Source: Isoetes taiwanensis
Taxonomy: Eukaryota; Streptophyta; Lycopodiopsida; Isoetales; Isoetaceae
Direction: 5' to 3'
Length of the DNA stretch: 64,000 nucleotides
Assembly: GCA_021234155.1 (NCBI GenBank)
Contig: JAJEKV010000002.1
Coordinates: forward strand, 16,405,428-16,469,427
Positions 1 through 64,000 of this stretch are shown one piece after another (position 1 is the stretch's first letter; every line of letters starts with the position of its first letter). Below the pieces are notes generated by a model. The model was given only the letters and a program-made list of their open reading frames with translations, ran no database searches and was not told the DNA's origin. The position numbers were made by a program, and so were the translations under genes.

Positions 1-500
1 GATTATGAACTGGCTAAGCCGTAGTGATGGCAGAACCATAGTGATGGCCTGCTGTGTTATTTGTGGTGGGGTTGATCATATGAAAAGAGAGAGGACCTGT
101 TTGCTTCTTGATGCCTTCTTGAATCTTCCTTGGAAAGCCTTGTAGAATGGGCTCAAGCTAATTATTCAGCTATGGGTTGGTATGCTTAGTTGTGGCAAGC
201 TTAGCCATGATTATGAATGGTTGTTGTCACTTAAAACTAAGCTCTACAAGGCTGGGCTTCATAATAAGCCAAGCCATCCCTTCTGTGTGAATGAGCTTTG
301 CTTATTCTAATGGGTACTTGTGAGTGCTGGTGAGGCAGGCTAATGGTATTGGTATGGGACGATATCATAGCCTACCGGCAGTCCAGTGAAAGCAGAGTAT
401 CCATTGTGGAGCGATGCTCCACTGTTATTGCAGTATCTTAGTGGTACTGGGATTAGCAGTAAATGCTACCCGAGGGAATTTTATGCAGAGCATGATATTG
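1..500. other. No gene recognised
   Basis: I see no open frame or family signature in these first 500 bases. A loosely repeated phrase (GGTACTTGTGAG followed by GGTATGGGAC) occurs near 311-360 and again near 533-570, which hints at local repetition only. Confidence 0.4.
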
Positions 501-516
501 GATGAGCGTGGCTTGT

Positions 517-1014
517 CTAGATAAGAACGAGAGGTACTTGTGAGGTAAAGCTTGTCGCTGGTATGGGACAGTGGCATGCGGAACCAACAGTCAAGTGGCC
601 TGCGTCCTTAATTTTTGGTACTAAAATTTTGGTTCGTAACAGGATGTCACTCAGTATGGCCAAACTCCTTATTAGGCCAACACTCATAGACTCACGAACA
701 TTGCCAAACCACATGATACCTTTGTCAAATTTCTGTGGCGCAAGTTCTATGGGTATTCCATCAATAAGCAGTTTTTCCACGTTGCTATCTTGGCCATCCA
801 TTCTACCCATTCTATTGATTGGCCTCAAATTTTGTTCCTCCGCCTCCTTCATGAAATTGATCGCATCTGAGCAACCCCCTCTTCGGGCCTTGAATCTGCC
901 ATGGGTGCTCACATGCAGGCCATCATCTGTCATAGTCTCCCTGCCTCCAGTCAGGGTTCGCCCACACACCTGACCACGGCCTCTCAATTCCACCAAACAA
1001 CCCTCCAATCTCAT
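517..1014 (-). other. Unrecognised antisense open frame (165 codons)
   Basis: The minus strand stays open for 165 codons and has a plausible amino-acid mix, with charged residues well spread. The plus strand of the same stretch is also open (563-973) and leads towards the coiled-coil ORF that starts near 974, so it is not clear which strand ever coded. I recognise no family in either reading. Confidence 0.2.
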
Positions 1015-3402
1015 TCCTCATGTCTATGACCTTCATGATGAAACTTCACGACCTCGTCCTTCTCCTTCCCCTCATCGTGCTCAAAACCAAGACCCTGTCA
1101 TACCAGTCTCCTCTTCCTCCACTGAAACTGTGCATTCTCAAAATGTTTCCCAGGAGTCCCAATCTCAAAGACAAACGTGCCCTTTACACCCACCCTCCAG
1201 ACAGGCCCTATATCAATATCAACAGGATGTCCAAGCATCTATGCTCAAGCTTCAAGAATCTCAAGAAACCTTCATGAATGGCATTCAAAGTTACATGGAG
1301 ACCACAGAGGCATTTCACAGGGATTTCCAGGTAGCCACCGTCAAAGTTCAATCACTTGAAGACAGTCTTCAACAAAAGCACGAGGCTCTTTTACAGGCCC
1401 GTGAAACTCTCAAGGCTGAACAAGAAAAGACTAATTTGCTTGATGATCAACAAGTTCAATTACAGTCCACTATTCAAGAGTTGTTGGCTCAGTTAAAGGA
1501 CAAGGATAAACTCCTTGCTGAACTCCAATCCATGTACACGGAACTCTCAAAGAATTACAACAATCAGCTCCAAGAGCTCGATGTGCGCAATGACCGAATC
1601 ATTTTTCTGGAAGGCCAACTTTCCATGCTACATAGTCAGGTCACGCCTCTCCAGGCTCAACTCACAGAAACTCAGAAGCAGAAGATTATTGATGATACAG
1701 AAATTGCCACTCTTCGGCTTCAACTCTCCACTCACGGGCAATCCTCTTCACAAGCCATGCTTTCTCACAGAAGATACCGTGATCAATCCCGTCTCCTAGC
1801 TGACAAAAAACAAGATCCGCGATTTGGAGCATCAAGTCCAGCAAGTTGTTCAATCTGCGGAAGAAGCTCAAAGTCAACATGAGACATATATTAATCTTGC
1901 TCTCCTCATTCCACGGGACTTTTCCACACCTTCAAGCTATCTGGATTATGTTGTTGCCCGACGCCATCTTTTTCTTCTGAAGTGGTATTCGGCACAAGGC
2001 AAGCTTAATGAGCCCCTTGGCAATACGGATTTTCTCCAGATCTGGCTTGACCTTCAAAGGCTTAATCAGTGCTCTGCTAGTCTATGGTCTTTTCCGCTGT
2101 GCGGATCCAGATTTGTCATCTTTCGTGTTGTCCAGCCTATGGCTTATATTCTTCATGATTTTTATCTGGCTGATACACACGATAAGTTCTTAGATGGGCC
2201 CCATCGAATTTTTCAAGGCAACCCTGACGCTCACTGGCTGTTATTACAAAACAATCAGTATTTACAGGATGCTGCTCAAGTCAACACTTTCAGCACTGAG
2301 TATATGCCTGAGCTTGCTCATCACCTCCCTCTATGGCAAGCCGAGACGCTCGAACACGTGCGGAAGAATTTATCTGACGCTGAGGACCTCCCGTTTGCCC
2401 AAATTTATTTACAGCACCTGGGTGGCTACAACACGCTGCGTGCCTTTCTGGAGCACCTGCATGGCTACAACACGCTGCGTGCCTTTCTGGACAGTCAGAC
2501 TATGCCCACGGGTTCGGTTTCTTCTCTAGTGTACACTATGATATCCGGCTCTGATTGGGATCAGTGGTGCAGTGCTCTTGATGCAGATCTTGTTCGAGAA
2601 TTCAGGGAGCAGGCTCAGAAGCCCACGCAAACAGGCACTGCTCATTCTCTGTATGCTTCCTTGGGTGCACCTCCACGCCCCAGATATCTCACCTCAGACT
2701 AGCGTCTTCCCTTTTGAACTAAGGTCCTGGAAGGCCACACAGACTGGACCCCTGCTCATATCTCCACAGATCTTCGATGGGATCCACGATTTGTTCGCCG
2801 CTCTAATTGGGAGGACGGTGCTACTTTGGAGAACACAAGGAATTGGATCTTCATTCCTAATGAACGAGGTTGGCAGACGCCTACTCACGCTGTCTCAGGT
2901 CTTAATCTCTTTTTGGAGCGTGCTGCCACCTCCCCGGGTCCCTTCGTTCACAGACAAGCAGGTTTTTGTGCTGCTTTAAGGTGCCTACTTCTAAGTTCTT
3001 TTGCCAGGAAGCGTCTTATCTATTATTGTAACCCCAATGCCAGCGTCAGTTCCTTTGGCCTCCAGACCTGCCTTCTCATGGAATGTCAGTTTGTCCCTGC
3101 TGAAGCACACCATGCCCTTGAAGATATGGTGCACTCCAGGTTTCTCATTGACGCTCATCCAGCCATTGGTCTTAACACTCCTGAAGCTCTCACGGCACGA
3201 CAAGAACTCATTGCCAACTATCACTCTGGCGGCCACCCTCATACACGCCAAGATGACTTTGAGGTTGCTGGATTTCCACCACCTGAGACAGTTCCCCCTT
3301 TTCTCACCCCTGAGTGTCGTTTGGTGGGGGGAAATGTTAGTCCTGTACGTCCTGGTACAGGACTATTCATGCACACCTCGGACCAGACCAAGAACAAGGT
3401 GA
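974..3402 (+). pseudogene. Broken coiled-coil ORF, gag-like, family unknown
   Basis: A coding-like frame opens at about 974 with a Ser/Pro-rich stretch. From about 1200 to 1880 it becomes a long Gln/Glu/Leu-rich heptad region, a coiled coil of roughly 200 residues. At about 1806-1811 a run of six A shifts the frame: the coil continues without loss in the next frame (KIRDLEHQVQQ onward), so one base in the run is extra or missing. The second frame runs 1824-2702, meets two stops near 2700 and 2715-2717, then resumes to about 3400. The C-terminal half is a Trp/Tyr/His-rich globular region that I do not recognise. The layout, coil then globular part with no introns, is compatible with a retroelement gag-type protein, but no protease or reverse transcriptase follows. 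The frameshift could be decay or a homopolymer error; the stops point to real decay. Confidence 0.5.
2415..2492 (+). repeat. In-frame 39-bp tandem duplication
   Basis: Two adjacent 39-bp units (2415-2453 and 2454-2492) differ at only a few bases and encode 13 residues twice, with the shared core GYNTLRAFL. The duplication keeps the reading frame of the broken coiled-coil ORF. Confidence 0.85.
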
Positions 3403-3768
3403 TTGATATCAAGGAGTTTTCTTCACACTATTGTGTTTCAGTTGTGTTCTTGTTTTCTCTTCTCTTTGTTCTTTTGCAAATCCCGCGTGACACAGCTCCC
3501 GGATTCTCCTGTTTGATCCAAGGGTCCTCACAGAGGGCTGTCTTGCAGGAGTTCCCGAACCCAGACCCCAAACACAAACCTTTCTTCAACCATTTATTTG
3601 TTTCATCGTATATTTGTGCCCCAAAGACAGCCCAGGAACATTTGAGTTGACACTCAATTAACTTAATGCTCAAAATATCACTTAACAAGAAATTTTAACG
3701 TCTTTAAAAATAGTCTTCAAAAAGGAAATATAATTTGTTGGCTGTCATAAGACAGATCATGTAGTAAA

Positions 3769-4146
3769 CTATAAGCAAACACCATTGTTGACTTTCATCC
3801 CATGGCCACCCCCTATCGTCCCGCAATTAGTACCCAAGACTTGCAAAATGTCTTGCTCCCTGTATGTATCCATCAATTGCAGCACCTTCACCTGGTGTTT
3901 GCATAGGTTTCTTTTGGCACCCCGTGGGCAATCGCAGCAAGCCCAGTGCTTGTGTGCTCCATTCACGTAATAGGGGTTGTGGCCCAAAGTCCTCTGGCTT
4001 TGCACCCTAGCCTGGCCCTCCTCAACGTTAATGAATGTGACGGCCCCATTAGGGATGGTTCTTGCCCCGCGAATGGAACACTCTATGATCTGCTCCTGAG
4101 ATATATTGGGCACAAAACCGGCCTCTTTCATGTACCTGAAGGGCAT
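3769..4146 (-). pseudogene. MULE C-terminal SWIM zinc-finger piece
   Basis: This 125-codon open frame contains CDCPRGAKRNLCKH, a fit to the SWIM consensus CxCx(n)CxH, at about 3960-3900. SWIM fingers sit at the C-terminus of many MULE and FAR1/FHY3 proteins and are thought to bind DNA or protein. The frame ends at a stop at 3769 shortly after the finger, as expected for the end of the transposase. Confidence 0.75.
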
Positions 4147-4309
4147 TATGGTTTCCTATGATATTTTACCTTGGAAGCGAGAAACAATGAAACAATGAAA
4201 AAGAACTCACCTTGTGTAGGCCAAGCATGTCTCCACGTCGTTCTACACGTCGTTCACTAGAATGTGAAGAAGTCAATCGATCCTTCTACACCTCAACTAA
4301 GACTTTGAA

Positions 4310-5419
4310 ACGCCTAGAGGCCTTTTGAGGGCATAGTGATATGCTTCAATAGCTGTGTTCGTCTCCTGGTTCGAGTGATGGTACACTCTAAATGCCAACA
4401 CCCACTGACATATATTTCTCGTCCATTCCTTGCTCATGTAAGCCTATCAACTTAGAAAACCTCGTGCCATACTTATTTTTGAATGCATCAAGCTTTTGTG
4501 TAGCTTCAATTCTGCTGGCTTCTGTGTACACCCCTCCGTAGTGATTGTCCCCTAGCTTTCCCCTTTCTACACCACCCAAAACTGCTTCATCCTGACCAGC
4601 ATGTAAGCCTATGTGCCCACTGCCTATCCCATACATAATCGCTCCTAGCTGGATGAACATCTTTATTTCTGACCTCCTTTTCCCTCACATTCCTCGACAA
4701 CCACTTTAACCAGGCTCTCCTGACATACCAAATGCAAATTTGAACAGGCACTCCGGGGAACACCTGCATTGCAATATAAAACAAAAAAAACCAACATCAA
4801 ACACAATTTTTGGGTTACTGATTTCCATTTCAAGCAATGAGGCAATTCATCACCGTCTCACAAGCTTTTGATTTCGGCATGGGCATCGTCTGTAATGAAG
4901 CACGGTGGTCGCCAAGCTGGATCACAAAGGTGGACTGCATCCCTCAATGCTACGAGCCACTGTGATATTGCACTCTCGATTTGGCTGTTAGTAATAACCC
5001 AGGCAACCGGCATCCCATTGCAATGGTCATCAAATGCGATTAGGGTGAAGAGATAATACCGTGCAAAGTAATTAGGGGGGTGTCAATGTGAAATTACTAA
5101 GAGCTGAGGTAATTTTAAGAGCGCTGACCGAGGATTACCTTTTGTCATTTGTCTTGAAAGTAGAGTCCATACATATGGCTCTATCCTTCCCAAACCAGAT
5201 CAAGGCTTCCTTTTGGAGTTGCATCATCACACCTAGCTGGAATAAGGCTCTTTGTTGGTGGACGAAGACATTGTCCGCATTCAAGCGAGCCCACATATGG
5301 ATGCTAGTAGGCAGGTCCTCGTGTAATTTCCAAGTGTCACGCACGATGGACTTGTCTACATTGTAGATATCTGACATGTACAACATATCATCCCTGTTCA
5401 AGCTTTCTTTTCCTTTCAC
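4310..5419 (-). pseudogene. MULE transposase DDE core, interrupted
   Basis: The core begins at 5419 and carries the first catalytic Asp in CMDSTFKTN (near 5150). The next block, LIAFDDHCNGMPVAW then FITDDAHAE (about 5050-4860), holds the second Asp. WYVRRAWLKW (about 4720) is the motif that follows it in the family. NQETNTAIEAYH (about 4345-4310) holds the likely catalytic Glu. Between the first and second blocks lies a stretch of about 70-80 bases that starts with GT but ends GCAC where an AG acceptor is expected; this is a probable intron with a damaged 3' splice site. Several further frameshifts and stops show long decay. Confidence 0.75.
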
Positions 5420-5459
5420 ATAGCATTTTAGGTCCCTGCTCTCCTCACACTACGGGGGG

Positions 5460-6105
5460 TGTGGTACTGCACAAGTTTTTGACGAATCCATTCCTTCTTC
5501 TCCTTGGATATCCATGGTGCAAACCTGAACCTCATGCCCTTTTCTGGGTCAAGCGCCCTGCCGTGAGCCACCTCAGCGTGCAGGTTAACATGATCGAACT
5601 AGTAATACGTGATCTTACAGCATTCGGGCATGAGATAGAGTTGGCGAACTGTGAAGTGGCATCGACAGCCCCTACGAACACCCTCTCCTCTTTCAACCCT
5701 TCTTCGACGTCTACCGGAATCTGGACGTATGCTTTCAATGAAGTGAGTGTTTGTTGACTAGTCCTGAGGCCCGTAAGTACACCAATACCTGGCCGGGTTC
5801 ATAGGATTAGTCTCAAATGAAGTTATCGCATTGCATCTTGAATAAGCATGCATGCCATACCTTTTCATTGATATATATGACTCCTTAGTTAGACGTTTTA
5901 GATGCCGCTGGGATGCACTGCTTTTCAGGTAGAAATTACAAGGGGAATCTCCGAAAACTTGCTCACCGGCAACAAAGTCAGAAAAGCACCTGGTGGGAAT
6001 GCAACAGACCATGACGATCATCGGCACGCCGGATGGTAGGGTATGCTCCTCTGCGTTCAATAGGAGTTGTCTGTGATCAAAGTAACCGTCCACAGGCTCC
6101 TGCAC
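5460..6105 (-). pseudogene. MULE transposase, N-terminal region
   Basis: Two overlapping minus-strand frames cover this part. The first, 6105 to about 5758, ends at a stop after a stretch with SFETNPMNPARYW. Further down, a piece reading RFRFAPWISKEKKEWI and QKLVQYHTP (about 5550-5460) has the look of the region just before the MULE core. A one-base shift near 5550 breaks it. I assign it by position and style rather than by a diagnostic motif. Confidence 0.5.
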
Positions 6106-6239
6106 CTGATAATTTCCTGATGCTACGTAGGATTGGAATTCTTAACACTGGTGCTGCTTACGATAAATGGAGTAGGGAAAGTAGATTACCAGCCCATTCG
6201 TTCGCTCTACTTCCACCATTCCGCGACAAGCGCATGTAG

Positions 6240-7150
6240 ATAACCACAGGCGCATCTCCAAACAGCCTCTTCCCCATAATTGCGGCATGGTTGGGCTCTT
6301 GTGCCATTATTCACTCGGACCAATCACAACCCCAAGTCCGTCAGCCATGTTGGATGGATGGCATGGATGCACCCTCACGGGTTTAAGGGCTAAGATCATG
6401 CCGGAATCAACCATATGTGATTTCGGGGCCCGATGCCACCGGCCAGGATCGCTACCTTGTTCCCAGAAGCCGGGATCGGCCACCGAGTTGGCAGCCCGCC
6501 GGAATCAACCATACGTAATCTCAGCGGTATAGCCAGGCTCCGGGATCACGTATGCATCGGGCCCAGCAACTGGAATCGCCGATCACCTGGGCCGCCCGCA
6601 GGAATCTCTTCGGCATGTAAGGGATCCCGGAGCTATATATTTCTACTGCTCCCATTGTGTGGATACGTCAGTCCGGAATCACAAGTCCGTGATTCTGGAC
6701 CGTGCCGCTGACGGGCAGGATGCGGCGCCGGACATTCAGCGGCTACGATTGCCTGCTGATGCTCTACCCCAGAATCCACGAGGCTGGGATCCCCCCGGGA
6801 GGCGGCGCAAGGGAGGATACCATGCCCTGGGAAAGGGGTGGACATATCCTGGATCATGGGCACCGCACGGACGGCAGAGATGCCTGGACCGCGTGGACGA
6901 TCGCGATCTAGTTAGCGATTCTCTGGACGTTGTCTGGTACGGACTGGCAACGACGCCACGCGTTGTTATCGTGTTTGGTTTGCGGCAGATTTTGGCGGCG
7001 GAATCACTTCGTTCGCGGTATCCGGTAGAAGGGCTCCCGTCCCCGTGTGCTCCCAACGGTAGAAATGCCTCGGCGGGATTACGGAGGGGGTTCAAACCGA
7101 TGGCTGAGATTCGCAGCAAGATAGCTTCTGGTTCTGGCGGATGATTTGGT
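6240..7150. other. GC-rich segment with dispersed short motif, no gene recognised
   Basis: This stretch is clearly richer in G and C than its surroundings. The phrase CCGGAATC or GGGATC recurs many times between about 6400 and 7100, and a TATA-like CTATATAT lies near 6631. Several overlapping open frames exist on both strands, but this is expected in GC-rich sequence and none shows a recognisable domain. It may be an old LTR or satellite remnant. Confidence 0.3.
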
Positions 7151-7189
7151 CAGCCCTGACAAGATGCCATGAGAACCCCTCAAAACAAG

Positions 7190-8153
7190 AGCCAGGCCGA
7201 CACCTGCAACTCTTGAGAGGCAGGGCAACACCATTGCCCCAGGAGGTGTCGGACCTATACCCGACCCACTCATAGTGACCGACTATGGGCCTAGCCCGCC
7301 ATGGGTCCCCAGTAGCCACGCTCAGCAGGGACCTCCCTCCACTTTGCCACTAGCCCCGTTGTATGGTGCTAAGTCACTTCATAGCCCCCGTAGCAGGTGG
7401 GTTCCTATGCACAGGCCACATCTAATAGGAACTAAGGGGTCTAAACTAGAAGCATCATCTAAATAATGGCTACTAGTCTTACCCCCCTTCCCAATACAAG
7501 AGGAGCAGACATGATCAACCAACATCACGTATCCACATAACATGATAAATAATGAGAATAACATCTAAACCTAATCACATGCATCACATGCATTTATTAG
7601 GGTTCAAGATCTAGACTGAGGGTTCTAGAATGGTTCTAATAGAGATACGAAATGCTAACTCATCTGGAATCCTAACTTCCAGATGATTTACAAAGGACTC
7701 TAACCCAATACCTGCTCCTGAGGAACTCCCTCCTGCTCCCACATCTCCATGGCCTTCAAGGGGTTCGAACTAGCTCCCGCTCTAGGGGCTGCTGTGCTAT
7801 GCTGTGCCACAGCAGACGGTTCTCGAAACGGAGTTTCGAGCGCGAACAAGGTTCCCAGACTGTTGGAGCCAGAAAAATGGCCTAGGGTTAGGGTTTGGCC
7901 ATTTATAGGTTAGGGTTCCATGTTACTCCACATGGCTCCAATGGGGTACTTCCATGTGGCGGGCGCCCAATAGGGTGAGGCCATGTGGAAATGGCCCTAT
8001 GGCTAAAGTTGGCTAAGTTATATGAATAACTTAATCATGCTCCCTTTTCCACCTCCTATAGTGTACAAGGCTACTAAAGTAGACTTGTACAGCGACGTGG
8101 CCGAGAAATATACGTATTTATAGCGTATATTTTTAGGGGAACGTCACATTCTT
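7190..8153 (-). repeat. LTR of a Ty3-type element, minus orientation
   Basis: Reading the minus strand, the LTR starts TGTGACGTTCC at 8153. The same start occurs at 30372 and 30657, and a close variant at 59588. It is preceded by a polypurine tract, AAGGGGGGAAGAA. A TATA-like CTATAAATGG lies near 7905. The far end is not certain: similarity to the other LTRs is last visible near 7225-7260, around GACACCTCCTGGGG. The upstream body is missing beyond about 8210, so this is an LTR plus polypurine tract, not a full element. Confidence 0.65.
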
Positions 8154-8205
8154 CCCCCCTTAGGATAATGTTGTCCTCAGCATTACGTTGAGGTGACGAA
8201 CCTGC
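8154..8205 (-). other. Polypurine tract and 3' end of a chromovirus body
   Basis: The minus strand reads AATGCTGAGGACAACATT, then AAGGGGGGAAGAA, directly before the LTR start. The same arrangement, AATGCTGAGGACATCATT and a G-rich tract, occurs at 30345-30371. This is the plus-strand priming site of the retrotransposon family. Confidence 0.7.
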
Positions 8206-8807
8206 AACAGCCCTGCAAAAACTCACAACATGAATTTAGGAACTTAACTTGATTGAAAAGATCAACTTTCCATTAATTATTTACTATGTAATTATAAGGC
8301 TATCACAACATATATAATTGAGTTTGTAATTTTCCATTTTTGTTCCCCAGTAATTTTTCTGCGCCGCAATTTAGACTTCGTTTTCGTTGCCACGTTTTGG
8401 CTATGTTTTCTCTGCACACGAATCCGAAACCTCTGTTTCTTTGCCACGTTCCGACGCCATAGCCGGCTCCTCTGTTCCGACGCCATAGCCGGCTCTTCAT
8501 GTGCCGCCAGATTCTAAGAATAAGGGTTCTCAGATACTGCGAGATTGCATCTGGAGTCTCCGATATTATGTAAGAACGTTGATTATATACCTTGATTTGT
8601 TTTTACTAGGAGATAACTGTGTTGATAAGAGTCGGAATGCTTCTGCAAAATAACACATGCAAAGGAAGATGTTCCGGCAGAAGGTATGCAAAAATACTGT
8701 CCCGTTTCTATGGCCTAGGCAAGGAAAAAATGAAGCACTATACAGCCCACATGCCCCTTCCTCGAGTAAAATTTGGTAGCACCTGCTCAACCGGTTGCCG
8801 GATTTCT

Positions 8808-8925
8808 TTCTAAAAGACTGGGCGGTCACAAAAATGATCGAAACATCTAAGGACAGAAGGCGTTTTGCAAGCTGGAGCATGAGATTAAAGTGTCCCTGCA
8901 CGGGAAATAACAGCAAGGGAGCGTG
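8808..8925 (-). pseudogene. UDP-glycosyltransferase N-terminal fragment
   Basis: The minus strand encodes HAPLLLFPVQGHFNLMLQ followed by LAKRLLSLDVSIIFVTAQSF. This matches the N-terminal strand, turn and helix of plant family-1 glycosyltransferases, usually written as HxxxxPxPxQGHxxPMLxLAKxL and then xITFVxT. Those enzymes move sugars from UDP-sugars to small acceptors in the cytosol. Only about 40 residues are recognisable; the open frame goes on to 8566 but loses similarity, and no C-terminal PSPG donor-binding box is present nearby. It is best read as a stranded fragment of a host gene. Confidence 0.6.
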
Positions 8926-8999
8926 GAGATTATTGCCATAGCCAGTTTTGGCAATGGCGAAAGGCGTACATAAGTGGATTAACAAACCACTCCTCAATT

Positions 9000-10150
9000 G
9001 TTTCTAGCTGTAAGGCAAGGGTTTTTTAATCTTCTATTTTGCTCATGTTTTTGTTCTTACCATTTTGTGCCCCAGTTACTTCTGCTTCAGACTATTTTTT
9101 CTAAAATCAAGAACCTTTTCCCTTCTAAAATCGTAGATTCTGTCTTCCTGGATTAGAAGCTAACATTGCCGGATGATTACAGACTGCCATTGCTAATAGA
9201 GCTTTCTAGAAAGCTCTAAGTGATCAGTAAATTTCGTACAGTTCGTTTTTTTTTTTTTTAATCCACGGGCACCGTCTTTGTTTTTGAAAGTAAGTATTCA
9301 GTCCTAATGTCCACGTTGTTCTTTTATTTTTTCAAATTTTCTTTTTGTTGTGATTGATCATACTCTATTAGTGTCAACCATAATCAGAGGCATCTTTGGC
9401 ACTAGGCCTGTTCACACTTCTCCAATCATGTTTCCTTTTGCCTCGTTTGCATTTATAAGTTGTTCTCTCTGCAGTAACGAAGGCATGATAAGAATATATA
9501 ATCTCATTTAATAATCTGTGTAGAATGCATGATTGAGGAGAGACAGATGTCAGAGATTGCTACACTGACATAGTTGTATGCCATTTACTGTTAGAATTGC
9601 GTACCTTTTCCTTTTGAACTGCTATAATTCTAGAGCTTGAAATAGACAATATAACTTACATATGGGTCAAAGATGTTTGTTTTATATTTTGATTGTCATT
9701 TTCCACGGTGTTGCACACATGCTGAATACAATAGTTCCAGAATTGCTTGAGAAGCTTGCTGAGTTCATTGCAAGGTAATAGTTTTCGACTAAGTGCCAGG
9801 ATGCATTGTTTAGATTTTGGTTGAAATATGTTTTACCCAAGGGCATTTGATCGCGCAAAAATGTTAGAAAATTTGCATGTTGCCAGCTGCACTACATATG
9901 AAGGTGGTCTTGTGGTGTTAACCTGGAGTGGAGCAGAAGCCCAAGGGATGTAATCATGAACTTGACCTTCTACATAAGTTCACTTTGTAGAAGATAGTCC
10001 ATTTCTTTTTTCATCTTATTTTTGCATGTTCCACATTGACTTCTCCATCCATGGTCTTCTTTTTGATCCATTTCATTTTACTGCATATTTCGTTTCACCT
10101 CTTGATTTGCTTTTCTAGTGATTTGCTTCTCTAGATACACCGTGTGGAAA
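9000..10150. other. No gene recognised
   Basis: AT-rich sequence without a long open frame. One short exon-like phrase on the plus strand near 9720-9775 (MLNTIVPELLEKLAEFIAR, followed by GTAATAG) could be a lone exon, but I cannot place it in a family. Confidence 0.3.
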
Positions 10151-10162
10151 AAGAGAAATGTT

Positions 10163-10184
10163 CGCGGCGGCCTTGGCCGCCGCG
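10163..10184. repeat. Perfect 22-bp GC palindrome
   Basis: The half CGCGGCGGCCT is followed at once by its exact complement. Flanking bases add a weaker outer stem (GAAAT and ATTTC). It stands in AT-rich surroundings and would form a very stable hairpin. Confidence 0.8.
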
Positions 10185-10499
10185 ATAAATTTCTTGTATT
10201 TATAAGTTATACAAAATTATATAGCGTAACAAGTATTATTATAAAAGTATGCACACATAATATTATTACAACATATTTAGGAGTTCATAGTTAAGTCTAC
10301 TATCTATGACTCCCGTTTTCTTGTAACGTGCTCCCTCCTCCATGCTCCACTTCACTGGCCTGCGCAAGCAGCACATTACATTAATTTAGTTAATAAGTTT
10401 GTGGTTTTAGGGGACCGCCCCTCTAATTACCTCCTTGAGCCGAACTACTAGCTCAAGGTTACCCTACTACCTTGCACTCGATCATGGCCCAAATAATTT

Positions 10500-11010
10500 G
10501 AGCTTAAGGACCATTTAAGACGATCCTATTATCGCCCATGATCGGGTGCTATCTTGTACAAGATCCTCTTGATCACGTACACCCGTAGTGTAGGGGGTTT
10601 AAGCTAGGGAACGTCCCAAATGATCCCATCATCGCGCATGATCACGCTTACCTCATCATGACCCTCCTATGGTCATGTGCACGTGCCCTGCATCGTAGCA
10701 TAAAGAACATCCTAATGATGATCCCATCATCACCTAGGATCCTATGCCAACTCGTGCATGACCTCTTCAGTCATGCCCACCCACAGTGCATCATGGCCCC
10801 AAAGGTTTTAAGCTAGAGAACCTTCTACTGATTCCATCATCGCCCACAATGCTGCGCTCCTCTCACATGACCCTCCCGGTCATGCTCACTCTTGGTGCGT
10901 ACTGGCCTAAAGAACACCCCGGGGGGATCTCATCATCACCTACACTCCAAGATCTTCGCGTATGCATCCCAATTGCTCTAGAATGCATACGCTTTCCTAC
11001 ACTTACACTA
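10500..11010. repeat. Degenerate tandem repeat, about 100-bp period
   Basis: Five units can be aligned on the phrase GATCCCATCATCGCCCATGATC or close variants at about 10521, 10621, 10718, 10830 and 10925. Each is followed by CATGACC..GGTCATG and a GTGCATC phrase. It lies just downstream of the chromodomain end of the minus-strand chromovirus, so it is probably part of that element's 3' non-coding region. Confidence 0.6.
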
Positions 11011-11024
11011 AGGCATACTCAAGC

Positions 11025-11285
11025 TTAGCTGAGAGCGCCTGATAGGTTGGCGTCGACCAATTCGGAGATGGATTGGTCGTCGGATTGCTCAAAGAATTCC
11101 AGGTATTGCTTCTCTAAATCGTGCTTTAATACCCATGTTATATCTTCCATGGAAAAGTGCTTCCACTTGACCAAGTATTGGAGAAAATGAGACCTTATTG
11201 TCGCCTTAAATGCTTTGTCGAGAATTAGCTCGAGGACTATCTCAATTTGCTCCTTCATCATCTCCAATAAGGTTGGAGTCTCCAA
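11025..11285 (-). pseudogene. Chromovirus integrase C-terminus with chromodomain
   Basis: An 86-codon frame holds FLQYLVKWKHFSMEDITWV, the typical chromodomain strand pattern (YLVKWKGxxxxxxTWE). It ends at a stop after ANLSGALS. Chromodomains in this position are thought to guide integration to histone-marked chromatin. Confidence 0.75.
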
Positions 11286-11499
11286 CCCTCCTCTGGGTTT
11301 GGAGTATGCCTCTTAAGTAGGCTCACGTAGAAGACTTTGTGGACCTTTTAGATGGGCAGGCAAATCGAGCTTGTAGGCTTGGCTCCCTACTCGTGCAAAA
11401 CCTTGAAAGGTCCCGCCCACCTTGGAGCAAGCTTCTTACAATTGCCGATGCAAAGCTTTGCTTGCTTGACCTTTACTTGAGCCAACTTTATCTCCCACA

Positions 11500-12180
11500 A
11501 CAAACTCTCAAGGAGTTTTATGTCTATCTGCTAGACTTTTCTGATGTGCCTTTGTTATTTGAAGATATTCTCGCACTTCTACCACTATGCTGCTGCATAT
11601 ACGCCGCCGTTGTTGAGAAACTTTCACCTTGGACACTAGATTGTGCCATATATCTGGGTTCAAGCGTTGAGAATCGTAACTGATTAGGAAGGGAGACATC
11701 TTTGATGACTCTTGCTTCGTATTATTGTACGTAACTCGATTAAGTGAATGTAATCGGCCCATTTGAATTGCTTGTATTAAACGTAGTTTCTCAAGATATC
11801 CTCCAAGATTCTATTGGTGTGATCCATTTGCCAATTTGACTGTGGATGATAAGCAAAACTCATTCACAAGTTGGTGCAGACCGTGTTGAAGAAGTCTTGC
11901 CAAAAGGCACTGAAGAACTTCGGATCTCTATTGGTGCTGATCGCCCTGCGCATTCCATGCAGACTAAAAAAATATCTCTTATGTGGACATGGTGCGGTAT
12001 GGCAAGAATGTGCACTTTTTTGATAACTTATCTACCACAACCATCAAGGCATCAAAGCTCCTTGTTGTGCTTGGAAGGCCTGCTATGAAATACATACTGA
12101 TAACTTCCCACTTGGCGTTTGGCACTGCCCAAGGTTCCAAAACTCTTGGGATTCCAAGTTGTTATGCCTTTGTCTACTGA
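11500..12180 (-). pseudogene. Chromovirus integrase fragments
   Basis: Two pieces are visible. Near 12120-11985 the minus strand reads NAKWEVISMYFIAGLPS then FDALMVVVDKLSK, the region around the first catalytic residue of Ty3 integrase (usually MDFIxGLP); the Asp is Tyr here. From 11762 to 11508 it reads YNNTKQESSKMSPF and NLVSKVKVSQQ, the end of the catalytic core. The part with the second Asp and the Glu is not readable in one frame. Confidence 0.65.
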
Positions 12181-12334
12181 CACAACTGACATTCTTGGAT
12201 ATGCCTGATTATCTGCTTCTTCATGCCCAGCCAGGAGTAGCTACTTCTAATCTTGAAGTAGGCCTTTATAAATCATGCATGGCCGGTAATAGGGCTATTA
12301 CGCGTGTCATGGAAGGTTAACTTCCTTACTCCTG

Positions 12335-12925
12335 ATGCTTCAAGTACGCATAGTTGTTCTTGTGATAGAAAAGATTGCCTTCCTTTTTAAAATATTTGAA
12401 GGTTTCCCTTTCCTTATCCGTCCTTGCGCTCTTGCAAAGACTAGCCCATATGTGCTTGAACTCCATTCTAGAGGAGATGGCTTCTTCTATCTTCTTGCCG
12501 CATTCGCTTGCCGAAGTGGAGATGGCATTGCAAAATGATGCTTCAAAAGCTTGCCGATAAGTGGCGACGTCTTAGCATCTCCAAGGCTTTCCTCAAATGA
12601 ACTGCAAGCTCCTCCATTGATTTGTTGTAGATCACGGTGTCGTCGAAGAAAAAAATTGATGATGAACTCGTCTAAGAAATCTTTGAAAATGACATTCCTC
12701 AAGCGCCTAAGTCGGTGGAGCATTTGATGGACTCAAGGGCATTATTGTGAACTTATAGTGCCCATATCATGTTCTGAAGCGGTCTTATAATTATCTTCCC
12801 CCTTCATGCTTCTTTGATGGTTGCCCGACCTTAAGTCGATTTTGGAGAAGATTTTGCTCCTTGGAGTTGATCCATTATGTCACCTGCTTGTTGAGCTGCA
12901 AATGGTTGATATACATCTTTCGACT
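12335..12925 (-). pseudogene. Chromovirus reverse transcriptase and linker remnants
   Basis: On the minus strand, shifted frames near 12925-12715 read WINSKEQNLLQNRL and YGHYKFTIMPLSPSNAPP. These correspond to the MDQLxGAKxFxKIDLRSGYHQ and YGHYEFTVMPFGLTNAP motifs of Ty3 reverse transcriptases. Near 12475-12345 they read SARTDKERETFKYF and KKEGNLFYHKNNYAY, the linker before integrase. The YxDD catalytic motif and RNase H are not recognisable. Confidence 0.6.
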
Positions 12926-13294
12926 TCCGTCTAGGCTGAAAGGGATCCCCAAGTCGAGCAACTCCTACACTGCTTCTTGAGCTCTGCTAGCTCGGGAGTG
13001 CTCATTCTATAAAGAGCTTTGCTGGTCGGCTCTGCATCTGGAGCAAGAGTGATTTCTTAGCTTAGCAATCAGCCGAGGCAACTGTTCCGAAGTAATATCT
13101 TCCTTCTTACTCTTGTTGTCGGGATCGATGACTTGCAGCTTAAATATATGCGACCTCATCCCTCGTGATGCACTTAAGTAGTTGCTTTGTTGAGTTGCTT
13201 TGCGTGACTGAAATTACTTCCTTAACTTTAATTATTGCCCTTTGGTGCTGGGATAAACATCTCTTGCTTATGATAATCAATTATTTCCTTAGTC

Positions 13295-13400
13295 GGCTTT
13301 AATATTCCATGCCTATTATGAGGTCATACTTGCCAATGTGTATAAGTTGGCGTCGACGCTCTACTTTTCGCCGCTTAAGGTTGATGTTGAACTTGACTCT
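13295..13400 (-). pseudogene. Retroviral-type aspartic protease tail
   Basis: The minus strand reads KFNINLKRRKVERRRQLIHI then GKYDLIIGMEY. The last part fits the GxYDxILGMDWL motif that ends the Ty3 protease domain. The catalytic DSGA region is not seen upstream. Confidence 0.5.
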
Positions 13401-14546
13401 TGTTCCTTTGGTGCTGCTAATTGCTCAGCCTTGCCATACTTATTGGCCTAGATTTAGACTTAAGAGTCTTGCTCTTAAAGATGTCCGCCATCTAGGAGAT
13501 GCGAGGTTATAGGTTAAAGAATTATTTACATAAATCCTATGGTCGCAATGTTAGTCGGCATGACATTTCCTTTGGATATAAAACTATGCAATTAAATAAT
13601 TATTCTTCTTTTAGATCTAATCTATACTCTAGGATCTCCCTTTTCTTGCTTATTATCCTCTTGAAATAGTCCCACCTTTGAATTGATGCCATCTAAGAAG
13701 TTGGCCGGACTTGTTAGATTGCTTCCCTTCATTTGGTCGAATTATTCCTTATGTTGTGGAGGTACTCGTCGTATACATGGTTGACGGTTATCCTATTATT
13801 GAATCCTGCTTAACGAGGTGATCAAGCTCACGAGGAGGTTCCAATATGTTGGATATCTGTCAGCAATGTATATAATTTTAATACTCCATACATTTTTCTT
13901 CCCAATCCTTGAAGCTTTGCTCAATTCTTGGGTCCATCCTTTCTAAAAGAAATGACAAAAATCTACTCGAAAGCTCGTCCCAATCCCATCATGGATGTTA
14001 TCACCCATAATTCTAAGATATTCAACTATCTTATAGGTCGTCTAGCTTGCTTAAGGTTGGTGTAGTTGTTAATCATTGTAGTAGCAAGGCGATGATCCAC
14101 AATTTTGTTGAAAAATCTGGTCTCTTTGGAGTTGTTCTATAATGATTCATGTGCTCTGCTCCTTTTGTCGAACGTATTCTAACCATGCTCATCCTCAACG
14201 TTGATGTTGACGTCCTTCATTAAGGGTATCCATATTAGTGGACTTGATGATGTAGTGGGCAACATAAGGTCTCGATGTCGCATCCCCAAAGACTTGAAGG
14301 TAATGTTCTCCACTCTGTAGAATCTTTCATGTCGATTCATCTGCCTCGGAGGTTACAAGATTTGAGGATGATTCTTCTGAATTGATACTGTTGTGTTGAC
14401 CTTTCGATTCGATTCTTCATCTTGGTGGTCACATGCTGTTGTTATAAGGCTGATGACAATGTTGAGTGCCCCCTTCTAACTGTGCAATTTTTCTTCCTGA
14501 GAGAAGTCTATTTGCATCCATGTGCAGGGACTATAATCTTGACTAA

Positions 14547-14768
14547 TCAGTTAGTAATACTGGTATTTGGTCCCCCATCTCTTCTTGATGGTGTTTGACC
14601 TCCAATTTCTAAGGTGGGAGATCGTGATGATCTTGAGATGGTGCTGTCGAGGTTGATGTAGCTGCTCTGAAGTATCAGGGCTGATGAGGAAGAAGCTTGT
14701 TGCGGTCTCGCCATATTCTTATTCATGAGCAGCCCACCCTTGCTCGCTTGTAATACCTTCTTAGCCAA
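14547..14768 (-). pseudogene. Possible gag N-terminus of the minus-strand chromovirus
   Basis: A 73-codon frame contains MARPQQASSSSA, a Ser/Gln-rich start of the kind seen in plant Ty3 gag proteins, at the expected end of the element. There is no zinc knuckle. The call rests mainly on position. Confidence 0.3.
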
Positions 14769-15600
14769 AGCATCTTTGCTTGAAATCTAAATCTGATACT
14801 ACTATGGACCTGTATATCTGCGATAGTTACCCTTCCTAGGAGGTATGTCCAGTCTCATCCTTTAGAACTCTTGATGTCACAAGTCGATGAAGTCGTCTAC
14901 TTGTTGGTGTGGCATAGCTGTGACATTAGTCATCGATGTGGGGGCCTTCCTCGAGATAATATGGCACTTGGACTAGGAGATATTCCTCTCCTAATGTGAT
15001 CAATTTTGTAAGTGGCATAATGCCCATTTGCTGTTGCATAGCCCTCTTGGCAACTTTTGTGTCTATTCTTGATGTCACAATCGTCCTTCCTATAGGCTCC
15101 CCTTTATTATTTGTGTTCGGGCTTCCCTGTACACCATCTTGGCCTTTGATTTGCTGAAGTTTCCTCCATAAGGTGGACTATATAGAAAGGTTGGTTAGTT
15201 TTTGTTTGGTCATTTAGTGCCCCAAGTGGGCAGAGTTTGCTACCTCTTAAAATATGAGACAATTCTTTGGGAAGTTGTTAATTATTCTATAATTGCCTTC
15301 ATATTAATTTTAGTTTTTATGCCATTACATAGTCACTTTATGCCCACTTTATTTTATTAGTGTATAATAAACACTCAACTGGGCCAGCATGATGTGCTGA
15401 ACCTTTAGCTGGAACATGGGAAGATAGTAATTGGTTTCAATTTCATTCGGAACTGTCTATCCTACGAAGGAGAGAACATTTTCAATAATAATAAAGTAGT
15501 TGATAAACGTAGTTAAATTAAAAACACGAACACCTAATTGAAACAAATGGAATAACATGTACTATTATATCACTACTTTGGGGATATGAGAGTGTATCAG

Positions 15601-15771
15601 TAACATCAACTTACCATGTAAAAATCTCATTCGTGAGCACCAACCACGACTTTGCAATTTTAGTTGCTAAAGCATCTATACCGCGTAACATCAACTTACC
15701 ATGAACAAAACCTCATTCGTGAGCACCAACCACGACTTTGAAATTTTAGTTGCTAAGGCATCTATACCGCA
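15601..15771. repeat. Two 85-bp tandem units
   Basis: Units 15601-15685 and 15686-15771 share TAACATCAACTTACCATG at the start and ATCTATACCGC at the end, with only a few differences. No coding potential is visible. Confidence 0.85.
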
Positions 15772-15885
15772 TATTCCAAAAAAGAATCGCTCTGTAGTTG
15801 AACTAAAGATCTTTGAAGTTATATGTTGTCTATTAACAAAAAAAAGTTCCTGAGATCTTTCTTAGAGCAACTTGGTGCATGGTTA

Positions 15886-16431
15886 TCAAGGGCGTGCCAA
15901 GCATGTAGATGAGGACAATAGTGTGGGAAGACTGGAAGACTTAAAAGCTGCATCATTATGGTGAGACTTGTGCAAAACAATGTTGCACCTTGCCATGCTT
16001 GCAGCAAGGTCTGTTACTGCTACGGAGTTCTGAAAAAAATAAAGATACAGCCTTCTTTGTATAAGCACTGCCATAGTTGGCATTGTGATTGCATATTGCA
16101 TTTTGAAGCATTTGACAACTACAATTATATCATGTTCTAGTACACCTCTCAGTCTTGACATATAAACGAAATTTAAAAACTCTGAACCAAGTTTTGATGG
16201 GCCTGACTGGGTGTTCACGGCAAATGACGCATTTGCTTGCAAAGAGAGAGAGAGAGAAAAACTTTCTGTGAAATACTTTAGCTTCTTATGTCTTCGAGCC
16301 ATATTCTTCATGCTGCTACATGATGACAAATAGACCCAATTTGGGCATATGTCATAAACTGCTTGCTTGCTTATGCCTCCAACAGGCGGTATCGATTGGA
16401 TTCGGGTTCCATAAATACCGACAATATACAA
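15886..16431 (-). other. Unrecognised 181-codon open frame
   Basis: A minus-strand frame of 181 codons includes an (SL)3-type low-complexity stretch that comes from a GA dinucleotide run near 16243-16257. I see no domain, and base composition gives no support for coding. It may be chance. Confidence 0.15.
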
Positions 16432-17529
16432 AATGCTTGATAAGATGCCTGCTGCAACTAAAGTTATACATAATTCATGTGACTGGAAACTCCAATCTCC
16501 TAACAGTCTAGGTACTTTTTACCTTACTTAGCCATGGTCTATTGGTATCAAGATATCAAGGTACATATAAGACGTGGATGAAACACATGCCACATTTAGA
16601 AAAGCACATGGAAAGTGCATCTCGAAATGGCCTACTCCAGGCAGTTTCACCTTCCATACCATTACTTTTGTGGAGGTACTCAAACTTTCAAGCTTTTTTT
16701 AAATCTTCTACATGCAAAGGTTTGTTTGCATCTCTTTGCTCTGCAAAAGCCATTTTCAAAGTAATATTTTGGGGCAACCAATGCCAACTTTCAGTTTTCT
16801 TTATTTTTGGCATGACTAAACATGCATGATCTTAGAAGGTGATGCTTTGGAAACACTGCTGGCTAGTCGGTTGGGGGTTTAGCTTGCCAGATATTTGGTT
16901 ATGCTATATCCCTAAAAGAAGAACAGCATATAAACACCTTTTTCTTATTAGCAGGGTCCTGCATAATATTACATCACAAAGTGCAACTGTTTGAAACATA
17001 TGAAATGGACCATGCAGCTAGAATCCCTTACCTAGCACTGATTTGTTTTAATCCCATGTATGTTTTGACCAAGTTCCATCACCATGGTCCAATACGTCAT
17101 CTTGTTCTGTACACCAATACGCAATCCAAGAATCTCCACTAAATGGTAATCTCCAACCATAGTAGCCAGCTCTGGTAAATATGAAAAATTATTATTTTAT
17201 GCAATCAACATATATTAAAAATGATTTGAATTAAGAACTTGATAACGCTTTTAATTAAAATGATTTGATCTTGATGCAATACCTGATGTTTGGGCTAAAG
17301 AAAAGCTTCTATTTGTTGTGAACTTCTGGTGCTTTTTGAAAGTTTTGGATGGCAGATGCTTTTGCCTATGCTATTATATCCCAACAGACTCCTTTCTGGC
17401 AGAAAGAATCTCTAGTAAACAACAAAAATCATCATTTCCAAAGGAAGAGGCACTGTACATATAGATTAGAATATTTGATGCTGAGCATGGAGAACAAAAA
17501 AAAAACATTGTTGGGTTGCTTCCTACCTG

Positions 17530-18057
17530 CGTACCCACTTGCCCATGAAAAGGCGCAGACTCATTGCCTCCATTCGCACAGGGGCACATCATCTTCGAAT
17601 TGAGACGGGCAGATGGATTGGTGAGCCACGCCAGGACAGGCTCTGTCAATGCTGCCAAATGGGAGTCATTGAGGATGAATCTCATACCCTTCAAAGTTGC
17701 CCAGCATATGATCAAATTCGGACGCGCTATGCTGAGTTGGTCAGGCATGGCCAGCCATTACATGTGACATTAAGCACAGCATCCGTACGGGTGCTGGGAT
17801 CATACCTTCAGGAGGTTATGGACATGCGAGATCAGCTATGTCCTCGGGCACACACTTGACATGTATATATACATTGATGTATACTTGTACAGTTTGACAG
17901 CATTCTTATTACTGCCACGGTTTTTCCCTCGAAAACCCTTCGGGGCGGGGGTTTTTTAACCCGGAAAGTAATAAGTTTGATGCGCTCCTTGTGGGTCCCA
18001 TAGGCCGATTGGCCTCAATAGACGATAAAAAATCATTCTCATTCTCATTCTCATTCT
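17530..18057 (+). mobile_element. 5'-truncated L1-type LINE, 3' end
   Basis: The plus frame 17539-17859 encodes the C-terminus of a non-LTR reverse transcriptase: RRLIASIRTGAHHLRIETGR, then CQCC, DESHTLQSC and a Pro-Ala-Tyr. This is the Cx2C...HxxxxC knuckle found at the end of L1 and related ORF2 proteins. A stop at 17857-17859 is followed by a 3' UTR with CCCTTCGGGGCGGGGG, T6 and AACCCGG. The element ends in a short repeat, CATTCT about four times (18031-18057), instead of poly(A). Everything upstream of the C-terminus is missing, as is normal for incomplete LINE insertion. Confidence 0.8.
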
Positions 18058-18264
18058 TTACACTCTGAAATCATCTTCTAACTGCCCCGAACAGTATAAC
18101 TGTAATGGCTATAGAGAGAACATAACCCGCAACAGCCTGAATGGGAGTAATATTTTGATCGACAAAGGCCTTTACATCTTGAGGCCATTCGCAATATCTT
18201 CAGCCACATTCCAAAGCTCAAGAAGGCATAGAAAAGGTCTGGTGCAGAACGCTCTTTTTTTACC

Positions 18265-18492
18265 CTATTGTGAGAAAATTGTGGCAGGCATGGTTGATAG
18301 AAAATTTCTGAATAAAGCCATGTGTAGGTCGGCCTTAAGCAACTCAAATCTCAATCTGCATGTAGTATTCCGGGCTTGCTGCTCAGCCATGATCAAACCT
18401 TCATTCCAAACTTTGATTTCTACTTCAATAACGGGTTTACAGAGCGAAGACGAAAGAAAAATAGGGGTGTCGTCCAGAACATGAAAGAACAT
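18265..18492 (-). other. Coding-like minus-strand stretch, family unknown
   Basis: The minus strand reads VIEVEIKVWNEGLIMAEQQA then CRLRFELLKADLHMALF, with an amphipathic, gene-like composition, before a stop. The next frame down (about 18260-18090) contains LWNVAEDIANGLKM. It may be one or two exons of a decayed host gene. I do not recognise it. Confidence 0.2.
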
Positions 18493-18568
18493 GAACGATA
18501 ATGTGTCCGAAATTGGAATGGGTATTCTTATAACTTAAGGTTTCCAAAGGTTTTATGGGGGTATTCGT

Positions 18569-19135
18569 ATGTCAAACCGTATAATGATGACGGTGGCAAC
18601 TGGGATTCCCAACCCTAGAATCTTGGGCGGGCATATTGGAGTTCGGGATTGCTGGTTGGGCGCAACTGGTGGTTCTTCCTTGGGCTGCTGCAGGGATGGC
18701 GGAGCTCCGGGTGATGTGTCGTTTGTGTGTTTTGTTTCCTTATTTGTTTCTGTGGATAAGCTGGGGTCGCGGGTGTTGGCGGGGAGCGGAGGTGCAGTAT
18801 TGAAGAAGACACAGGTAAGATTTTTTCAATTTCGGCCGGATTTCTTCAGCAGGGTATTCCTGTGGGCACCGGATCTCTGCAGTGGAGAAGTTTGCACCCT
18901 GGCAGAATTGGCAAAATTGTACAGGCTCAGAAATTTTGGTGCCGAACTTGGGGACCCAGACCCAGGAATAGGGAACTTTACATTTGCTAAATTCTTGTGT
19001 TCCCTTTTAATTCTTGTGTTTCCTTTTAATTCTTGTGTTTCCTTTTTGTCTTGTCGGTGTTGCTCTGTTTTCTTCAAGCTTCACAGGCTAGGCTTCTGTA
19101 GAGCCAAGTTTCCGGTTGGCTCATGCCTCAGGTAA
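18569..19135 (+). other. Unrecognised 188-codon open frame
   Basis: A plus-strand frame stays open for 188 codons. Part of it (about 18830-18960) has a mixed, protein-like composition, but the C-terminal third is drawn from a short TTTAATTCTTGTGTTTCC repeat and is Phe/Cys/Leu-rich. No domain is visible. Confidence 0.15.
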
Positions 19136-19185
19136 GCCAAGGGCATTGGACTTTTGTTGGGGTTCGATTCCCCAAGCCCTGGTCT
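19112..19185 (+). repeat. tRNA-derived SINE-like sequence
   Basis: An A-box-like TTGGCTCATGCCTCAGG (19116-19132) and a B-box-like GGTTCGATTCC (19161-19171) are spaced as in RNA polymerase III promoters of tRNA-derived SINEs. There is no cloverleaf that would make it a tRNA gene. Confidence 0.35.
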
Positions 19186-19426
19186 TCGTCATACAATACT
19201 GCTTATTACACGGAGTTCATGACACAATATGAGGCTAAGCAATGGTTCCGGGCCTTGGAATCCCAGATTTCTACATGAAGAAGGCTTCATCGTTGGATTC
19301 AAGGAGAAATACTTTGTTATGTACCAGCAGGTTGTTAGCTCGGCGAAGACAGCTGAATCTATAAAAACTCCATGGATTTGTTCATTTTTTGGACGGGAGG
19401 GAGGACATAGGTGGCCTCTATTCTGC

Positions 19427-19524
19427 CGGAATTGATCCCATCTTCTTTGCCCGCCAAATCTGCCTTTGTTTTCATAAGCTGTCGGAATTGATCCCATCTT
19501 CTTCGCCCGCCAAATCTGCCAAAT
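19427..19524. repeat. Two direct repeats of about 40 bp, 57-bp spacing
   Basis: The phrase CGGAATTGATCCCATCTTCT followed by GCCCGCCAAATCTGCC occurs twice. Just after it, about 19525-19615, the plus strand reads DEFGDLVKAKVRVALEIHKL, which looks like an exon of an unrecognised gene. Confidence 0.6.
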
Positions 19525-20514
19525 CGATGAGTTCGGTGATCTGGTGAAGGCCAAGGTCAGGGTTGCATTGGAAATTCATAAGCTGGATTACAGGAATTCG
19601 TGGAATTTCTTGCCAGTATGTACAACTTCGTACTCTGTTGTGATACACATTAAACCATGGAATGGTTTGTATGGTTTGTTTTTAAGGGGTAAGTCAAGAA
19701 AGGGGGATTTGACCCCATCTTGACTTGCGTTTGAGGGCTCCAAATTCGCCCCATGGCATATGGTGGCATATGCCAGCATCCAATGGCCCAAAATAATTTT
19801 TAGACACCCAAAATGATAATACCCTCCAAATGAAGAGCATAAAGCCAAAGAGAGGTCAAAAACCCTAACCCCGTCTAAGTTAAAAAAAAAAATTGAGGGC
19901 CTGGCATCATCTCCACCATTGTTACAATTGATCAAATCTAGGCCGCCAGATTTAGGGCGTGGTCCATTACAAAACATTATAATATAAGATTATCTATGAT
20001 ACAAAAGCATGGCGGAAGACACTTGATGGTGGTGCATCTATAACGTGTGTTGGTGTATCATACCAACATGTGACAACAATTTCTAAGCCCTTGGCAACTA
20101 GCTGGGTTTCTAAGAAAAAAGTTTGATTAAACTACCTATATGTAGATAAGAAGACACTTAGCAAGATAAAAGTGACAACTAAGCTAAGATGAATGCAGAT
20201 GCTGTCTCTATCTAGCTTAAGGGTCTTGGTTTTAACTCTAAGGGTCTTGGCCATTAATATTATCTACATAATTAAATTTAATTAAGGATTATAATTCAAA
20301 CATAAATAAACGATGCCCGCCCTCAAAGGTTGGCAGGGGGAGGTTTGGGGGGTTCATCCCTGTGTGTGGGAAATTTGATTCCCACTACTGTGGATTTTTT
20401 TTTAAAGATGAGGTCCAAATAGATTGAAAAGCTAGAATGGAGTGCCACAAGGCACTAGAATAGCTAAAAATGTGCATGGGGAACTTTTCTAGGCAATTTT
20501 ACAAAACTTTTGGT

Positions 20515-21085
20515 CAAAATCATGGGACTTGGGTTACTCCATGCCAATGATGCATGCGTCCTCAATACAAGCCTTAAGCGCGGAGTGAACCGAGTGGGTC
20601 ATTTTAGCTCATTTTTTATTGATTTAGATTTGGTTTGTTCTAGACTATCTGTCAACTTATTTCATGTCAATCTGACAAGTAGAAGTGCAAACAAGGGCGA
20701 CTCGGGTTACTCCGCGTGGAAGGGGTCTGCGTTCGCGACGCAAGGGGCTTTTGTGCGGAGTGACCCGAATGGGTCAACTTTAGCTAATTTTGACATTTTT
20801 AATGAATTAAGATACTACTAAGGATGTAAGATTTGACTAATCCTAAATGTCTAGCAACTTATTTCATGACAATTCATTAATTTTAGCTACAAAATAGGTC
20901 GACTTGTGTGATTCCGCGTTGAATGGCTCTGCATTCGCGACACAGGGGGCTTTTGCATGGAGTGATTCGAGTGGGTCAACTTTAACTATTTGACAATATT
21001 TTGGGAAATTTTAAAGTGCTAGGATGCAAGGTTGACTCGATTCTAGGCTATCCAGCAGCTTGTTTCATGTTAATCTGACACCTTT
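20515..21085. repeat. Three diverged tandem units of about 170-200 bp
   Basis: Each unit has CTCGGGTTACTCC or a variant (about 20528, 20701, 20905), a CTGCGTTCGCGAC phrase, GGAGTGACCCGAGTGGGTCA, and TGTCAACTTATTTCATG or a variant (about 20650, 20850, 21045). Non-coding and satellite-like. Confidence 0.65.
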
Positions 21086-22971
21086 AAGCAAAACAATAGG
21101 CAAACCTAAATTGACATCGTTTAAGCAAAATCTCAACTTATCACATCAACAATAGAGTTTTAGTACATGTAATGTAAAAAATATTTACAAAACAGTTTCT
21201 AAATCTTATCTTTCCTAATCCTATGTGCCAAGTTCATGGTCTTGAGCATAATGGTCATCCTCTTAGCGTGAATGGCGCACCTTCTCGAAAAGTTGTGTCT
21301 GCTCTGCTTCGGCCACTTCCTGGCGAGACCCCACCATCATTGATGTGGCTCGTTAGTCGTAGTCCATCTTGAACTCCTGCATAAACCCTTGATGTAGGCA
21401 CTCGAAAAGAGGCACTGTTGGCAATGCCAGATCTCCCGCGACACTCTACTATGCTTGGAATTTGGCCCATGGCAGACTTTCTTCGAAGAATCGGGTCGAG
21501 GTGGTGGAGGCTTGCTTTTCGGCCCTAGTTGGTTGCCTTTGATGAACCTTGGGGTAAAAGCACGCTGTGGTGTTCCAATTCGGCTGTCCCCCCTGTCCCC
21601 CCAAAATGTGGCGTTGCATCCACCACTTTTGTGGTATGAAAGTATAATTATGGCACCGCTCAGCTGCCGGTATTTAAGAATAGAGTCCCGCTCAGCTGTG
21701 GGGGAAATTCTAATTTCAAAAACTAAAATTCAAATTCAAATTCCTATTCTTTGGCCCCTTCCTGTTCTTTGCCTACGTCCTGTTCTTTGGCTCCCTCCCT
21801 ACTGCGAGCTCCAATCCATTGTGGATATGGATGTCAATGAGGTAATCTCAGACACAAAACCGCATTTCGCATGGGAGAAAACGAAGAAGAACCAAGGAAC
21901 AAGAAATGTTGAAGAAAAGACGCCAGAGGAAAAGAAGAAGAGAAGAAAAATTGGAGCTTGCAGAATTGGCAGAAGGATCCGGTTCATCAAGAAGTGCAAG
22001 CAGTAAACGGCGTATTGTCCTTAATTTGCTAACGTCTTTCCATAAACAGACCAAAAGAATGGAGGATAGCACGAAGAAAGAAGTTTTACTTGAGTTTTTG
22101 AGGGATAAAACATTGGAAAAATTCATAGGTGAAGAATTAAAGGATTTGGAAGCCAAGAGCATCGTTATAAGGAGCCTCTGGGACTCCATGCAGAGTGTCA
22201 AACTCTCTACCAGCAATGACTGCCTAGCAGCCAAGAATAGCTGCCTTGTAATGTCAGACACGCCCGTGCGGTCTCAAACAAGTGACAAAATCAGCCCCGA
22301 GATCTTGGAAAGGTATTAGGTGTTCACCCAAGAAACCCAAAAAAAGGCAAAAGAAAAAGAGGGAAGAGATCGATTACAATGGTGGGAAATGGGTTTCTTA
22401 TAAGAGGGCTAAAAGATTCGATGCAATTTCGGATGAACATATAGAAAAGATTCAAAATTTTGGATTGAGAACACCCAGAGTGTCTCCTAACACAAAGGAT
22501 GTTAGAACTAGAAGATTGAGAGAAATGTAAGAGAAGAACATCTTGCCCACTATCCGGAGGAATCACAAAGTTAGTTTATTTTCATGTTATTCATGTTTTC
22601 TTAGTTAATATGGTGCTTAGTGTGGTGGTGCATGTGGTGGTTATTGTGTTGTACAGTGATTGTGGTGTACTGTATGCAGCATATGAATTGTGTGTAGTTG
22701 ACTCTAGTCTGAAATGCAATATTTAATGTTTGGAATATTATTAGAACATGACAGAATTGAGTACTCCTTACTGGGTGTGTGTACAGTCTAAAAATATTTG
22801 AGCTATAACTAACTGATCCTGAGATACAAATTTTTGTTGAATAAAGATAATTTTTTGTCAGATTCAAGCACGATATATTAAAAAAAGGGATCTTACAAAA
22901 TTTGGCTTTACAAAATTTGGCTTTCCATTGAAAGCTCTGTACCCGAGAACTAAATTTACATGCATGATTTC

Positions 22972-23460
22972 CTAAGCAACAGGAAATGCTGGTATGACTG
23001 GCTCGAGAACTGGTGCATCCAAAATTATTGTTTTCTGCACTAAAGCATCTAAGCTTTCTGCAGTCATCCCAGAATTTAACAGGATGAGGTTTGCCAGTGC
23101 TTCCTGCATCCCCTGGTGGTAAGTACGCAATTCTGCCAGTAAAACCCGTTGTTGCAGAGTCAGAGCGGACAAGTGACAGAGAACAAATATACCAGCTGCC
23201 CTTGCAGCAGCATGTAACATAAGCTGATGGACCTTGTCTAAGAGCTCTCTTCCTGTCAATCTGACTCCAAGCATAGCCATTGAAGGCCCAGCATCCAGTC
23301 TGTTGTATGCCTTTAGGTTGGATTCGAAATCAGCAAAGAAGGTGGATTTAGGCATATCCACCTTCAGAGATTGATCACGAGCCCTGTTTAACATGTGCCG
23401 AATGCCCTCCTCGGTCACCCTACAATAGCCGTAGTGATTTCTGAACATGGATCCTACCAT
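22972..23460 (-). CDS. Hypothetical protein, antisense within the intron
   Basis: A 162-codon open frame on the minus strand, higher in G+C than its surroundings, with a natural-looking, helix-rich composition (ELLDKVHQLMLHAAARAAG; LQQRVLLAELRTYHQGM). It has no signal peptide, membrane segment or motif I can name. It could be an exon of a nested gene, a gag-like fragment of an element that enlarged the intron, or chance. The start taken is the first Met after the upstream stop. Confidence 0.3.
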   Translation of the reverse strand: MVGSMFRNHYGYCRVTEEGIRHMLNRARDQSLKVDMPKSTFFADFESNLKAYNRLDAGPSMAMLGVRLTGRELLDKVHQLMLHAAARAAGIFVLCHLSALTLQQRVLLAELRTYHQGMQEALANLILLNSGMTAESLDALVQKTIILDAPVLEPVIPAFPVA

Positions 23461-23654
23461 GTTGCCGGAATGAACATGTTTCTATTTGGCGCGAATTGGG
23501 AATGAAACGCCAAAAATCAGACGTAGGAACAGGATTTAGGACCCAGATCCTTTTCTAATGATTAGAAGAGGAATGTAATTATTATCAGGGTGTACGAATT
23601 TCAGAAGTGTTTATGAGAGCAGGCTAGGCAGATTTTTTATGTCAGACAAAATAG

Positions 23655-24470
23655 GATAAAAGTGATGTGATGTGATGTGTGGTGTCGTGATGGTGTGGTG
23701 TGGTGTGGTGTGGTGTGGGTTGCGTTATGTCCATGGTGTCATGTGGGTGTGTGCATGTTAATGTATGATATGTGTGGATTCAATTTTATTTATTCTCCCC
23801 CTCACCCCACCACACCCCATCTATCCCACCACCATAGACTATCACCACATCTCTGCGACCACCACATTACCACGACATGCACACACATCCCACCACATCC
23901 CACGCCACACCCCTCCACCACCACCACCACACTCCACCACCACCACATCACACCACAATCCACAACACCACACCACACCACCACCACAACACCCCCCACC
24001 ACACTCCACCACCACCACACTCCACCACACACCACCACGACCACCACACCCCACCACCACACTCCACCACACCACATCATAGCACCATACACCACCACAC
24101 ACCACCACCACCACCCCCCCACCACCACGCCCCACCACCATGCCACACACCACCTCCACCACCACCACGCCCCACCACCACACCACACACCACTCCACCA
24201 CCACCCCCCACCACCCACCCCCCCACCACCACCACACACCACTCCACCACCCCCACCACCACAATCCACCACCACCCCCCTCCCCCCCCTCCACCACCAC
24301 TCCACACTCCACCATTTGGTGTATGGTGTGTGGTGAATGGTGTGGTGTGTGGTGGGGTGTGGTGAATGGTGTGTGGTAATGTACACAGCACTAAGGTGCT
24401 CGTTCTGGTGAATATGATGAGTGTGGGGCATGGTATGGTGCATGGTTTGGTGTGGTATACACATCCTAAC
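23655..24470. repeat. CACC-rich microsatellite flanked by TGGTG-rich arms
   Basis: The core (about 23805-24315) is built almost only of CACCAC, CCACCA and CACACC on the plus strand. On each side (about 23655-23760 and 24315-24465) the composition flips to TGGTG/GTGTGG on the same strand. The flanks can pair with the core, and the core has strong strand asymmetry. Long open frames here on both strands (His/Thr/Pro or Val/Trp/Gly only) are by-products of the repeat. Confidence 0.9.
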
Positions 24471-26789
24471 AGTTTAGTGTTCATTTCATGCAGATTCTAT
24501 TGTTCAAGAGGTTTCTGGACCAACATCCAGAAATTAAGATTCGTCTTCGAGCTTTTGAGAAGCTAAAACCCTGGTTGTTGTGAAATTGAAGGACTTCAAT
24601 AGTTGCTGTTGCATTCAGCACGTGAGGATGCAAATGCTAATGGATGGACTCAATGGGATGAGAACCAAACATCCGAAGAATTGCACTTGCACCTGCGATG
24701 TTTGTAGATCACATGAACTTGGTCAATGCAGGGCACACAAGCATAAAATTGCAAGTACAGGAAGCTTGTGAAGATCTATATTGTGTCCAAAGAGTGAATT
24801 AGATGAGTTTCACAAGAAGGCGTGCATCCTCGGAAATTGCGAGCTGTGTGGAATCAAGAAGTTTCAGACCTGTCCCATGGAAGGAAGTGGCAGTAGGAAA
24901 GTGAAATGGGAGTACATTGACTATGAAAAAGACAACGTCTCGAGTTCTGGTAGGAGACCGACTCATCAAGACAATGAGACAGTAACCCAAGGAGCTTCGG
25001 ATAAACCGAAAGAGCTGCGTCTAAAAATCTTGCCACCAGCATAATTTCGTGTACTAATGGCGGGCAAAGCAGGTTTAAGGAGCTACGGAGAATCTCCCGG
25101 CAGATGCATGTCTCTCGGTAGTGGATTTTGTAGAGAACTATACATTCAAGGAACAAGAGGAGGGCGGCAAATGATGTTTGGGTCAATAACCAGATTACCA
25201 TTTTGGTTCAAATAACATATCAAGATGACTCGATGGCGGATGAGATTATCAAGGAAACACATTACTATATGTATCAGATGATAGGGAACACGACACTTTG
25301 TTCGTGCAACACTGCTTCATGAAGCACCACAAATATTTGGAGCAGAAAGGAAGGGTTCCAAAGAGACATTATGTGTTTTCGGATGGAAAAGATCTCAATT
25401 CAAGGCTTCTAGACCATTTTACTTTGTGGCTAGGTACACAAACGACATCGATGTCTATATGATGTGGAATTTTTTGGTTCTAACCACGGGGAAAGGTGAA
25501 CACGATGGCAAAGTCTGCTGAGTTGAAGAGATGGTTAAGACAACCGCAATTAAAAAATACAGAAAGCATAAAATTGGGTAATGCTCATGAAGTGGTAGAA
25601 GTTGCGTCAAGAGATGTTTACTTGTGGAACATCCGAGTGGATGAACACATCTGAAACCAGTAAGAGGAAGAATATAAAAAGGTTCTTTTGGGAAGTCAAG
25701 GTGGAGGATATAGATAGAAAGAAAGCATGGGGTGCAGAAAGGATTTTGGACACTAGGCAGATCCATTGTGTACATGCATTCAATCTTGAATCTCCATTGC
25801 AGTTGCACACGAGGGAACTTTCATGCTTCTGCAGCTACTGCTTGGATGGCATGTGGGACAGTTGTGTGAACAAGCACTACGTTGATGATTGGAAACTTCA
25901 AGTTATTGTACCATCCTCCAATGTGCATGCTGACATTGAGGACCGTAAATCCAGCAGGTCCTTGTTCTCCTCCAATCCCACGATGTTAGCAGAGGCACTT
26001 AGAGTTGGTGATAATTTTGCTGTCGTTGCTCCGAAAGGGAATGATGAGGGTTCTGAATTTTGGATTCTGATGTGCACAAAACTAAAATGGATAGTGGAGA
26101 AAGACTTCCAACTCAATGGAACATGGTACCTCGCCGGTGATAGTGTCATAGAAGGTATGTATTACAAGAAGGGCGCAAGATCAACCGTCAGCTATGATCT
26201 TTGCAGTAAAGACGCCTTAGGCATAGTATTCACAACACAGATCTGTGCAATCAGACTTCACATGCCACCAACTAAACGTCAAAACAGGACTGTATATAGG
26301 CTGGATCCTTTAGATGAGGAGAAAATTTTACATAATTTACCCCCAAGTTTTTTTTCGATGATGATGAAATGTAAAACCATTCTCAGTAGTTTTCTAACTC
26401 ATGTGAAGTTTTGTGCTTCAGCTGTGAAAATGAGTTTGTCTTGATTTCTTTTGAAGATTTGAATTCTTCTAAAACACTTGATTCCTTTGTTTGTGAGATG
26501 AATTGAATATGAATTTTCATTGAAATGAATCGAGATTACAATAACAATTATGTACATAAGAAAGATATACAAATGATTTAAGTAACGAGGTGACTCATGC
26601 ACCTACATACTTCCCAATACATATGTTCCTCTCGGTTCAAGCTTTTGTTGCTTCTAATCTTAAAACTTCAAGCATGAACACTCTAACATCAACTAGATCC
26701 TGGTCTGAAATGTCCACAACCTGCAGTTAACCACACTTTGTCAATAACAGAGTTTGGTTTGTCTGCTGCATTTAAGTTGACTTACTAGA

Positions 26790-26885
26790 TCAGGCAACAA
26801 TATATTCACTCCTTTTAAGTACCCCCTCACAAATTTGTGCATAAACGAACATACGGCAGGGAATACATGAATGACCATCGGTTTG
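26790..26885 (-). pseudogene. Possible Ulp1-like (C48) protease remnant
   Basis: The minus strand reads LQTDGHSCIPCRMFVYAQIC before a stop at 26790. This resembles the QxDGxSCGxxxxxYA motif around the catalytic cysteine of Ulp1-like proteases carried by many plant transposons. The Gly after Cys is Ile here, and the His and Asp motifs were not found. On the same strand at 27184-27100, CRYMFCPACDGHHFGLFYDC is a possible zinc-binding exon. Weak call. Confidence 0.3.
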
Positions 26886-27800
26886 AAGAGGCGTTCTGGA
26901 AATTTTCACAACATCTGAGGTTGTAAAGCTGAAATTATTGTGTCCAAGCAATTCCAGGAACCTGCACTCAAAGTTTGTTGTCATTGTGCCACAACAGCAA
27001 AATGCAATGAGCAAGCACTAACCTCTCAATATGTCTGCTTCTGCCATGCAAGCCCGAGCTATCAAAGTGATATATCCCTGGTTTATATCTCATGCGAGAC
27101 ACGTGCGGGCTTACAATCGTAAAACAGTCCAAAGTGATGTCCATCACAAGCGGGGCAAAACATGTAACGGCACTTATCCGCATTCACATGTTTCCTTATT
27201 GTTTTGTAACTATTTGTGTCCTTGGACAATGTCGAAAGTGAAAAAGAGGGTCAAAGAAATGAAAGGGATGGCTCATTCCTTGGAGAATCAAGTAGTATTC
27301 CATGTATCTCGCAAACATATGCATATCATCGGCACAATCGATGATCACAAATCAGATGAAAGTATCACCTTGAGAAGAGGAGGATCAATTGATCATTGAA
27401 CCACCGCAGATCGCTTCCAAAATTTTGATGTCGGTGGAGCTAATCCGGCGGTTTCAGTTCCACTCAAAGACCACTTCCGGATGTGTATTTGGCTTTAGAT
27501 AGTCGGGGATGCGCCAAGCTCTATCATCTCTAGTTCTAAACACACACGAGAACATTTGCTCACAATCCATTCAAATATTTTATATTGAAAAAGTACAACA
27601 CATATCATAGAATTTTTTTACTTATATTGACTTTCAAAGAGTTTTAAAAGATTCATTTATGAAAATACTTGTCGAGCATTTTCATGCAGTTGCGCGACTC
27701 TTCAGATAAGTCTGCTAATACTACAAGCTGTGTGAGACATTTTGCAAGCAATTCTGAGGGAAACTCGTGAGCAATTACGAAAAGACAAGGCCTGTTTTCG

Positions 27801-28046
27801 ATGTTTTTGACCAGGACACCGTATGCAGGATTGCCCCTATATTACTCAGGCGCACATAATAAGAATCGGTATGCTCTACCCCATGCCGATGACATGATGG
27901 ATCAATTGCAAGGGGCCAAGTATTTCACAAAGATTGATCTTCGCTCAGGATATCATCAGATAAGAATTAAAGAGGATGGCATCCATAAGTCTGCCTTTCG
28001 GACATGTTATGGCACTACAAGTTTACTGTTATGCCATTTGAGCTAA
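27801..28046 (+). pseudogene. Chromovirus reverse transcriptase, N-terminal fragment
   Basis: The frame reads RYALPHADDMMDQLQGAKYF then KIDLRSGYHQIRIKEDGIHK, the typical fingers region of Ty3 polymerases. Near 28010 one base is missing in the YGHYKFTVMPF motif and the frame shifts. Soon after, at about 28060, the sequence jumps to the end of RNase H. The palm with YxDD and most of RNase H are deleted, roughly 0.9 kb by the usual length. Confidence 0.8.
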
Positions 28047-28075
28047 CTAATGCCTTGCGTATATGAAGACATCAC

Positions 28076-28240
28076 TTGCTTGGCAGACGATTCCAGTTGG
28101 ATATGGATCACCAAAGTCTCCAATATATTTTCACGCAACCCCACCTCAATCTTAGAGAGCGACGATGGATGCAATTTCTGGAGGAGTGTGACTTTGAGGT
28201 AGTCTACCAGGCAAGCATAATGTTGTTGCCGACGCACTGT
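28076..28240 (+). pseudogene. Chromovirus RNase H, C-terminal fragment
   Basis: The frame reads MDHQSLQYIFTQPHLNLRER then RWMQFLEECDFEVVY, the last part of the Ty3 RNase H domain (usually TDHxSLxYLxxQxxLxxRQxRW). The catalytic acidic residues upstream are lost with the deletion. Confidence 0.8.
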
Positions 28241-28429
28241 CTAGACATTCATTGGTAATCCGAATGCATTGTAATGCAATCTCTACTCTCACCAGTGAGT
28301 TTGGTAAGCAGATAGAGCAGACTCTTCCTACGGACCCTGAATTTTAGGAAATATGGCAAAGTCTATCCAAGAAAGCCAGAACGGATAAGGAGAGGGAAGC
28401 TTTCCGCCATTATACGAAGGAAGGTAATC

Positions 28430-29310
28430 TTCTTTATTACAAGAATAAGTTATGTGTTCCCGAGACATCAGGAGGTCACAAGCTCATTCTCCACGACACA
28501 CATAACAATCCTATAGTGGGATATGGGGGATTTATGAAGACATATTTTAAGATCCGCTCCAGCTATTTTTGGCCAGGGATGAAGAAGCACATTGTCTGAT
28601 ACATTAAGCAATGTCAGATATGTCAACAAATAAAGGCGGAACAGTTGCGCATTCCAGGGGAATTGTGACATTCAGATGTTCCTAATGTAAAGTGGGAAGT
28701 TATTACCATGGATTTTATCGTGGGGCTTCCGCACACTTTAAGAGGCTTTGATGCATTGATGCTTGTGGTCGACAAGCTTTCCAAAATAGTGCACGTTTTG
28801 CCATGTCGAACCACGGATATTGCATTAGACACCGCCTCGTTATTCAAGAAATAGGTATTCCGTCTCCATGTGATGCCCCATACCATCATATCAGGCGGGG
28901 ATCCTAAGTTTGTTAGTGCATTTTGGAAGGATTTCTTTAGCACTATTCAAATTAAGCTGGCCATGAGCACAGCTTACCACTCGCAAACAGATGGCCAAAC
29001 TGAGCATACCAATCACATAATAGAAGATATGCTACGTGATTATGTCTGGAACAAGCAATCCCAATGGGCAGATTATATCCATTCGGTGGAGTTTGCGTAT
29101 AACAGTACTAAACATGAGTCTTCAAGGATGTCTCCTTTTATGATCAACTATGGCTACCAATGCTTCACTCCAAACACGTGGCATAATCCAGTTTCCAAGG
29201 TGCAAGTTTCTCAACAGATGCTTACAGATATGCAGGGCCTAGTCGAAGAAGTTCGAGGGTATTTGTTAGCTGCCAGAACTCGGCAAAAGAGCCTTGCCGA
29301 TAAGCATTAG
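28430..29310 (+). pseudogene. Chromovirus integrase
   Basis: The zinc-binding part reads LHDTHNNPIVGYGGF then YIKQCQICQQ; the second His of HHCC is Tyr (GYGG for GHxG). The catalytic core keeps Asp in MDFIVGLP (about 28710), Asp in SGGDPKF (about 28900) and Glu in QTDGQTEH (about 29000). Stops occur after MKKHIV, after PGEL, and in the LFKK-VFRL segment, so the protein is broken. The frame 28870-29310 is clean to a stop at 29308. Confidence 0.85.
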
Positions 29311-29358
29311 ACACCATGAGAATTTCAAGTTGGTGAGTCCGTATGGCTGAAGATTAAG

Positions 29359-29721
29359 ATGAAGCAGACCAAATTCAAAATTGGCAATTGCAAGAAGTTG
29401 GCATCTAGATGGGCGAGACCCTTTGAGATAACCGAGAGGATAGATTCTCAGGCCTACCGGTTGAATCTACCCCCACATTTGAAGGTCCATAAAGTCTTTC
29501 ATGTGAGCCTTCTAAAGAAGCATACGCTCGATCCGGAAGAGATCCTTGATACGCCCACACTTCTGGAGATGACGGAAGATCAGTTGGAGATTGTATATGA
29601 GGCTCTCCTTGATCGTGCATATAAGCAAACCCGCATGACTCAAATATTGCAGTATTTGGTTAAGTGGAAACATTTACCAACAGAGGATGCAACCTGGGTT
29701 CTGAAAGCGGATTTTGGATAA
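29359..29721 (+). pseudogene. Chromovirus integrase C-terminus and chromodomain
   Basis: A GPY/F-type module (RWARPFEITERIDSQAYRL, then HVSLLKKH) is followed by a chromodomain (QILQYLVKWKHLPTEDATWV). The frame ends in a stop at 29719-29721. The stop at 29308 separates it from the catalytic core. Confidence 0.85.
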
Positions 29722-30275
29722 GGCTTATCCAGACTTTGTGCAACAATGCCAGGGTCGAACCATTCATGATACGATCGACTCCAACTCTAATGGTAAGCAC
29801 TGCATTATGGATCCGATAGGGATCATGTGAGTGTTCAACCCGACAAGGATCATATAAGGGGTTGGGTTAGATGCATCTTAGATGGGGAAATGGGCATATA
29901 GGCATTCATGATAAGACGCATTCATCTACTGCTATAATGGGGACATTGCCAATTCCTTACGCCGAGACGAAATGCAAGCCATAGGCATGATAGGATTTCC
30001 TTCATTATTATTTATTCTATTCTATTCTATTTCTTTTTCTTTAAGGAGATGGTCCCTTCAACCACACTATTTTAATTATTTATTAGTACTGATGTACTAT
30101 AATTTGGTAGGCCAGTAGCGCGTATTGTGATAGCTGCAGAAGAATTCCGGCCTTGTCTGGGGCCGCCTCTTGTTGTTCAATGTGTTTACATGTGTGGTTT
30201 CCCTATAATTTTGTGTTGATAATTTGTATTGTCTAATGTTAATAGACTCTGGTCCTAAAAGAACTCTAATCACTG

Positions 30276-30841
30276 ATATTACATCATGAAGTAACTTTAT
30301 TTTCTCTAACTTTATTGTTTTCTTATTAAACTAACCCAAATGCTGAGGACATCATTCCAAGGGGGGGAGAATGTGACGTTCCATGTACTTATATGGTATA
30401 CATATACATACTATGACACGTCACTAGGGTATAAGTAGACTCTTATGGATCATTAGGGGATAACTTGGGTTAACCTAAAAGGGCTTTTATTAGCTATGTT
30501 AAATTGTTAGCAAGTTAAATAACCTAATTAGGCTAATTAATGTATTAATTAGTAAATTCTATATTACATCATGAAGTAACTTTATTTTCTTTAACTTTAT
30601 TGTTTTCTTATTAAACTAACCCAAATGCTGAGGACATCATTCCAAGGGGGGGAGAATGTGACGTTCCATGTACTTATATGGTATACATATACATACTATG
30701 ACACGTCACCAGGGTATAAGTAGACCCTTATGGGTCATTAGGGGATAACTTGGGTTAACCTAAAAGGGCTTGTATTAGCTATGTTAAATTGTTAGCAAGT
30801 TAAATAACCTAATTAGGCTAATTAATGTATTAATTAGTAAA
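30276..30841 (+). repeat. 285-bp tandem duplication across polypurine tract and LTR start
   Basis: Units 30276-30560 and 30561-30841 both begin ATATTACATCATGAAGTAAC and differ at only a handful of sites (for example ACTAGGG against ACCAGGG). Each unit contains AATGCTGAGGACATCATT, a G7 polypurine tract and the LTR start TGTGACGTTCC (30372 and 30657). Confidence 0.95.
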
Positions 30842-31450
30842 AGTCAGCTAATTAGGAAGTGCCATCTGGCCCAAATCGATTGGCCAGAGGAAGCTTGCTA
30901 AGAATAGGGTCCAAATTGGGACCCTAGCCACAATTCTGCCCCAAATCGATTTGGGAAGAGTTGGAGGAAGGAGGAGCCACCAGCTAGTGCAACCAGACCA
31001 GAAGAATGGATGCCCTTCGTGACAATGGTTCTAGCCAAGAGACCGGTTAGTCTCTAGATAGTTTGTATGATTAGATGGATGGTTAACTTCTCTATTATGT
31101 ACTGTTAAGATGAGGATGGATACTTTGCTTATGTTTATGTTCTCTCTTTCTGTTCCTCCTGTGTGTCTGGGGGTTAAGGGTGGGTAGAGACCTGAAAGCT
31201 TCCTAGTAGTAGACATGTCTCTAGCTAGAACCCTTAAGACCCAGTAATTGCGGCATGTGCACAAGAGCCCACCTGGCTCTGGATGCTATGTTGTGATTCA
31301 GCACCAGATAATGGGTATGATGGTGAAACGGAGGTGGGATCTTGCTAGCTTGGCTACATGATTCCTATAGTGTGTTAGGCTTATAGTCAATCACTGAAGA
31401 GGGCCGGCTATGGGTATGACACTCCCTGGTTCGCAGGATGAGTGCCTATA
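30372..31450 (+). repeat. LTR of the plus-strand chromovirus
   Basis: It starts TGTGACGTTCCATGTAC, includes the duplicated 285 bp, and shares long stretches (for example CCCACCTGGCTCTG and GACACTCCCTGG) with the minus-oriented LTR at 58.8-59.6 kb. Its exact 3' end is unclear: similarity between the two fades after GGATGAGTGCCTA..GATGTC at about 31460. Confidence 0.75.
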
Positions 31451-31469
31451 TGGATGTCTGGTGGCTCAG

Positions 31470-33420
31470 CCACATCATAAAGCTACATAAGCAATGGATT
31501 TTGTTTCAATGAACTACCAAGGTTACACTTTAGCTAAGTTAGAGCAGAGCTCTAATATTGTGGGATGATATACCATGTACACATTCGATAAACATCTTGG
31601 AGAGGTAATCTATGCAGTAACACGGGGAGAGAAAGACGAGTGTACCCCAAACTTACCAATGAACGGTCTGAAGTGTGACTGGAATATGCAAACAACAGTC
31701 AATCTGTCGCATGCTAAGGTAGGATGGCACTTTGAAATAAATGTCAACGGATAATAGAATAAAGCTCAAGATAATGGGGTTGAATAGTACAATAGTACAA
31801 TTCCAGGATGGGTAGCACATATCAGTTACCTGCTAGAAGCTCGAATGTGTCTTGCATAAACATCAAAGACTAGATCTTCCACACGATCCAAACCCCGATC
31901 AGGAAGCGGTAAACCCCATGGGTTGGATGGAGGTGTAAGTTAGAACATATAGGGCTCGAACATCGATACAAGCTGGGGTAGCAGGAAAATAATAGCCCGA
32001 ATTATATCAGACATAGGTATTTTAGGAAGGTTTAGGAAATGCAAGGCAGACGCCCTGATGACTCTAGGTAACTTACGATTCTTACAAAGACTCACTTGCT
32101 AATTTAGGTCATGACTATGGCTTGGATGAGGATGCCAAGGCATTTTAAATGCCACAACAACAGCGCATAACGTCATGACAGAGAAACGCAATGACTAACA
32201 TTTCTAGGGTGGACGACAACGTTGAATCAGAACCCCCAATGATATGTAGGTTAACAACATGGGGGGTGTGTGGAAGCAACCTTGAACATAAACTGTTATA
32301 TCATATGGCATATAATAGCGGCTTAGAAGTCACAAGACGGTTAAAGAATACCTAAAGGAGTAAATGGATTGGTGACCCTACGGAATAAAGGTCACAACCA
32401 AAGGGTGAATTGTATACGTTGTATCACGTGTAAGGGCCATGATAACGAAAATCAGCCATGGACGTGGAAACTTATTAAAGAAAAAAATAATGAAGGACTC
32501 TTGTTCATGATATTTAGCGACCTGGATGGGAAGGTTATTATCTTCATAACTTTTAGATGAGTGGCATTACTTGGGGGATGGCCGTTCCTAGTAGACAAGG
32601 ATAGATTTCTGGCTTGAAGTCAGAAAGAGCTGGAAAGCTCTTTAAAGGTTTGGTGCGTGGCTTAGGGAAGAAGACTTTCAATTCCTAGGACATCATGGTG
32701 GATTGAATTCACCAAGAACCTTTTTAATGGAGAGACCCCTCGTGAGAGGTCCTTAAGTGATACTATCTTTGGGATATTCACATAAACCCTTGGAATATGT
32801 AAGTTCATTTATGGAACTTACTGATGCTTAGGCACTAAAACAATGGTTCGAAACACTTTGCCCCAACCATATCTAGATACCCTAGCGAAGGAGATGACTA
32901 GTCAACAATGGTTGGATGTCATTGGACCTTGATGGTAGAACAACTCCAAAAGAGGGTAGGCTGCTGTCAATTTGACAGGTGTGTGGTGCGGACAAATAAT
33001 CATTGCCATATAAGTGGTGAAGTTTGGCACAAAATAATACTAAAGTTTGTACTCTAAATAAGTGAGAGTAAAGTGGTGACAATTTTTTTTTTGTGTGGGA
33101 GTTTTAACACAAGCACTCACTATGTATTACCGAGTATGTATTGTGATCTGGGGAAGTGATCCATAAAAGGAACACGACCATTGAGAAGAAGTATTGAAGG
33201 GTGCTAGGATTAAAGAAATCCAAACCCATGGCCTAGAGGGATGCTGCATGGCAGTCCCTAGCCAGTTGGGCCAAGAGAGATCCGTTCTCTGAGAAGTGAG
33301 ACGAGTCAAGGCTTAGACACTAAAGATAAACAATGTTAACTATAGTTGCGCCTATGAAATTTTACGTAACGCCTAATATATAACGCCGAATAAGGTCTAA
33401 TATAAAGCATATATGAATGT
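31470..33420. other. No gene recognised
   Basis: About 2 kb of AT-rich sequence with a slight excess of A and G on the plus strand. There is no long open frame, repeat or motif that I can assign. Confidence 0.4.
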
Positions 33421-33427
33421 AGTATAG

Positions 33428-33459
33428 ATTCTGGGAAGAGACTCGCAAGAGACACAAAA
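33428..33459 (-). repeat. Short sequence shared with 60071-60102
   Basis: ATTCTGGGAAGAGACTCGCA and the following AGAGACACAAAA recur at 60071 with one difference. Here it lies about 150 bp beyond the end of the L1-like ORF1, so in minus orientation it may mark that element's 3' end. Confidence 0.6.
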
Positions 33460-33607
33460 ATAGATAGATAGGCTTGTCATTCATCACAGCAGCAGTATAC
33501 AATGGTGGAATAATAGAGAGGGGTAGCCGACCATAGGAACAATATCAGGCTACCCCGTAAAAAAGAAATGTGCACAGGCAGTATAGAAGGGTAATGGCGA
33601 CAACTTC

Positions 33608-34608
33608 TCATCGGGATAAAAAAAAACCCCGCCGGGAAATGGGAGAATGGACTTCAACACCAGCAGTATGAGTGGCCTTAGCATGATGAAAGGCGTCAGC
33701 AAAGATTGCATGTGATGGTGTAAAAATACGTAGTTTTCCACGAATCAGTGCAGCCTTACCACCATTCTTTTGAATGTCCTGGACCTTTTGCAAATTCTGG
33801 CGTCTGGCTAACTGTTGGGACTTAGTAAGATCAAAATCCAGATAGAGAGATGTCCCTTTCAATTGCTTGGCCTGCTTGAGGATATCCATTTTAGTACTCA
33901 CATTTCGCACTGTAAATTTCACTATGCACGGGTGGTGGGGCTGCAATGCTCCAACCCTATGTGCAACAGTGACAACAACTGGTGTTGTGAAGTCTAATTT
34001 AGCTAACACCAAAGTCTGTACCTTCTGTTGCAAGTCCTCTGATGCTTCTTCTGGCATGCCACGAATTACCAGATTACACTGACGGTTGTGGCTATCAATG
34101 TATTCTCTACGTCTCTGAGCAGATGTAGATGCAGGTGTAGATGCAAAACCTGTTACATGAGAGTTTTGAAATTGGGGGGAGGATGAACTAGGCATGGATC
34201 TCACATTAGGATCATGATGCTTTGAAGAAGAAGTTGGAGGTGCCTTGGTTGCATGAGAATAGGAACGTTCCAAAGCAGCAACTCGACTAGATGTGTCCTT
34301 AGCAAGCTCAGTCACTTGGCAGGTCATGCTTTCTTCCAATGCTCGCATGCGAGTATTACAACTCGTAGACACCTCAGAGACATGGCGGAGTAAATCTTGT
34401 CTTTGCTTGCCAATATCAACCATTAGGTGCTCCACAGTCATATGACAAGCAGCAAACTCCAACTTTGCGCCCTCAATTGCTTCCCAAAGCTTTGCATATT
34501 CAGCATGAATTTTGCCAGTGAGCGTTGCAAGGTCGTTACGATACTTTGCCAATTCAGACCTCAATGCACATCGAAATTGTGTCATCTCTTGTTGCTGCAT
34601 GTGCAAAG
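33608..34608 (-). pseudogene. L1-like ORF1 protein, C-terminal two thirds
   Basis: The minus-strand frame (open 34654-33608) encodes a coiled coil (about 34590-34260), a Ser/Pro/Thr-rich linker, then an RRM-type domain (CNLVIRGMPEEASEDL at about 34080; VAHRVGA; CIVKFTVRN) and the C-terminal domain (LYLDFDLTKSQQLARRQ; GKLRIF). This is the layout of LINE-1 ORF1, an RNA-binding chaperone for the transposon RNA. The start Met at 34654 and the next 15 codons lie inside the neighbouring transposon's terminal repeat, so the true N-terminus is elsewhere: it continues at 42297-43020 on the other side of that insertion. No ORF2 endonuclease or reverse transcriptase follows downstream. The part shown has no internal stops. 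Confidence 0.75.
34605..34608. other. Target-site duplication AAAG, left
   Basis: AAAG directly precedes the left terminal inverted repeat and matches AAAG at 42293-42296 directly after the right one. Confidence 0.75.
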
Positions 34609-34637
34609 GGGTGAAAGTATGCTGGTGGGTAGCAAAA
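34609..34637 (+). repeat. Left terminal inverted repeat (29 bp)
   Basis: It starts GGGTGAAAGTATGCTGGTGG and ends TAGCAAAA. It is identical to the complement of 42264-42292. Just inside, at about 34647-34670, CAGCACC occurs three times in a row or nearly so, a likely subterminal protein-binding cluster. Confidence 0.9.
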
Positions 34638-34941
34638 AAACGCGACCCCAGCACCCAGCACCAGCACCCTTCATACTATTTTTTCCACCCTTCACCAATT
34701 GAAGTGTAACCTATGCTATGCCCGTCACTTCACATAGGGCGTACCCGTTTCAATCATAACCTTCTTACCGCCCACCGTAACTAATGACTGTGACCCGAAA
34801 GGGTAGCGAACTTTGAATTTGTAATTTCGAACCGTGCTCCCCACCTTTTGCTACTCCGGCCAAATAGCCCGCGGAGAAGAAGCTCTAGAATTTCCGGATT
34901 CACTCCAAGCTTAGTATTCCAAAACTCAAACGCCAAAAACT

Positions 34942-36949
34942 ATGGTGAAGAAGGTTGTTAATCCGCCGGCTCAGCCAGCAATTCCAATGGATGCCATGCG
35001 CAGGGTAAGCAAAATGCAAATCCAATTTTGATGGCTTATGGTGCCCTGTTAATTTGTTTTTCTTGATTTCTTTTAGCCCAGAAGGAACGTGCCCCTAAGA
35101 CCCGACCTGGCTGATTGCCGAACTGAGGAGGACTTCCATGCCTACGCGGGTCTATCAAACGAGGGTGTGCATCCCTCTCAATTTCGAACGGATGTGATAT
35201 CTGCAGCAGAATATAATGAGGTTTGGGACACCAATGGTGTCATTCCGAACAAGACATCCATCGACAAAATAAGGCCAGAGCACGAAGAAGCTCTAATTGA
35301 GCTGTTGAGCAAGATATACCCAGAAGGATTGAAGAACAGAGAAGTAAGGAAGACGGTTTCCTTTTTATTTGCATTCAACAACTGCAAGAGGGCCAAGCAG
35401 GATCCAGAAAATTTCAAGGTCAATTGGGCAGCAGTGGCAGCAAAAAGCAGAGCCTATTCGAGCAAGGTCAAGAGTGAACCAAAGACACGGGGTGGCCCCG
35501 CGGAACACAGCAGAGCCCAAAGAAATCACAGCAGACAACAAAGACTGAAAAGCATTGCGAGAAAAGCCTACCGGCCAGTAATCTGCCAGAAAATTAGAAG
35601 GGAGGTTGTCATTCAGAGTACTTCAATGTGTCCAGCAAAGATTCTCGGCTTTTATGGGGAAAATATTTCCCGTCCCGGAAAGCATGATCCAAGATATGCA
35701 GGAAGCCCTAAAATTGCAGCAGAATGACCTAGTGTCAAAGAAGGAACAGGCTGCACAATCTGAGGCAAAGGGAAGCTTCTTCTCGGCTGCAGAGGGGAAG
35801 TTGAAGACCATAAAGGATAATATTGCACGCCTTCAAGCTAATCGCCCGATCCTAATGCAGGTGTGTCTCACGAGATTCATACTTTGGAGAGGGAGAAAGA
35901 TATGGCAGAATATATGTTGAAGTCCCTACTTGAAATGGGGGGTGGGCCAATAGATCAAACCTGTGTAGAAAAGGTGGCTGCACTAACTGCTGAGATTGCC
36001 AACAACGAGTCCCTCCTTGCAAAAGCCCAGCAGCACTTAAAGAATGTCACCAGGCTGAGGGAGATGACCAAGAGAAATGATCAGCTGGTCAGCATCACTC
36101 CAATACCATTCCGATTGCCAATTGGAGATGAGGAGAGATGCTCCACCTGTGGTCTTGCATTCCAGGATGATTACACCCTCAGCCTGCGGATGAAATGTGG
36201 ACATCATTATCACGTTAGCTGCACCAGTTTGCTCATGGAAAAAGGATGCTGCCTCGAGTGCACAGAGACCATTCCTACTGGCTTAGTGCAGGAAATAGGT
36301 AAGCTTAATACAGTAAAGCAGGAAGTGTTGCATGCTGGAACAGCTCACAAAACCGAGAAGAAGATAATTGATGTTGATGAGCATGTAGACACAACTCCTG
36401 GTAGCAGCAGGAAAAGGAAACAGCAAATCACACCAAAAAGTAAAAGGACCCCAGGATCAGCCAAGCACAAGTCCACAAGGGTTCACACTCCACAGCCAAG
36501 ACATGGGAAAAAAGGTACATGCCTGTTTTCAGGCTCTGATTTTGAATTGACAAAGATCGAGAAGGTCGTAGACATTGGACAAACAAACTACCAAAGACTC
36601 TTCAAAGACACCGGCAAAGACTTGGCAAAGACAGTCTTTGGAGACATAAAAGCATTTGAATCCAAGGGAGATTCAAGTAGTAGTGATGGTGCCAACAATT
36701 ATAGTATAGTTCCAAATTCGCGCATTTTGCCTCTACAAAGGCCTCCTCTAACACCGTTCTTTGCAGGGGAAGGAAAACGATGGCGAAGATGTCGGCAATC
36801 GATTCGACGGTCGTTAAGCGGTGTGAACAAAGTTGACACCGGTCAAGGGCCGTGAAGGTTGTGGAAGAAGAAAGTGAGGGTGAGTCAGAAAATGACCTTG
36901 ATGAGGACGCCCCCATAGAAGTAGCATTTGGAAAGAAAAACATGGCTAA
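34942..36949 (+). CDS. Gene A: coiled-coil protein with RING-H2-like zinc finger
   Basis: Exon 1 is 34942-35004 (MVKKVVNPPAQPAIPMDAMR, then R), followed by GTAAGC; exon 2 starts at 35077 after TTTTAG, in phase. The N-terminal 150 residues (RPDLADCRTEEDFHAYAGLS onward) are a globular region of unknown family. A coiled coil follows (about 35660-36060). A finger at about 36139-36262 has CSTC, CGHHYHVSC and CLEC, fitting a RING-H2 pattern, so a ubiquitin or SUMO ligase role is possible but not shown. The tail is basic, then acidic, and ends AFGKKKHG and a stop. Frames change near 35461-35606 and at a GT repeat near 35863. The first zone is full of the CAAAG-type errors seen throughout this block, so the true gene may be intact. 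The duplicated block contains only its last 100 codons. Confidence 0.65.
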
Positions 36950-37302
36950 TGTAATTTTGCCTTATGTATTTCGGGCAAGCAAACCTTGATTTTGCAAGAC
37001 AACCCTAAACCATCAGCCAAAAGGTTTTTGTTCAAACAATTAATATATTTGATCCCCTGTTTTATTCCACCTTTAATGTGCAAATTTTGGTTTGGATTAT
37101 TCAACTTAGGATTTCAGAAAAACTTGTCTCGCAGAAAAAAGAAGGCAGCCAATGGTTATACTTAGTGAATCGATGAAGAAGACAATACTGAGATAAAGAA
37201 GTGCCAAAGACAAACTCTAACATACAAAAGGTTAATCATTATCCCTGTTATATTTCAGAATGTGTTTCAGAATTTCAGTTGTTAATTGCAGCTCATCCTT
37301 GC

Positions 37303-38341
37303 ATGCGGAGAACAAGACAGTCGCGGAATGAAGAAACCGAGGACAAAGGCAAAGCAAGGGTTCGATAGCCGGAAACACCCATACATTGGGGCGTGGAGAT
37401 ACCAATAAGGATGAATCGACTATGGCTATCAGCACTCTCCATCATCCGGTAGCAAAGATAAAGCAGAGTCCAAAGAAGGTTGCAAAGATCGCCCAAAGAC
37501 CTCCCGATAGCACTTCCCGCCAGAGTCCAACACACATTGCAAAGACGCACAAGCACGATGCAAAGACACATCGACCGGCGGTGGTTGCAAACGCCCAAGG
37601 ATGGACACCCGCACGAAAGTTGATGGTCTTTGGACGTAAATGGTGTAATCGGCACGCATAACAATGAGAGGAGAATGAACGGGAAAATCTTGCCTCCACC
37701 ACAAACCAAGCATGTTGTAAAAAGAAACCGCAAATAAGTACCTCATTTGCGCACTGTGGTATCATGAGTTTGTGGAGTGGGCGCAGAGGTTTGATATTGT
37801 TATTTGGAGTGCTTTCTCTTCGGAACACAAGGGATATGGTGGATGCATTGTTCCCTGATTTGCAGACCAGATTCTTGAAGGTTTATGGTCAAGAGCATTG
37901 CTATGCATGCAAGCATCCAAACAGACCAGAAAAGCAGATTTTTTTCAAGGAGTTGAAGGTTGTACTTGAGGATTTTCCTCAAAATCATGGTATGATTTTC
38001 TTGGTTGATGACAGCCTACACAAAGGGTTTCTAAACCCTGCACACACAACCCTTCCCATTATGCCTTTCAAGGGGCAAGAAGAGGACAACTTTTTGCAGA
38101 AGTTTGTGTGTCCAACTTTGGAATACTTGTCTTCCCATGCTGTACAGGAAACGATCTCACAGGTTGACATCACTGATGCATGGTTGGAAGAGGAGACAGT
38201 TGTAGTCTTTGGATTACTTGCCTCAACAACTATCTTGTCTCGGCCTACTATATCCTCAATGCTCCATTAGAAGTACAAAGGCAGCTGCTGGGCACCCTTC
38301 CTGGCGACCAGCATGACTCTGAAGACTTCGATGACTCATGA
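37303..38341 (+). CDS. Gene B: FCP1/NIF-type HAD phosphatase-like protein
   Basis: The ATG at 37303 is chosen because copy 2 has MRGE there and coding style begins at once; it could also be a later exon, since TTGCAG lies just upstream. After a Gln/Lys-rich region, KLMVF followed by a damaged x-Asn-Gly-Val (about 37618-37640) sits where the FCP1 family has its first motif (plants often have DLNGxL). Then come HEFVEWAQRFDIVIWSAF (37768-37815), NTRDMVDALF, FFKEL, and FLVDDSLHKGFLNP (about 37998-38040), which carries the acidic pair of motif IV. The true C-terminus is in the next frame, CLNNYLVSAYYILNAPLEVQ, ending with acidic SEDFDDS at 38341. FCP1-type enzymes remove phosphate from the RNA polymerase II tail. 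Whether the first aspartate is present cannot be read because that site is corrupted in both copies. Confidence 0.65.
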
Positions 38342-38671
38342 AGTAACCATTGTACAGTACTTTTTTGTAATATATATGTATGATTACTTTGTCTTATCTT
38401 CAGTATTGAGTGACATTGAGTGATGTTCTAATCTTGAGTGTACAATTTTCTGTAATATATATCAAGCTTACTCTCCAATACTACAAGCATTGTTTCCAAT
38501 ACTAAGATACTCCAATAATTCAAACCAATACTACAAACATTGTCTTAGGGGCATTGTCTCCAATACAATGATCAAAATTTGAGACAAGTACACAAGTAAC
38601 TACAGATTTGTTACAATGATAAAACAACTAGGCCAAGCATATTCAACCTTCATATGGCAGACTGTCAAGGA

Positions 38672-41600
38672 TCATCTGGTGAGTAGCCTGTTCAAGGGAA
38701 AATCTGTTGGTGCCGTGAATCGATTCATCTCAAACTTGATAGCCGATCACGATGATGATCTTTGGAAAGTCAGGCCTTTGTCTTCAAGTAGCTCCCAACT
38801 ACCATCTGGCTGGGCAGCATAGTACAAACCAGCCAACACATGTTCATCCACATTGAAGGTCTGACCCCAGCTATCCTTGACATTTGACCACATAGAAATT
38901 TGACTGCATTCTCCCCGATTTCCCCGCGGGCTACAACAAGACAAAGTTATCACCTTCCCCACGTTTCGGGATAGCCATTCTCCATCACCTTCAAAAATGC
39001 CTCATCGATTTGGTCTTCATTACCTTCACCAAGAGACTTATCCGGCTTTAGTGTAACATATTTCCAATTCTTCAACTGTGCTTGTTCACACAAGATGACC
39101 GATTTCCTTTCAAAAGCGGTTACCACGTAAACAACTTAAACCTCTATGAGCCACCCTTGTGCTTGATTTGGCCAAGTATGTCCGGATGTCGTGGTATTTG
39201 CTTGGTCCCTTCCACGCATACCAAATCCGGTCTGTCCTATCAACATCATCCTTTCCAATTACCCGAAGTACCGCGAAGGAAACAACAAGTATTGCATCTC
39301 ACGACAAAGATAATACAAAGACTACTCATCACAAGACAAACAGTTCACGTGACAAAGACTTAAAGCGGATGAAAGCACTATTCAAAGACATTCTGGCTAG
39401 CTTTCTGTGCAAAGACTACTCAACGTATCACGCCAGATGAAAGCATAATACCTTTTGATGTCCCCGTTGTTGGTACCTTCATTCCAGCGAAGGTTGCGAA
39501 TTCACATGCATCGGCAGAAGCACCCTAAATCTCACCCCATCATACTTGAGTCGCTCTCTAGTGAATGCCCCTTTAAGGACTCCCGCCTTGCCCATCGTGG
39601 CTCTCCCCTTACCATGGGCTGTCCCAAAGAAATTCCATACTATTTCCTTCCCTAGCTCATGGTGATATCTTGGTAGGAAATAGAATGGCGGGCAGATTTG
39701 AATTGGCTAGAACAACCATCCGACCAAACTATATGCCGGAGAAATCTACACCATTTGATACAAGCCATGAATTGTGCTTTCTAAGACAAGGTTTGCAAAA
39801 AAAGAGTGTCATGAAGCTTGTCATCACTCAAGTAAAATGGGTTTCCTTCAATAGCTTTTCGATCCCTGAATTGATGTCCATCCTATACGTGATGTGGACG
39901 AGAATTGTTATCGGTCATTGTGCCAATGCCGGCTTTGAACCTCCCTTTGTATTTTTATCTTTGTAATTCTCTCGCAAAATCAATTACGTAAACAATGGTG
40001 TCATCTTGGATATTGTCCGGGCAACTCGAATTGCATGGCCCGCCATCTAGCCCCTCAGAATTGTGTGGCACCTAATATCTTCAATGTGGAACACAGATAT
40101 GAAATGAAATCCTTCAATGGCGTTCTCTTGTAAGACAATGAGGACTGGCTTTGGTCCTTTCTTTTTTCCCCTTGCCATTTGAGGTCTCATCTTGTGCATA
40201 GGTTTTAGTCAGGTCCCACCAGCTTGCTTGGATTTCTTACTTTTGTTTCCCTTCTTCTCAACTTGTGGCCGCAGCCTTCAGTCGTGGTCCCACCAACTAC
40301 CTTGGATTTCTTACTTTTGTTTCCCTTCTTGGTGGCATTGGCTCTTTTCTTTCTCACGCCACACGGCACCTCCTTGGTAACTAGATGCAACTCCACCAGC
40401 CTCTTCTCGTCTCCACGGAATCAGACAAAGGTCTCAGAGCATAAAACGGAAGATTAGCGCAAGTTGAAAGCACAAAAGCGGTTTTCCGGATGACAAAGAC
40501 ATATCAAGAGATGTTGCGGCATGCAATAAAGAGAGTATTACCTTTTCAAACGTCTTCCATTCAAGCAAGAACTCATGATTCTCTCTCTCTTGGACATATA
40601 GGAAGAGTTTTTATGCCACACTTCCGACATGTATGCGCATCAAGCGGTCATGTTTATGCCATTCTTCACCCTCGCTCTTGTTGCAAAACCACGACCCTCC
40701 GAGCTTCGGCTGGTTGAGTCATACATATATTGGCTGGCCGAACCGCCTCACCAGTCCACAGACCTCGCGCAGTGCACTTGCACTCTTCACCATGAAATCC
40801 GGGGCCACGACCTTAATGCATTCGGGGCTACCCCGGCATACTTCAACTTCATATGGTATATGCAACAACAGGGTTTCCCTTTCTCGATACTTTCTTTACA
40901 TAAATAGGCTTCAACTTCTCGAAAGCCTTTAAGCAAACAGGTGTTCGGGATGTGCCTTTTGTATTGTTGAAATAGCTCCAAATTGAATGGTGGCCGTTGG
41001 TTAGAAATATTTATGCAACAATAGCAAAGAAAAAATTTGTATGGAAACTTATACCTGTGTGACCTCCATAAGGTGCAAGGGATAAGAAATTCGGAAGCCT
41101 GACTCTCCAACAGTGTTCACAACATCTTTCTTGCAAGGAGAGACTCTGCTATTTTGTTTCCAGAATTTTGTTATGCTTTGCTTGCAAGCTGTGGGTGAGA
41201 GAATCGCACCTCAACCTCCTTTGGAAGCTAGACCACGGACCATTTCCAAGGATGGCTTCCGATTTTCTTAATGCGGCAGTTGCAATTGTTGACCTCATGC
41301 AACCTATCATAAGAAATATTGCACATTAATCAATGAACATATCTCATCCAGATCACTCGCCAGATACAAGCACTTAAAAGCACTTAAAAGCACGAAGAAG
41401 CTACTGGGCATGAAAGCAAGAATTAGATGCACCTAACAGCCCTGCCATAGTGGAATTGCATCTCGATTTTGTGGAAGAAGCCATCACCAGTGTCGAGGTT
41501 CTGGCTCTCCAAACATCATGGTTCCTTTGCCTCTTTGTGGCTGCCATTGTCTGTTTCAAGTTGTTGAGCGGCACCCCACGCCTTTGCACTCCTTTGGATT

Positions 41601-42106
41601 TGGCAAAATTCCGTGTTCTCGAGATTTCCATTTTCGTGGTGATGAACCACCCTCTTCATCACATCGGCCTTGAGTTGGGTGAATGTTTTTGGTGAGCTTA
41701 TTGAAGTAATCAACTACTTGCTTGGCTATTTCTTGCCTGCGTCTCATGCTCGAGATCCTCCCGTTCACATTTGCTTTTCTCATCTTATTCCGTAATCAGT
41801 ATTTCTCTTTTTCGCGCATCCAATTTCTTGTAAATTGCGGAGGAAACCGGATCTTCACTTGATATTTCCCGTGTTGCATTGACATCCAACAAATCGGAAC
41901 AACGTATTGGGATTCATCAGGCCGAAAATCCAATGCTAAACGTGTGATTGCCTCCAGGCCGGTATCAGGGAGCGCCATGAAATTCCTGAGAGAGGGAGGA
42001 TAAGTGAATTGGAGGGAGAAATTTCGCGGGCCATGACGAAGTAATCCAATTTGCAACGTACTACCACACCACTCGCGCGAAAATCCAGCCAAAAGCCCAC
42101 AATCAT
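38672..42106 (-). CDS. Gene C: large DDE-like protein, candidate transposase
   Basis: Start ATG at 42106 (MIVGFWLDFRASG), 186 bp inside the right end; stop at 38674-38672. In order on the minus strand: an N-terminal region (DESQYVVP; YKKLDAAKRE; EIAKQVVDYFNKLTKNIHP), RVSPCKKDVVN (about 41130), a 79-bp intron 41054-40976, LFQQYKRHIPNT, PCCCIYHMK (about 40860), Cys/His clusters, a Lys-rich double repeat (KKGNKSKKSK), then the core, best read in copy 2: LSDDKLHDTLFVQHC, VWSDGCSSQFKSARPFYF and FFGTAHGKGEHDG. A Cys module (CFCGNC..W..CVNKHRLKNW, about 39150) and a C-terminal GDNFAVV-type domain follow. SDG Asp and GKGE Glu are 38 residues apart, as in DDE enzymes. From memory the family matches large uncharacterised proteins of cnidarians and other aquatic organisms. 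Many shifts coincide with CAG/CTG errors. Confidence 0.7.
40976..41054 (-). other. 79-bp intron of gene C
   Basis: The minus strand reads GTCACACAG, then GTATAAG, and the intron ends TTTGGAG before CTATTTCAACAATAC. Joined, the protein reads MEVTQ then LFQQYKRH, in frame. The decayed relative at 21.8-26.4 kb has an intron at the same place. Confidence 0.6.
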
Positions 42107-42241
42107 TTTCCTAACGGCTCGTTCGTGAGGTGGACGTGCGAGTACATGAAGGGCGTAAAAAGAAATGACGGGCAGTTACGCCCATCAGCACCCAGATTAA
42201 GCAAAAGCAGGGGTGCTGATAGCGGGCTAAAACCCTGCTAT

Positions 42242-42265
42242 AAGCATGCGTCCGGACGCATGCTT
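42242..42265. repeat. Perfect 24-bp palindrome at the right subterminal
   Basis: AAGCATGCGTCC is followed at once by its exact complement, directly adjoining the right terminal repeat. A weaker inverted pair, AGCAGGG and CCCTGCT, lies just inside at about 42210-42240. The same palindrome is present in copy 2 at about 52648-52671. Confidence 0.9.
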
Positions 42266-42292
42266 TTGCTACCCACCAGCATACTTTCACCC
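42264..42292 (-). repeat. Right terminal inverted repeat (29 bp)
   Basis: Exact complement of the left repeat, ending ACTTTCACCC and followed by AAAG at 42293-42296. Confidence 0.9.
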
Positions 42293-42296
42293 AAAG
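42293..42296. other. Target-site duplication AAAG, right
   Basis: Matches AAAG at 34605-34608. Both lie at the same codon position of the interrupted ORF1 (CTTTG on the minus strand). Confidence 0.75.
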
Positions 42297-43020
42297 TAGC
42301 TGTAAGAATGTCAAACTTGTTCTCTAGGTCTTTTTGAAGCAAATTGACATAGAGAGGAAGACGTGCTGGACGAGGGACCTTGGAGAAATCATCTGGGGTC
42401 AACGCCTCAGCAATCCGCTCCCTTTCATCATCCTGAGTTGAACCTCCAACGCACGTTGGAGGTGTGGTTGAGCGATATGCACTTCCAACACCTGTAGCAG
42501 ATGCAATCTGCTCCCCCGCAGCACCATGTGGTGAACCTCCAACGCGTGTTGGAGGTTCATCTGGGTTAATTGCACTGCCAACACCTGTAACGGATGCAAT
42601 CAGCTCTCCATCATCATGTGTTGAACCTCCAACGCATGTTGGAAGTTCGTCTGGGCCATTTGCTCCACCAACACCTGTGGGAATTTGCGATGGACAATGC
42701 TTATCCCGTTGAGAGTAAAGATGCAATGCCCTATTTAATGTCTATTGTTTAAGATGAGCATCTTTATTGAGAGATCGAGTCACATCACCTTTGTAACCGT
42801 TATCTTTGTTCGTGGATCTGAGAGACTTCAAGGGGTGACGAGCAGGCCCTGACGGATTTGGCTGATCAAAGGGATTAATAACCACCATAAAAAAATCCCC
42901 TAGCTGCTTCAAAGGAATTGAAGAAGCCATTACTTCCAGAGGGCCGAAATGGGCTGATCTATAATAGTAATCAGTCCCGAAATCAAAAAGTCCAAAAAGC
43001 TGAAATGTATAAGGATGCAA
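42297..43020 (-). pseudogene. L1-like ORF1 protein, N-terminal third
   Basis: The minus-strand frame begins at 43020; the more likely Met is MASSIPLKQLGDFF near 42928. A single in-frame TAG at about 42742 is followed by continuation in the same frame. Three tandem repeats of about 32 residues (TGVGG or TGVGS, then PPTCVGGS) precede LPLYVNLLQKDLENKFDILT. At the AAAG site the transposon begins. Across the insertion the next codons are LHMQQQEMTQF at 34606, in frame, leading into the coiled coil and RRM. The frame after the insertion point (ESMLVGSK) is transposon sequence. Confidence 0.65.
42430..42690. repeat. Minisatellite, about 96-bp period, three units
   Basis: Each unit contains CAACACCTGTA and AACCTCCAACG..CGTTGGAGGT, the latter an inverted repeat. 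It encodes the triple repeat in the ORF1 N-terminus on the minus strand. It recurs at about 52840-53090 in copy 2, with CAG/CTG-type differences. Confidence 0.8.
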
Positions 43021-43385
43021 ATGGTCCGAATCATATGTCCTTGAAAAGATCCAGACATAAGCTTTCCAATGAGCCCGAAATCACCTGATTCTGATGTCTC
43101 TAGCTCAAGTTAGGAGCTCGAGAAGTTTTGCCGTCGGGCATCAAAAAGGCAGAGCGCCAAAGGAGCGCCAAAAGAAGTGATAGAAGAACAAATGCACTTT
43201 CAAATACACATAGAACTAAAATATAGAGGATATCGGAGACTGCAGGGCGACCCGATAAGCAAGAACAATGAACCATAAAATGAGAAAACGAAAAATTGAA
43301 TATAGATATGACAAACAAGCTCCAATATGATAAGAGGGAAGGAGCTCAAGAGAACGCCGATGATTGCAAAAGAGGAAGGAGGCAG

Positions 43386-43466
43386 TATAAATAGGAGATG
43401 CAAGGTAATGCGTCGCCATCCAAGGAATGTCGGTTCTAGCAATAGAACCGTGGCATTCCTAGGATG
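43386..43466 (+). promoter_or_regulatory. TATA box followed by a 50-nt hairpin (copy 1)
   Basis: TATAAATA at 43386-43393 is followed about 25-30 bases downstream, where a transcript would start, by an inverted repeat at 43417-43466. The arms are CATCCAAGGAATG, T, CGGTTCTA and TAGAACCG, TGG, CATTCCTAGGATG, around a loop of a few bases. The same unit occurs in copy 2 (hairpin 53830-53879) and, partly, at 58389-58505. It looks like a promoter with a structured RNA 5' end, perhaps from an LTR or non-autonomous element. Confidence 0.5.
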
Positions 43467-43469
43467 GGT

Positions 43470-46400
43470 CCTATGATACAATCAAGTGGCCGATAGAAGA
43501 GGAATCTAACTCAAAAAGAATGGAGCAACTAGGATATCTAAAGAAATTAGGGCAAAAAGTGAAATCACAAAAGGAATGGGCAAAATCTAGGATGAGTAGA
43601 ACAGATCCGGCAAAGTCGACAAAGAAAGAAGAAACAACGAAGCATGGCTTGAAGATTAACTGGAATAATCAGAGCAAAGGGCAAAACATATGATACATGA
43701 ACACTAAAAGGGCAAAGAGAAACAAGGCGAATGAGGAGAGTACAAGAGAAGCGGAGATTGATAGAAAAAGACCAATACGAACAAGGCAGTGAAGTACTAA
43801 TAACTAAGGGACATAACAAAGTTGAGGAAAAGATAAAGCGCGTGTAGCAGGATTGAAGGAATTAAAAAGGACATCAATCTATGTTCAGAAAATAACAGGA
43901 GAGCTAGAATGAGTAAAGCAGATACGGCATAACAAGGACCAAAATAGGAGATATGATACAGGATCCCAGCAAAGCAGGTTAGACTGCAGCGATAATGTAA
44001 ATGGTGAAACGTGCATGATAGAATAATCGAGACTAAGGGTGCAAGAGAAGCAAACTCCGCAAATGGAATGAACATAGAACGTGGATCCAAGGGGACATTT
44101 GCCAAAAGGTTATTGATGCAGATGGAGCAAAAACAAATCAATGATGCAAATGGGATAAAGGATAAACAAAATAGAAGGAGCAACTGGAATTAGCAGTAAA
44201 GAAAACGCCAAAGGAAAATAGAAGCCAATGATGCAAAAGGCAGAAAGACGATTGTAGCACACACCAAGTAGAATGGAGCAAGAAAACGATCAAGAGAACT
44301 GAATAAAATATGGAGCGAATGAAATGCACAAGAATACTATAAACATAGACAGGAAAAGAAATGAGAAATAATTGGAGCAATTAGAGGAAACGGAAACAAA
44401 AGAAGACTCATGGATCCAAGAAAAAGAATGCAACAAAGGCGCAAGAAATAAAATTTGACAGCAGTGGCCATATAAACCGGATGGAACACAGGCAGAAAAG
44501 AACTAGCCTAGCAAATTGAATGAACTGACAAATGGAGCGAACAAGAACCATGGACTAAAGAACACAATGAGAACGAAATGAATATAGCACAATGATAAGC
44601 CAAGAGATGGAGCAAATAAGACGAGGGATACTAAGTGACCATGGAGCAAATACGATGAACAAGAAAAATGGAACAAATATGAAAATAGAAGAAAGATGAT
44701 AGGAGTTAACAGGATCCACGAATTAAAAGGGAAAATGGATCAATGGACTAAAAAGAACCCAGAAGAACAAAATGGAAGAAATAGATGAACTATGGGTGCA
44801 ACTAAGACAAAAGAAATCATATGGAACAATGAACTAAGAAGAGAATAGAAAAGAGGAAGAAAAAGTGGCATTCATACACAAGAGTAAGAAACATGGACAA
44901 CTGGTGAAATGAGAACCGGAGGTTGAGAAAAAAAGAGGAGAGGCCCACTATATACCGAGGAACATCGAAGAAAGGAGGATCTCAACACAACCGGAAGCAA
45001 GAAGGTCTAAGAATTGATCAAGCATGAAGAACTAAAACTATAAAAATGAAAATCAACACGAAAAAAAGCCAAGGAGCAAGATAACCATATCATAGACCAA
45101 AATAAACGCCGAGCAATATAAATACGCGTAACATGTGAAAACATGCCATTATGAAGCAGTACACAAATCAAGATATCAATGAAATGTATAAAAACTCGAT
45201 AACAATGGACATGACAGAGCAAATAAAATGAAGAGGGACCGGCTCGACCAAGGCCCGAAACAAGTGTGACTGGTGGCCCCAGGCATACAACTCTGCCTTG
45301 TGGCTGTTGTTCTGCATGGCATATAATGCTTTCCAACCCGCCGTGACCCGCAGCCTGATGGCAGCATCCCAATGGGTGGTAAGACTTAATCATTATCATA
45401 CATGTCGATATACATGCCCAATCTAAGAACAAATGCAAAATGTCCACTCTCAAGCAGTCCCCATAGGTGATGTGAGATCGATCCATAAAATGAAAGGCAT
45501 AATGATTTTAATGAAAATGCGCATGCCCAAGAAGAATTTTTAATAACAATGAGGGAAACAAATACATGAATACAGAAGAAAACATATATCCTACCATAAA
45601 CGCGTAAACTAGAAAGGACTTAAAAAGGAACCAAAAAGACTAGAACCAAAATGCATTTGAAAATAAGGTTGTGCCAAAAAGAATTTAAGAATGTGCTTTA
45701 ATTGAAAACTACTCAGAAGAAAACACTCTAAAAAATTACAAGATGTGCATTAATTGAAAACTACTCAGAAGAAAACACCCTAAAAAATCTCAAGATGTCG
45801 TGTGCAACCAAGAAGCTATACAAAGGAAAAACAAGTTTGAGAAAGGATGTAAGGTGAGGGGTCAACACGGATGAAGAAAAGAAACAAAATGTGCATCAGA
45901 TGAAAATCATGAAAACCGCCCCAAATAATGGCCCAATGAAGACTATGTACTATAATCATGATCAAAAAGTCGTACATGCCTGATATTAAGCCGTTAAGTG
46001 TAGGGAAAGACATGATAGAAAGAGCCTGTCTGCATGATGTTAGTGATAGAAAGTGCAAACATGCCATCACCTCAAAACTTCATGATGAAAAAGGCAAAAA
46101 ATGGTCTATGGCTCTTGAAAAGCCAAAAACAATGAGGACTATTTGAGTCAAAAGCTCAAGATGCATCGTGAATACAAAACCTTATGTATAGACCTATTCT
46201 CATGCCATGTGCACTATAGAAGCAAGTATAAACAACCTATGATAGAAGGGGAGAAAATGCACAATGAAAGCCCATAAAGACACCTATGATACCCATGAAA
46301 AAAAAGCAATGGAATCATGACGTACTTACCCTAATGGAATTAACGACATAACCATCTTTAAGGAACTTGATAACCCTCTTGTAAATTTTAGCATCTCGAC

Positions 46401-47060
46401 ATGAACAACTTGAGATCTTTTTTCGAACGAAACGTAAATATGCCCATCTGGATGAAATGATCCAAAACAAAATACCTCAAGGACTAAAACCTTACATGAA
46501 ATGGGTAAAAATGACATCTCATAAAACATACTACGCGCAAGCAAAAAGGAGAGAGATCTGGGGCTAAAAAATGACACAAAAAACACGTTACATACAAAAA
46601 CCAATGCAAAAAGATAAAAGACAAAAAATGAACAACCTAAGTCTCCATAAATGAAAAGTCCAACTAACTAATACCCATAAGTGTCCCTACAACAACAAAA
46701 CAAAAAGGGCCAACTAAATAGGACCATACATGAACTGCAAATTGGTTCGGCTCATGTCTATTCAACAATAACCACTAATATGCCGCTAAACAATATTAAG
46801 GAAAGACAAAATTTCGTGCAACGATGTATATGTAACTAGCAACACAACAAAAAATTACCCCAAACAATCGAGCTAGAAAAATGTCTACTGAAAAACTTGA
46901 ATCTAACAATTGTATATTGAGAGATGTGGACCCATGACCATGAAGAGAAACCCCAAACAAATGACTCTAAAGAATGGTCTAATGGAATCCAAAAATTTAT
47001 GTATTGAGAGACGTGAATCCATGACCATGTAAGATACAAAAAATCCAATAAATTGCATAC
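43470..47060. other. Purine-rich plus strand with recurring ATGGAGCAAAT motif, no gene
   Basis: The plus strand is strongly A/G-rich, mainly 43500-45000. Variants of ATGGAGCAA recur at irregular spacing, for example near 43523, 44127, 44275, 44311, 44535, 44607, 44642, 44669 and 44823. The minus-strand open frames here are Leu/Phe/Ser-rich and follow from the base bias; I do not call them genes. Confidence 0.45.
45691..45795. repeat. Two 52-bp tandem units
   Basis: ATGTGCATTAATTGAAAACT and the following ACTCAGAAGAAAACAC occur twice with two or three differences. The same pair is present in copy 2 near 56102-56205. Confidence 0.9.
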
Positions 47061-47072
47061 AAAGTGACTTGA

Positions 47073-47387
47073 ACAGTGCTGGAGACACCAAAGCATGCTG
47101 AATCCAAGGGAGATTCAAGTAGTAGTGATGGTGCCAACAATTATAGTATAGTTCCAAATTCTGCAGCTGCCTCTACAAAGGCCTCCTCTAACACTGTTGC
47201 TGCAGGGAAGGAAAACGATGGCGAAGATGTCGGCAATCAGATTCAGACAGTCGTTAAGCAGGTGAACAGGTTGACACGGTCAAGGGCCAGGAAGGTTGTG
47301 GAAGAAGAAAGTGAGGGTGAGTCAGAAAATGACCTTGATGAGGACGTCCCCATAGAAGTAGCATTTGGAAAGAAAAAACATGGCTAA
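47073..47387 (+). pseudogene. Gene A 3' fragment (copy 2)
   Basis: This open frame of 103 codons holds only the acidic tail of gene A (SSSSDGANNYSIVPNSAAAS to AFGKKKHG and a stop). It is cut at the duplication junction and lacks promoter, coil and RING. It is useful as the better reading of the tail: copy 1 is shifted in the same place near 36720-36840. Confidence 0.85.
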
Positions 47388-47732
47388 TGTAATTTTGCCT
47401 TATGTATTTCAGGCAAGCAAACCTTGATTTTGCAAGACAACCCTAAACCATCAGCCAAAAGGTTTTTGTTCAAACAATTAATATATTTGATCCCCTGTTT
47501 TATTCCACCTTTAATGTGCAAATTTTGGTTTGGATTATTCAACTTAGGATTACGTAAAAACTTGCGAGAAAAAGAAGGCAGCCAATGGTTATACTTAGTG
47601 AATCGATGAAGAAGACAATCTGAGATAAAGAAGTGCCGGCACAAACTCTAACATACAAAAGGTGTTATCGTATATCTGTTATATTTGAGAATGTGTTTGA
47701 AATTTCAGTTGTTAATTGCAGCTCATCCTTGC

Positions 47733-48766
47733 ATGAGGGGAGAACAAGGCAGTCGTGTGAATGAAGAAACCGAGGACAAAGGCAAAGCAAAGGGTTACCG
47801 ATAGCGGGGAAACACCCATACATTGGGGGCGGGGAGATACCAATAAGGATGAATCGACTATGGCTATCGGCACTCTCCATCATCCGGTAGCAAAGATAAA
47901 GCGAGTCCAAAGGGGTTGCGGCAAAGATTGTCCGGCACCTCCCGATAGCACTTCCCGGAGAGTCCAACACACATTGCGGCCGCAGACAAGTGCGATGCGG
48001 CACACATCGGCGGTGGTTGCAAACGTCCAAGGATGGACACCCAGACGAAAGTTGATGGTCTTTGGGCGTAAATGGTGTATCTTGCACGAACCAATGAGAG
48101 GAGAATGAGCGGGAAAATCTTGCCTCCACCACAAACCAAGCATGTTGTAAAAAGCGCAAATAAGTACCTCATTTGCGAGACGAGGGGTATCATGAGTTTG
48201 TGGGTGTGGACCGCAGAGGTTTGATATTGTTATTTGGAGTGCTTCTCTACGAACACAAGGGATATGGTGGATGCATTGTTCCACGATTTGCAGACCAGAT
48301 TCTTGAAGGTTTATGGTCAAGAGCATTGCTATGCATGCAAGCATCAAAACAGATTTAAAAGCAGATTTTTTTCAAGGAGTTGAAGGTTGTACTTGAGGAT
48401 TTTCCTCAAAATCATGGTATGATTTTTCTTGGTTGATGACAGCCTACACAAAGGGTTTCTAAACCCCCGCACACACAACCCTTCCCATTATGCCTTTCAA
48501 GGGGCAAGAAGAGGACAACTTTTTGCAGAAGTTTGTGTGTCCAACTTTGGAATACTTGTCTTCCCATCTTTGTCTGTGAAACGATCTCACGAGGTTGACA
48601 TCAGCGATGCATGGTTGGAAGAGGAGACGATTTGTAGTCTTTGGATTCTTGCCTCAACAACTATCTTGTCTCGCCTACTATATCCTCAATGCTCCATTAG
48701 AAGTACAAAGGGGCTGCTGGGCACCCTTTCTGGCGACCGGCATGACTCAAGACCGATGACTCATGA
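47733..48766 (+). CDS. Gene B, copy 2: FCP1/NIF-like protein
   Basis: Same gene as 37303-38341. ATG at 47733 (MRGEQGSR). GDTNKDESTMAIGTLHHPVA (about 47837) and KLMVF (about 48050) are readable. The segment HEFVxVD..IVIWSA (about 48190-48240) and the DD motif (about 48434) are split by small indels at CAG/CTG sites that differ from those in copy 1. Comparing the copies shows that neither is a faithful reading. Stop TGA at 48764-48766 after the acidic tail. Confidence 0.55.
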
Positions 48767-49097
48767 AGTAACCATTGTACAAGTACTTTTTGTAATATAT
48801 ATGTATGATTACTTTGTCTTATCTTGGTATTGAGTGACATTGAGTGATGTTCTAATCTTGAGTGTACAATTTTTACGTAATATATATCAAGCTTACTCTC
48901 CAATACTACAAGCATTGTTTCCAATACTAAGATACTCCAATAATTCAAACCAATACTACAAACATTGTCTTAGGGGCATTGTCTCCAATACAATGATCAA
49001 AATTTGAGACAAGTACACAAGTAACTACAGATTTGTTACAATGATAAAACAACTAGGCCAAGCATATTCAACCTTCATATGGCAGACTGTCAAGGAT

Positions 49098-52000
49098 CAT
49101 CTGGTGAGTAGCTTTGTTCAAGGGAAAATCTGTTGGTGCCGGGGAATCGATTCATCTCAAACTTGATAGCCGATGCGTGATGATGATCTTTGGAAAGTGG
49201 GGCCTTTGTCTTCAAGTAGCTCCCAACTACCATCTGGCTGGGCAGCATAGTACAAACCAGCCAACACATGTTCATCCACATTGAAGGTCTGACCCCAGCT
49301 ATCCTTGACATTTGACCACATAGAAATCTGCATTCTCCTGATTTCCCTGCTCGGCTACAACAGCAAAGTTATCACCTTCCTCTACGTTTCCGGATAGCCA
49401 TTCTCCATCACCTTCAAAAATGCCTCATCGATTTAGTCTTCAATTACCTTCACCAGTAGACTTATCTGGCTTTAGTGTAACATATTTCCAATTCTTCAAT
49501 CTGTGCTTGTTCACACAAGATGACCAGTTTCCTTTCAAACAGTTACCACAGAAACAACTTAAACCTCTATGAGCCACCCTTGTGCTTGATTTGGCCAAGT
49601 ATGTGGGATCTTTGTGTATTTGCTTGGTCCTTTCCACCTCGCGCGATCCGGTGGGTCTGTCTATCAACATCATCCTTTCCAATTACCCGAAGTACACGCA
49701 AAGGAAACAACAAGTATTGCATCTCACGACAAAGATAATACAAAGACTACTCATCACAAGACAAAAGAGTTCACAGACAGCACTTAAAGCAGATGAAAGC
49801 ACTATTCAGCACATTACAGCAGTTTACAGGCAGCACTACTCAACAGAATACAGCAGATGAAAGCATAATACCTTTTGATGTCCCCGTTGTTGGTACCTTC
49901 ATTCCAGCGAGTTGCGAATTCACATGCATCAGCAGCACCCCTAAATCTCACCCCATCATACTTGAGCTGCTCTCTAGTGAATGCCCCTTTAAGGACTGCC
50001 CCTTGCCCATCGTGCTCTCCCTTACCATGGGCTGTCCCAAAGAAATTCCATACTATTTCCTTCCCTAGCTCATGGTGATATCTTGGTAGGAAATAGAATG
50101 GTCGGGCAGATTTGAATTGGCTAGAACAACCATCTGACCAAACTATATGCCTGGAGAAATCTACACCATTTGATACAAGCCATGAATTGTGCTTTCTAAG
50201 ACAGTGCTGCACAAAAAGAGTGTCATGAAGCTTGTCATCACTCAAGTAAAAATGGGTTTCCTTCAATAGCTTTCTGATCCCAGAACTGATGTCCATCCTA
50301 TACGTGATGTGGACGAGAATTGTTATCTGGTCATTGTGCCAATGCTGGCTTTGAACCTCCCTTTGTATTTTTATGCTGTAATTCTGCAAAAATCAATTAC
50401 GAAACAATGGTGTCATCTTGGATATTGTCCGGGCAACTCCCTGAATTGCATGGCACGCCATCTAGCCCTCAGAATTGTGTGGCACGAATATCTTCAATGT
50501 GGAACATGTGATATGAAATGAAATCCTTCAATGGCGTTCTCTTGTAAGACAATCGAGGTGGCTTTTGGTCCTTTTTTTTTCCCCTTGCCATTTGAGGTCT
50601 CATCTTGTGCTGCAGTTTTAGTACGTGTCCCACCGGCTTGCTTGGATTTCTTACTTTTGTTTCCCTTCTTCTCAACTTGTCTTTTGCGGCTTGTTGCGTC
50701 CACCAACTACCTTGGATTTCTTACTTTTGTTTCCCTTCTTGGTGGCATTGGCTCTTTTCTTTTCTGGCGCCACCGGCACCTCCTTGGTAACGCTTAGCGG
50801 TCTGCAACTCCACCAGCCTCTTACGTCTCCAGCGGAATGCGTAACAAGGTGCGTAGCATAAAAGCGGAAGATTAGCGCAAGTTGAAAGCACAAAAGCGGT
50901 TTTTCGGCCGGATGGCAAACACATATCGGCATGTTGCGGCATGCAATAAAGAGAGTATTACCTTTTCAAACGTCTTCCATTCAAGCAAGAACTCATGATT
51001 CTCTCTCTCTCTTGGACATATAGGAAGAGTTTTTATGCCACGCCGACATATGCGCATCAAGCGATCATGTTTATGCCATTCTTCACCCTCGCTCTTGTTG
51101 CAAACCACGACCCTCGAGCTCATTTGGTTGAGTCATACATATATTGGCCGGCCGGAACCGCCTCACCAGGTCCACAGACCTCGCGGGTGCACTTGCACTC
51201 TTCACCATGAAATCCGGCCACGACCTTAATGCATTCGGGGCTACCCGGCATACTTCAACTTCATATGGTATATGCAACAACGGGTTTCCCTTCGATACTT
51301 TCTTTACATAAATAGGCTTCAACTTCTCGAAAGCCTTTAAGCAAAGCGGGGTGTTCGGGGATGTGCCTTTTTTGTATTGTTGAAATAGCTCCGGTGAATG
51401 GTGGCCGTTGGTTAGAAATATTTATGCAACAATAGCAAAGAAAAATTTGTATGGAAACTTATATTGTGTGACCTCCATAAGGTGCAAGGGATAAGAAATT
51501 CGAAGCCTTGACTCTCCAACGGTGTTCACAACATCTTTCTTGCAAGGAGAGACTGCTATTTTGTTTCGAATTGTTATGCTTTGCTTGCAAGCAGGGGTGA
51601 GAGAATCGCACCTCAACCTCCTTTGGAAGCTAGACCACGGACCATTTCCAAGGATGGCTTCCGATTTTCTTAATGCAGCAGTTGCAATTGTTGACCTCAT
51701 GCAACCTATCATAAGAAATATTGCACATTAATCAATGAACATATCTCATCGGCAGATCTTTCAGCCAGATACAAGCACTTAAAAGCACTTAAAAGCACGA
51801 AGAAGCACGGGCATGAAAGCAAGAATTAGATGCACCTAACAGCCCCGCCATAGTGGAATTGCATCTCGATTTTGTGGAAGAAGCCATCACCGATTGTCGA
51901 GGTTCGGCTCTCCAAACATCATGGTTCCTTTGCCTCTTTGTGGCTGCCATTAATCATTTCAAGTTGTTGAGCAAAGCACCCCACGCCTTGCACTCCTTTG

Positions 52001-52512
52001 GATTTGGCAAAATTCCAGGTTCGAGATTTCCATTTTTTCGTGGTGATGAACCACCCTCTTCATCACATCGGCCTTGAGTTCGGGTGAATGTTTTTGGTGA
52101 GCTTATTGAAGTAATCAACTACTTGCTTGGCTATTTCTTGCCCGTCTCTCATGCTCGAGATCCTCCCGTTCAGCCCATTTGCTTTTCTCATCTTATTAGT
52201 AATCGTATTCTCTCTTTTCGCTGCATCCAATTTCTTGTAAATTTGCGAGGAAACCGGATCTTCACGTGATATTTCTGTGTTGCATTGACATCCAACAAAC
52301 GGAACAACGTATTGGGATTCATCGGGCGAAAATCCAATGCTAAACGCGTGTGATTGCCTCCAGGCCGGTATCAGGGAGCGCCATGAAATTCCTGAGAGAG
52401 GGAGGATAAGTGAATTGGAGGGAGAAATTTCGCGGGCCATGACGAAGTAATCCAATTTGCAACGTACTACCACACCACTCGCGCGAAAATCCAGCCAAAA
52501 GCCCACAATCAT
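49098..52512 (-). CDS. Gene C, copy 2: DDE-like protein
   Basis: Start at 52512, again 186 bp inside the right terminal repeat; stop at 49100-49098. This copy gives the best core reading: a clean frame at 50389-49814 with LSDDKLHDTLFVQHC (Asp near 50237), VWSDGCSSQFKSA (Asp near 50133) and GKGEHDGQGAVLK (Glu near 50016). LSCFCGNCLKGNWSSCVNKH lies at about 49570-49520, and FNVDEHVLAGLYYAAQPDGS at about 49285-49225. The N-terminal frame 52512-52063 is also clean where copy 1 breaks. If the locus duplication is real, the plant carries two nearly identical transposase-like genes 10 kb apart. Confidence 0.65.
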
Positions 52513-52669
52513 TTTCCTAACGGCTCGTTCGTGAGGTGGACGTGCGAGTACATGAAGGGCGTAAAAAGAAATGACGGGCAGTTACGCCCATCAGCACCCA
52601 GATTAAGCAAAAGCAGGGGTGCTGATAGCGGGCTAAAACCCTGCTATAAGCATGCGTCCGGACGCATGC

Positions 52670-52698
52670 TTTTGCTACCCACCAGCATACTTTCACCC
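52670..52698 (-). repeat. Right terminal inverted repeat in copy 2
   Basis: Identical to 42264-42292 and again followed by AAAG (52699-52702) and the ORF1 flank. Copy 2 has no left terminal repeat of its own. Confidence 0.9.
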
Positions 52699-52702
52699 AA
52701 AG

Positions 52703-53432
52703 TAGCTGTAAGAATGTCAAACTTGTTCTCTAGGTCTTTTTGAAGCAAATTGACATAGAGAGGAAGACGTGCTGGACGAGGGACCTTGGAGAAATCATCT
52801 GGGGTCAACGCCTCAGCAATCCGCTCCCTTTCATCATCCTGAGTTGAACCTCCAACGCACGTTGGAGGTGTGGTTGAGCGATATGCACTTCCAACACCGT
52901 AGCGGATGCAACCGCTGCTCCCCAAAGACACCATGTGGTGAACCTCCAGCAGCGTGTTGGAGGTTCATCTGGGGTTAATTGCAATCGCCAACACCGTGAA
53001 CGGATGCAATCAGCTCTCCATCATCATGTGTTGAACCTCCAACGATGTTGGAAGTTCGTCTGCGGGCCATTTGCTCCACCAACACCTGTGGGAATTTGCG
53101 ATGGACAATGCTTATCCCGTTGAGAGTAAAGATGCAATGCCCTATTTAATGTCTATTGTTTAAGATGAGCATCTTTATTGAGAGATCGAAGTCACATCAC
53201 CTTTGTAACCGTTATCTTTGTTCGTGGATCTGAGAGACTTCAAGGGGTGACGAGCAGGCCCTGACGGATTTGGCTGATCAAAGGGATTAATAACCACCAT
53301 AAAAAAATCCCCTAGCTGCTTCAAAGGAATTGAAGAAGCCATTACTTCCAGAGGGCCGAAATGGGCTGATCTATAATAGTAATCAGTCCCGAAATCAAAA
53401 AGTCCAAAAAGCTGAAATGTATAAGGATGCAA
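52703..53432 (-). pseudogene. L1-like ORF1 N-terminal part (copy 2)
   Basis: Duplicate of 42297-43020, with an extra base near 53189 that ends the first frame early (GDVTSISQ). Repeat units are altered at CAG/CTG sites. Confidence 0.7.
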
Positions 53433-53798
53433 ATGGTCCGAATCATATGTCCTTGAAAAGATCCAGACATAAGCTTTCCAATGAGCCCGAAATCACCATG
53501 ATTCTGATGTCTCTAGCTCAAGTTAGGAGCTCGAGAAGTTTTGCCGTCGGGCATCAAAAAGGCAGAGCGCCAAAGGAGCGCCAAAAGAAGTGATAGAAGA
53601 ACAAATGCACTTTCAAATACACATAGAACTAAAATATAGAGGATATCGGAGACTGCAGGGCGACCCGATAAGCAAGAACAATGAACCATAAAATGAGAAA
53701 ACGAAAAATTGAATATAGATATGACAAACAAGCTCCAATATGATAAGAGGGAAGGAGCTCAAGAGAACGCCGATGATTGCAAAAGAGGAAGGAGGCAG

Positions 53799-53879
53799 TA
53801 TAAATAGGAGATGCAAGGTAATGCGTCGCCATCCAAGGAATGTCGGTTCTAGCAATAGAACCGTGGCATTCCTAGGATG
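53799..53879 (+). promoter_or_regulatory. TATA box and hairpin (copy 2)
   Basis: TATAAATA followed by the 53830-53879 hairpin, identical to copy 1 at 43386-43466. Confidence 0.5.
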
Positions 53880-56800
53880 GGTCCTATGATACAATCAAGT
53901 GGCCGATAGAAGAGGAATCTAACTCAAAAAGAATGGAGCAACTAGGATATCTAAAGAAATTAGGGCAAAAAGTGAAATCACAAAAGGAATGGGCAAAATC
54001 TAGGATGAGTAGAACAGATCCGGCAAAGTCGACAAAGAAAGAAGAAACAACGAAGCATGGCTGACAGATTAACTGGAATAATCAGAGCAAAGGGCAAAAC
54101 ATATGATACATGAACACTAAAAGGGCAAAGAGAAACAAGGCGAATGAGGAGAGTACAAGAGAAGCGGAGATTGATAGAAAAAGACCAATACGAACAAGGC
54201 AGTGAAGTACTAATAACTAAGGGACATAACAAAGTTGAGGAAAAGATAAAGCGCGTGTAGCAGGATTGAAGGAATTAAAAAGGACATCAATCTATGTTCA
54301 GAAAATAACAGGAGAGCTAGAATGAGTAAAGCAGATACGGCATAACAAGGACCAAAATAGGAGATATGATACAGGATCCCAGCAAAGCAGGTTAGACTGC
54401 AGCGATAATGTAAATGGTGAAACGTGCATGATAGAATAATCGAGACTAAGGGTGCAAGAGAAGCAAACTCCGCAAATGGAATGAACATAGAACGTGGATC
54501 CAAGGGGACATTTGCCAAAAGGTTATTGATGCAGATGGAGCAAAAACAAATCAATGATGCAAATGGGATAAAGGATAAACAAAATAGAAGGAGCAACTCG
54601 AATTAGCAGAAAGAAAACGCCAAAGGAAAATAGAAGCCAATGATGCAAAAGGCAGAAAGACGATTGTAGCACACACCAAGTAGAATGGAGCAAGAAAACG
54701 ATCAAGAGAACTGAATAAAATATGGAGCGAATGAAATGCACAAGAATACTATAAACATAGACAGGAAAAGAAATGAGAAATAATTGGAGCAAGTAGAGGA
54801 AACGGAAACAAAAGAAGACTCATGGATCCAAGAAAAAGAATGCAACAAAGGCGTAAGAAATAAAATTTGACAGCAGTGGCCATATAAACCGGATGGAACA
54901 CAGTGAGAAAAAGAACTAGCCTAGCAAATTGAATGAACCCGACAAATGGAGTTTAACAAGAACCATGGACTAAAGAACACAATGAGAACGAAATGAATAT
55001 AGCACAATGATAAGCCAAGAGATGGAGCAAATAAGACGAGGGATACTAAGTGACCATGGAGCAAATACGATGAACAAGAAAAATGGAACAAATATGAAAA
55101 TAGAAGAAAGATGATAGGAGTTAACAGGATCCACGAATTAAAAGGGAAAATGGATCAATGGACTAAAAAGAACCCAGAAGAACAAAATGGAAGAAATAGA
55201 TGAACTATGGGTGCAACTAAGACAAAAGAAATCATATGGAACAATGAACTAAGAAGAGAATAGAAAAGAGGAAGAAAAAGTGGCATTCATACACAAGAGT
55301 AAGAAACATGGACAACTGGTGAAATGAGAACTGGAGGTTGAGAAAAAAGAGGAGAGGCCCACTATATACGAGGAACATCGAAGAAAGGAGGATCTCAACA
55401 CAACCGAAGCAAGAAGGTCTAAGAATTGATCAAGCATGAAGAACTAAAACTATAAAAATGAAAATCAACACGAAAAAAAGCCAAGGAGCAAGATAACCAT
55501 ATCATAGACCAAAATAAACGCCGAGCAATATAAATACGCGTAACATGTGAAAACATGCCATTATGAAGCAGTACACAAATCAAGATATCAATGAAATGTA
55601 TAAAAACTCGATAACAATGGACATGACAGAGCAAATAAAATGAAGAGGGACCGGCTCGACCAAGGCCCGAAACAAGTGTGACTGGTGGCCCCAGGCATAC
55701 AACTCTGCCTTGTGGCTGTTGTTCTGCATGGCATATAATGCTTTCCAACCCGCCGTGACCCGCAGCCTGATGGCAGCATCCCAATGGGTGGTAAGACTTA
55801 ATCATTATCATACATGTCGATATACATGCCCAATCTAAGAACAAATGCAAAATGTCCACTCTCAAGCAGTCCCCATAGGTGATGTGAGATCGATCCATAA
55901 AATGAAAGGCATAATGATTTTAATGAAAATGCGCATGCCCAAGAAGAATTTTTAATAACAATGAGGGAAACAAATACATGAATACAGAAGAAAACATATA
56001 TCCTACCATAAACGCGTAAACTAGAAAGGACTTAAAAAGGAACCAAAAAGACTAGAACCAAAATGCATTTGAAAATAAGGTTGTGCCAAAAAGAATTTAA
56101 GAATGTGCATTAATTGAAAACTACTCAGAAGAAAACACTCTAAAAAATTACAAGATGTGCATTAATTGAAAACTACTCAGAAGAAAACACCCTAAAAAAT
56201 CTCAAGATGTCGTGTGCAACCAAGAAGCTATACAAAGGAAAAACAAGTTTGAGAAAGGATGTAAGGTGAGGGGTCAACACGGATGAAGAAAAGAAACAAA
56301 ATGTGCATCAGATGAAAATCATGAAAACCGCCCCAAATAATGGCCCAATGAAGACTATGTACTATAATCATGATCAAAAGTCGTACATGCCTGATATTAA
56401 GCCGTTAAGTGTAGGGAAAGACATGATAGAAAGAGCCTGTCTGCATGATGTTAGTGATAGAAAGTGCAAACATGCCATCACCTCAAAACTTCATGATGAA
56501 AAAGGCAAAAAATGGTCTATGGCTCTTGAAAAGCCAAAAACAATGAGGACTATTTGAGTCAAAAGCTCAAGATGCATCGTGAATACAAAACCTTATGTAT
56601 AGACCTATTCTCATGCCATGTGCACTATAGAAGCAAGTATAAACAACCTATGATAGAAGGGGAGAAAATGCACAATGAAAGCCCATAAAGACACCTATGA
56701 TACCCATGAAAAAAAAGCAATGGAATCATGACGTACTTACCCTAATGGAATTAACGACATAACCATCTTTAAGGAACTTGATAACCCTCTTGTAAATTTT

Positions 56801-57489
56801 AGCATCTCGACATGAACAACTTGAGATCTTTTTTCGAACGAAACGTAAATATGCCCATCTGGATGAAATGATCCAAAACAAAATACCTCAAGGACTAAAA
56901 CCTTACATGAAATGGGTAAAAATGACATCTCATAAAACATACTACGCGCAAGCAAAAAGGAGAGAGATCTGGGGCTAAAAAATGACACAAAAAACACGTT
57001 ACATACAAAAACCAATGCAAAAAGATAAAAGACAAAAAATGAACAACCTAAGTCTCCATAAATGAAAAGTCCAACTAACTAATACCCATAAGTGTCCCTA
57101 CAACAACAAAACAAAAAGGGCCAACTAAATAGGACCATACATGAACTGCAAATTGGTTCGGCTCATGTCTATTCAACAATAACCACTAATATGCCGCTAA
57201 ACAATATTAAGGAAAGACAAAATTTCGTGCAACGATGTATATGTAACTAGCAACACAACAAAAAATTACCCCAAACAATCGAGCTAGAAAAATGTCTACT
57301 GAAAAACTTGAATCTAACAATTGTATATTGAGAGATGTGGACCCATGACCATGAAGAGAAACCCCAAACAAATGACTCTAAAGAATGGTCTAATGGAATC
57401 CAAAAATTTATGTATTGAGAGACGTGAATCCATGACCATGTAAGATACAAAAAATCCAATAAATTGCATACAAAGTGACTTGAACACAC

Positions 57490-58385
57490 GACCTCGAAAG
57501 TGAAAACCATCTACCTATCCAACACATGACACCAAATTGTGTTTAAATTTTACACTATTGATAGTATATCAGGTAAAATAGACTTACAGAAACTAACTGA
57601 CTTACAGGGAAAGGATCGTCCTGAGGAGAGTAGCGGCAGCAATCGAAATTCCTGCAAAACGATCAAGGATCGTGACACAATCCATAAGCCTCGACTTTAA
57701 CTTTAGACTCCAAGGATTAGATCCCAGCCTCTCCAAAGAGAGGTTTTCGATAACAAGCCATACTGAAAGCATTGAAGAGAATAGCTTTCCAAAAACATAA
57801 TGTATGAAACTGTCAAACTCTCTTAACCTGGACTCAATATAAAAACGAAGTTTTACCGCAGTAAACAACAGAACCGAAACTTGAGTTTGATCATGGAGGA
57901 TGAAGACCGATGAACCATCTAAGACGTTGGACATGGTCCGAATAAAAAGAGGACCCAGCAATCATCCAAACCAAAACAACGAACAATCTGATCTCCAGTA
58001 CTCTCCTGCAACAAGCCCATCATCCAGATGAACAGACTGCGAATCCAAGAGACTAATTGATTTGGCCCTTAAGAAACGAAGATGGATCCATCAAGCCATC
58101 CATTTGGGCCTTGCTTGGCTTGCTTGGCTTGACTCCATGAACAACATGTAGAAGGAGCTGGCAGAGCGCCTAGCCGCCAACGCTGCATACAAGCTCCCGG
58201 TTCAAACCAAATAGAACCAGAATCCCAGATGTGACTAGAATTGCTTAAACTAGATAATCGCTCAAGACGATTGCTCAAAAGAGATGTGGATCACTCAAAG
58301 CTCAAAAACAGATACGGATCGTTCACAACAAATCAGAAACTAATTAGGTAGGATAGAAGAAACTCTATAGCCCAAATCAGTACAA
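57490..58385. other. No gene recognised
   Basis: Unique sequence right of the duplication. A 119-codon minus-strand frame (57961-57602) is open but has no domain I know. Confidence 0.35.
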
Positions 58386-58388
58386 TAG

Positions 58389-58505
58389 AAAGGAGCTCAA
58401 GAGAACGCCGATGATTGCAAAAGAGGAAGGAGGCAGTATAAATAGGAGATGCAAGGTAAGGCGTCCCATCCAAGGAATGTCGGTTCTATTTGCAATAGAA
58501 CTGTA
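58389..58505 (+). repeat. Third, partial copy of the TATA-hairpin unit
   Basis: AAGGAGCTCAAGAGAACGCC to GGTTCTATTTGCAATAGAAC matches 43339-43450, including TATAAATA at about 58438. The hairpin's loop and second arm are altered, and similarity ends just after it. Confidence 0.8.
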
Positions 58506-58518
58506 GCATTATATTCAA

Positions 58519-58592
58519 GGAAGCTTGGCGTGGTGGTAAGCACCTAAGGTTGGAGTTGGGGGATAGTGGGTTCAAATCTGGGATGAGGGGGC
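58519..58592 (+). repeat. tRNA-derived SINE-like sequence
   Basis: A-box-like TTGGCGTGGTGGTAAGC (58525-58541) and B-box-like GGGTTCAAATCT (58568-58579) are spaced as in tRNA-derived SINEs. The arms needed for a tRNA cloverleaf are not all present. Confidence 0.5.
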
Positions 58593-58799
58593 AAAAAACA
58601 TTGCGAAAAAATACGGGGGCGTGATGGGGAATTTTGGAGTTTCTTTTTGAATTCTAAGACTCGATTTTGTCGATCACGCCCCTTTGGCTCTAGGGCCTAT
58701 TCGATGTCGTTTTGACGCGTCCCACCCCCCGCATCCGTACCCGACTTACTTCCCTAAATCTAAAAGCTGGCTCAACGTGCCCGTTCGAGCCCAGGACAT

Positions 58800-59588
58800 C
58801 TATGTAGGCACTCATCCTGTGACCCAAGGAGTGTCAGACCCATACCTGGCCCTCTTCAGTAGTGACTGACTATAAGCCTAGCACATTATAGGAATCCTGT
58901 AGCCAAGCTAGGCAAGATCCACCCCCATTTCACCATCATACCCATTATCTGGTGTTGAATCACAACATAGCATTCACAACTAGGTGGGCTCTTGTGCACA
59001 AGACGCAATTATTGGGCCTTAAGGGTTCTAACTAGAGATATATCTACTACTAGGAAGATTTCAAGTCTCTACCCACCCTTAACCCCCAGACACACAGGAG
59101 GAACAGAAAGAGAGAACATAAACATAAGCAAAATATCTCTCCTCATCTTAAAAGTACATAATAGAGAAGTTAATCATCCATCTAATCATACAAGGGTTAT
59201 CTGAAGCACAAACTATTTAGAGACTAACCAGTCTCTTGGCTAGAACCATTGTCACAAAAGGCATCCATTCTTCTGGTCTGGTTGCAGTAGCTAATGGCTT
59301 CTCCTTCTTCCAACTCTTCCCAAATCGATTTAGGGCAGAATTGGGGGTAGGGACCCAATTTGGACCCTATTCTTAGCAAGTTTCCTGTGGCCAATCGATT
59401 TGGGCCAGGTGGCACTCCCTAATTAGTTGACTTTTACTAATTAATACATTAATTAACCTAATTGGGTTATTTAACTTGCTAACAATTTAGCATAGCTAAT
59501 AAAAGCCCTTTTAGGTTAACCCAAGTTATCCCCTGGTGACGTGTCATAGTATGTATACGTATACCATATAAATACATGGAACATCACA
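58800..59588 (-). repeat. Solo LTR of the chromovirus family, minus orientation
   Basis: It begins TGTGATGTTCCATGTATTTA at 59588 on the minus strand and matches the plus-strand LTR at 30.4-31.4 kb over most of its length (for example AATCGATTTGGG and CCCACCTAGTTGTG). No polypurine tract or element body is attached on the 59.6 kb side, so it is a solo LTR. The end near 58800 is approximate. Confidence 0.8.
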
Positions 59589-60070
59589 AAGGCCACTTCC
59601 CTCATCCTCAAACACATGCCTGCCTGCATCCAGACTGGAAATCTCAGAGGAGGACTCTGCCTGGGCATTTCTGGCAACCCAGCCTCCCCTCCTGGCTTCC
59701 CTCCTCATAGACAAAAAAAAAATAGATACAACTTGAACTACCAAAGCACAAGACAGTAAGAAGGGGCAAATGTTACTTTCGATGCTGAGCAGACACCTCC
59801 AAGCTCTAGCTTCATACAGTTCAACAGGCCCGAAAACACCATGTACACTGATTTCTCACTCCAAAACAAGCAACTCTTACCTTCTAAATGGATCGACCTG
59901 CATCCTAGGCATGGTCGGGCATGCCAAGGCTACACAAATCCATCCATGAATACAGGGGAAATGAAGATTCCCTTTTGCCCTATTTGCATACCCAAAAACA
60001 TACAATATCCACCATAAACCATGTAAACCTTATGTACTAAAATATACGGTTCATGAAAACAGCAAAGCAT

Positions 60071-60146
60071 ATTCTGGGAAGGGACTCGCAAGAGACACAA
60101 AACCGGAGGAAATGACCTTATATAGTAGCTCGTCCCTCCCCAGAAT
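60071..60146. repeat. Foldback: 15-bp inverted ends, 76 bp long
   Basis: ATTCTGGGAAGGGAC at the start pairs with GTCCCTCCCCAGAAT at the end, with one mismatch. The first 32 bases also occur at 33428-33459. It may be a miniature element or a 3' terminal piece of the L1-like element. Confidence 0.6.
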
Positions 60147-62731
60147 GGCGATCCGATGGCTCGGATCGATGCTATTAATATATAAGGGACTAGCAAATGG
60201 ATTGCTATCCTATACTTGTTATGTGTGAGACTGCTCCAGTGGAGAAAAATAATACAGAGTCAATTCATCTCCTATTGAGCAGTTCATCTCTCTGTTTGAT
60301 CGTCCCTCGAAACATGCAATAGACTTTCATCATTTTTCCATGGTGGTTCTGATCAAATGACATCAGAATGGCATGGCCTATTGTAGCTGCATTGGTTTTA
60401 AATAATTTGGTTAACCTATAATGGAATTTACTTGGTTGCATATCCAACCATATAGAAGACCTTATTATAATTAGTTACCATGAATACACAAGCTCACAAC
60501 TTGACAAATAATATCAAAAACTGTAAATGTATAACTTATTGGGCATTTGGATATCCATCTGGTAAGGAGCTACGAGAGTCTATTAATGGATGCTTCCCCC
60601 ATTGGTAGTCGTAGTCCGAAGAATTATATCAGCAGACAAGAGCAAATGTCAAAGGGACGTAGCAACAAATTACCAAATCTGACTAAATTTGACAGTGAAT
60701 AACTAACCAACATATCCTTAAGTTCCAACATGTTTCCACCAACAACTTCATGCAAATTCGTTCCCTTATAAGGTTACAAGTACAAGTTTTTCCTTTCCCC
60801 AAATGAAGGAATAGAAACAACTTAAATTCCATGTCAATCCCAATACCATCTGCCAATCAGATGTTTTCTCCATTTCTTCGAATCTATTTTTTGTTTATTT
60901 TTTGCATTACTGTAGATGTTTGACTGATATAAGCACACATTTAAGAACAAAACAAGGATCTTGAAAAGAAAGTTTATAAAAGCATCATCTTCCTAATTCA
61001 ATGTTCCAATGATTCCTGCATGCACTTAGCAGGAATTTCCATTTCAAAACACCAGGTTGACAGTATCTTGGAGTGAAGCCTTTGCTTTCTCAACATCTTG
61101 CACTATCCAATAGGTCAACCATACAAAGAGTCGTCATCATCAAGAAAGAGACCGTAACATTTTCCATGTATTCACAATATCAATTACATCCATCTACTAA
61201 AAGACCGCATGGTTACACGCAACCATTGGTCAAGGAAATATGAATTAAACGAAACTATGCCTTGACCTTGCATATTTTCAGAACGTTCATGGCCGAATAT
61301 GTTCCCGAGCTCATAACCTGAGCTCCATTTATCAGAATCGAATGATCCTAGGCTCTCAGAAAGCTCGTGCAGAGAGCTTCATATTCTTTTGATTGGAAGA
61401 TGCTTTTTATCATAACTCTTCATCCGTGACTCAATTTTGAATGATTTGCTTTTGGTTGAAAAGATATCTTCAAGGGCTTTCTGATGGCATATGATATAAA
61501 CATGATTGGTTAAGTTTTTTGAGTCCAAATAGCATTTGTACAGACTAATTCAATGAGCTTTTTGAAAAGCTTGCACTCTATCATGGCCATCACAAGAAGG
61601 AATAGCAATAAGGTACACCGCGCAATAGAAGTGAATAAAAGAGGGACCCAAGTCTTGTGCATTTTTGAGGTTTTCAAACGAGAAATAATTCTCACGATAA
61701 AAGCTTCCCAACACCGGCCTCAGCGGCCTGGTATTCCGATAGTAGTTGATATCCTGCAATCTAAACTATTTGGTCCTCAGAGATCATTATTGGACGAGAA
61801 TAATACACCTGATATTGCCGGAATCTTTATCCTTAACAGGTAGTGCCGGGGATACTCTCTAAAGTGCTCTAGACTTGCAAGTTTAATGTTTTTCGCCGAC
61901 CCTTCGTGATCAAGTATAAACTATTTGTTCTGAGGGAGGAATGACCGCCATATGTATGACCATGTCTCCTGTGAAATAGACATAATTGTTACAATTAATA
62001 AAGGCTTTGGTTCTAGATACTGCTGGCATGTATGTGGAAACAAAACTGCTTCAATGCAGGCATTAGGGTCAGAGTTACCCCTACAACACAAGCATTGTGT
62101 GGAGGATAAAGTGCAAACATTGGAAAAAGGGAACATGTTGAGGTGGAAATACATCTGCATATTCCCTAGTGGACCAGGTGCTGCCACGTCAAGCTAACGA
62201 ACAGGAGCAGGTCCCTGAACTTGCAAATTATAGGGGTTGCAGAGGCAGAGACTAATGCCCTTTCAGCAGTGAACGAGGTGCAATTCATCACTAATGTCAT
62301 GCACGTGAAGTTATTGGAATCATCTCTGCTACTCGAGTGGAAGCGACAAGACCTTATCATCCTCGACATCTTTGGTTTGGTTTCAAGATGCACTCAACCG
62401 CCAACATGTTCTTCAGTATAGCAACCATATCAGGGGTGGTAGTTTTTCAGTACAGAAGGACCTCTCCCCTCTTCAATTGAGTAATTGTCAGGAGGAGATT
62501 TGCAAAATGAGGGCATGGGCGGTGTATAGAGGAGGCACAACAATCATTCTAGACCAATGACCTTCCAATCCTTGAATTGGCTATGTCTAGATAATTTAAA
62601 TAGCACAAAATTATCATTAGCGTTACATTATATTTTTTCGTACTTTTGGGCTTCCTGCCCTTTTGTTGTTGGGTCCCATGGCCAATTTAATCTAAGTGGA
62701 CGTTAAAAAACTTGTCCGTCCGTCTGTCTAT

Positions 62732-62876
62732 CAACATGTTTCATGTGTATAGATACATGTGCCAAATGTTGTAGATTACAAGAGTCGCAGATTTGTCTGT
62801 CTGTCTCTCTGACATTCAACATGTCTCTTGTGTATAGATACATGTGCCAAACGTTGTGGATTACAAGAGTCGTAGA
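62732..62876. repeat. Two 85-bp tandem units
   Basis: CAACATGTTTCATGTGTATA and the following GATACATGTGCCAAATGTTG occur at 62732 and, with a few changes, at 62817. Each is preceded by a GTCTGTC-type tract. Confidence 0.85.
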
Positions 62877-64000
62877 TCCTCCAGCAGAAATGATTACAAG
62901 AGTCTCTATTTCTCGCAGCCCCATTCAATCTCCCAGCAGCTCTACAGAGGCCCTATTTGAAACTTGAACTCAAGACCAACTGTCAGATCTTTCCATCCTT
63001 GAAAAAAAGGACTGTATCCTTCAGTTAATGCAAGAAGTTCAAGCGAAGAGCGCAACCAATCACCTGGGATTCACTCAGCATCCCCTTAAACTGGTGGCTT
63101 CTGTTTCAAGAGAAAAAACAAACAAAACATATAATTGATAGTGTTGCATCAACATGCATGGTACACTGCAAGCTTGAAAACTCAGTACTGTTTATTGATC
63201 TATCAAACGAAATTACCTTATCGAATACATGGTATAACATATCCAAAAATCGAAAGCCTCTTCTTATATCTTGTCCTAGAGTATTATAGAAAGTTAATGA
63301 ATTAGAAAATTGATCCAACTTGAAAATGTGCTCTGATAAATATATCTCTATTAAATGGCCATCTCTTGTCCAATAAGCCCATGTGAGCCCTCACCTTTCG
63401 ACGTGATTATAAAACAAAGTCTTATTTTGAACTGTCATTGTAGTTTGATCAAATGACTAAAAGAATTCATTACTTAGAGCATATCTTCAACAACTTTTCG
63501 TAAATTTTTGAACCAAAGACCAACATTTTTCCAGAAACAATTTCTAGCCTTGATGAAATTAAACGAGGACATTGGACCGACAGCTCTAAAATCATATCCC
63601 ATTTGCCACAATCTCCATAGCAGAATCACTCTGACGTCAAAAGCATATGCTAAACTTCAAAAGTCAATAGCAGTTGAGCTGAACAATACGAAGAAAAAGA
63701 TTTGATGCAGGGTACAATATTCCATGTAAAAACCCCCATGGATTAAGCTATAGTCAGTGTCAGTCGTTGCTTGCTCGCGAACATCTAGCTTAGCTAAATG
63801 AAAGCATGCAAATTCTACATAGCTTTCACCTTGATGTGCATAAGTATTAGACATATGAATTCCCTTTAAAGCTTAGAAGATTTTCTCACGACTTTTTGAA
63901 TCTCATCTCGCAAAGGTAGCATGAATTTGAAGTCCACAGTGCGAAATCAACTCTATTTGGGAGCCTTCTTAATCCTTTCCTTTCTTACGTTTTTGCCCCA

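Follow-up and report, generated by a model that had tools for sequence, protein, structure and literature searches.

A Sola-like DNA transposon family in Isoetes taiwanensis with facing RING and FCP1-like genes that recur beside distant transposases

A closed element and its genomic copies

The window analyzed here, a 64,000-nucleotide stretch of the genome of the lycophyte Isoetes taiwanensis, carries a DNA transposon bounded by terminal inverted repeats (TIRs) and a target-site duplication (TSD) (Table 1). The two TIRs are identical at 29 of 29 positions, against a chance expectation of 0 matches. Between them, gene A (RING/coiled coil) and gene B (FCP1-like) face gene C, which encodes a transposase. 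The original prediction had described just such a closed unit, with perfect inverted ends, an AAAG duplication, and these three gene types in this order, and all of this is borne out. When the flanks are joined with one AAAG, a single open frame (KFDILTATLHMQQQEMTQF) spans the insertion site, which indicates that the element inserted into an ORF that we take to be an L1-like ORF1.

Table 1. Features of the element and of its surroundings in the window
Feature	Position	Strand	Remark
Distant transposase, remains	21846..26441	+	same kind as gene C; second transposase of the window
Left TSD, AAAG	34605..34608	.	4 bp
Whole element	34609..42292		7.68 kb
Left TIR	34609..34637	+	29 bp, identical to right TIR
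Gene A	34942..36986	+	probable first exon from 34942; probable introns; frames apparently broken by sequencing errors
Gene A, N-terminal segment	from 35077	+	part of gene A
Gene A, coiled coil	about 35582-35920	+	by eye only
Gene A, RING ORF	35842-36852	+	gene A also has an acidic tail
RING-H2-like finger	36139..36261	+	C-x2-C-x15-C-x-H-x2-H-x2-C-x9-C-x2-C; eight candidate ligands
Gene B, FCP1/NIF-like domain	37300..38341	+	Pfam NIF match; putative start
Gene B, motif I D-V-N	37633-37650	+	FCP1-like motif
Gene B, Lys motif	about 37941-37964	+	FCP1-like motif
Gene B, VDDS	38004-38027	+	FCP1-like motif
Gene C, DDD-type transposase	38643..41978	-	three conserved Asp, homologues; probable introns
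Gene C, Asp 3	near 39600	-	frame broken in element; read from second copy in window
Gene C, Asp 2 (WSDG)	near 39720	-	conserved aspartate
Gene C, Asp 1 (VIDFA)	near 39981	-	conserved aspartate
Right TIR	42264..42292	-	29 bp, partner of left TIR
Right TSD, AAAG	42293..42296	.	pairs with left TSD
Tandem duplication	36639-47075 / 47080-57486		10.4 kb
Second element copy, left-truncated	47080..52698	+	gene A tail, B, C, right TIR; within duplication
Third TIR	52670-52698	-	right end of second copy

A genome search with the left end returned 610 first-look candidates, of which the best 40 (window included) were scored, at 97-100% identity; in 23 of these 40, the match starts exactly at the first TIR base. 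Twenty of the 39 other scored places were fetched. All 20 carry the left TIR and 15 have both ends, in agreement with the transposon originally proposed. A perfect 4-bp TSD flanks 14 of these 15 copies, and the remaining one (L018) matches at three of four positions. The element thus belongs to a young, multi-copy transposon family.

The original prediction overlooked the tandem duplication, the third TIR, and the second transposase. For the latter, no ends were found in the window, and no A- or B-like gene was detected beside it. Given the duplication and the many sequence errors in the window, A and B might derive from a different element or from host genes and have been placed between the ends by assembly. 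We consider this extremely improbable, because eight independent full copies elsewhere (7.63-8.22 kb) span the same content end to end, and gene B has 455 first-look candidate sites in the genome, the best 40 of which were scored.

It might seem reasonable to read the broken frames as the mark of a dead element. This reading was dropped because differences between the two copies in the window cluster at particular sites. Inside the element, 52-53% of CAG/CTG and CCG/CGG triplets are touched, compared to 6-10% of CTA and CAA triplets; in the far flank, 6-11% of CAG and CCG triplets are touched. Most of the frame breaks appear to be basecalling errors at presumably methylated CHG/CG sites. Outside those contexts, the element part has 30 substitutions and 77 indel columns in 3692, compared to 2 substitutions and 5 indel columns in 3634 for the flank, and basecalling error leaves part of the element differences unexplained.

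A transposase with features of the Sola superfamily

Gene C encodes a transposase with three conserved aspartates that constitute a putative DDD catalytic triad. Its 57 homologues include a moss protein. D205, D290, and D331 are invariant in 17 aligned homologues, and all three fall on the RNase H-like core of a predicted structure model. In a 53-sequence alignment that includes fragments, D205 and D290 are conserved at more than 90%, and D331 is not among the positions above this threshold. A plain Foldseek search with the model gave no match at E <= 0.001, and scans of viral and prokaryote contigs with the transposase profile found nothing useful. Likewise, Pfam gave no match at E <= 1 for four homologues of the transposase (P0001, P0019, P0028, and P0057), and NCBIfam returned nothing meaningful for transposase homologues. 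Ginger elements also make 4-bp TSDs, and their Gypsy-integrase-like transposase matches the rve model. Membership in Ginger was rejected, since these Pfam results include no rve match.

According to PMC10741241, Sola elements have a DDD transposase, a 4-bp TSD, a size of 2-9 kb, and TIRs of 11-1124 bp. The transposase, TSD, length, and TIRs of the element agree with these features or lie within the ranges reported there for Sola (Sola1/Sola2/Sola3). Thus, a DDD transposase, an RNase H-like model, and a 4-bp duplication together fit the known Sola superfamily, by described features rather than by comparison with a reference Sola protein. The original label for gene C, "DDE-like," therefore stands as regards a transposase and is revised on these grounds to DDD-type and Sola-like. 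The genome holds 12,612 first-look candidate sites for this transposase family, of which the best 70 were scored, many with stop-free frames; Sola elements are reported to be uncommon in flowering plants (PMC10741241).

A facing RING/FCP1-like gene or genes sets the element apart from Sola as described: narrow literature searches found neither a Sola element of this kind nor the A-B-C combination in print, and the novelty claimed for that combination is neither refuted nor proven. One could therefore argue that the element represents an unnamed superfamily, near but outside Sola, that is defined by its A-B-C set, particularly as the Pfam and NCBIfam results are negative and the Sola fit is one of description. 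We find this unlikely given the shared signature, TSD, size, and TIR length noted above and given that PMC9033089 includes the moss Physcomitrella among the sources of Sola1, a moss protein also being among the gene C homologues.

The RING and FCP1-like genes and their recurrence

The RING-H2-like finger of gene A carries eight candidate zinc ligands in a C3H2C3 arrangement. The same arrangement is present in L041, whose ligand spacing equals that of gene A up to the sixth ligand. The match remains under the Pfam cut-off, with zf-RING_2 scoring 17 bits against a gathering cut-off of 27.3 (E of 0.0075-0.013 for single ORFs and 0.49 for the composite).

Gene B matches the NIF domain PF03031 over profile positions 1-155 of 160, scoring 73.7 bits where the gathering cut-off is 21.8 (E of 1.7e-20 in an uninterrupted copy). 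In NIF/FCP1 phosphatases, motif I reads D-x-D-x-(T/V). Like the FCP1/SCP/UBLCP1-type enzymes, the element's B retains nearly the whole domain along with the IWSA, Lys, and DDS motifs. Unlike them, it is encoded by a transposon, and the second Asp of motif I is replaced by Asn (D-V-N) in all three B proteins that show the motif (P0058, L038, and L039). Protein database searches with gene A or gene B returned no homologues, and a phage search with gene B found nothing.

Eight regions around distant transposases of the same genome, picked from the 70 scored sites for absence of a stop codon, were examined. A B homologue faces the transposase in four of the eight, which is not a random sample given how the regions were picked; the other four show no B. 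Two of the homologues (L033 and L037) match the element's B at E of 0.017 and 0.008, respectively, with no Pfam match. L035, one of the eight regions, was read only 3.0 kb downstream of C, and in the closely related L037 (transposase 81% identical) B lies 4.8 kb downstream of C. A RING gene is present, in the same order, in both relatives with readable upstream DNA. Its match to the element's A covers only the RING (22-23% over 55-56 aa; E of 7e-4 without composition correction and 0.007-0.016 otherwise), and hhalign comparison of the N-terminal segments gave no significant match. TIRs and TSDs were not found for the two relatives holding A and B (el38 and el39). Between these two, dN/dS is 0.28-0.31 (<0.32) for all three genes, and the A+B unit is under purifying selection.

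Splice sites conserved in the two relatives make it probable that A and B form a single gene. Of the three separate genes in the original prediction, the types and order are right, and the first two probably merge. Moreover, the repeated occurrence of RING and phosphatase-like genes opposite the transposases of distant relatives makes it probable that both have a working role in the element. Their portrayal as odd cargo of a single family was dropped on account of this recurrence.

A related possibility is that A and B are passengers, pieces of host genes captured once by the family and without a role in transposition. The lack of database homologues and the four regions without B are consistent with this view, as is a codon test among copies inside the family, where differences in A, B, and C are indistinguishable from neutral (lowest p of 0.07, for B). 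However, apparent neutrality among copies is to be expected of any transposon once it has inserted, which makes that test weak evidence, and the recurrence of both genes and the dN/dS values between relatives point the other way. We therefore judge passenger genes to be quite improbable.

A possible accessory factor

We consider it likely that this is a Sola-type DNA transposon that moves by cut and paste, with the facing A+B unit as a putative accessory factor. The product of gene C would cut at the GGG...CCC ends and join the element to 4-bp staggered cuts in the target. A and B would be spliced into one protein with an N-terminal segment, a coiled coil, a RING-H2 finger, and an FCP1-like domain, and this protein might act as a working accessory factor; a RING ubiquitin ligase or a scaffold is the form we hold to be likeliest. 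With motif I in the D-x-N form, the FCP1-like domain of the protein probably has little or no phosphatase activity. Instead, the domain may bind a phosphorylated host protein, such as the RNA polymerase II tail or a part of the silencing machinery, and such binding could help a heavily methylated element to be expressed or to move.

We also entertain, more tentatively, a broader proposal that we hold to be rather doubtful. The family might represent an ancient plant transposon lineage, of DNA elements defined by an obligatory second gene. The product of that gene, a RING-coiled-coil-FCP1 fusion with a disabled D-x-N phosphatase site, would hold on to phosphorylated host proteins of transcription or silencing and either ubiquitinate or displace them. 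This would be a type of accessory protein that has not been described before.

A recurrent second gene of this sort would not be expected in a transposon. If A and B indeed form an accessory factor, they open an experimental way into the question of how such elements transpose or evade silencing. In addition, the altered active site of an FCP1-like domain carried by a transposon amounts to a natural experiment on the FCP1 enzyme family.

MuDR, CACTA, and Harbinger elements encode a second protein beside the transposase, of families other than those of A and B. What is new here is that B homologues, and likewise the RING gene, face the transposase in distant relatives within a known, Sola-like kind of transposon. 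A partial precedent is provided by Sola2 elements carrying Fanzor1 (PMC3627910), in which a Sola-type transposon with 4-bp TSDs likewise has an additional protein gene. That gene is the TnpB-like Fanzor1, and the region that holds it varies among related families, whereas in the present element the additional gene is RING plus FCP1-like and is found again in distant relatives.

Terminal repeats, insertion site and copies of the family

The original prediction held that the element forms a closed unit, and it is indeed a real transposon: the inverted 29-bp ends are identical, AAAG is present on both sides, and the surrounding ORF1, which we take to be L1-like, becomes one open frame across the site once the element and one AAAG are taken out. 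Restoration of this frame is direct evidence for an insertion with a 4-bp duplication.

Additional copies with the same ends, whose existence had been proposed as a check, were found in the genome (1.658 Gb, or 1658.26 Mb, in 1110 contigs). A 221-bp left-end query returned 610 first-look candidates, and the 40 that were scored, the window included, match at 97 to 100% identity; in 23 of them the match starts precisely with base 1 of the terminal repeat. Among 20 copies examined from the 39 other scored places, 15 carry both ends within the fetched stretch. Of these 15, 14 are bordered by the same 4-bp sequence at both ends (TGAG, AAAC, TGCT, AAAA, AAAA, AAGT, AATA, TGTA, ATGA, TTAT, TGAG, CTAG, ACCG and TAAT); in the remaining one, L018, the two sequences agree at three of four positions. 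Eight of the fetched copies run from end to end (7628-8223 bp), and internal parts are missing from several other fetched copies. With CG and CHG contexts left aside, pairwise identity among the nine end-to-end copies, including that of the window, is 97-99%, which indicates that the family is young.

Coordinates of features in the window and in regions around distant relatives of the transposase
Feature	Sequence	Coordinates	Orientation	Remark
Terminal inverted repeats	window	34609-34637 and 42264-42292	inverted	29 bp each, identical; matches expected by chance, zero
RING-H2-like finger, gene A	window	36139-36261	+	eight ligands
Tandem duplication units	window	36639-47075 and 47080-57486		95% identical overall
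Element copies compared	window	36639-42292 and 47080-52698		
Second, distant transposase	window	21846-26441		remains only
MAR(F/L)K ORF	L033	3318-3624		51% identity to L035 ORF
MAR(F/L)K ORF	L035	8331-8631		
DUF7869 ORF	L034	1333-1879		E 2.3e-30

Differences between the two window copies

A tandem duplication of about 10.4 kb (36639-57486), either genuine or possibly an assembly artefact, includes the rightmost 5.6 kb of the element, and its flank part is nearly identical between units. When the two element copies are aligned, differences touch 52-53% of the CAG/CTG and CCG/CGG triplets within the element, compared to 6-10% of CTA and CAA triplets. The value for CAG and CCG triplets in the far flank is 6-11%. 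Small insertions, for example CTG versus CTTTG, make up some of the differences. Outside those contexts, the element again accounts for most of the residual differences, with 30 substitutions and 77 indel columns out of 3692, versus 2 and 5 out of 3634 in the flank. This clustering of differences at CHG and CG sites in the transposon, together with their rarity in the flank, looks like a methylation footprint in a nanopore assembly. The published Isoetes taiwanensis assembly was produced from nanopore reads (1658.30 Mb, 204 scaffolds and 909 contigs; PMC8566536). We infer that basecalling errors at methylated sites probably explain the differences in large part.

Genes A and B in the element and its relatives

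Gene A comprises an N-terminal segment without family assignment, a coiled coil (called by eye), a RING-H2-like finger whose Pfam score is below the cut-off, and a basic/acidic tail. The gene B frame is uninterrupted in another copy, L022 (349 aa), whose product matches PF03031 (E 1.7e-20, profile positions 1-155 of 160) and UBLCP1 in the PDB (E 0.0014). Motifs IWSA, K and VDDS are retained, and motif I reads LDVNGVL, with Asn in place of the second Asp; D-V-N occurs in all three B proteins where this motif is readable. Because the second Asp of motif I is the acid/base in HAD phosphatases, phosphatase activity of gene B is doubtful. Given 455 first-look candidate sites in the genome, 40 of them scored at 94-100%, gene B forms a regular component of the family. 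No database match to A or B was obtained at E <= 1e-3 in searches that used hand-joined queries and a tool limited by word-sharing.

A homologous transposase, used as the query against the same genome, yielded 12,612 first-look candidates, seemingly a large expansion of this family; many of the 70 scored sites have stop-free frames of about 600-670 aa. In four of eight regions around such stop-free transposases (L033, L037, L038 and L039), a B homologue lies on the opposite strand and faces the transposase, and none was detected within the 9.9 kb read in L034, L035, L036 and L040. B of our element matches those of L038 (E 8.7e-20) and L039 (E 3.6e-17), with 29-31% identity, but those of L033 (E 0.017) and L037 (E 0.008) only weakly. 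The latter two have no Pfam match of their own and are connected to each other and to L038/L039 B at E values of about 1e-8 to 1e-16.

Both relatives read further upstream (L038 with L041, L039 with L042) carry, in the same order, a RING gene whose long middle part resembles a coiled coil. The protein is 474 aa in L041+L038, and its L039+L042 counterpart is 64-67% identical. Between these relatives, the dN/dS values of A are 0.29 and 0.31 and those of C are 0.13 and 0.22; B has a value of 0.28. Identity of our element's gene C to that of these two relatives is 50% for the core and 36-37% for the C-terminal part. Over 55 aa, the RING fingers share 22% identity (E 7e-4 when composition is not corrected for, 0.007-0.016 otherwise), and the N-terminal segments of A show no significant match.

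The coding match of A in each of these two relatives runs, without a stop codon, up to a splice donor (ACAG|GTACAT, GGAG|GTATGT), the next exon begins in a fitting phase, and the FCP1 exon directly follows an acceptor (TTACAG|G) without a start codon. This pattern, read by us from the sequence of these two relatives, supports A and B being one spliced RING-FCP1 gene there.

The originally predicted novelty of the three-gene combination is smaller in one respect, because the features of the gene C transposase fit a known superfamily, Sola. It is larger in another, because A/B is a recurrent, selected partner rather than chance cargo, with selection seen between the two relatives. Narrow literature searches on the combination and on Sola in lycophytes found no described Sola elements with A/B genes.

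Following from known families, the transposase would cut and paste by two-metal chemistry. A/B is probably an accessory factor. It would most likely act as a scaffold or resemble a ubiquitin ligase, with its FCP1-like domain binding a phosphorylated host protein and helping expression or mobility, a last step that we consider somewhat improbable.

Several other sequences were also observed. A small ORF starting MAR(F/L)K is common to L033 and L035 and may be another element gene, and the DUF7869 ORF adjoining the transposase relative in L034 possibly belongs to another transposon. A second transposase of this type, a distant one, has left its remains in the window as well, and microsatellite sequence occupies part of its apparent intron.
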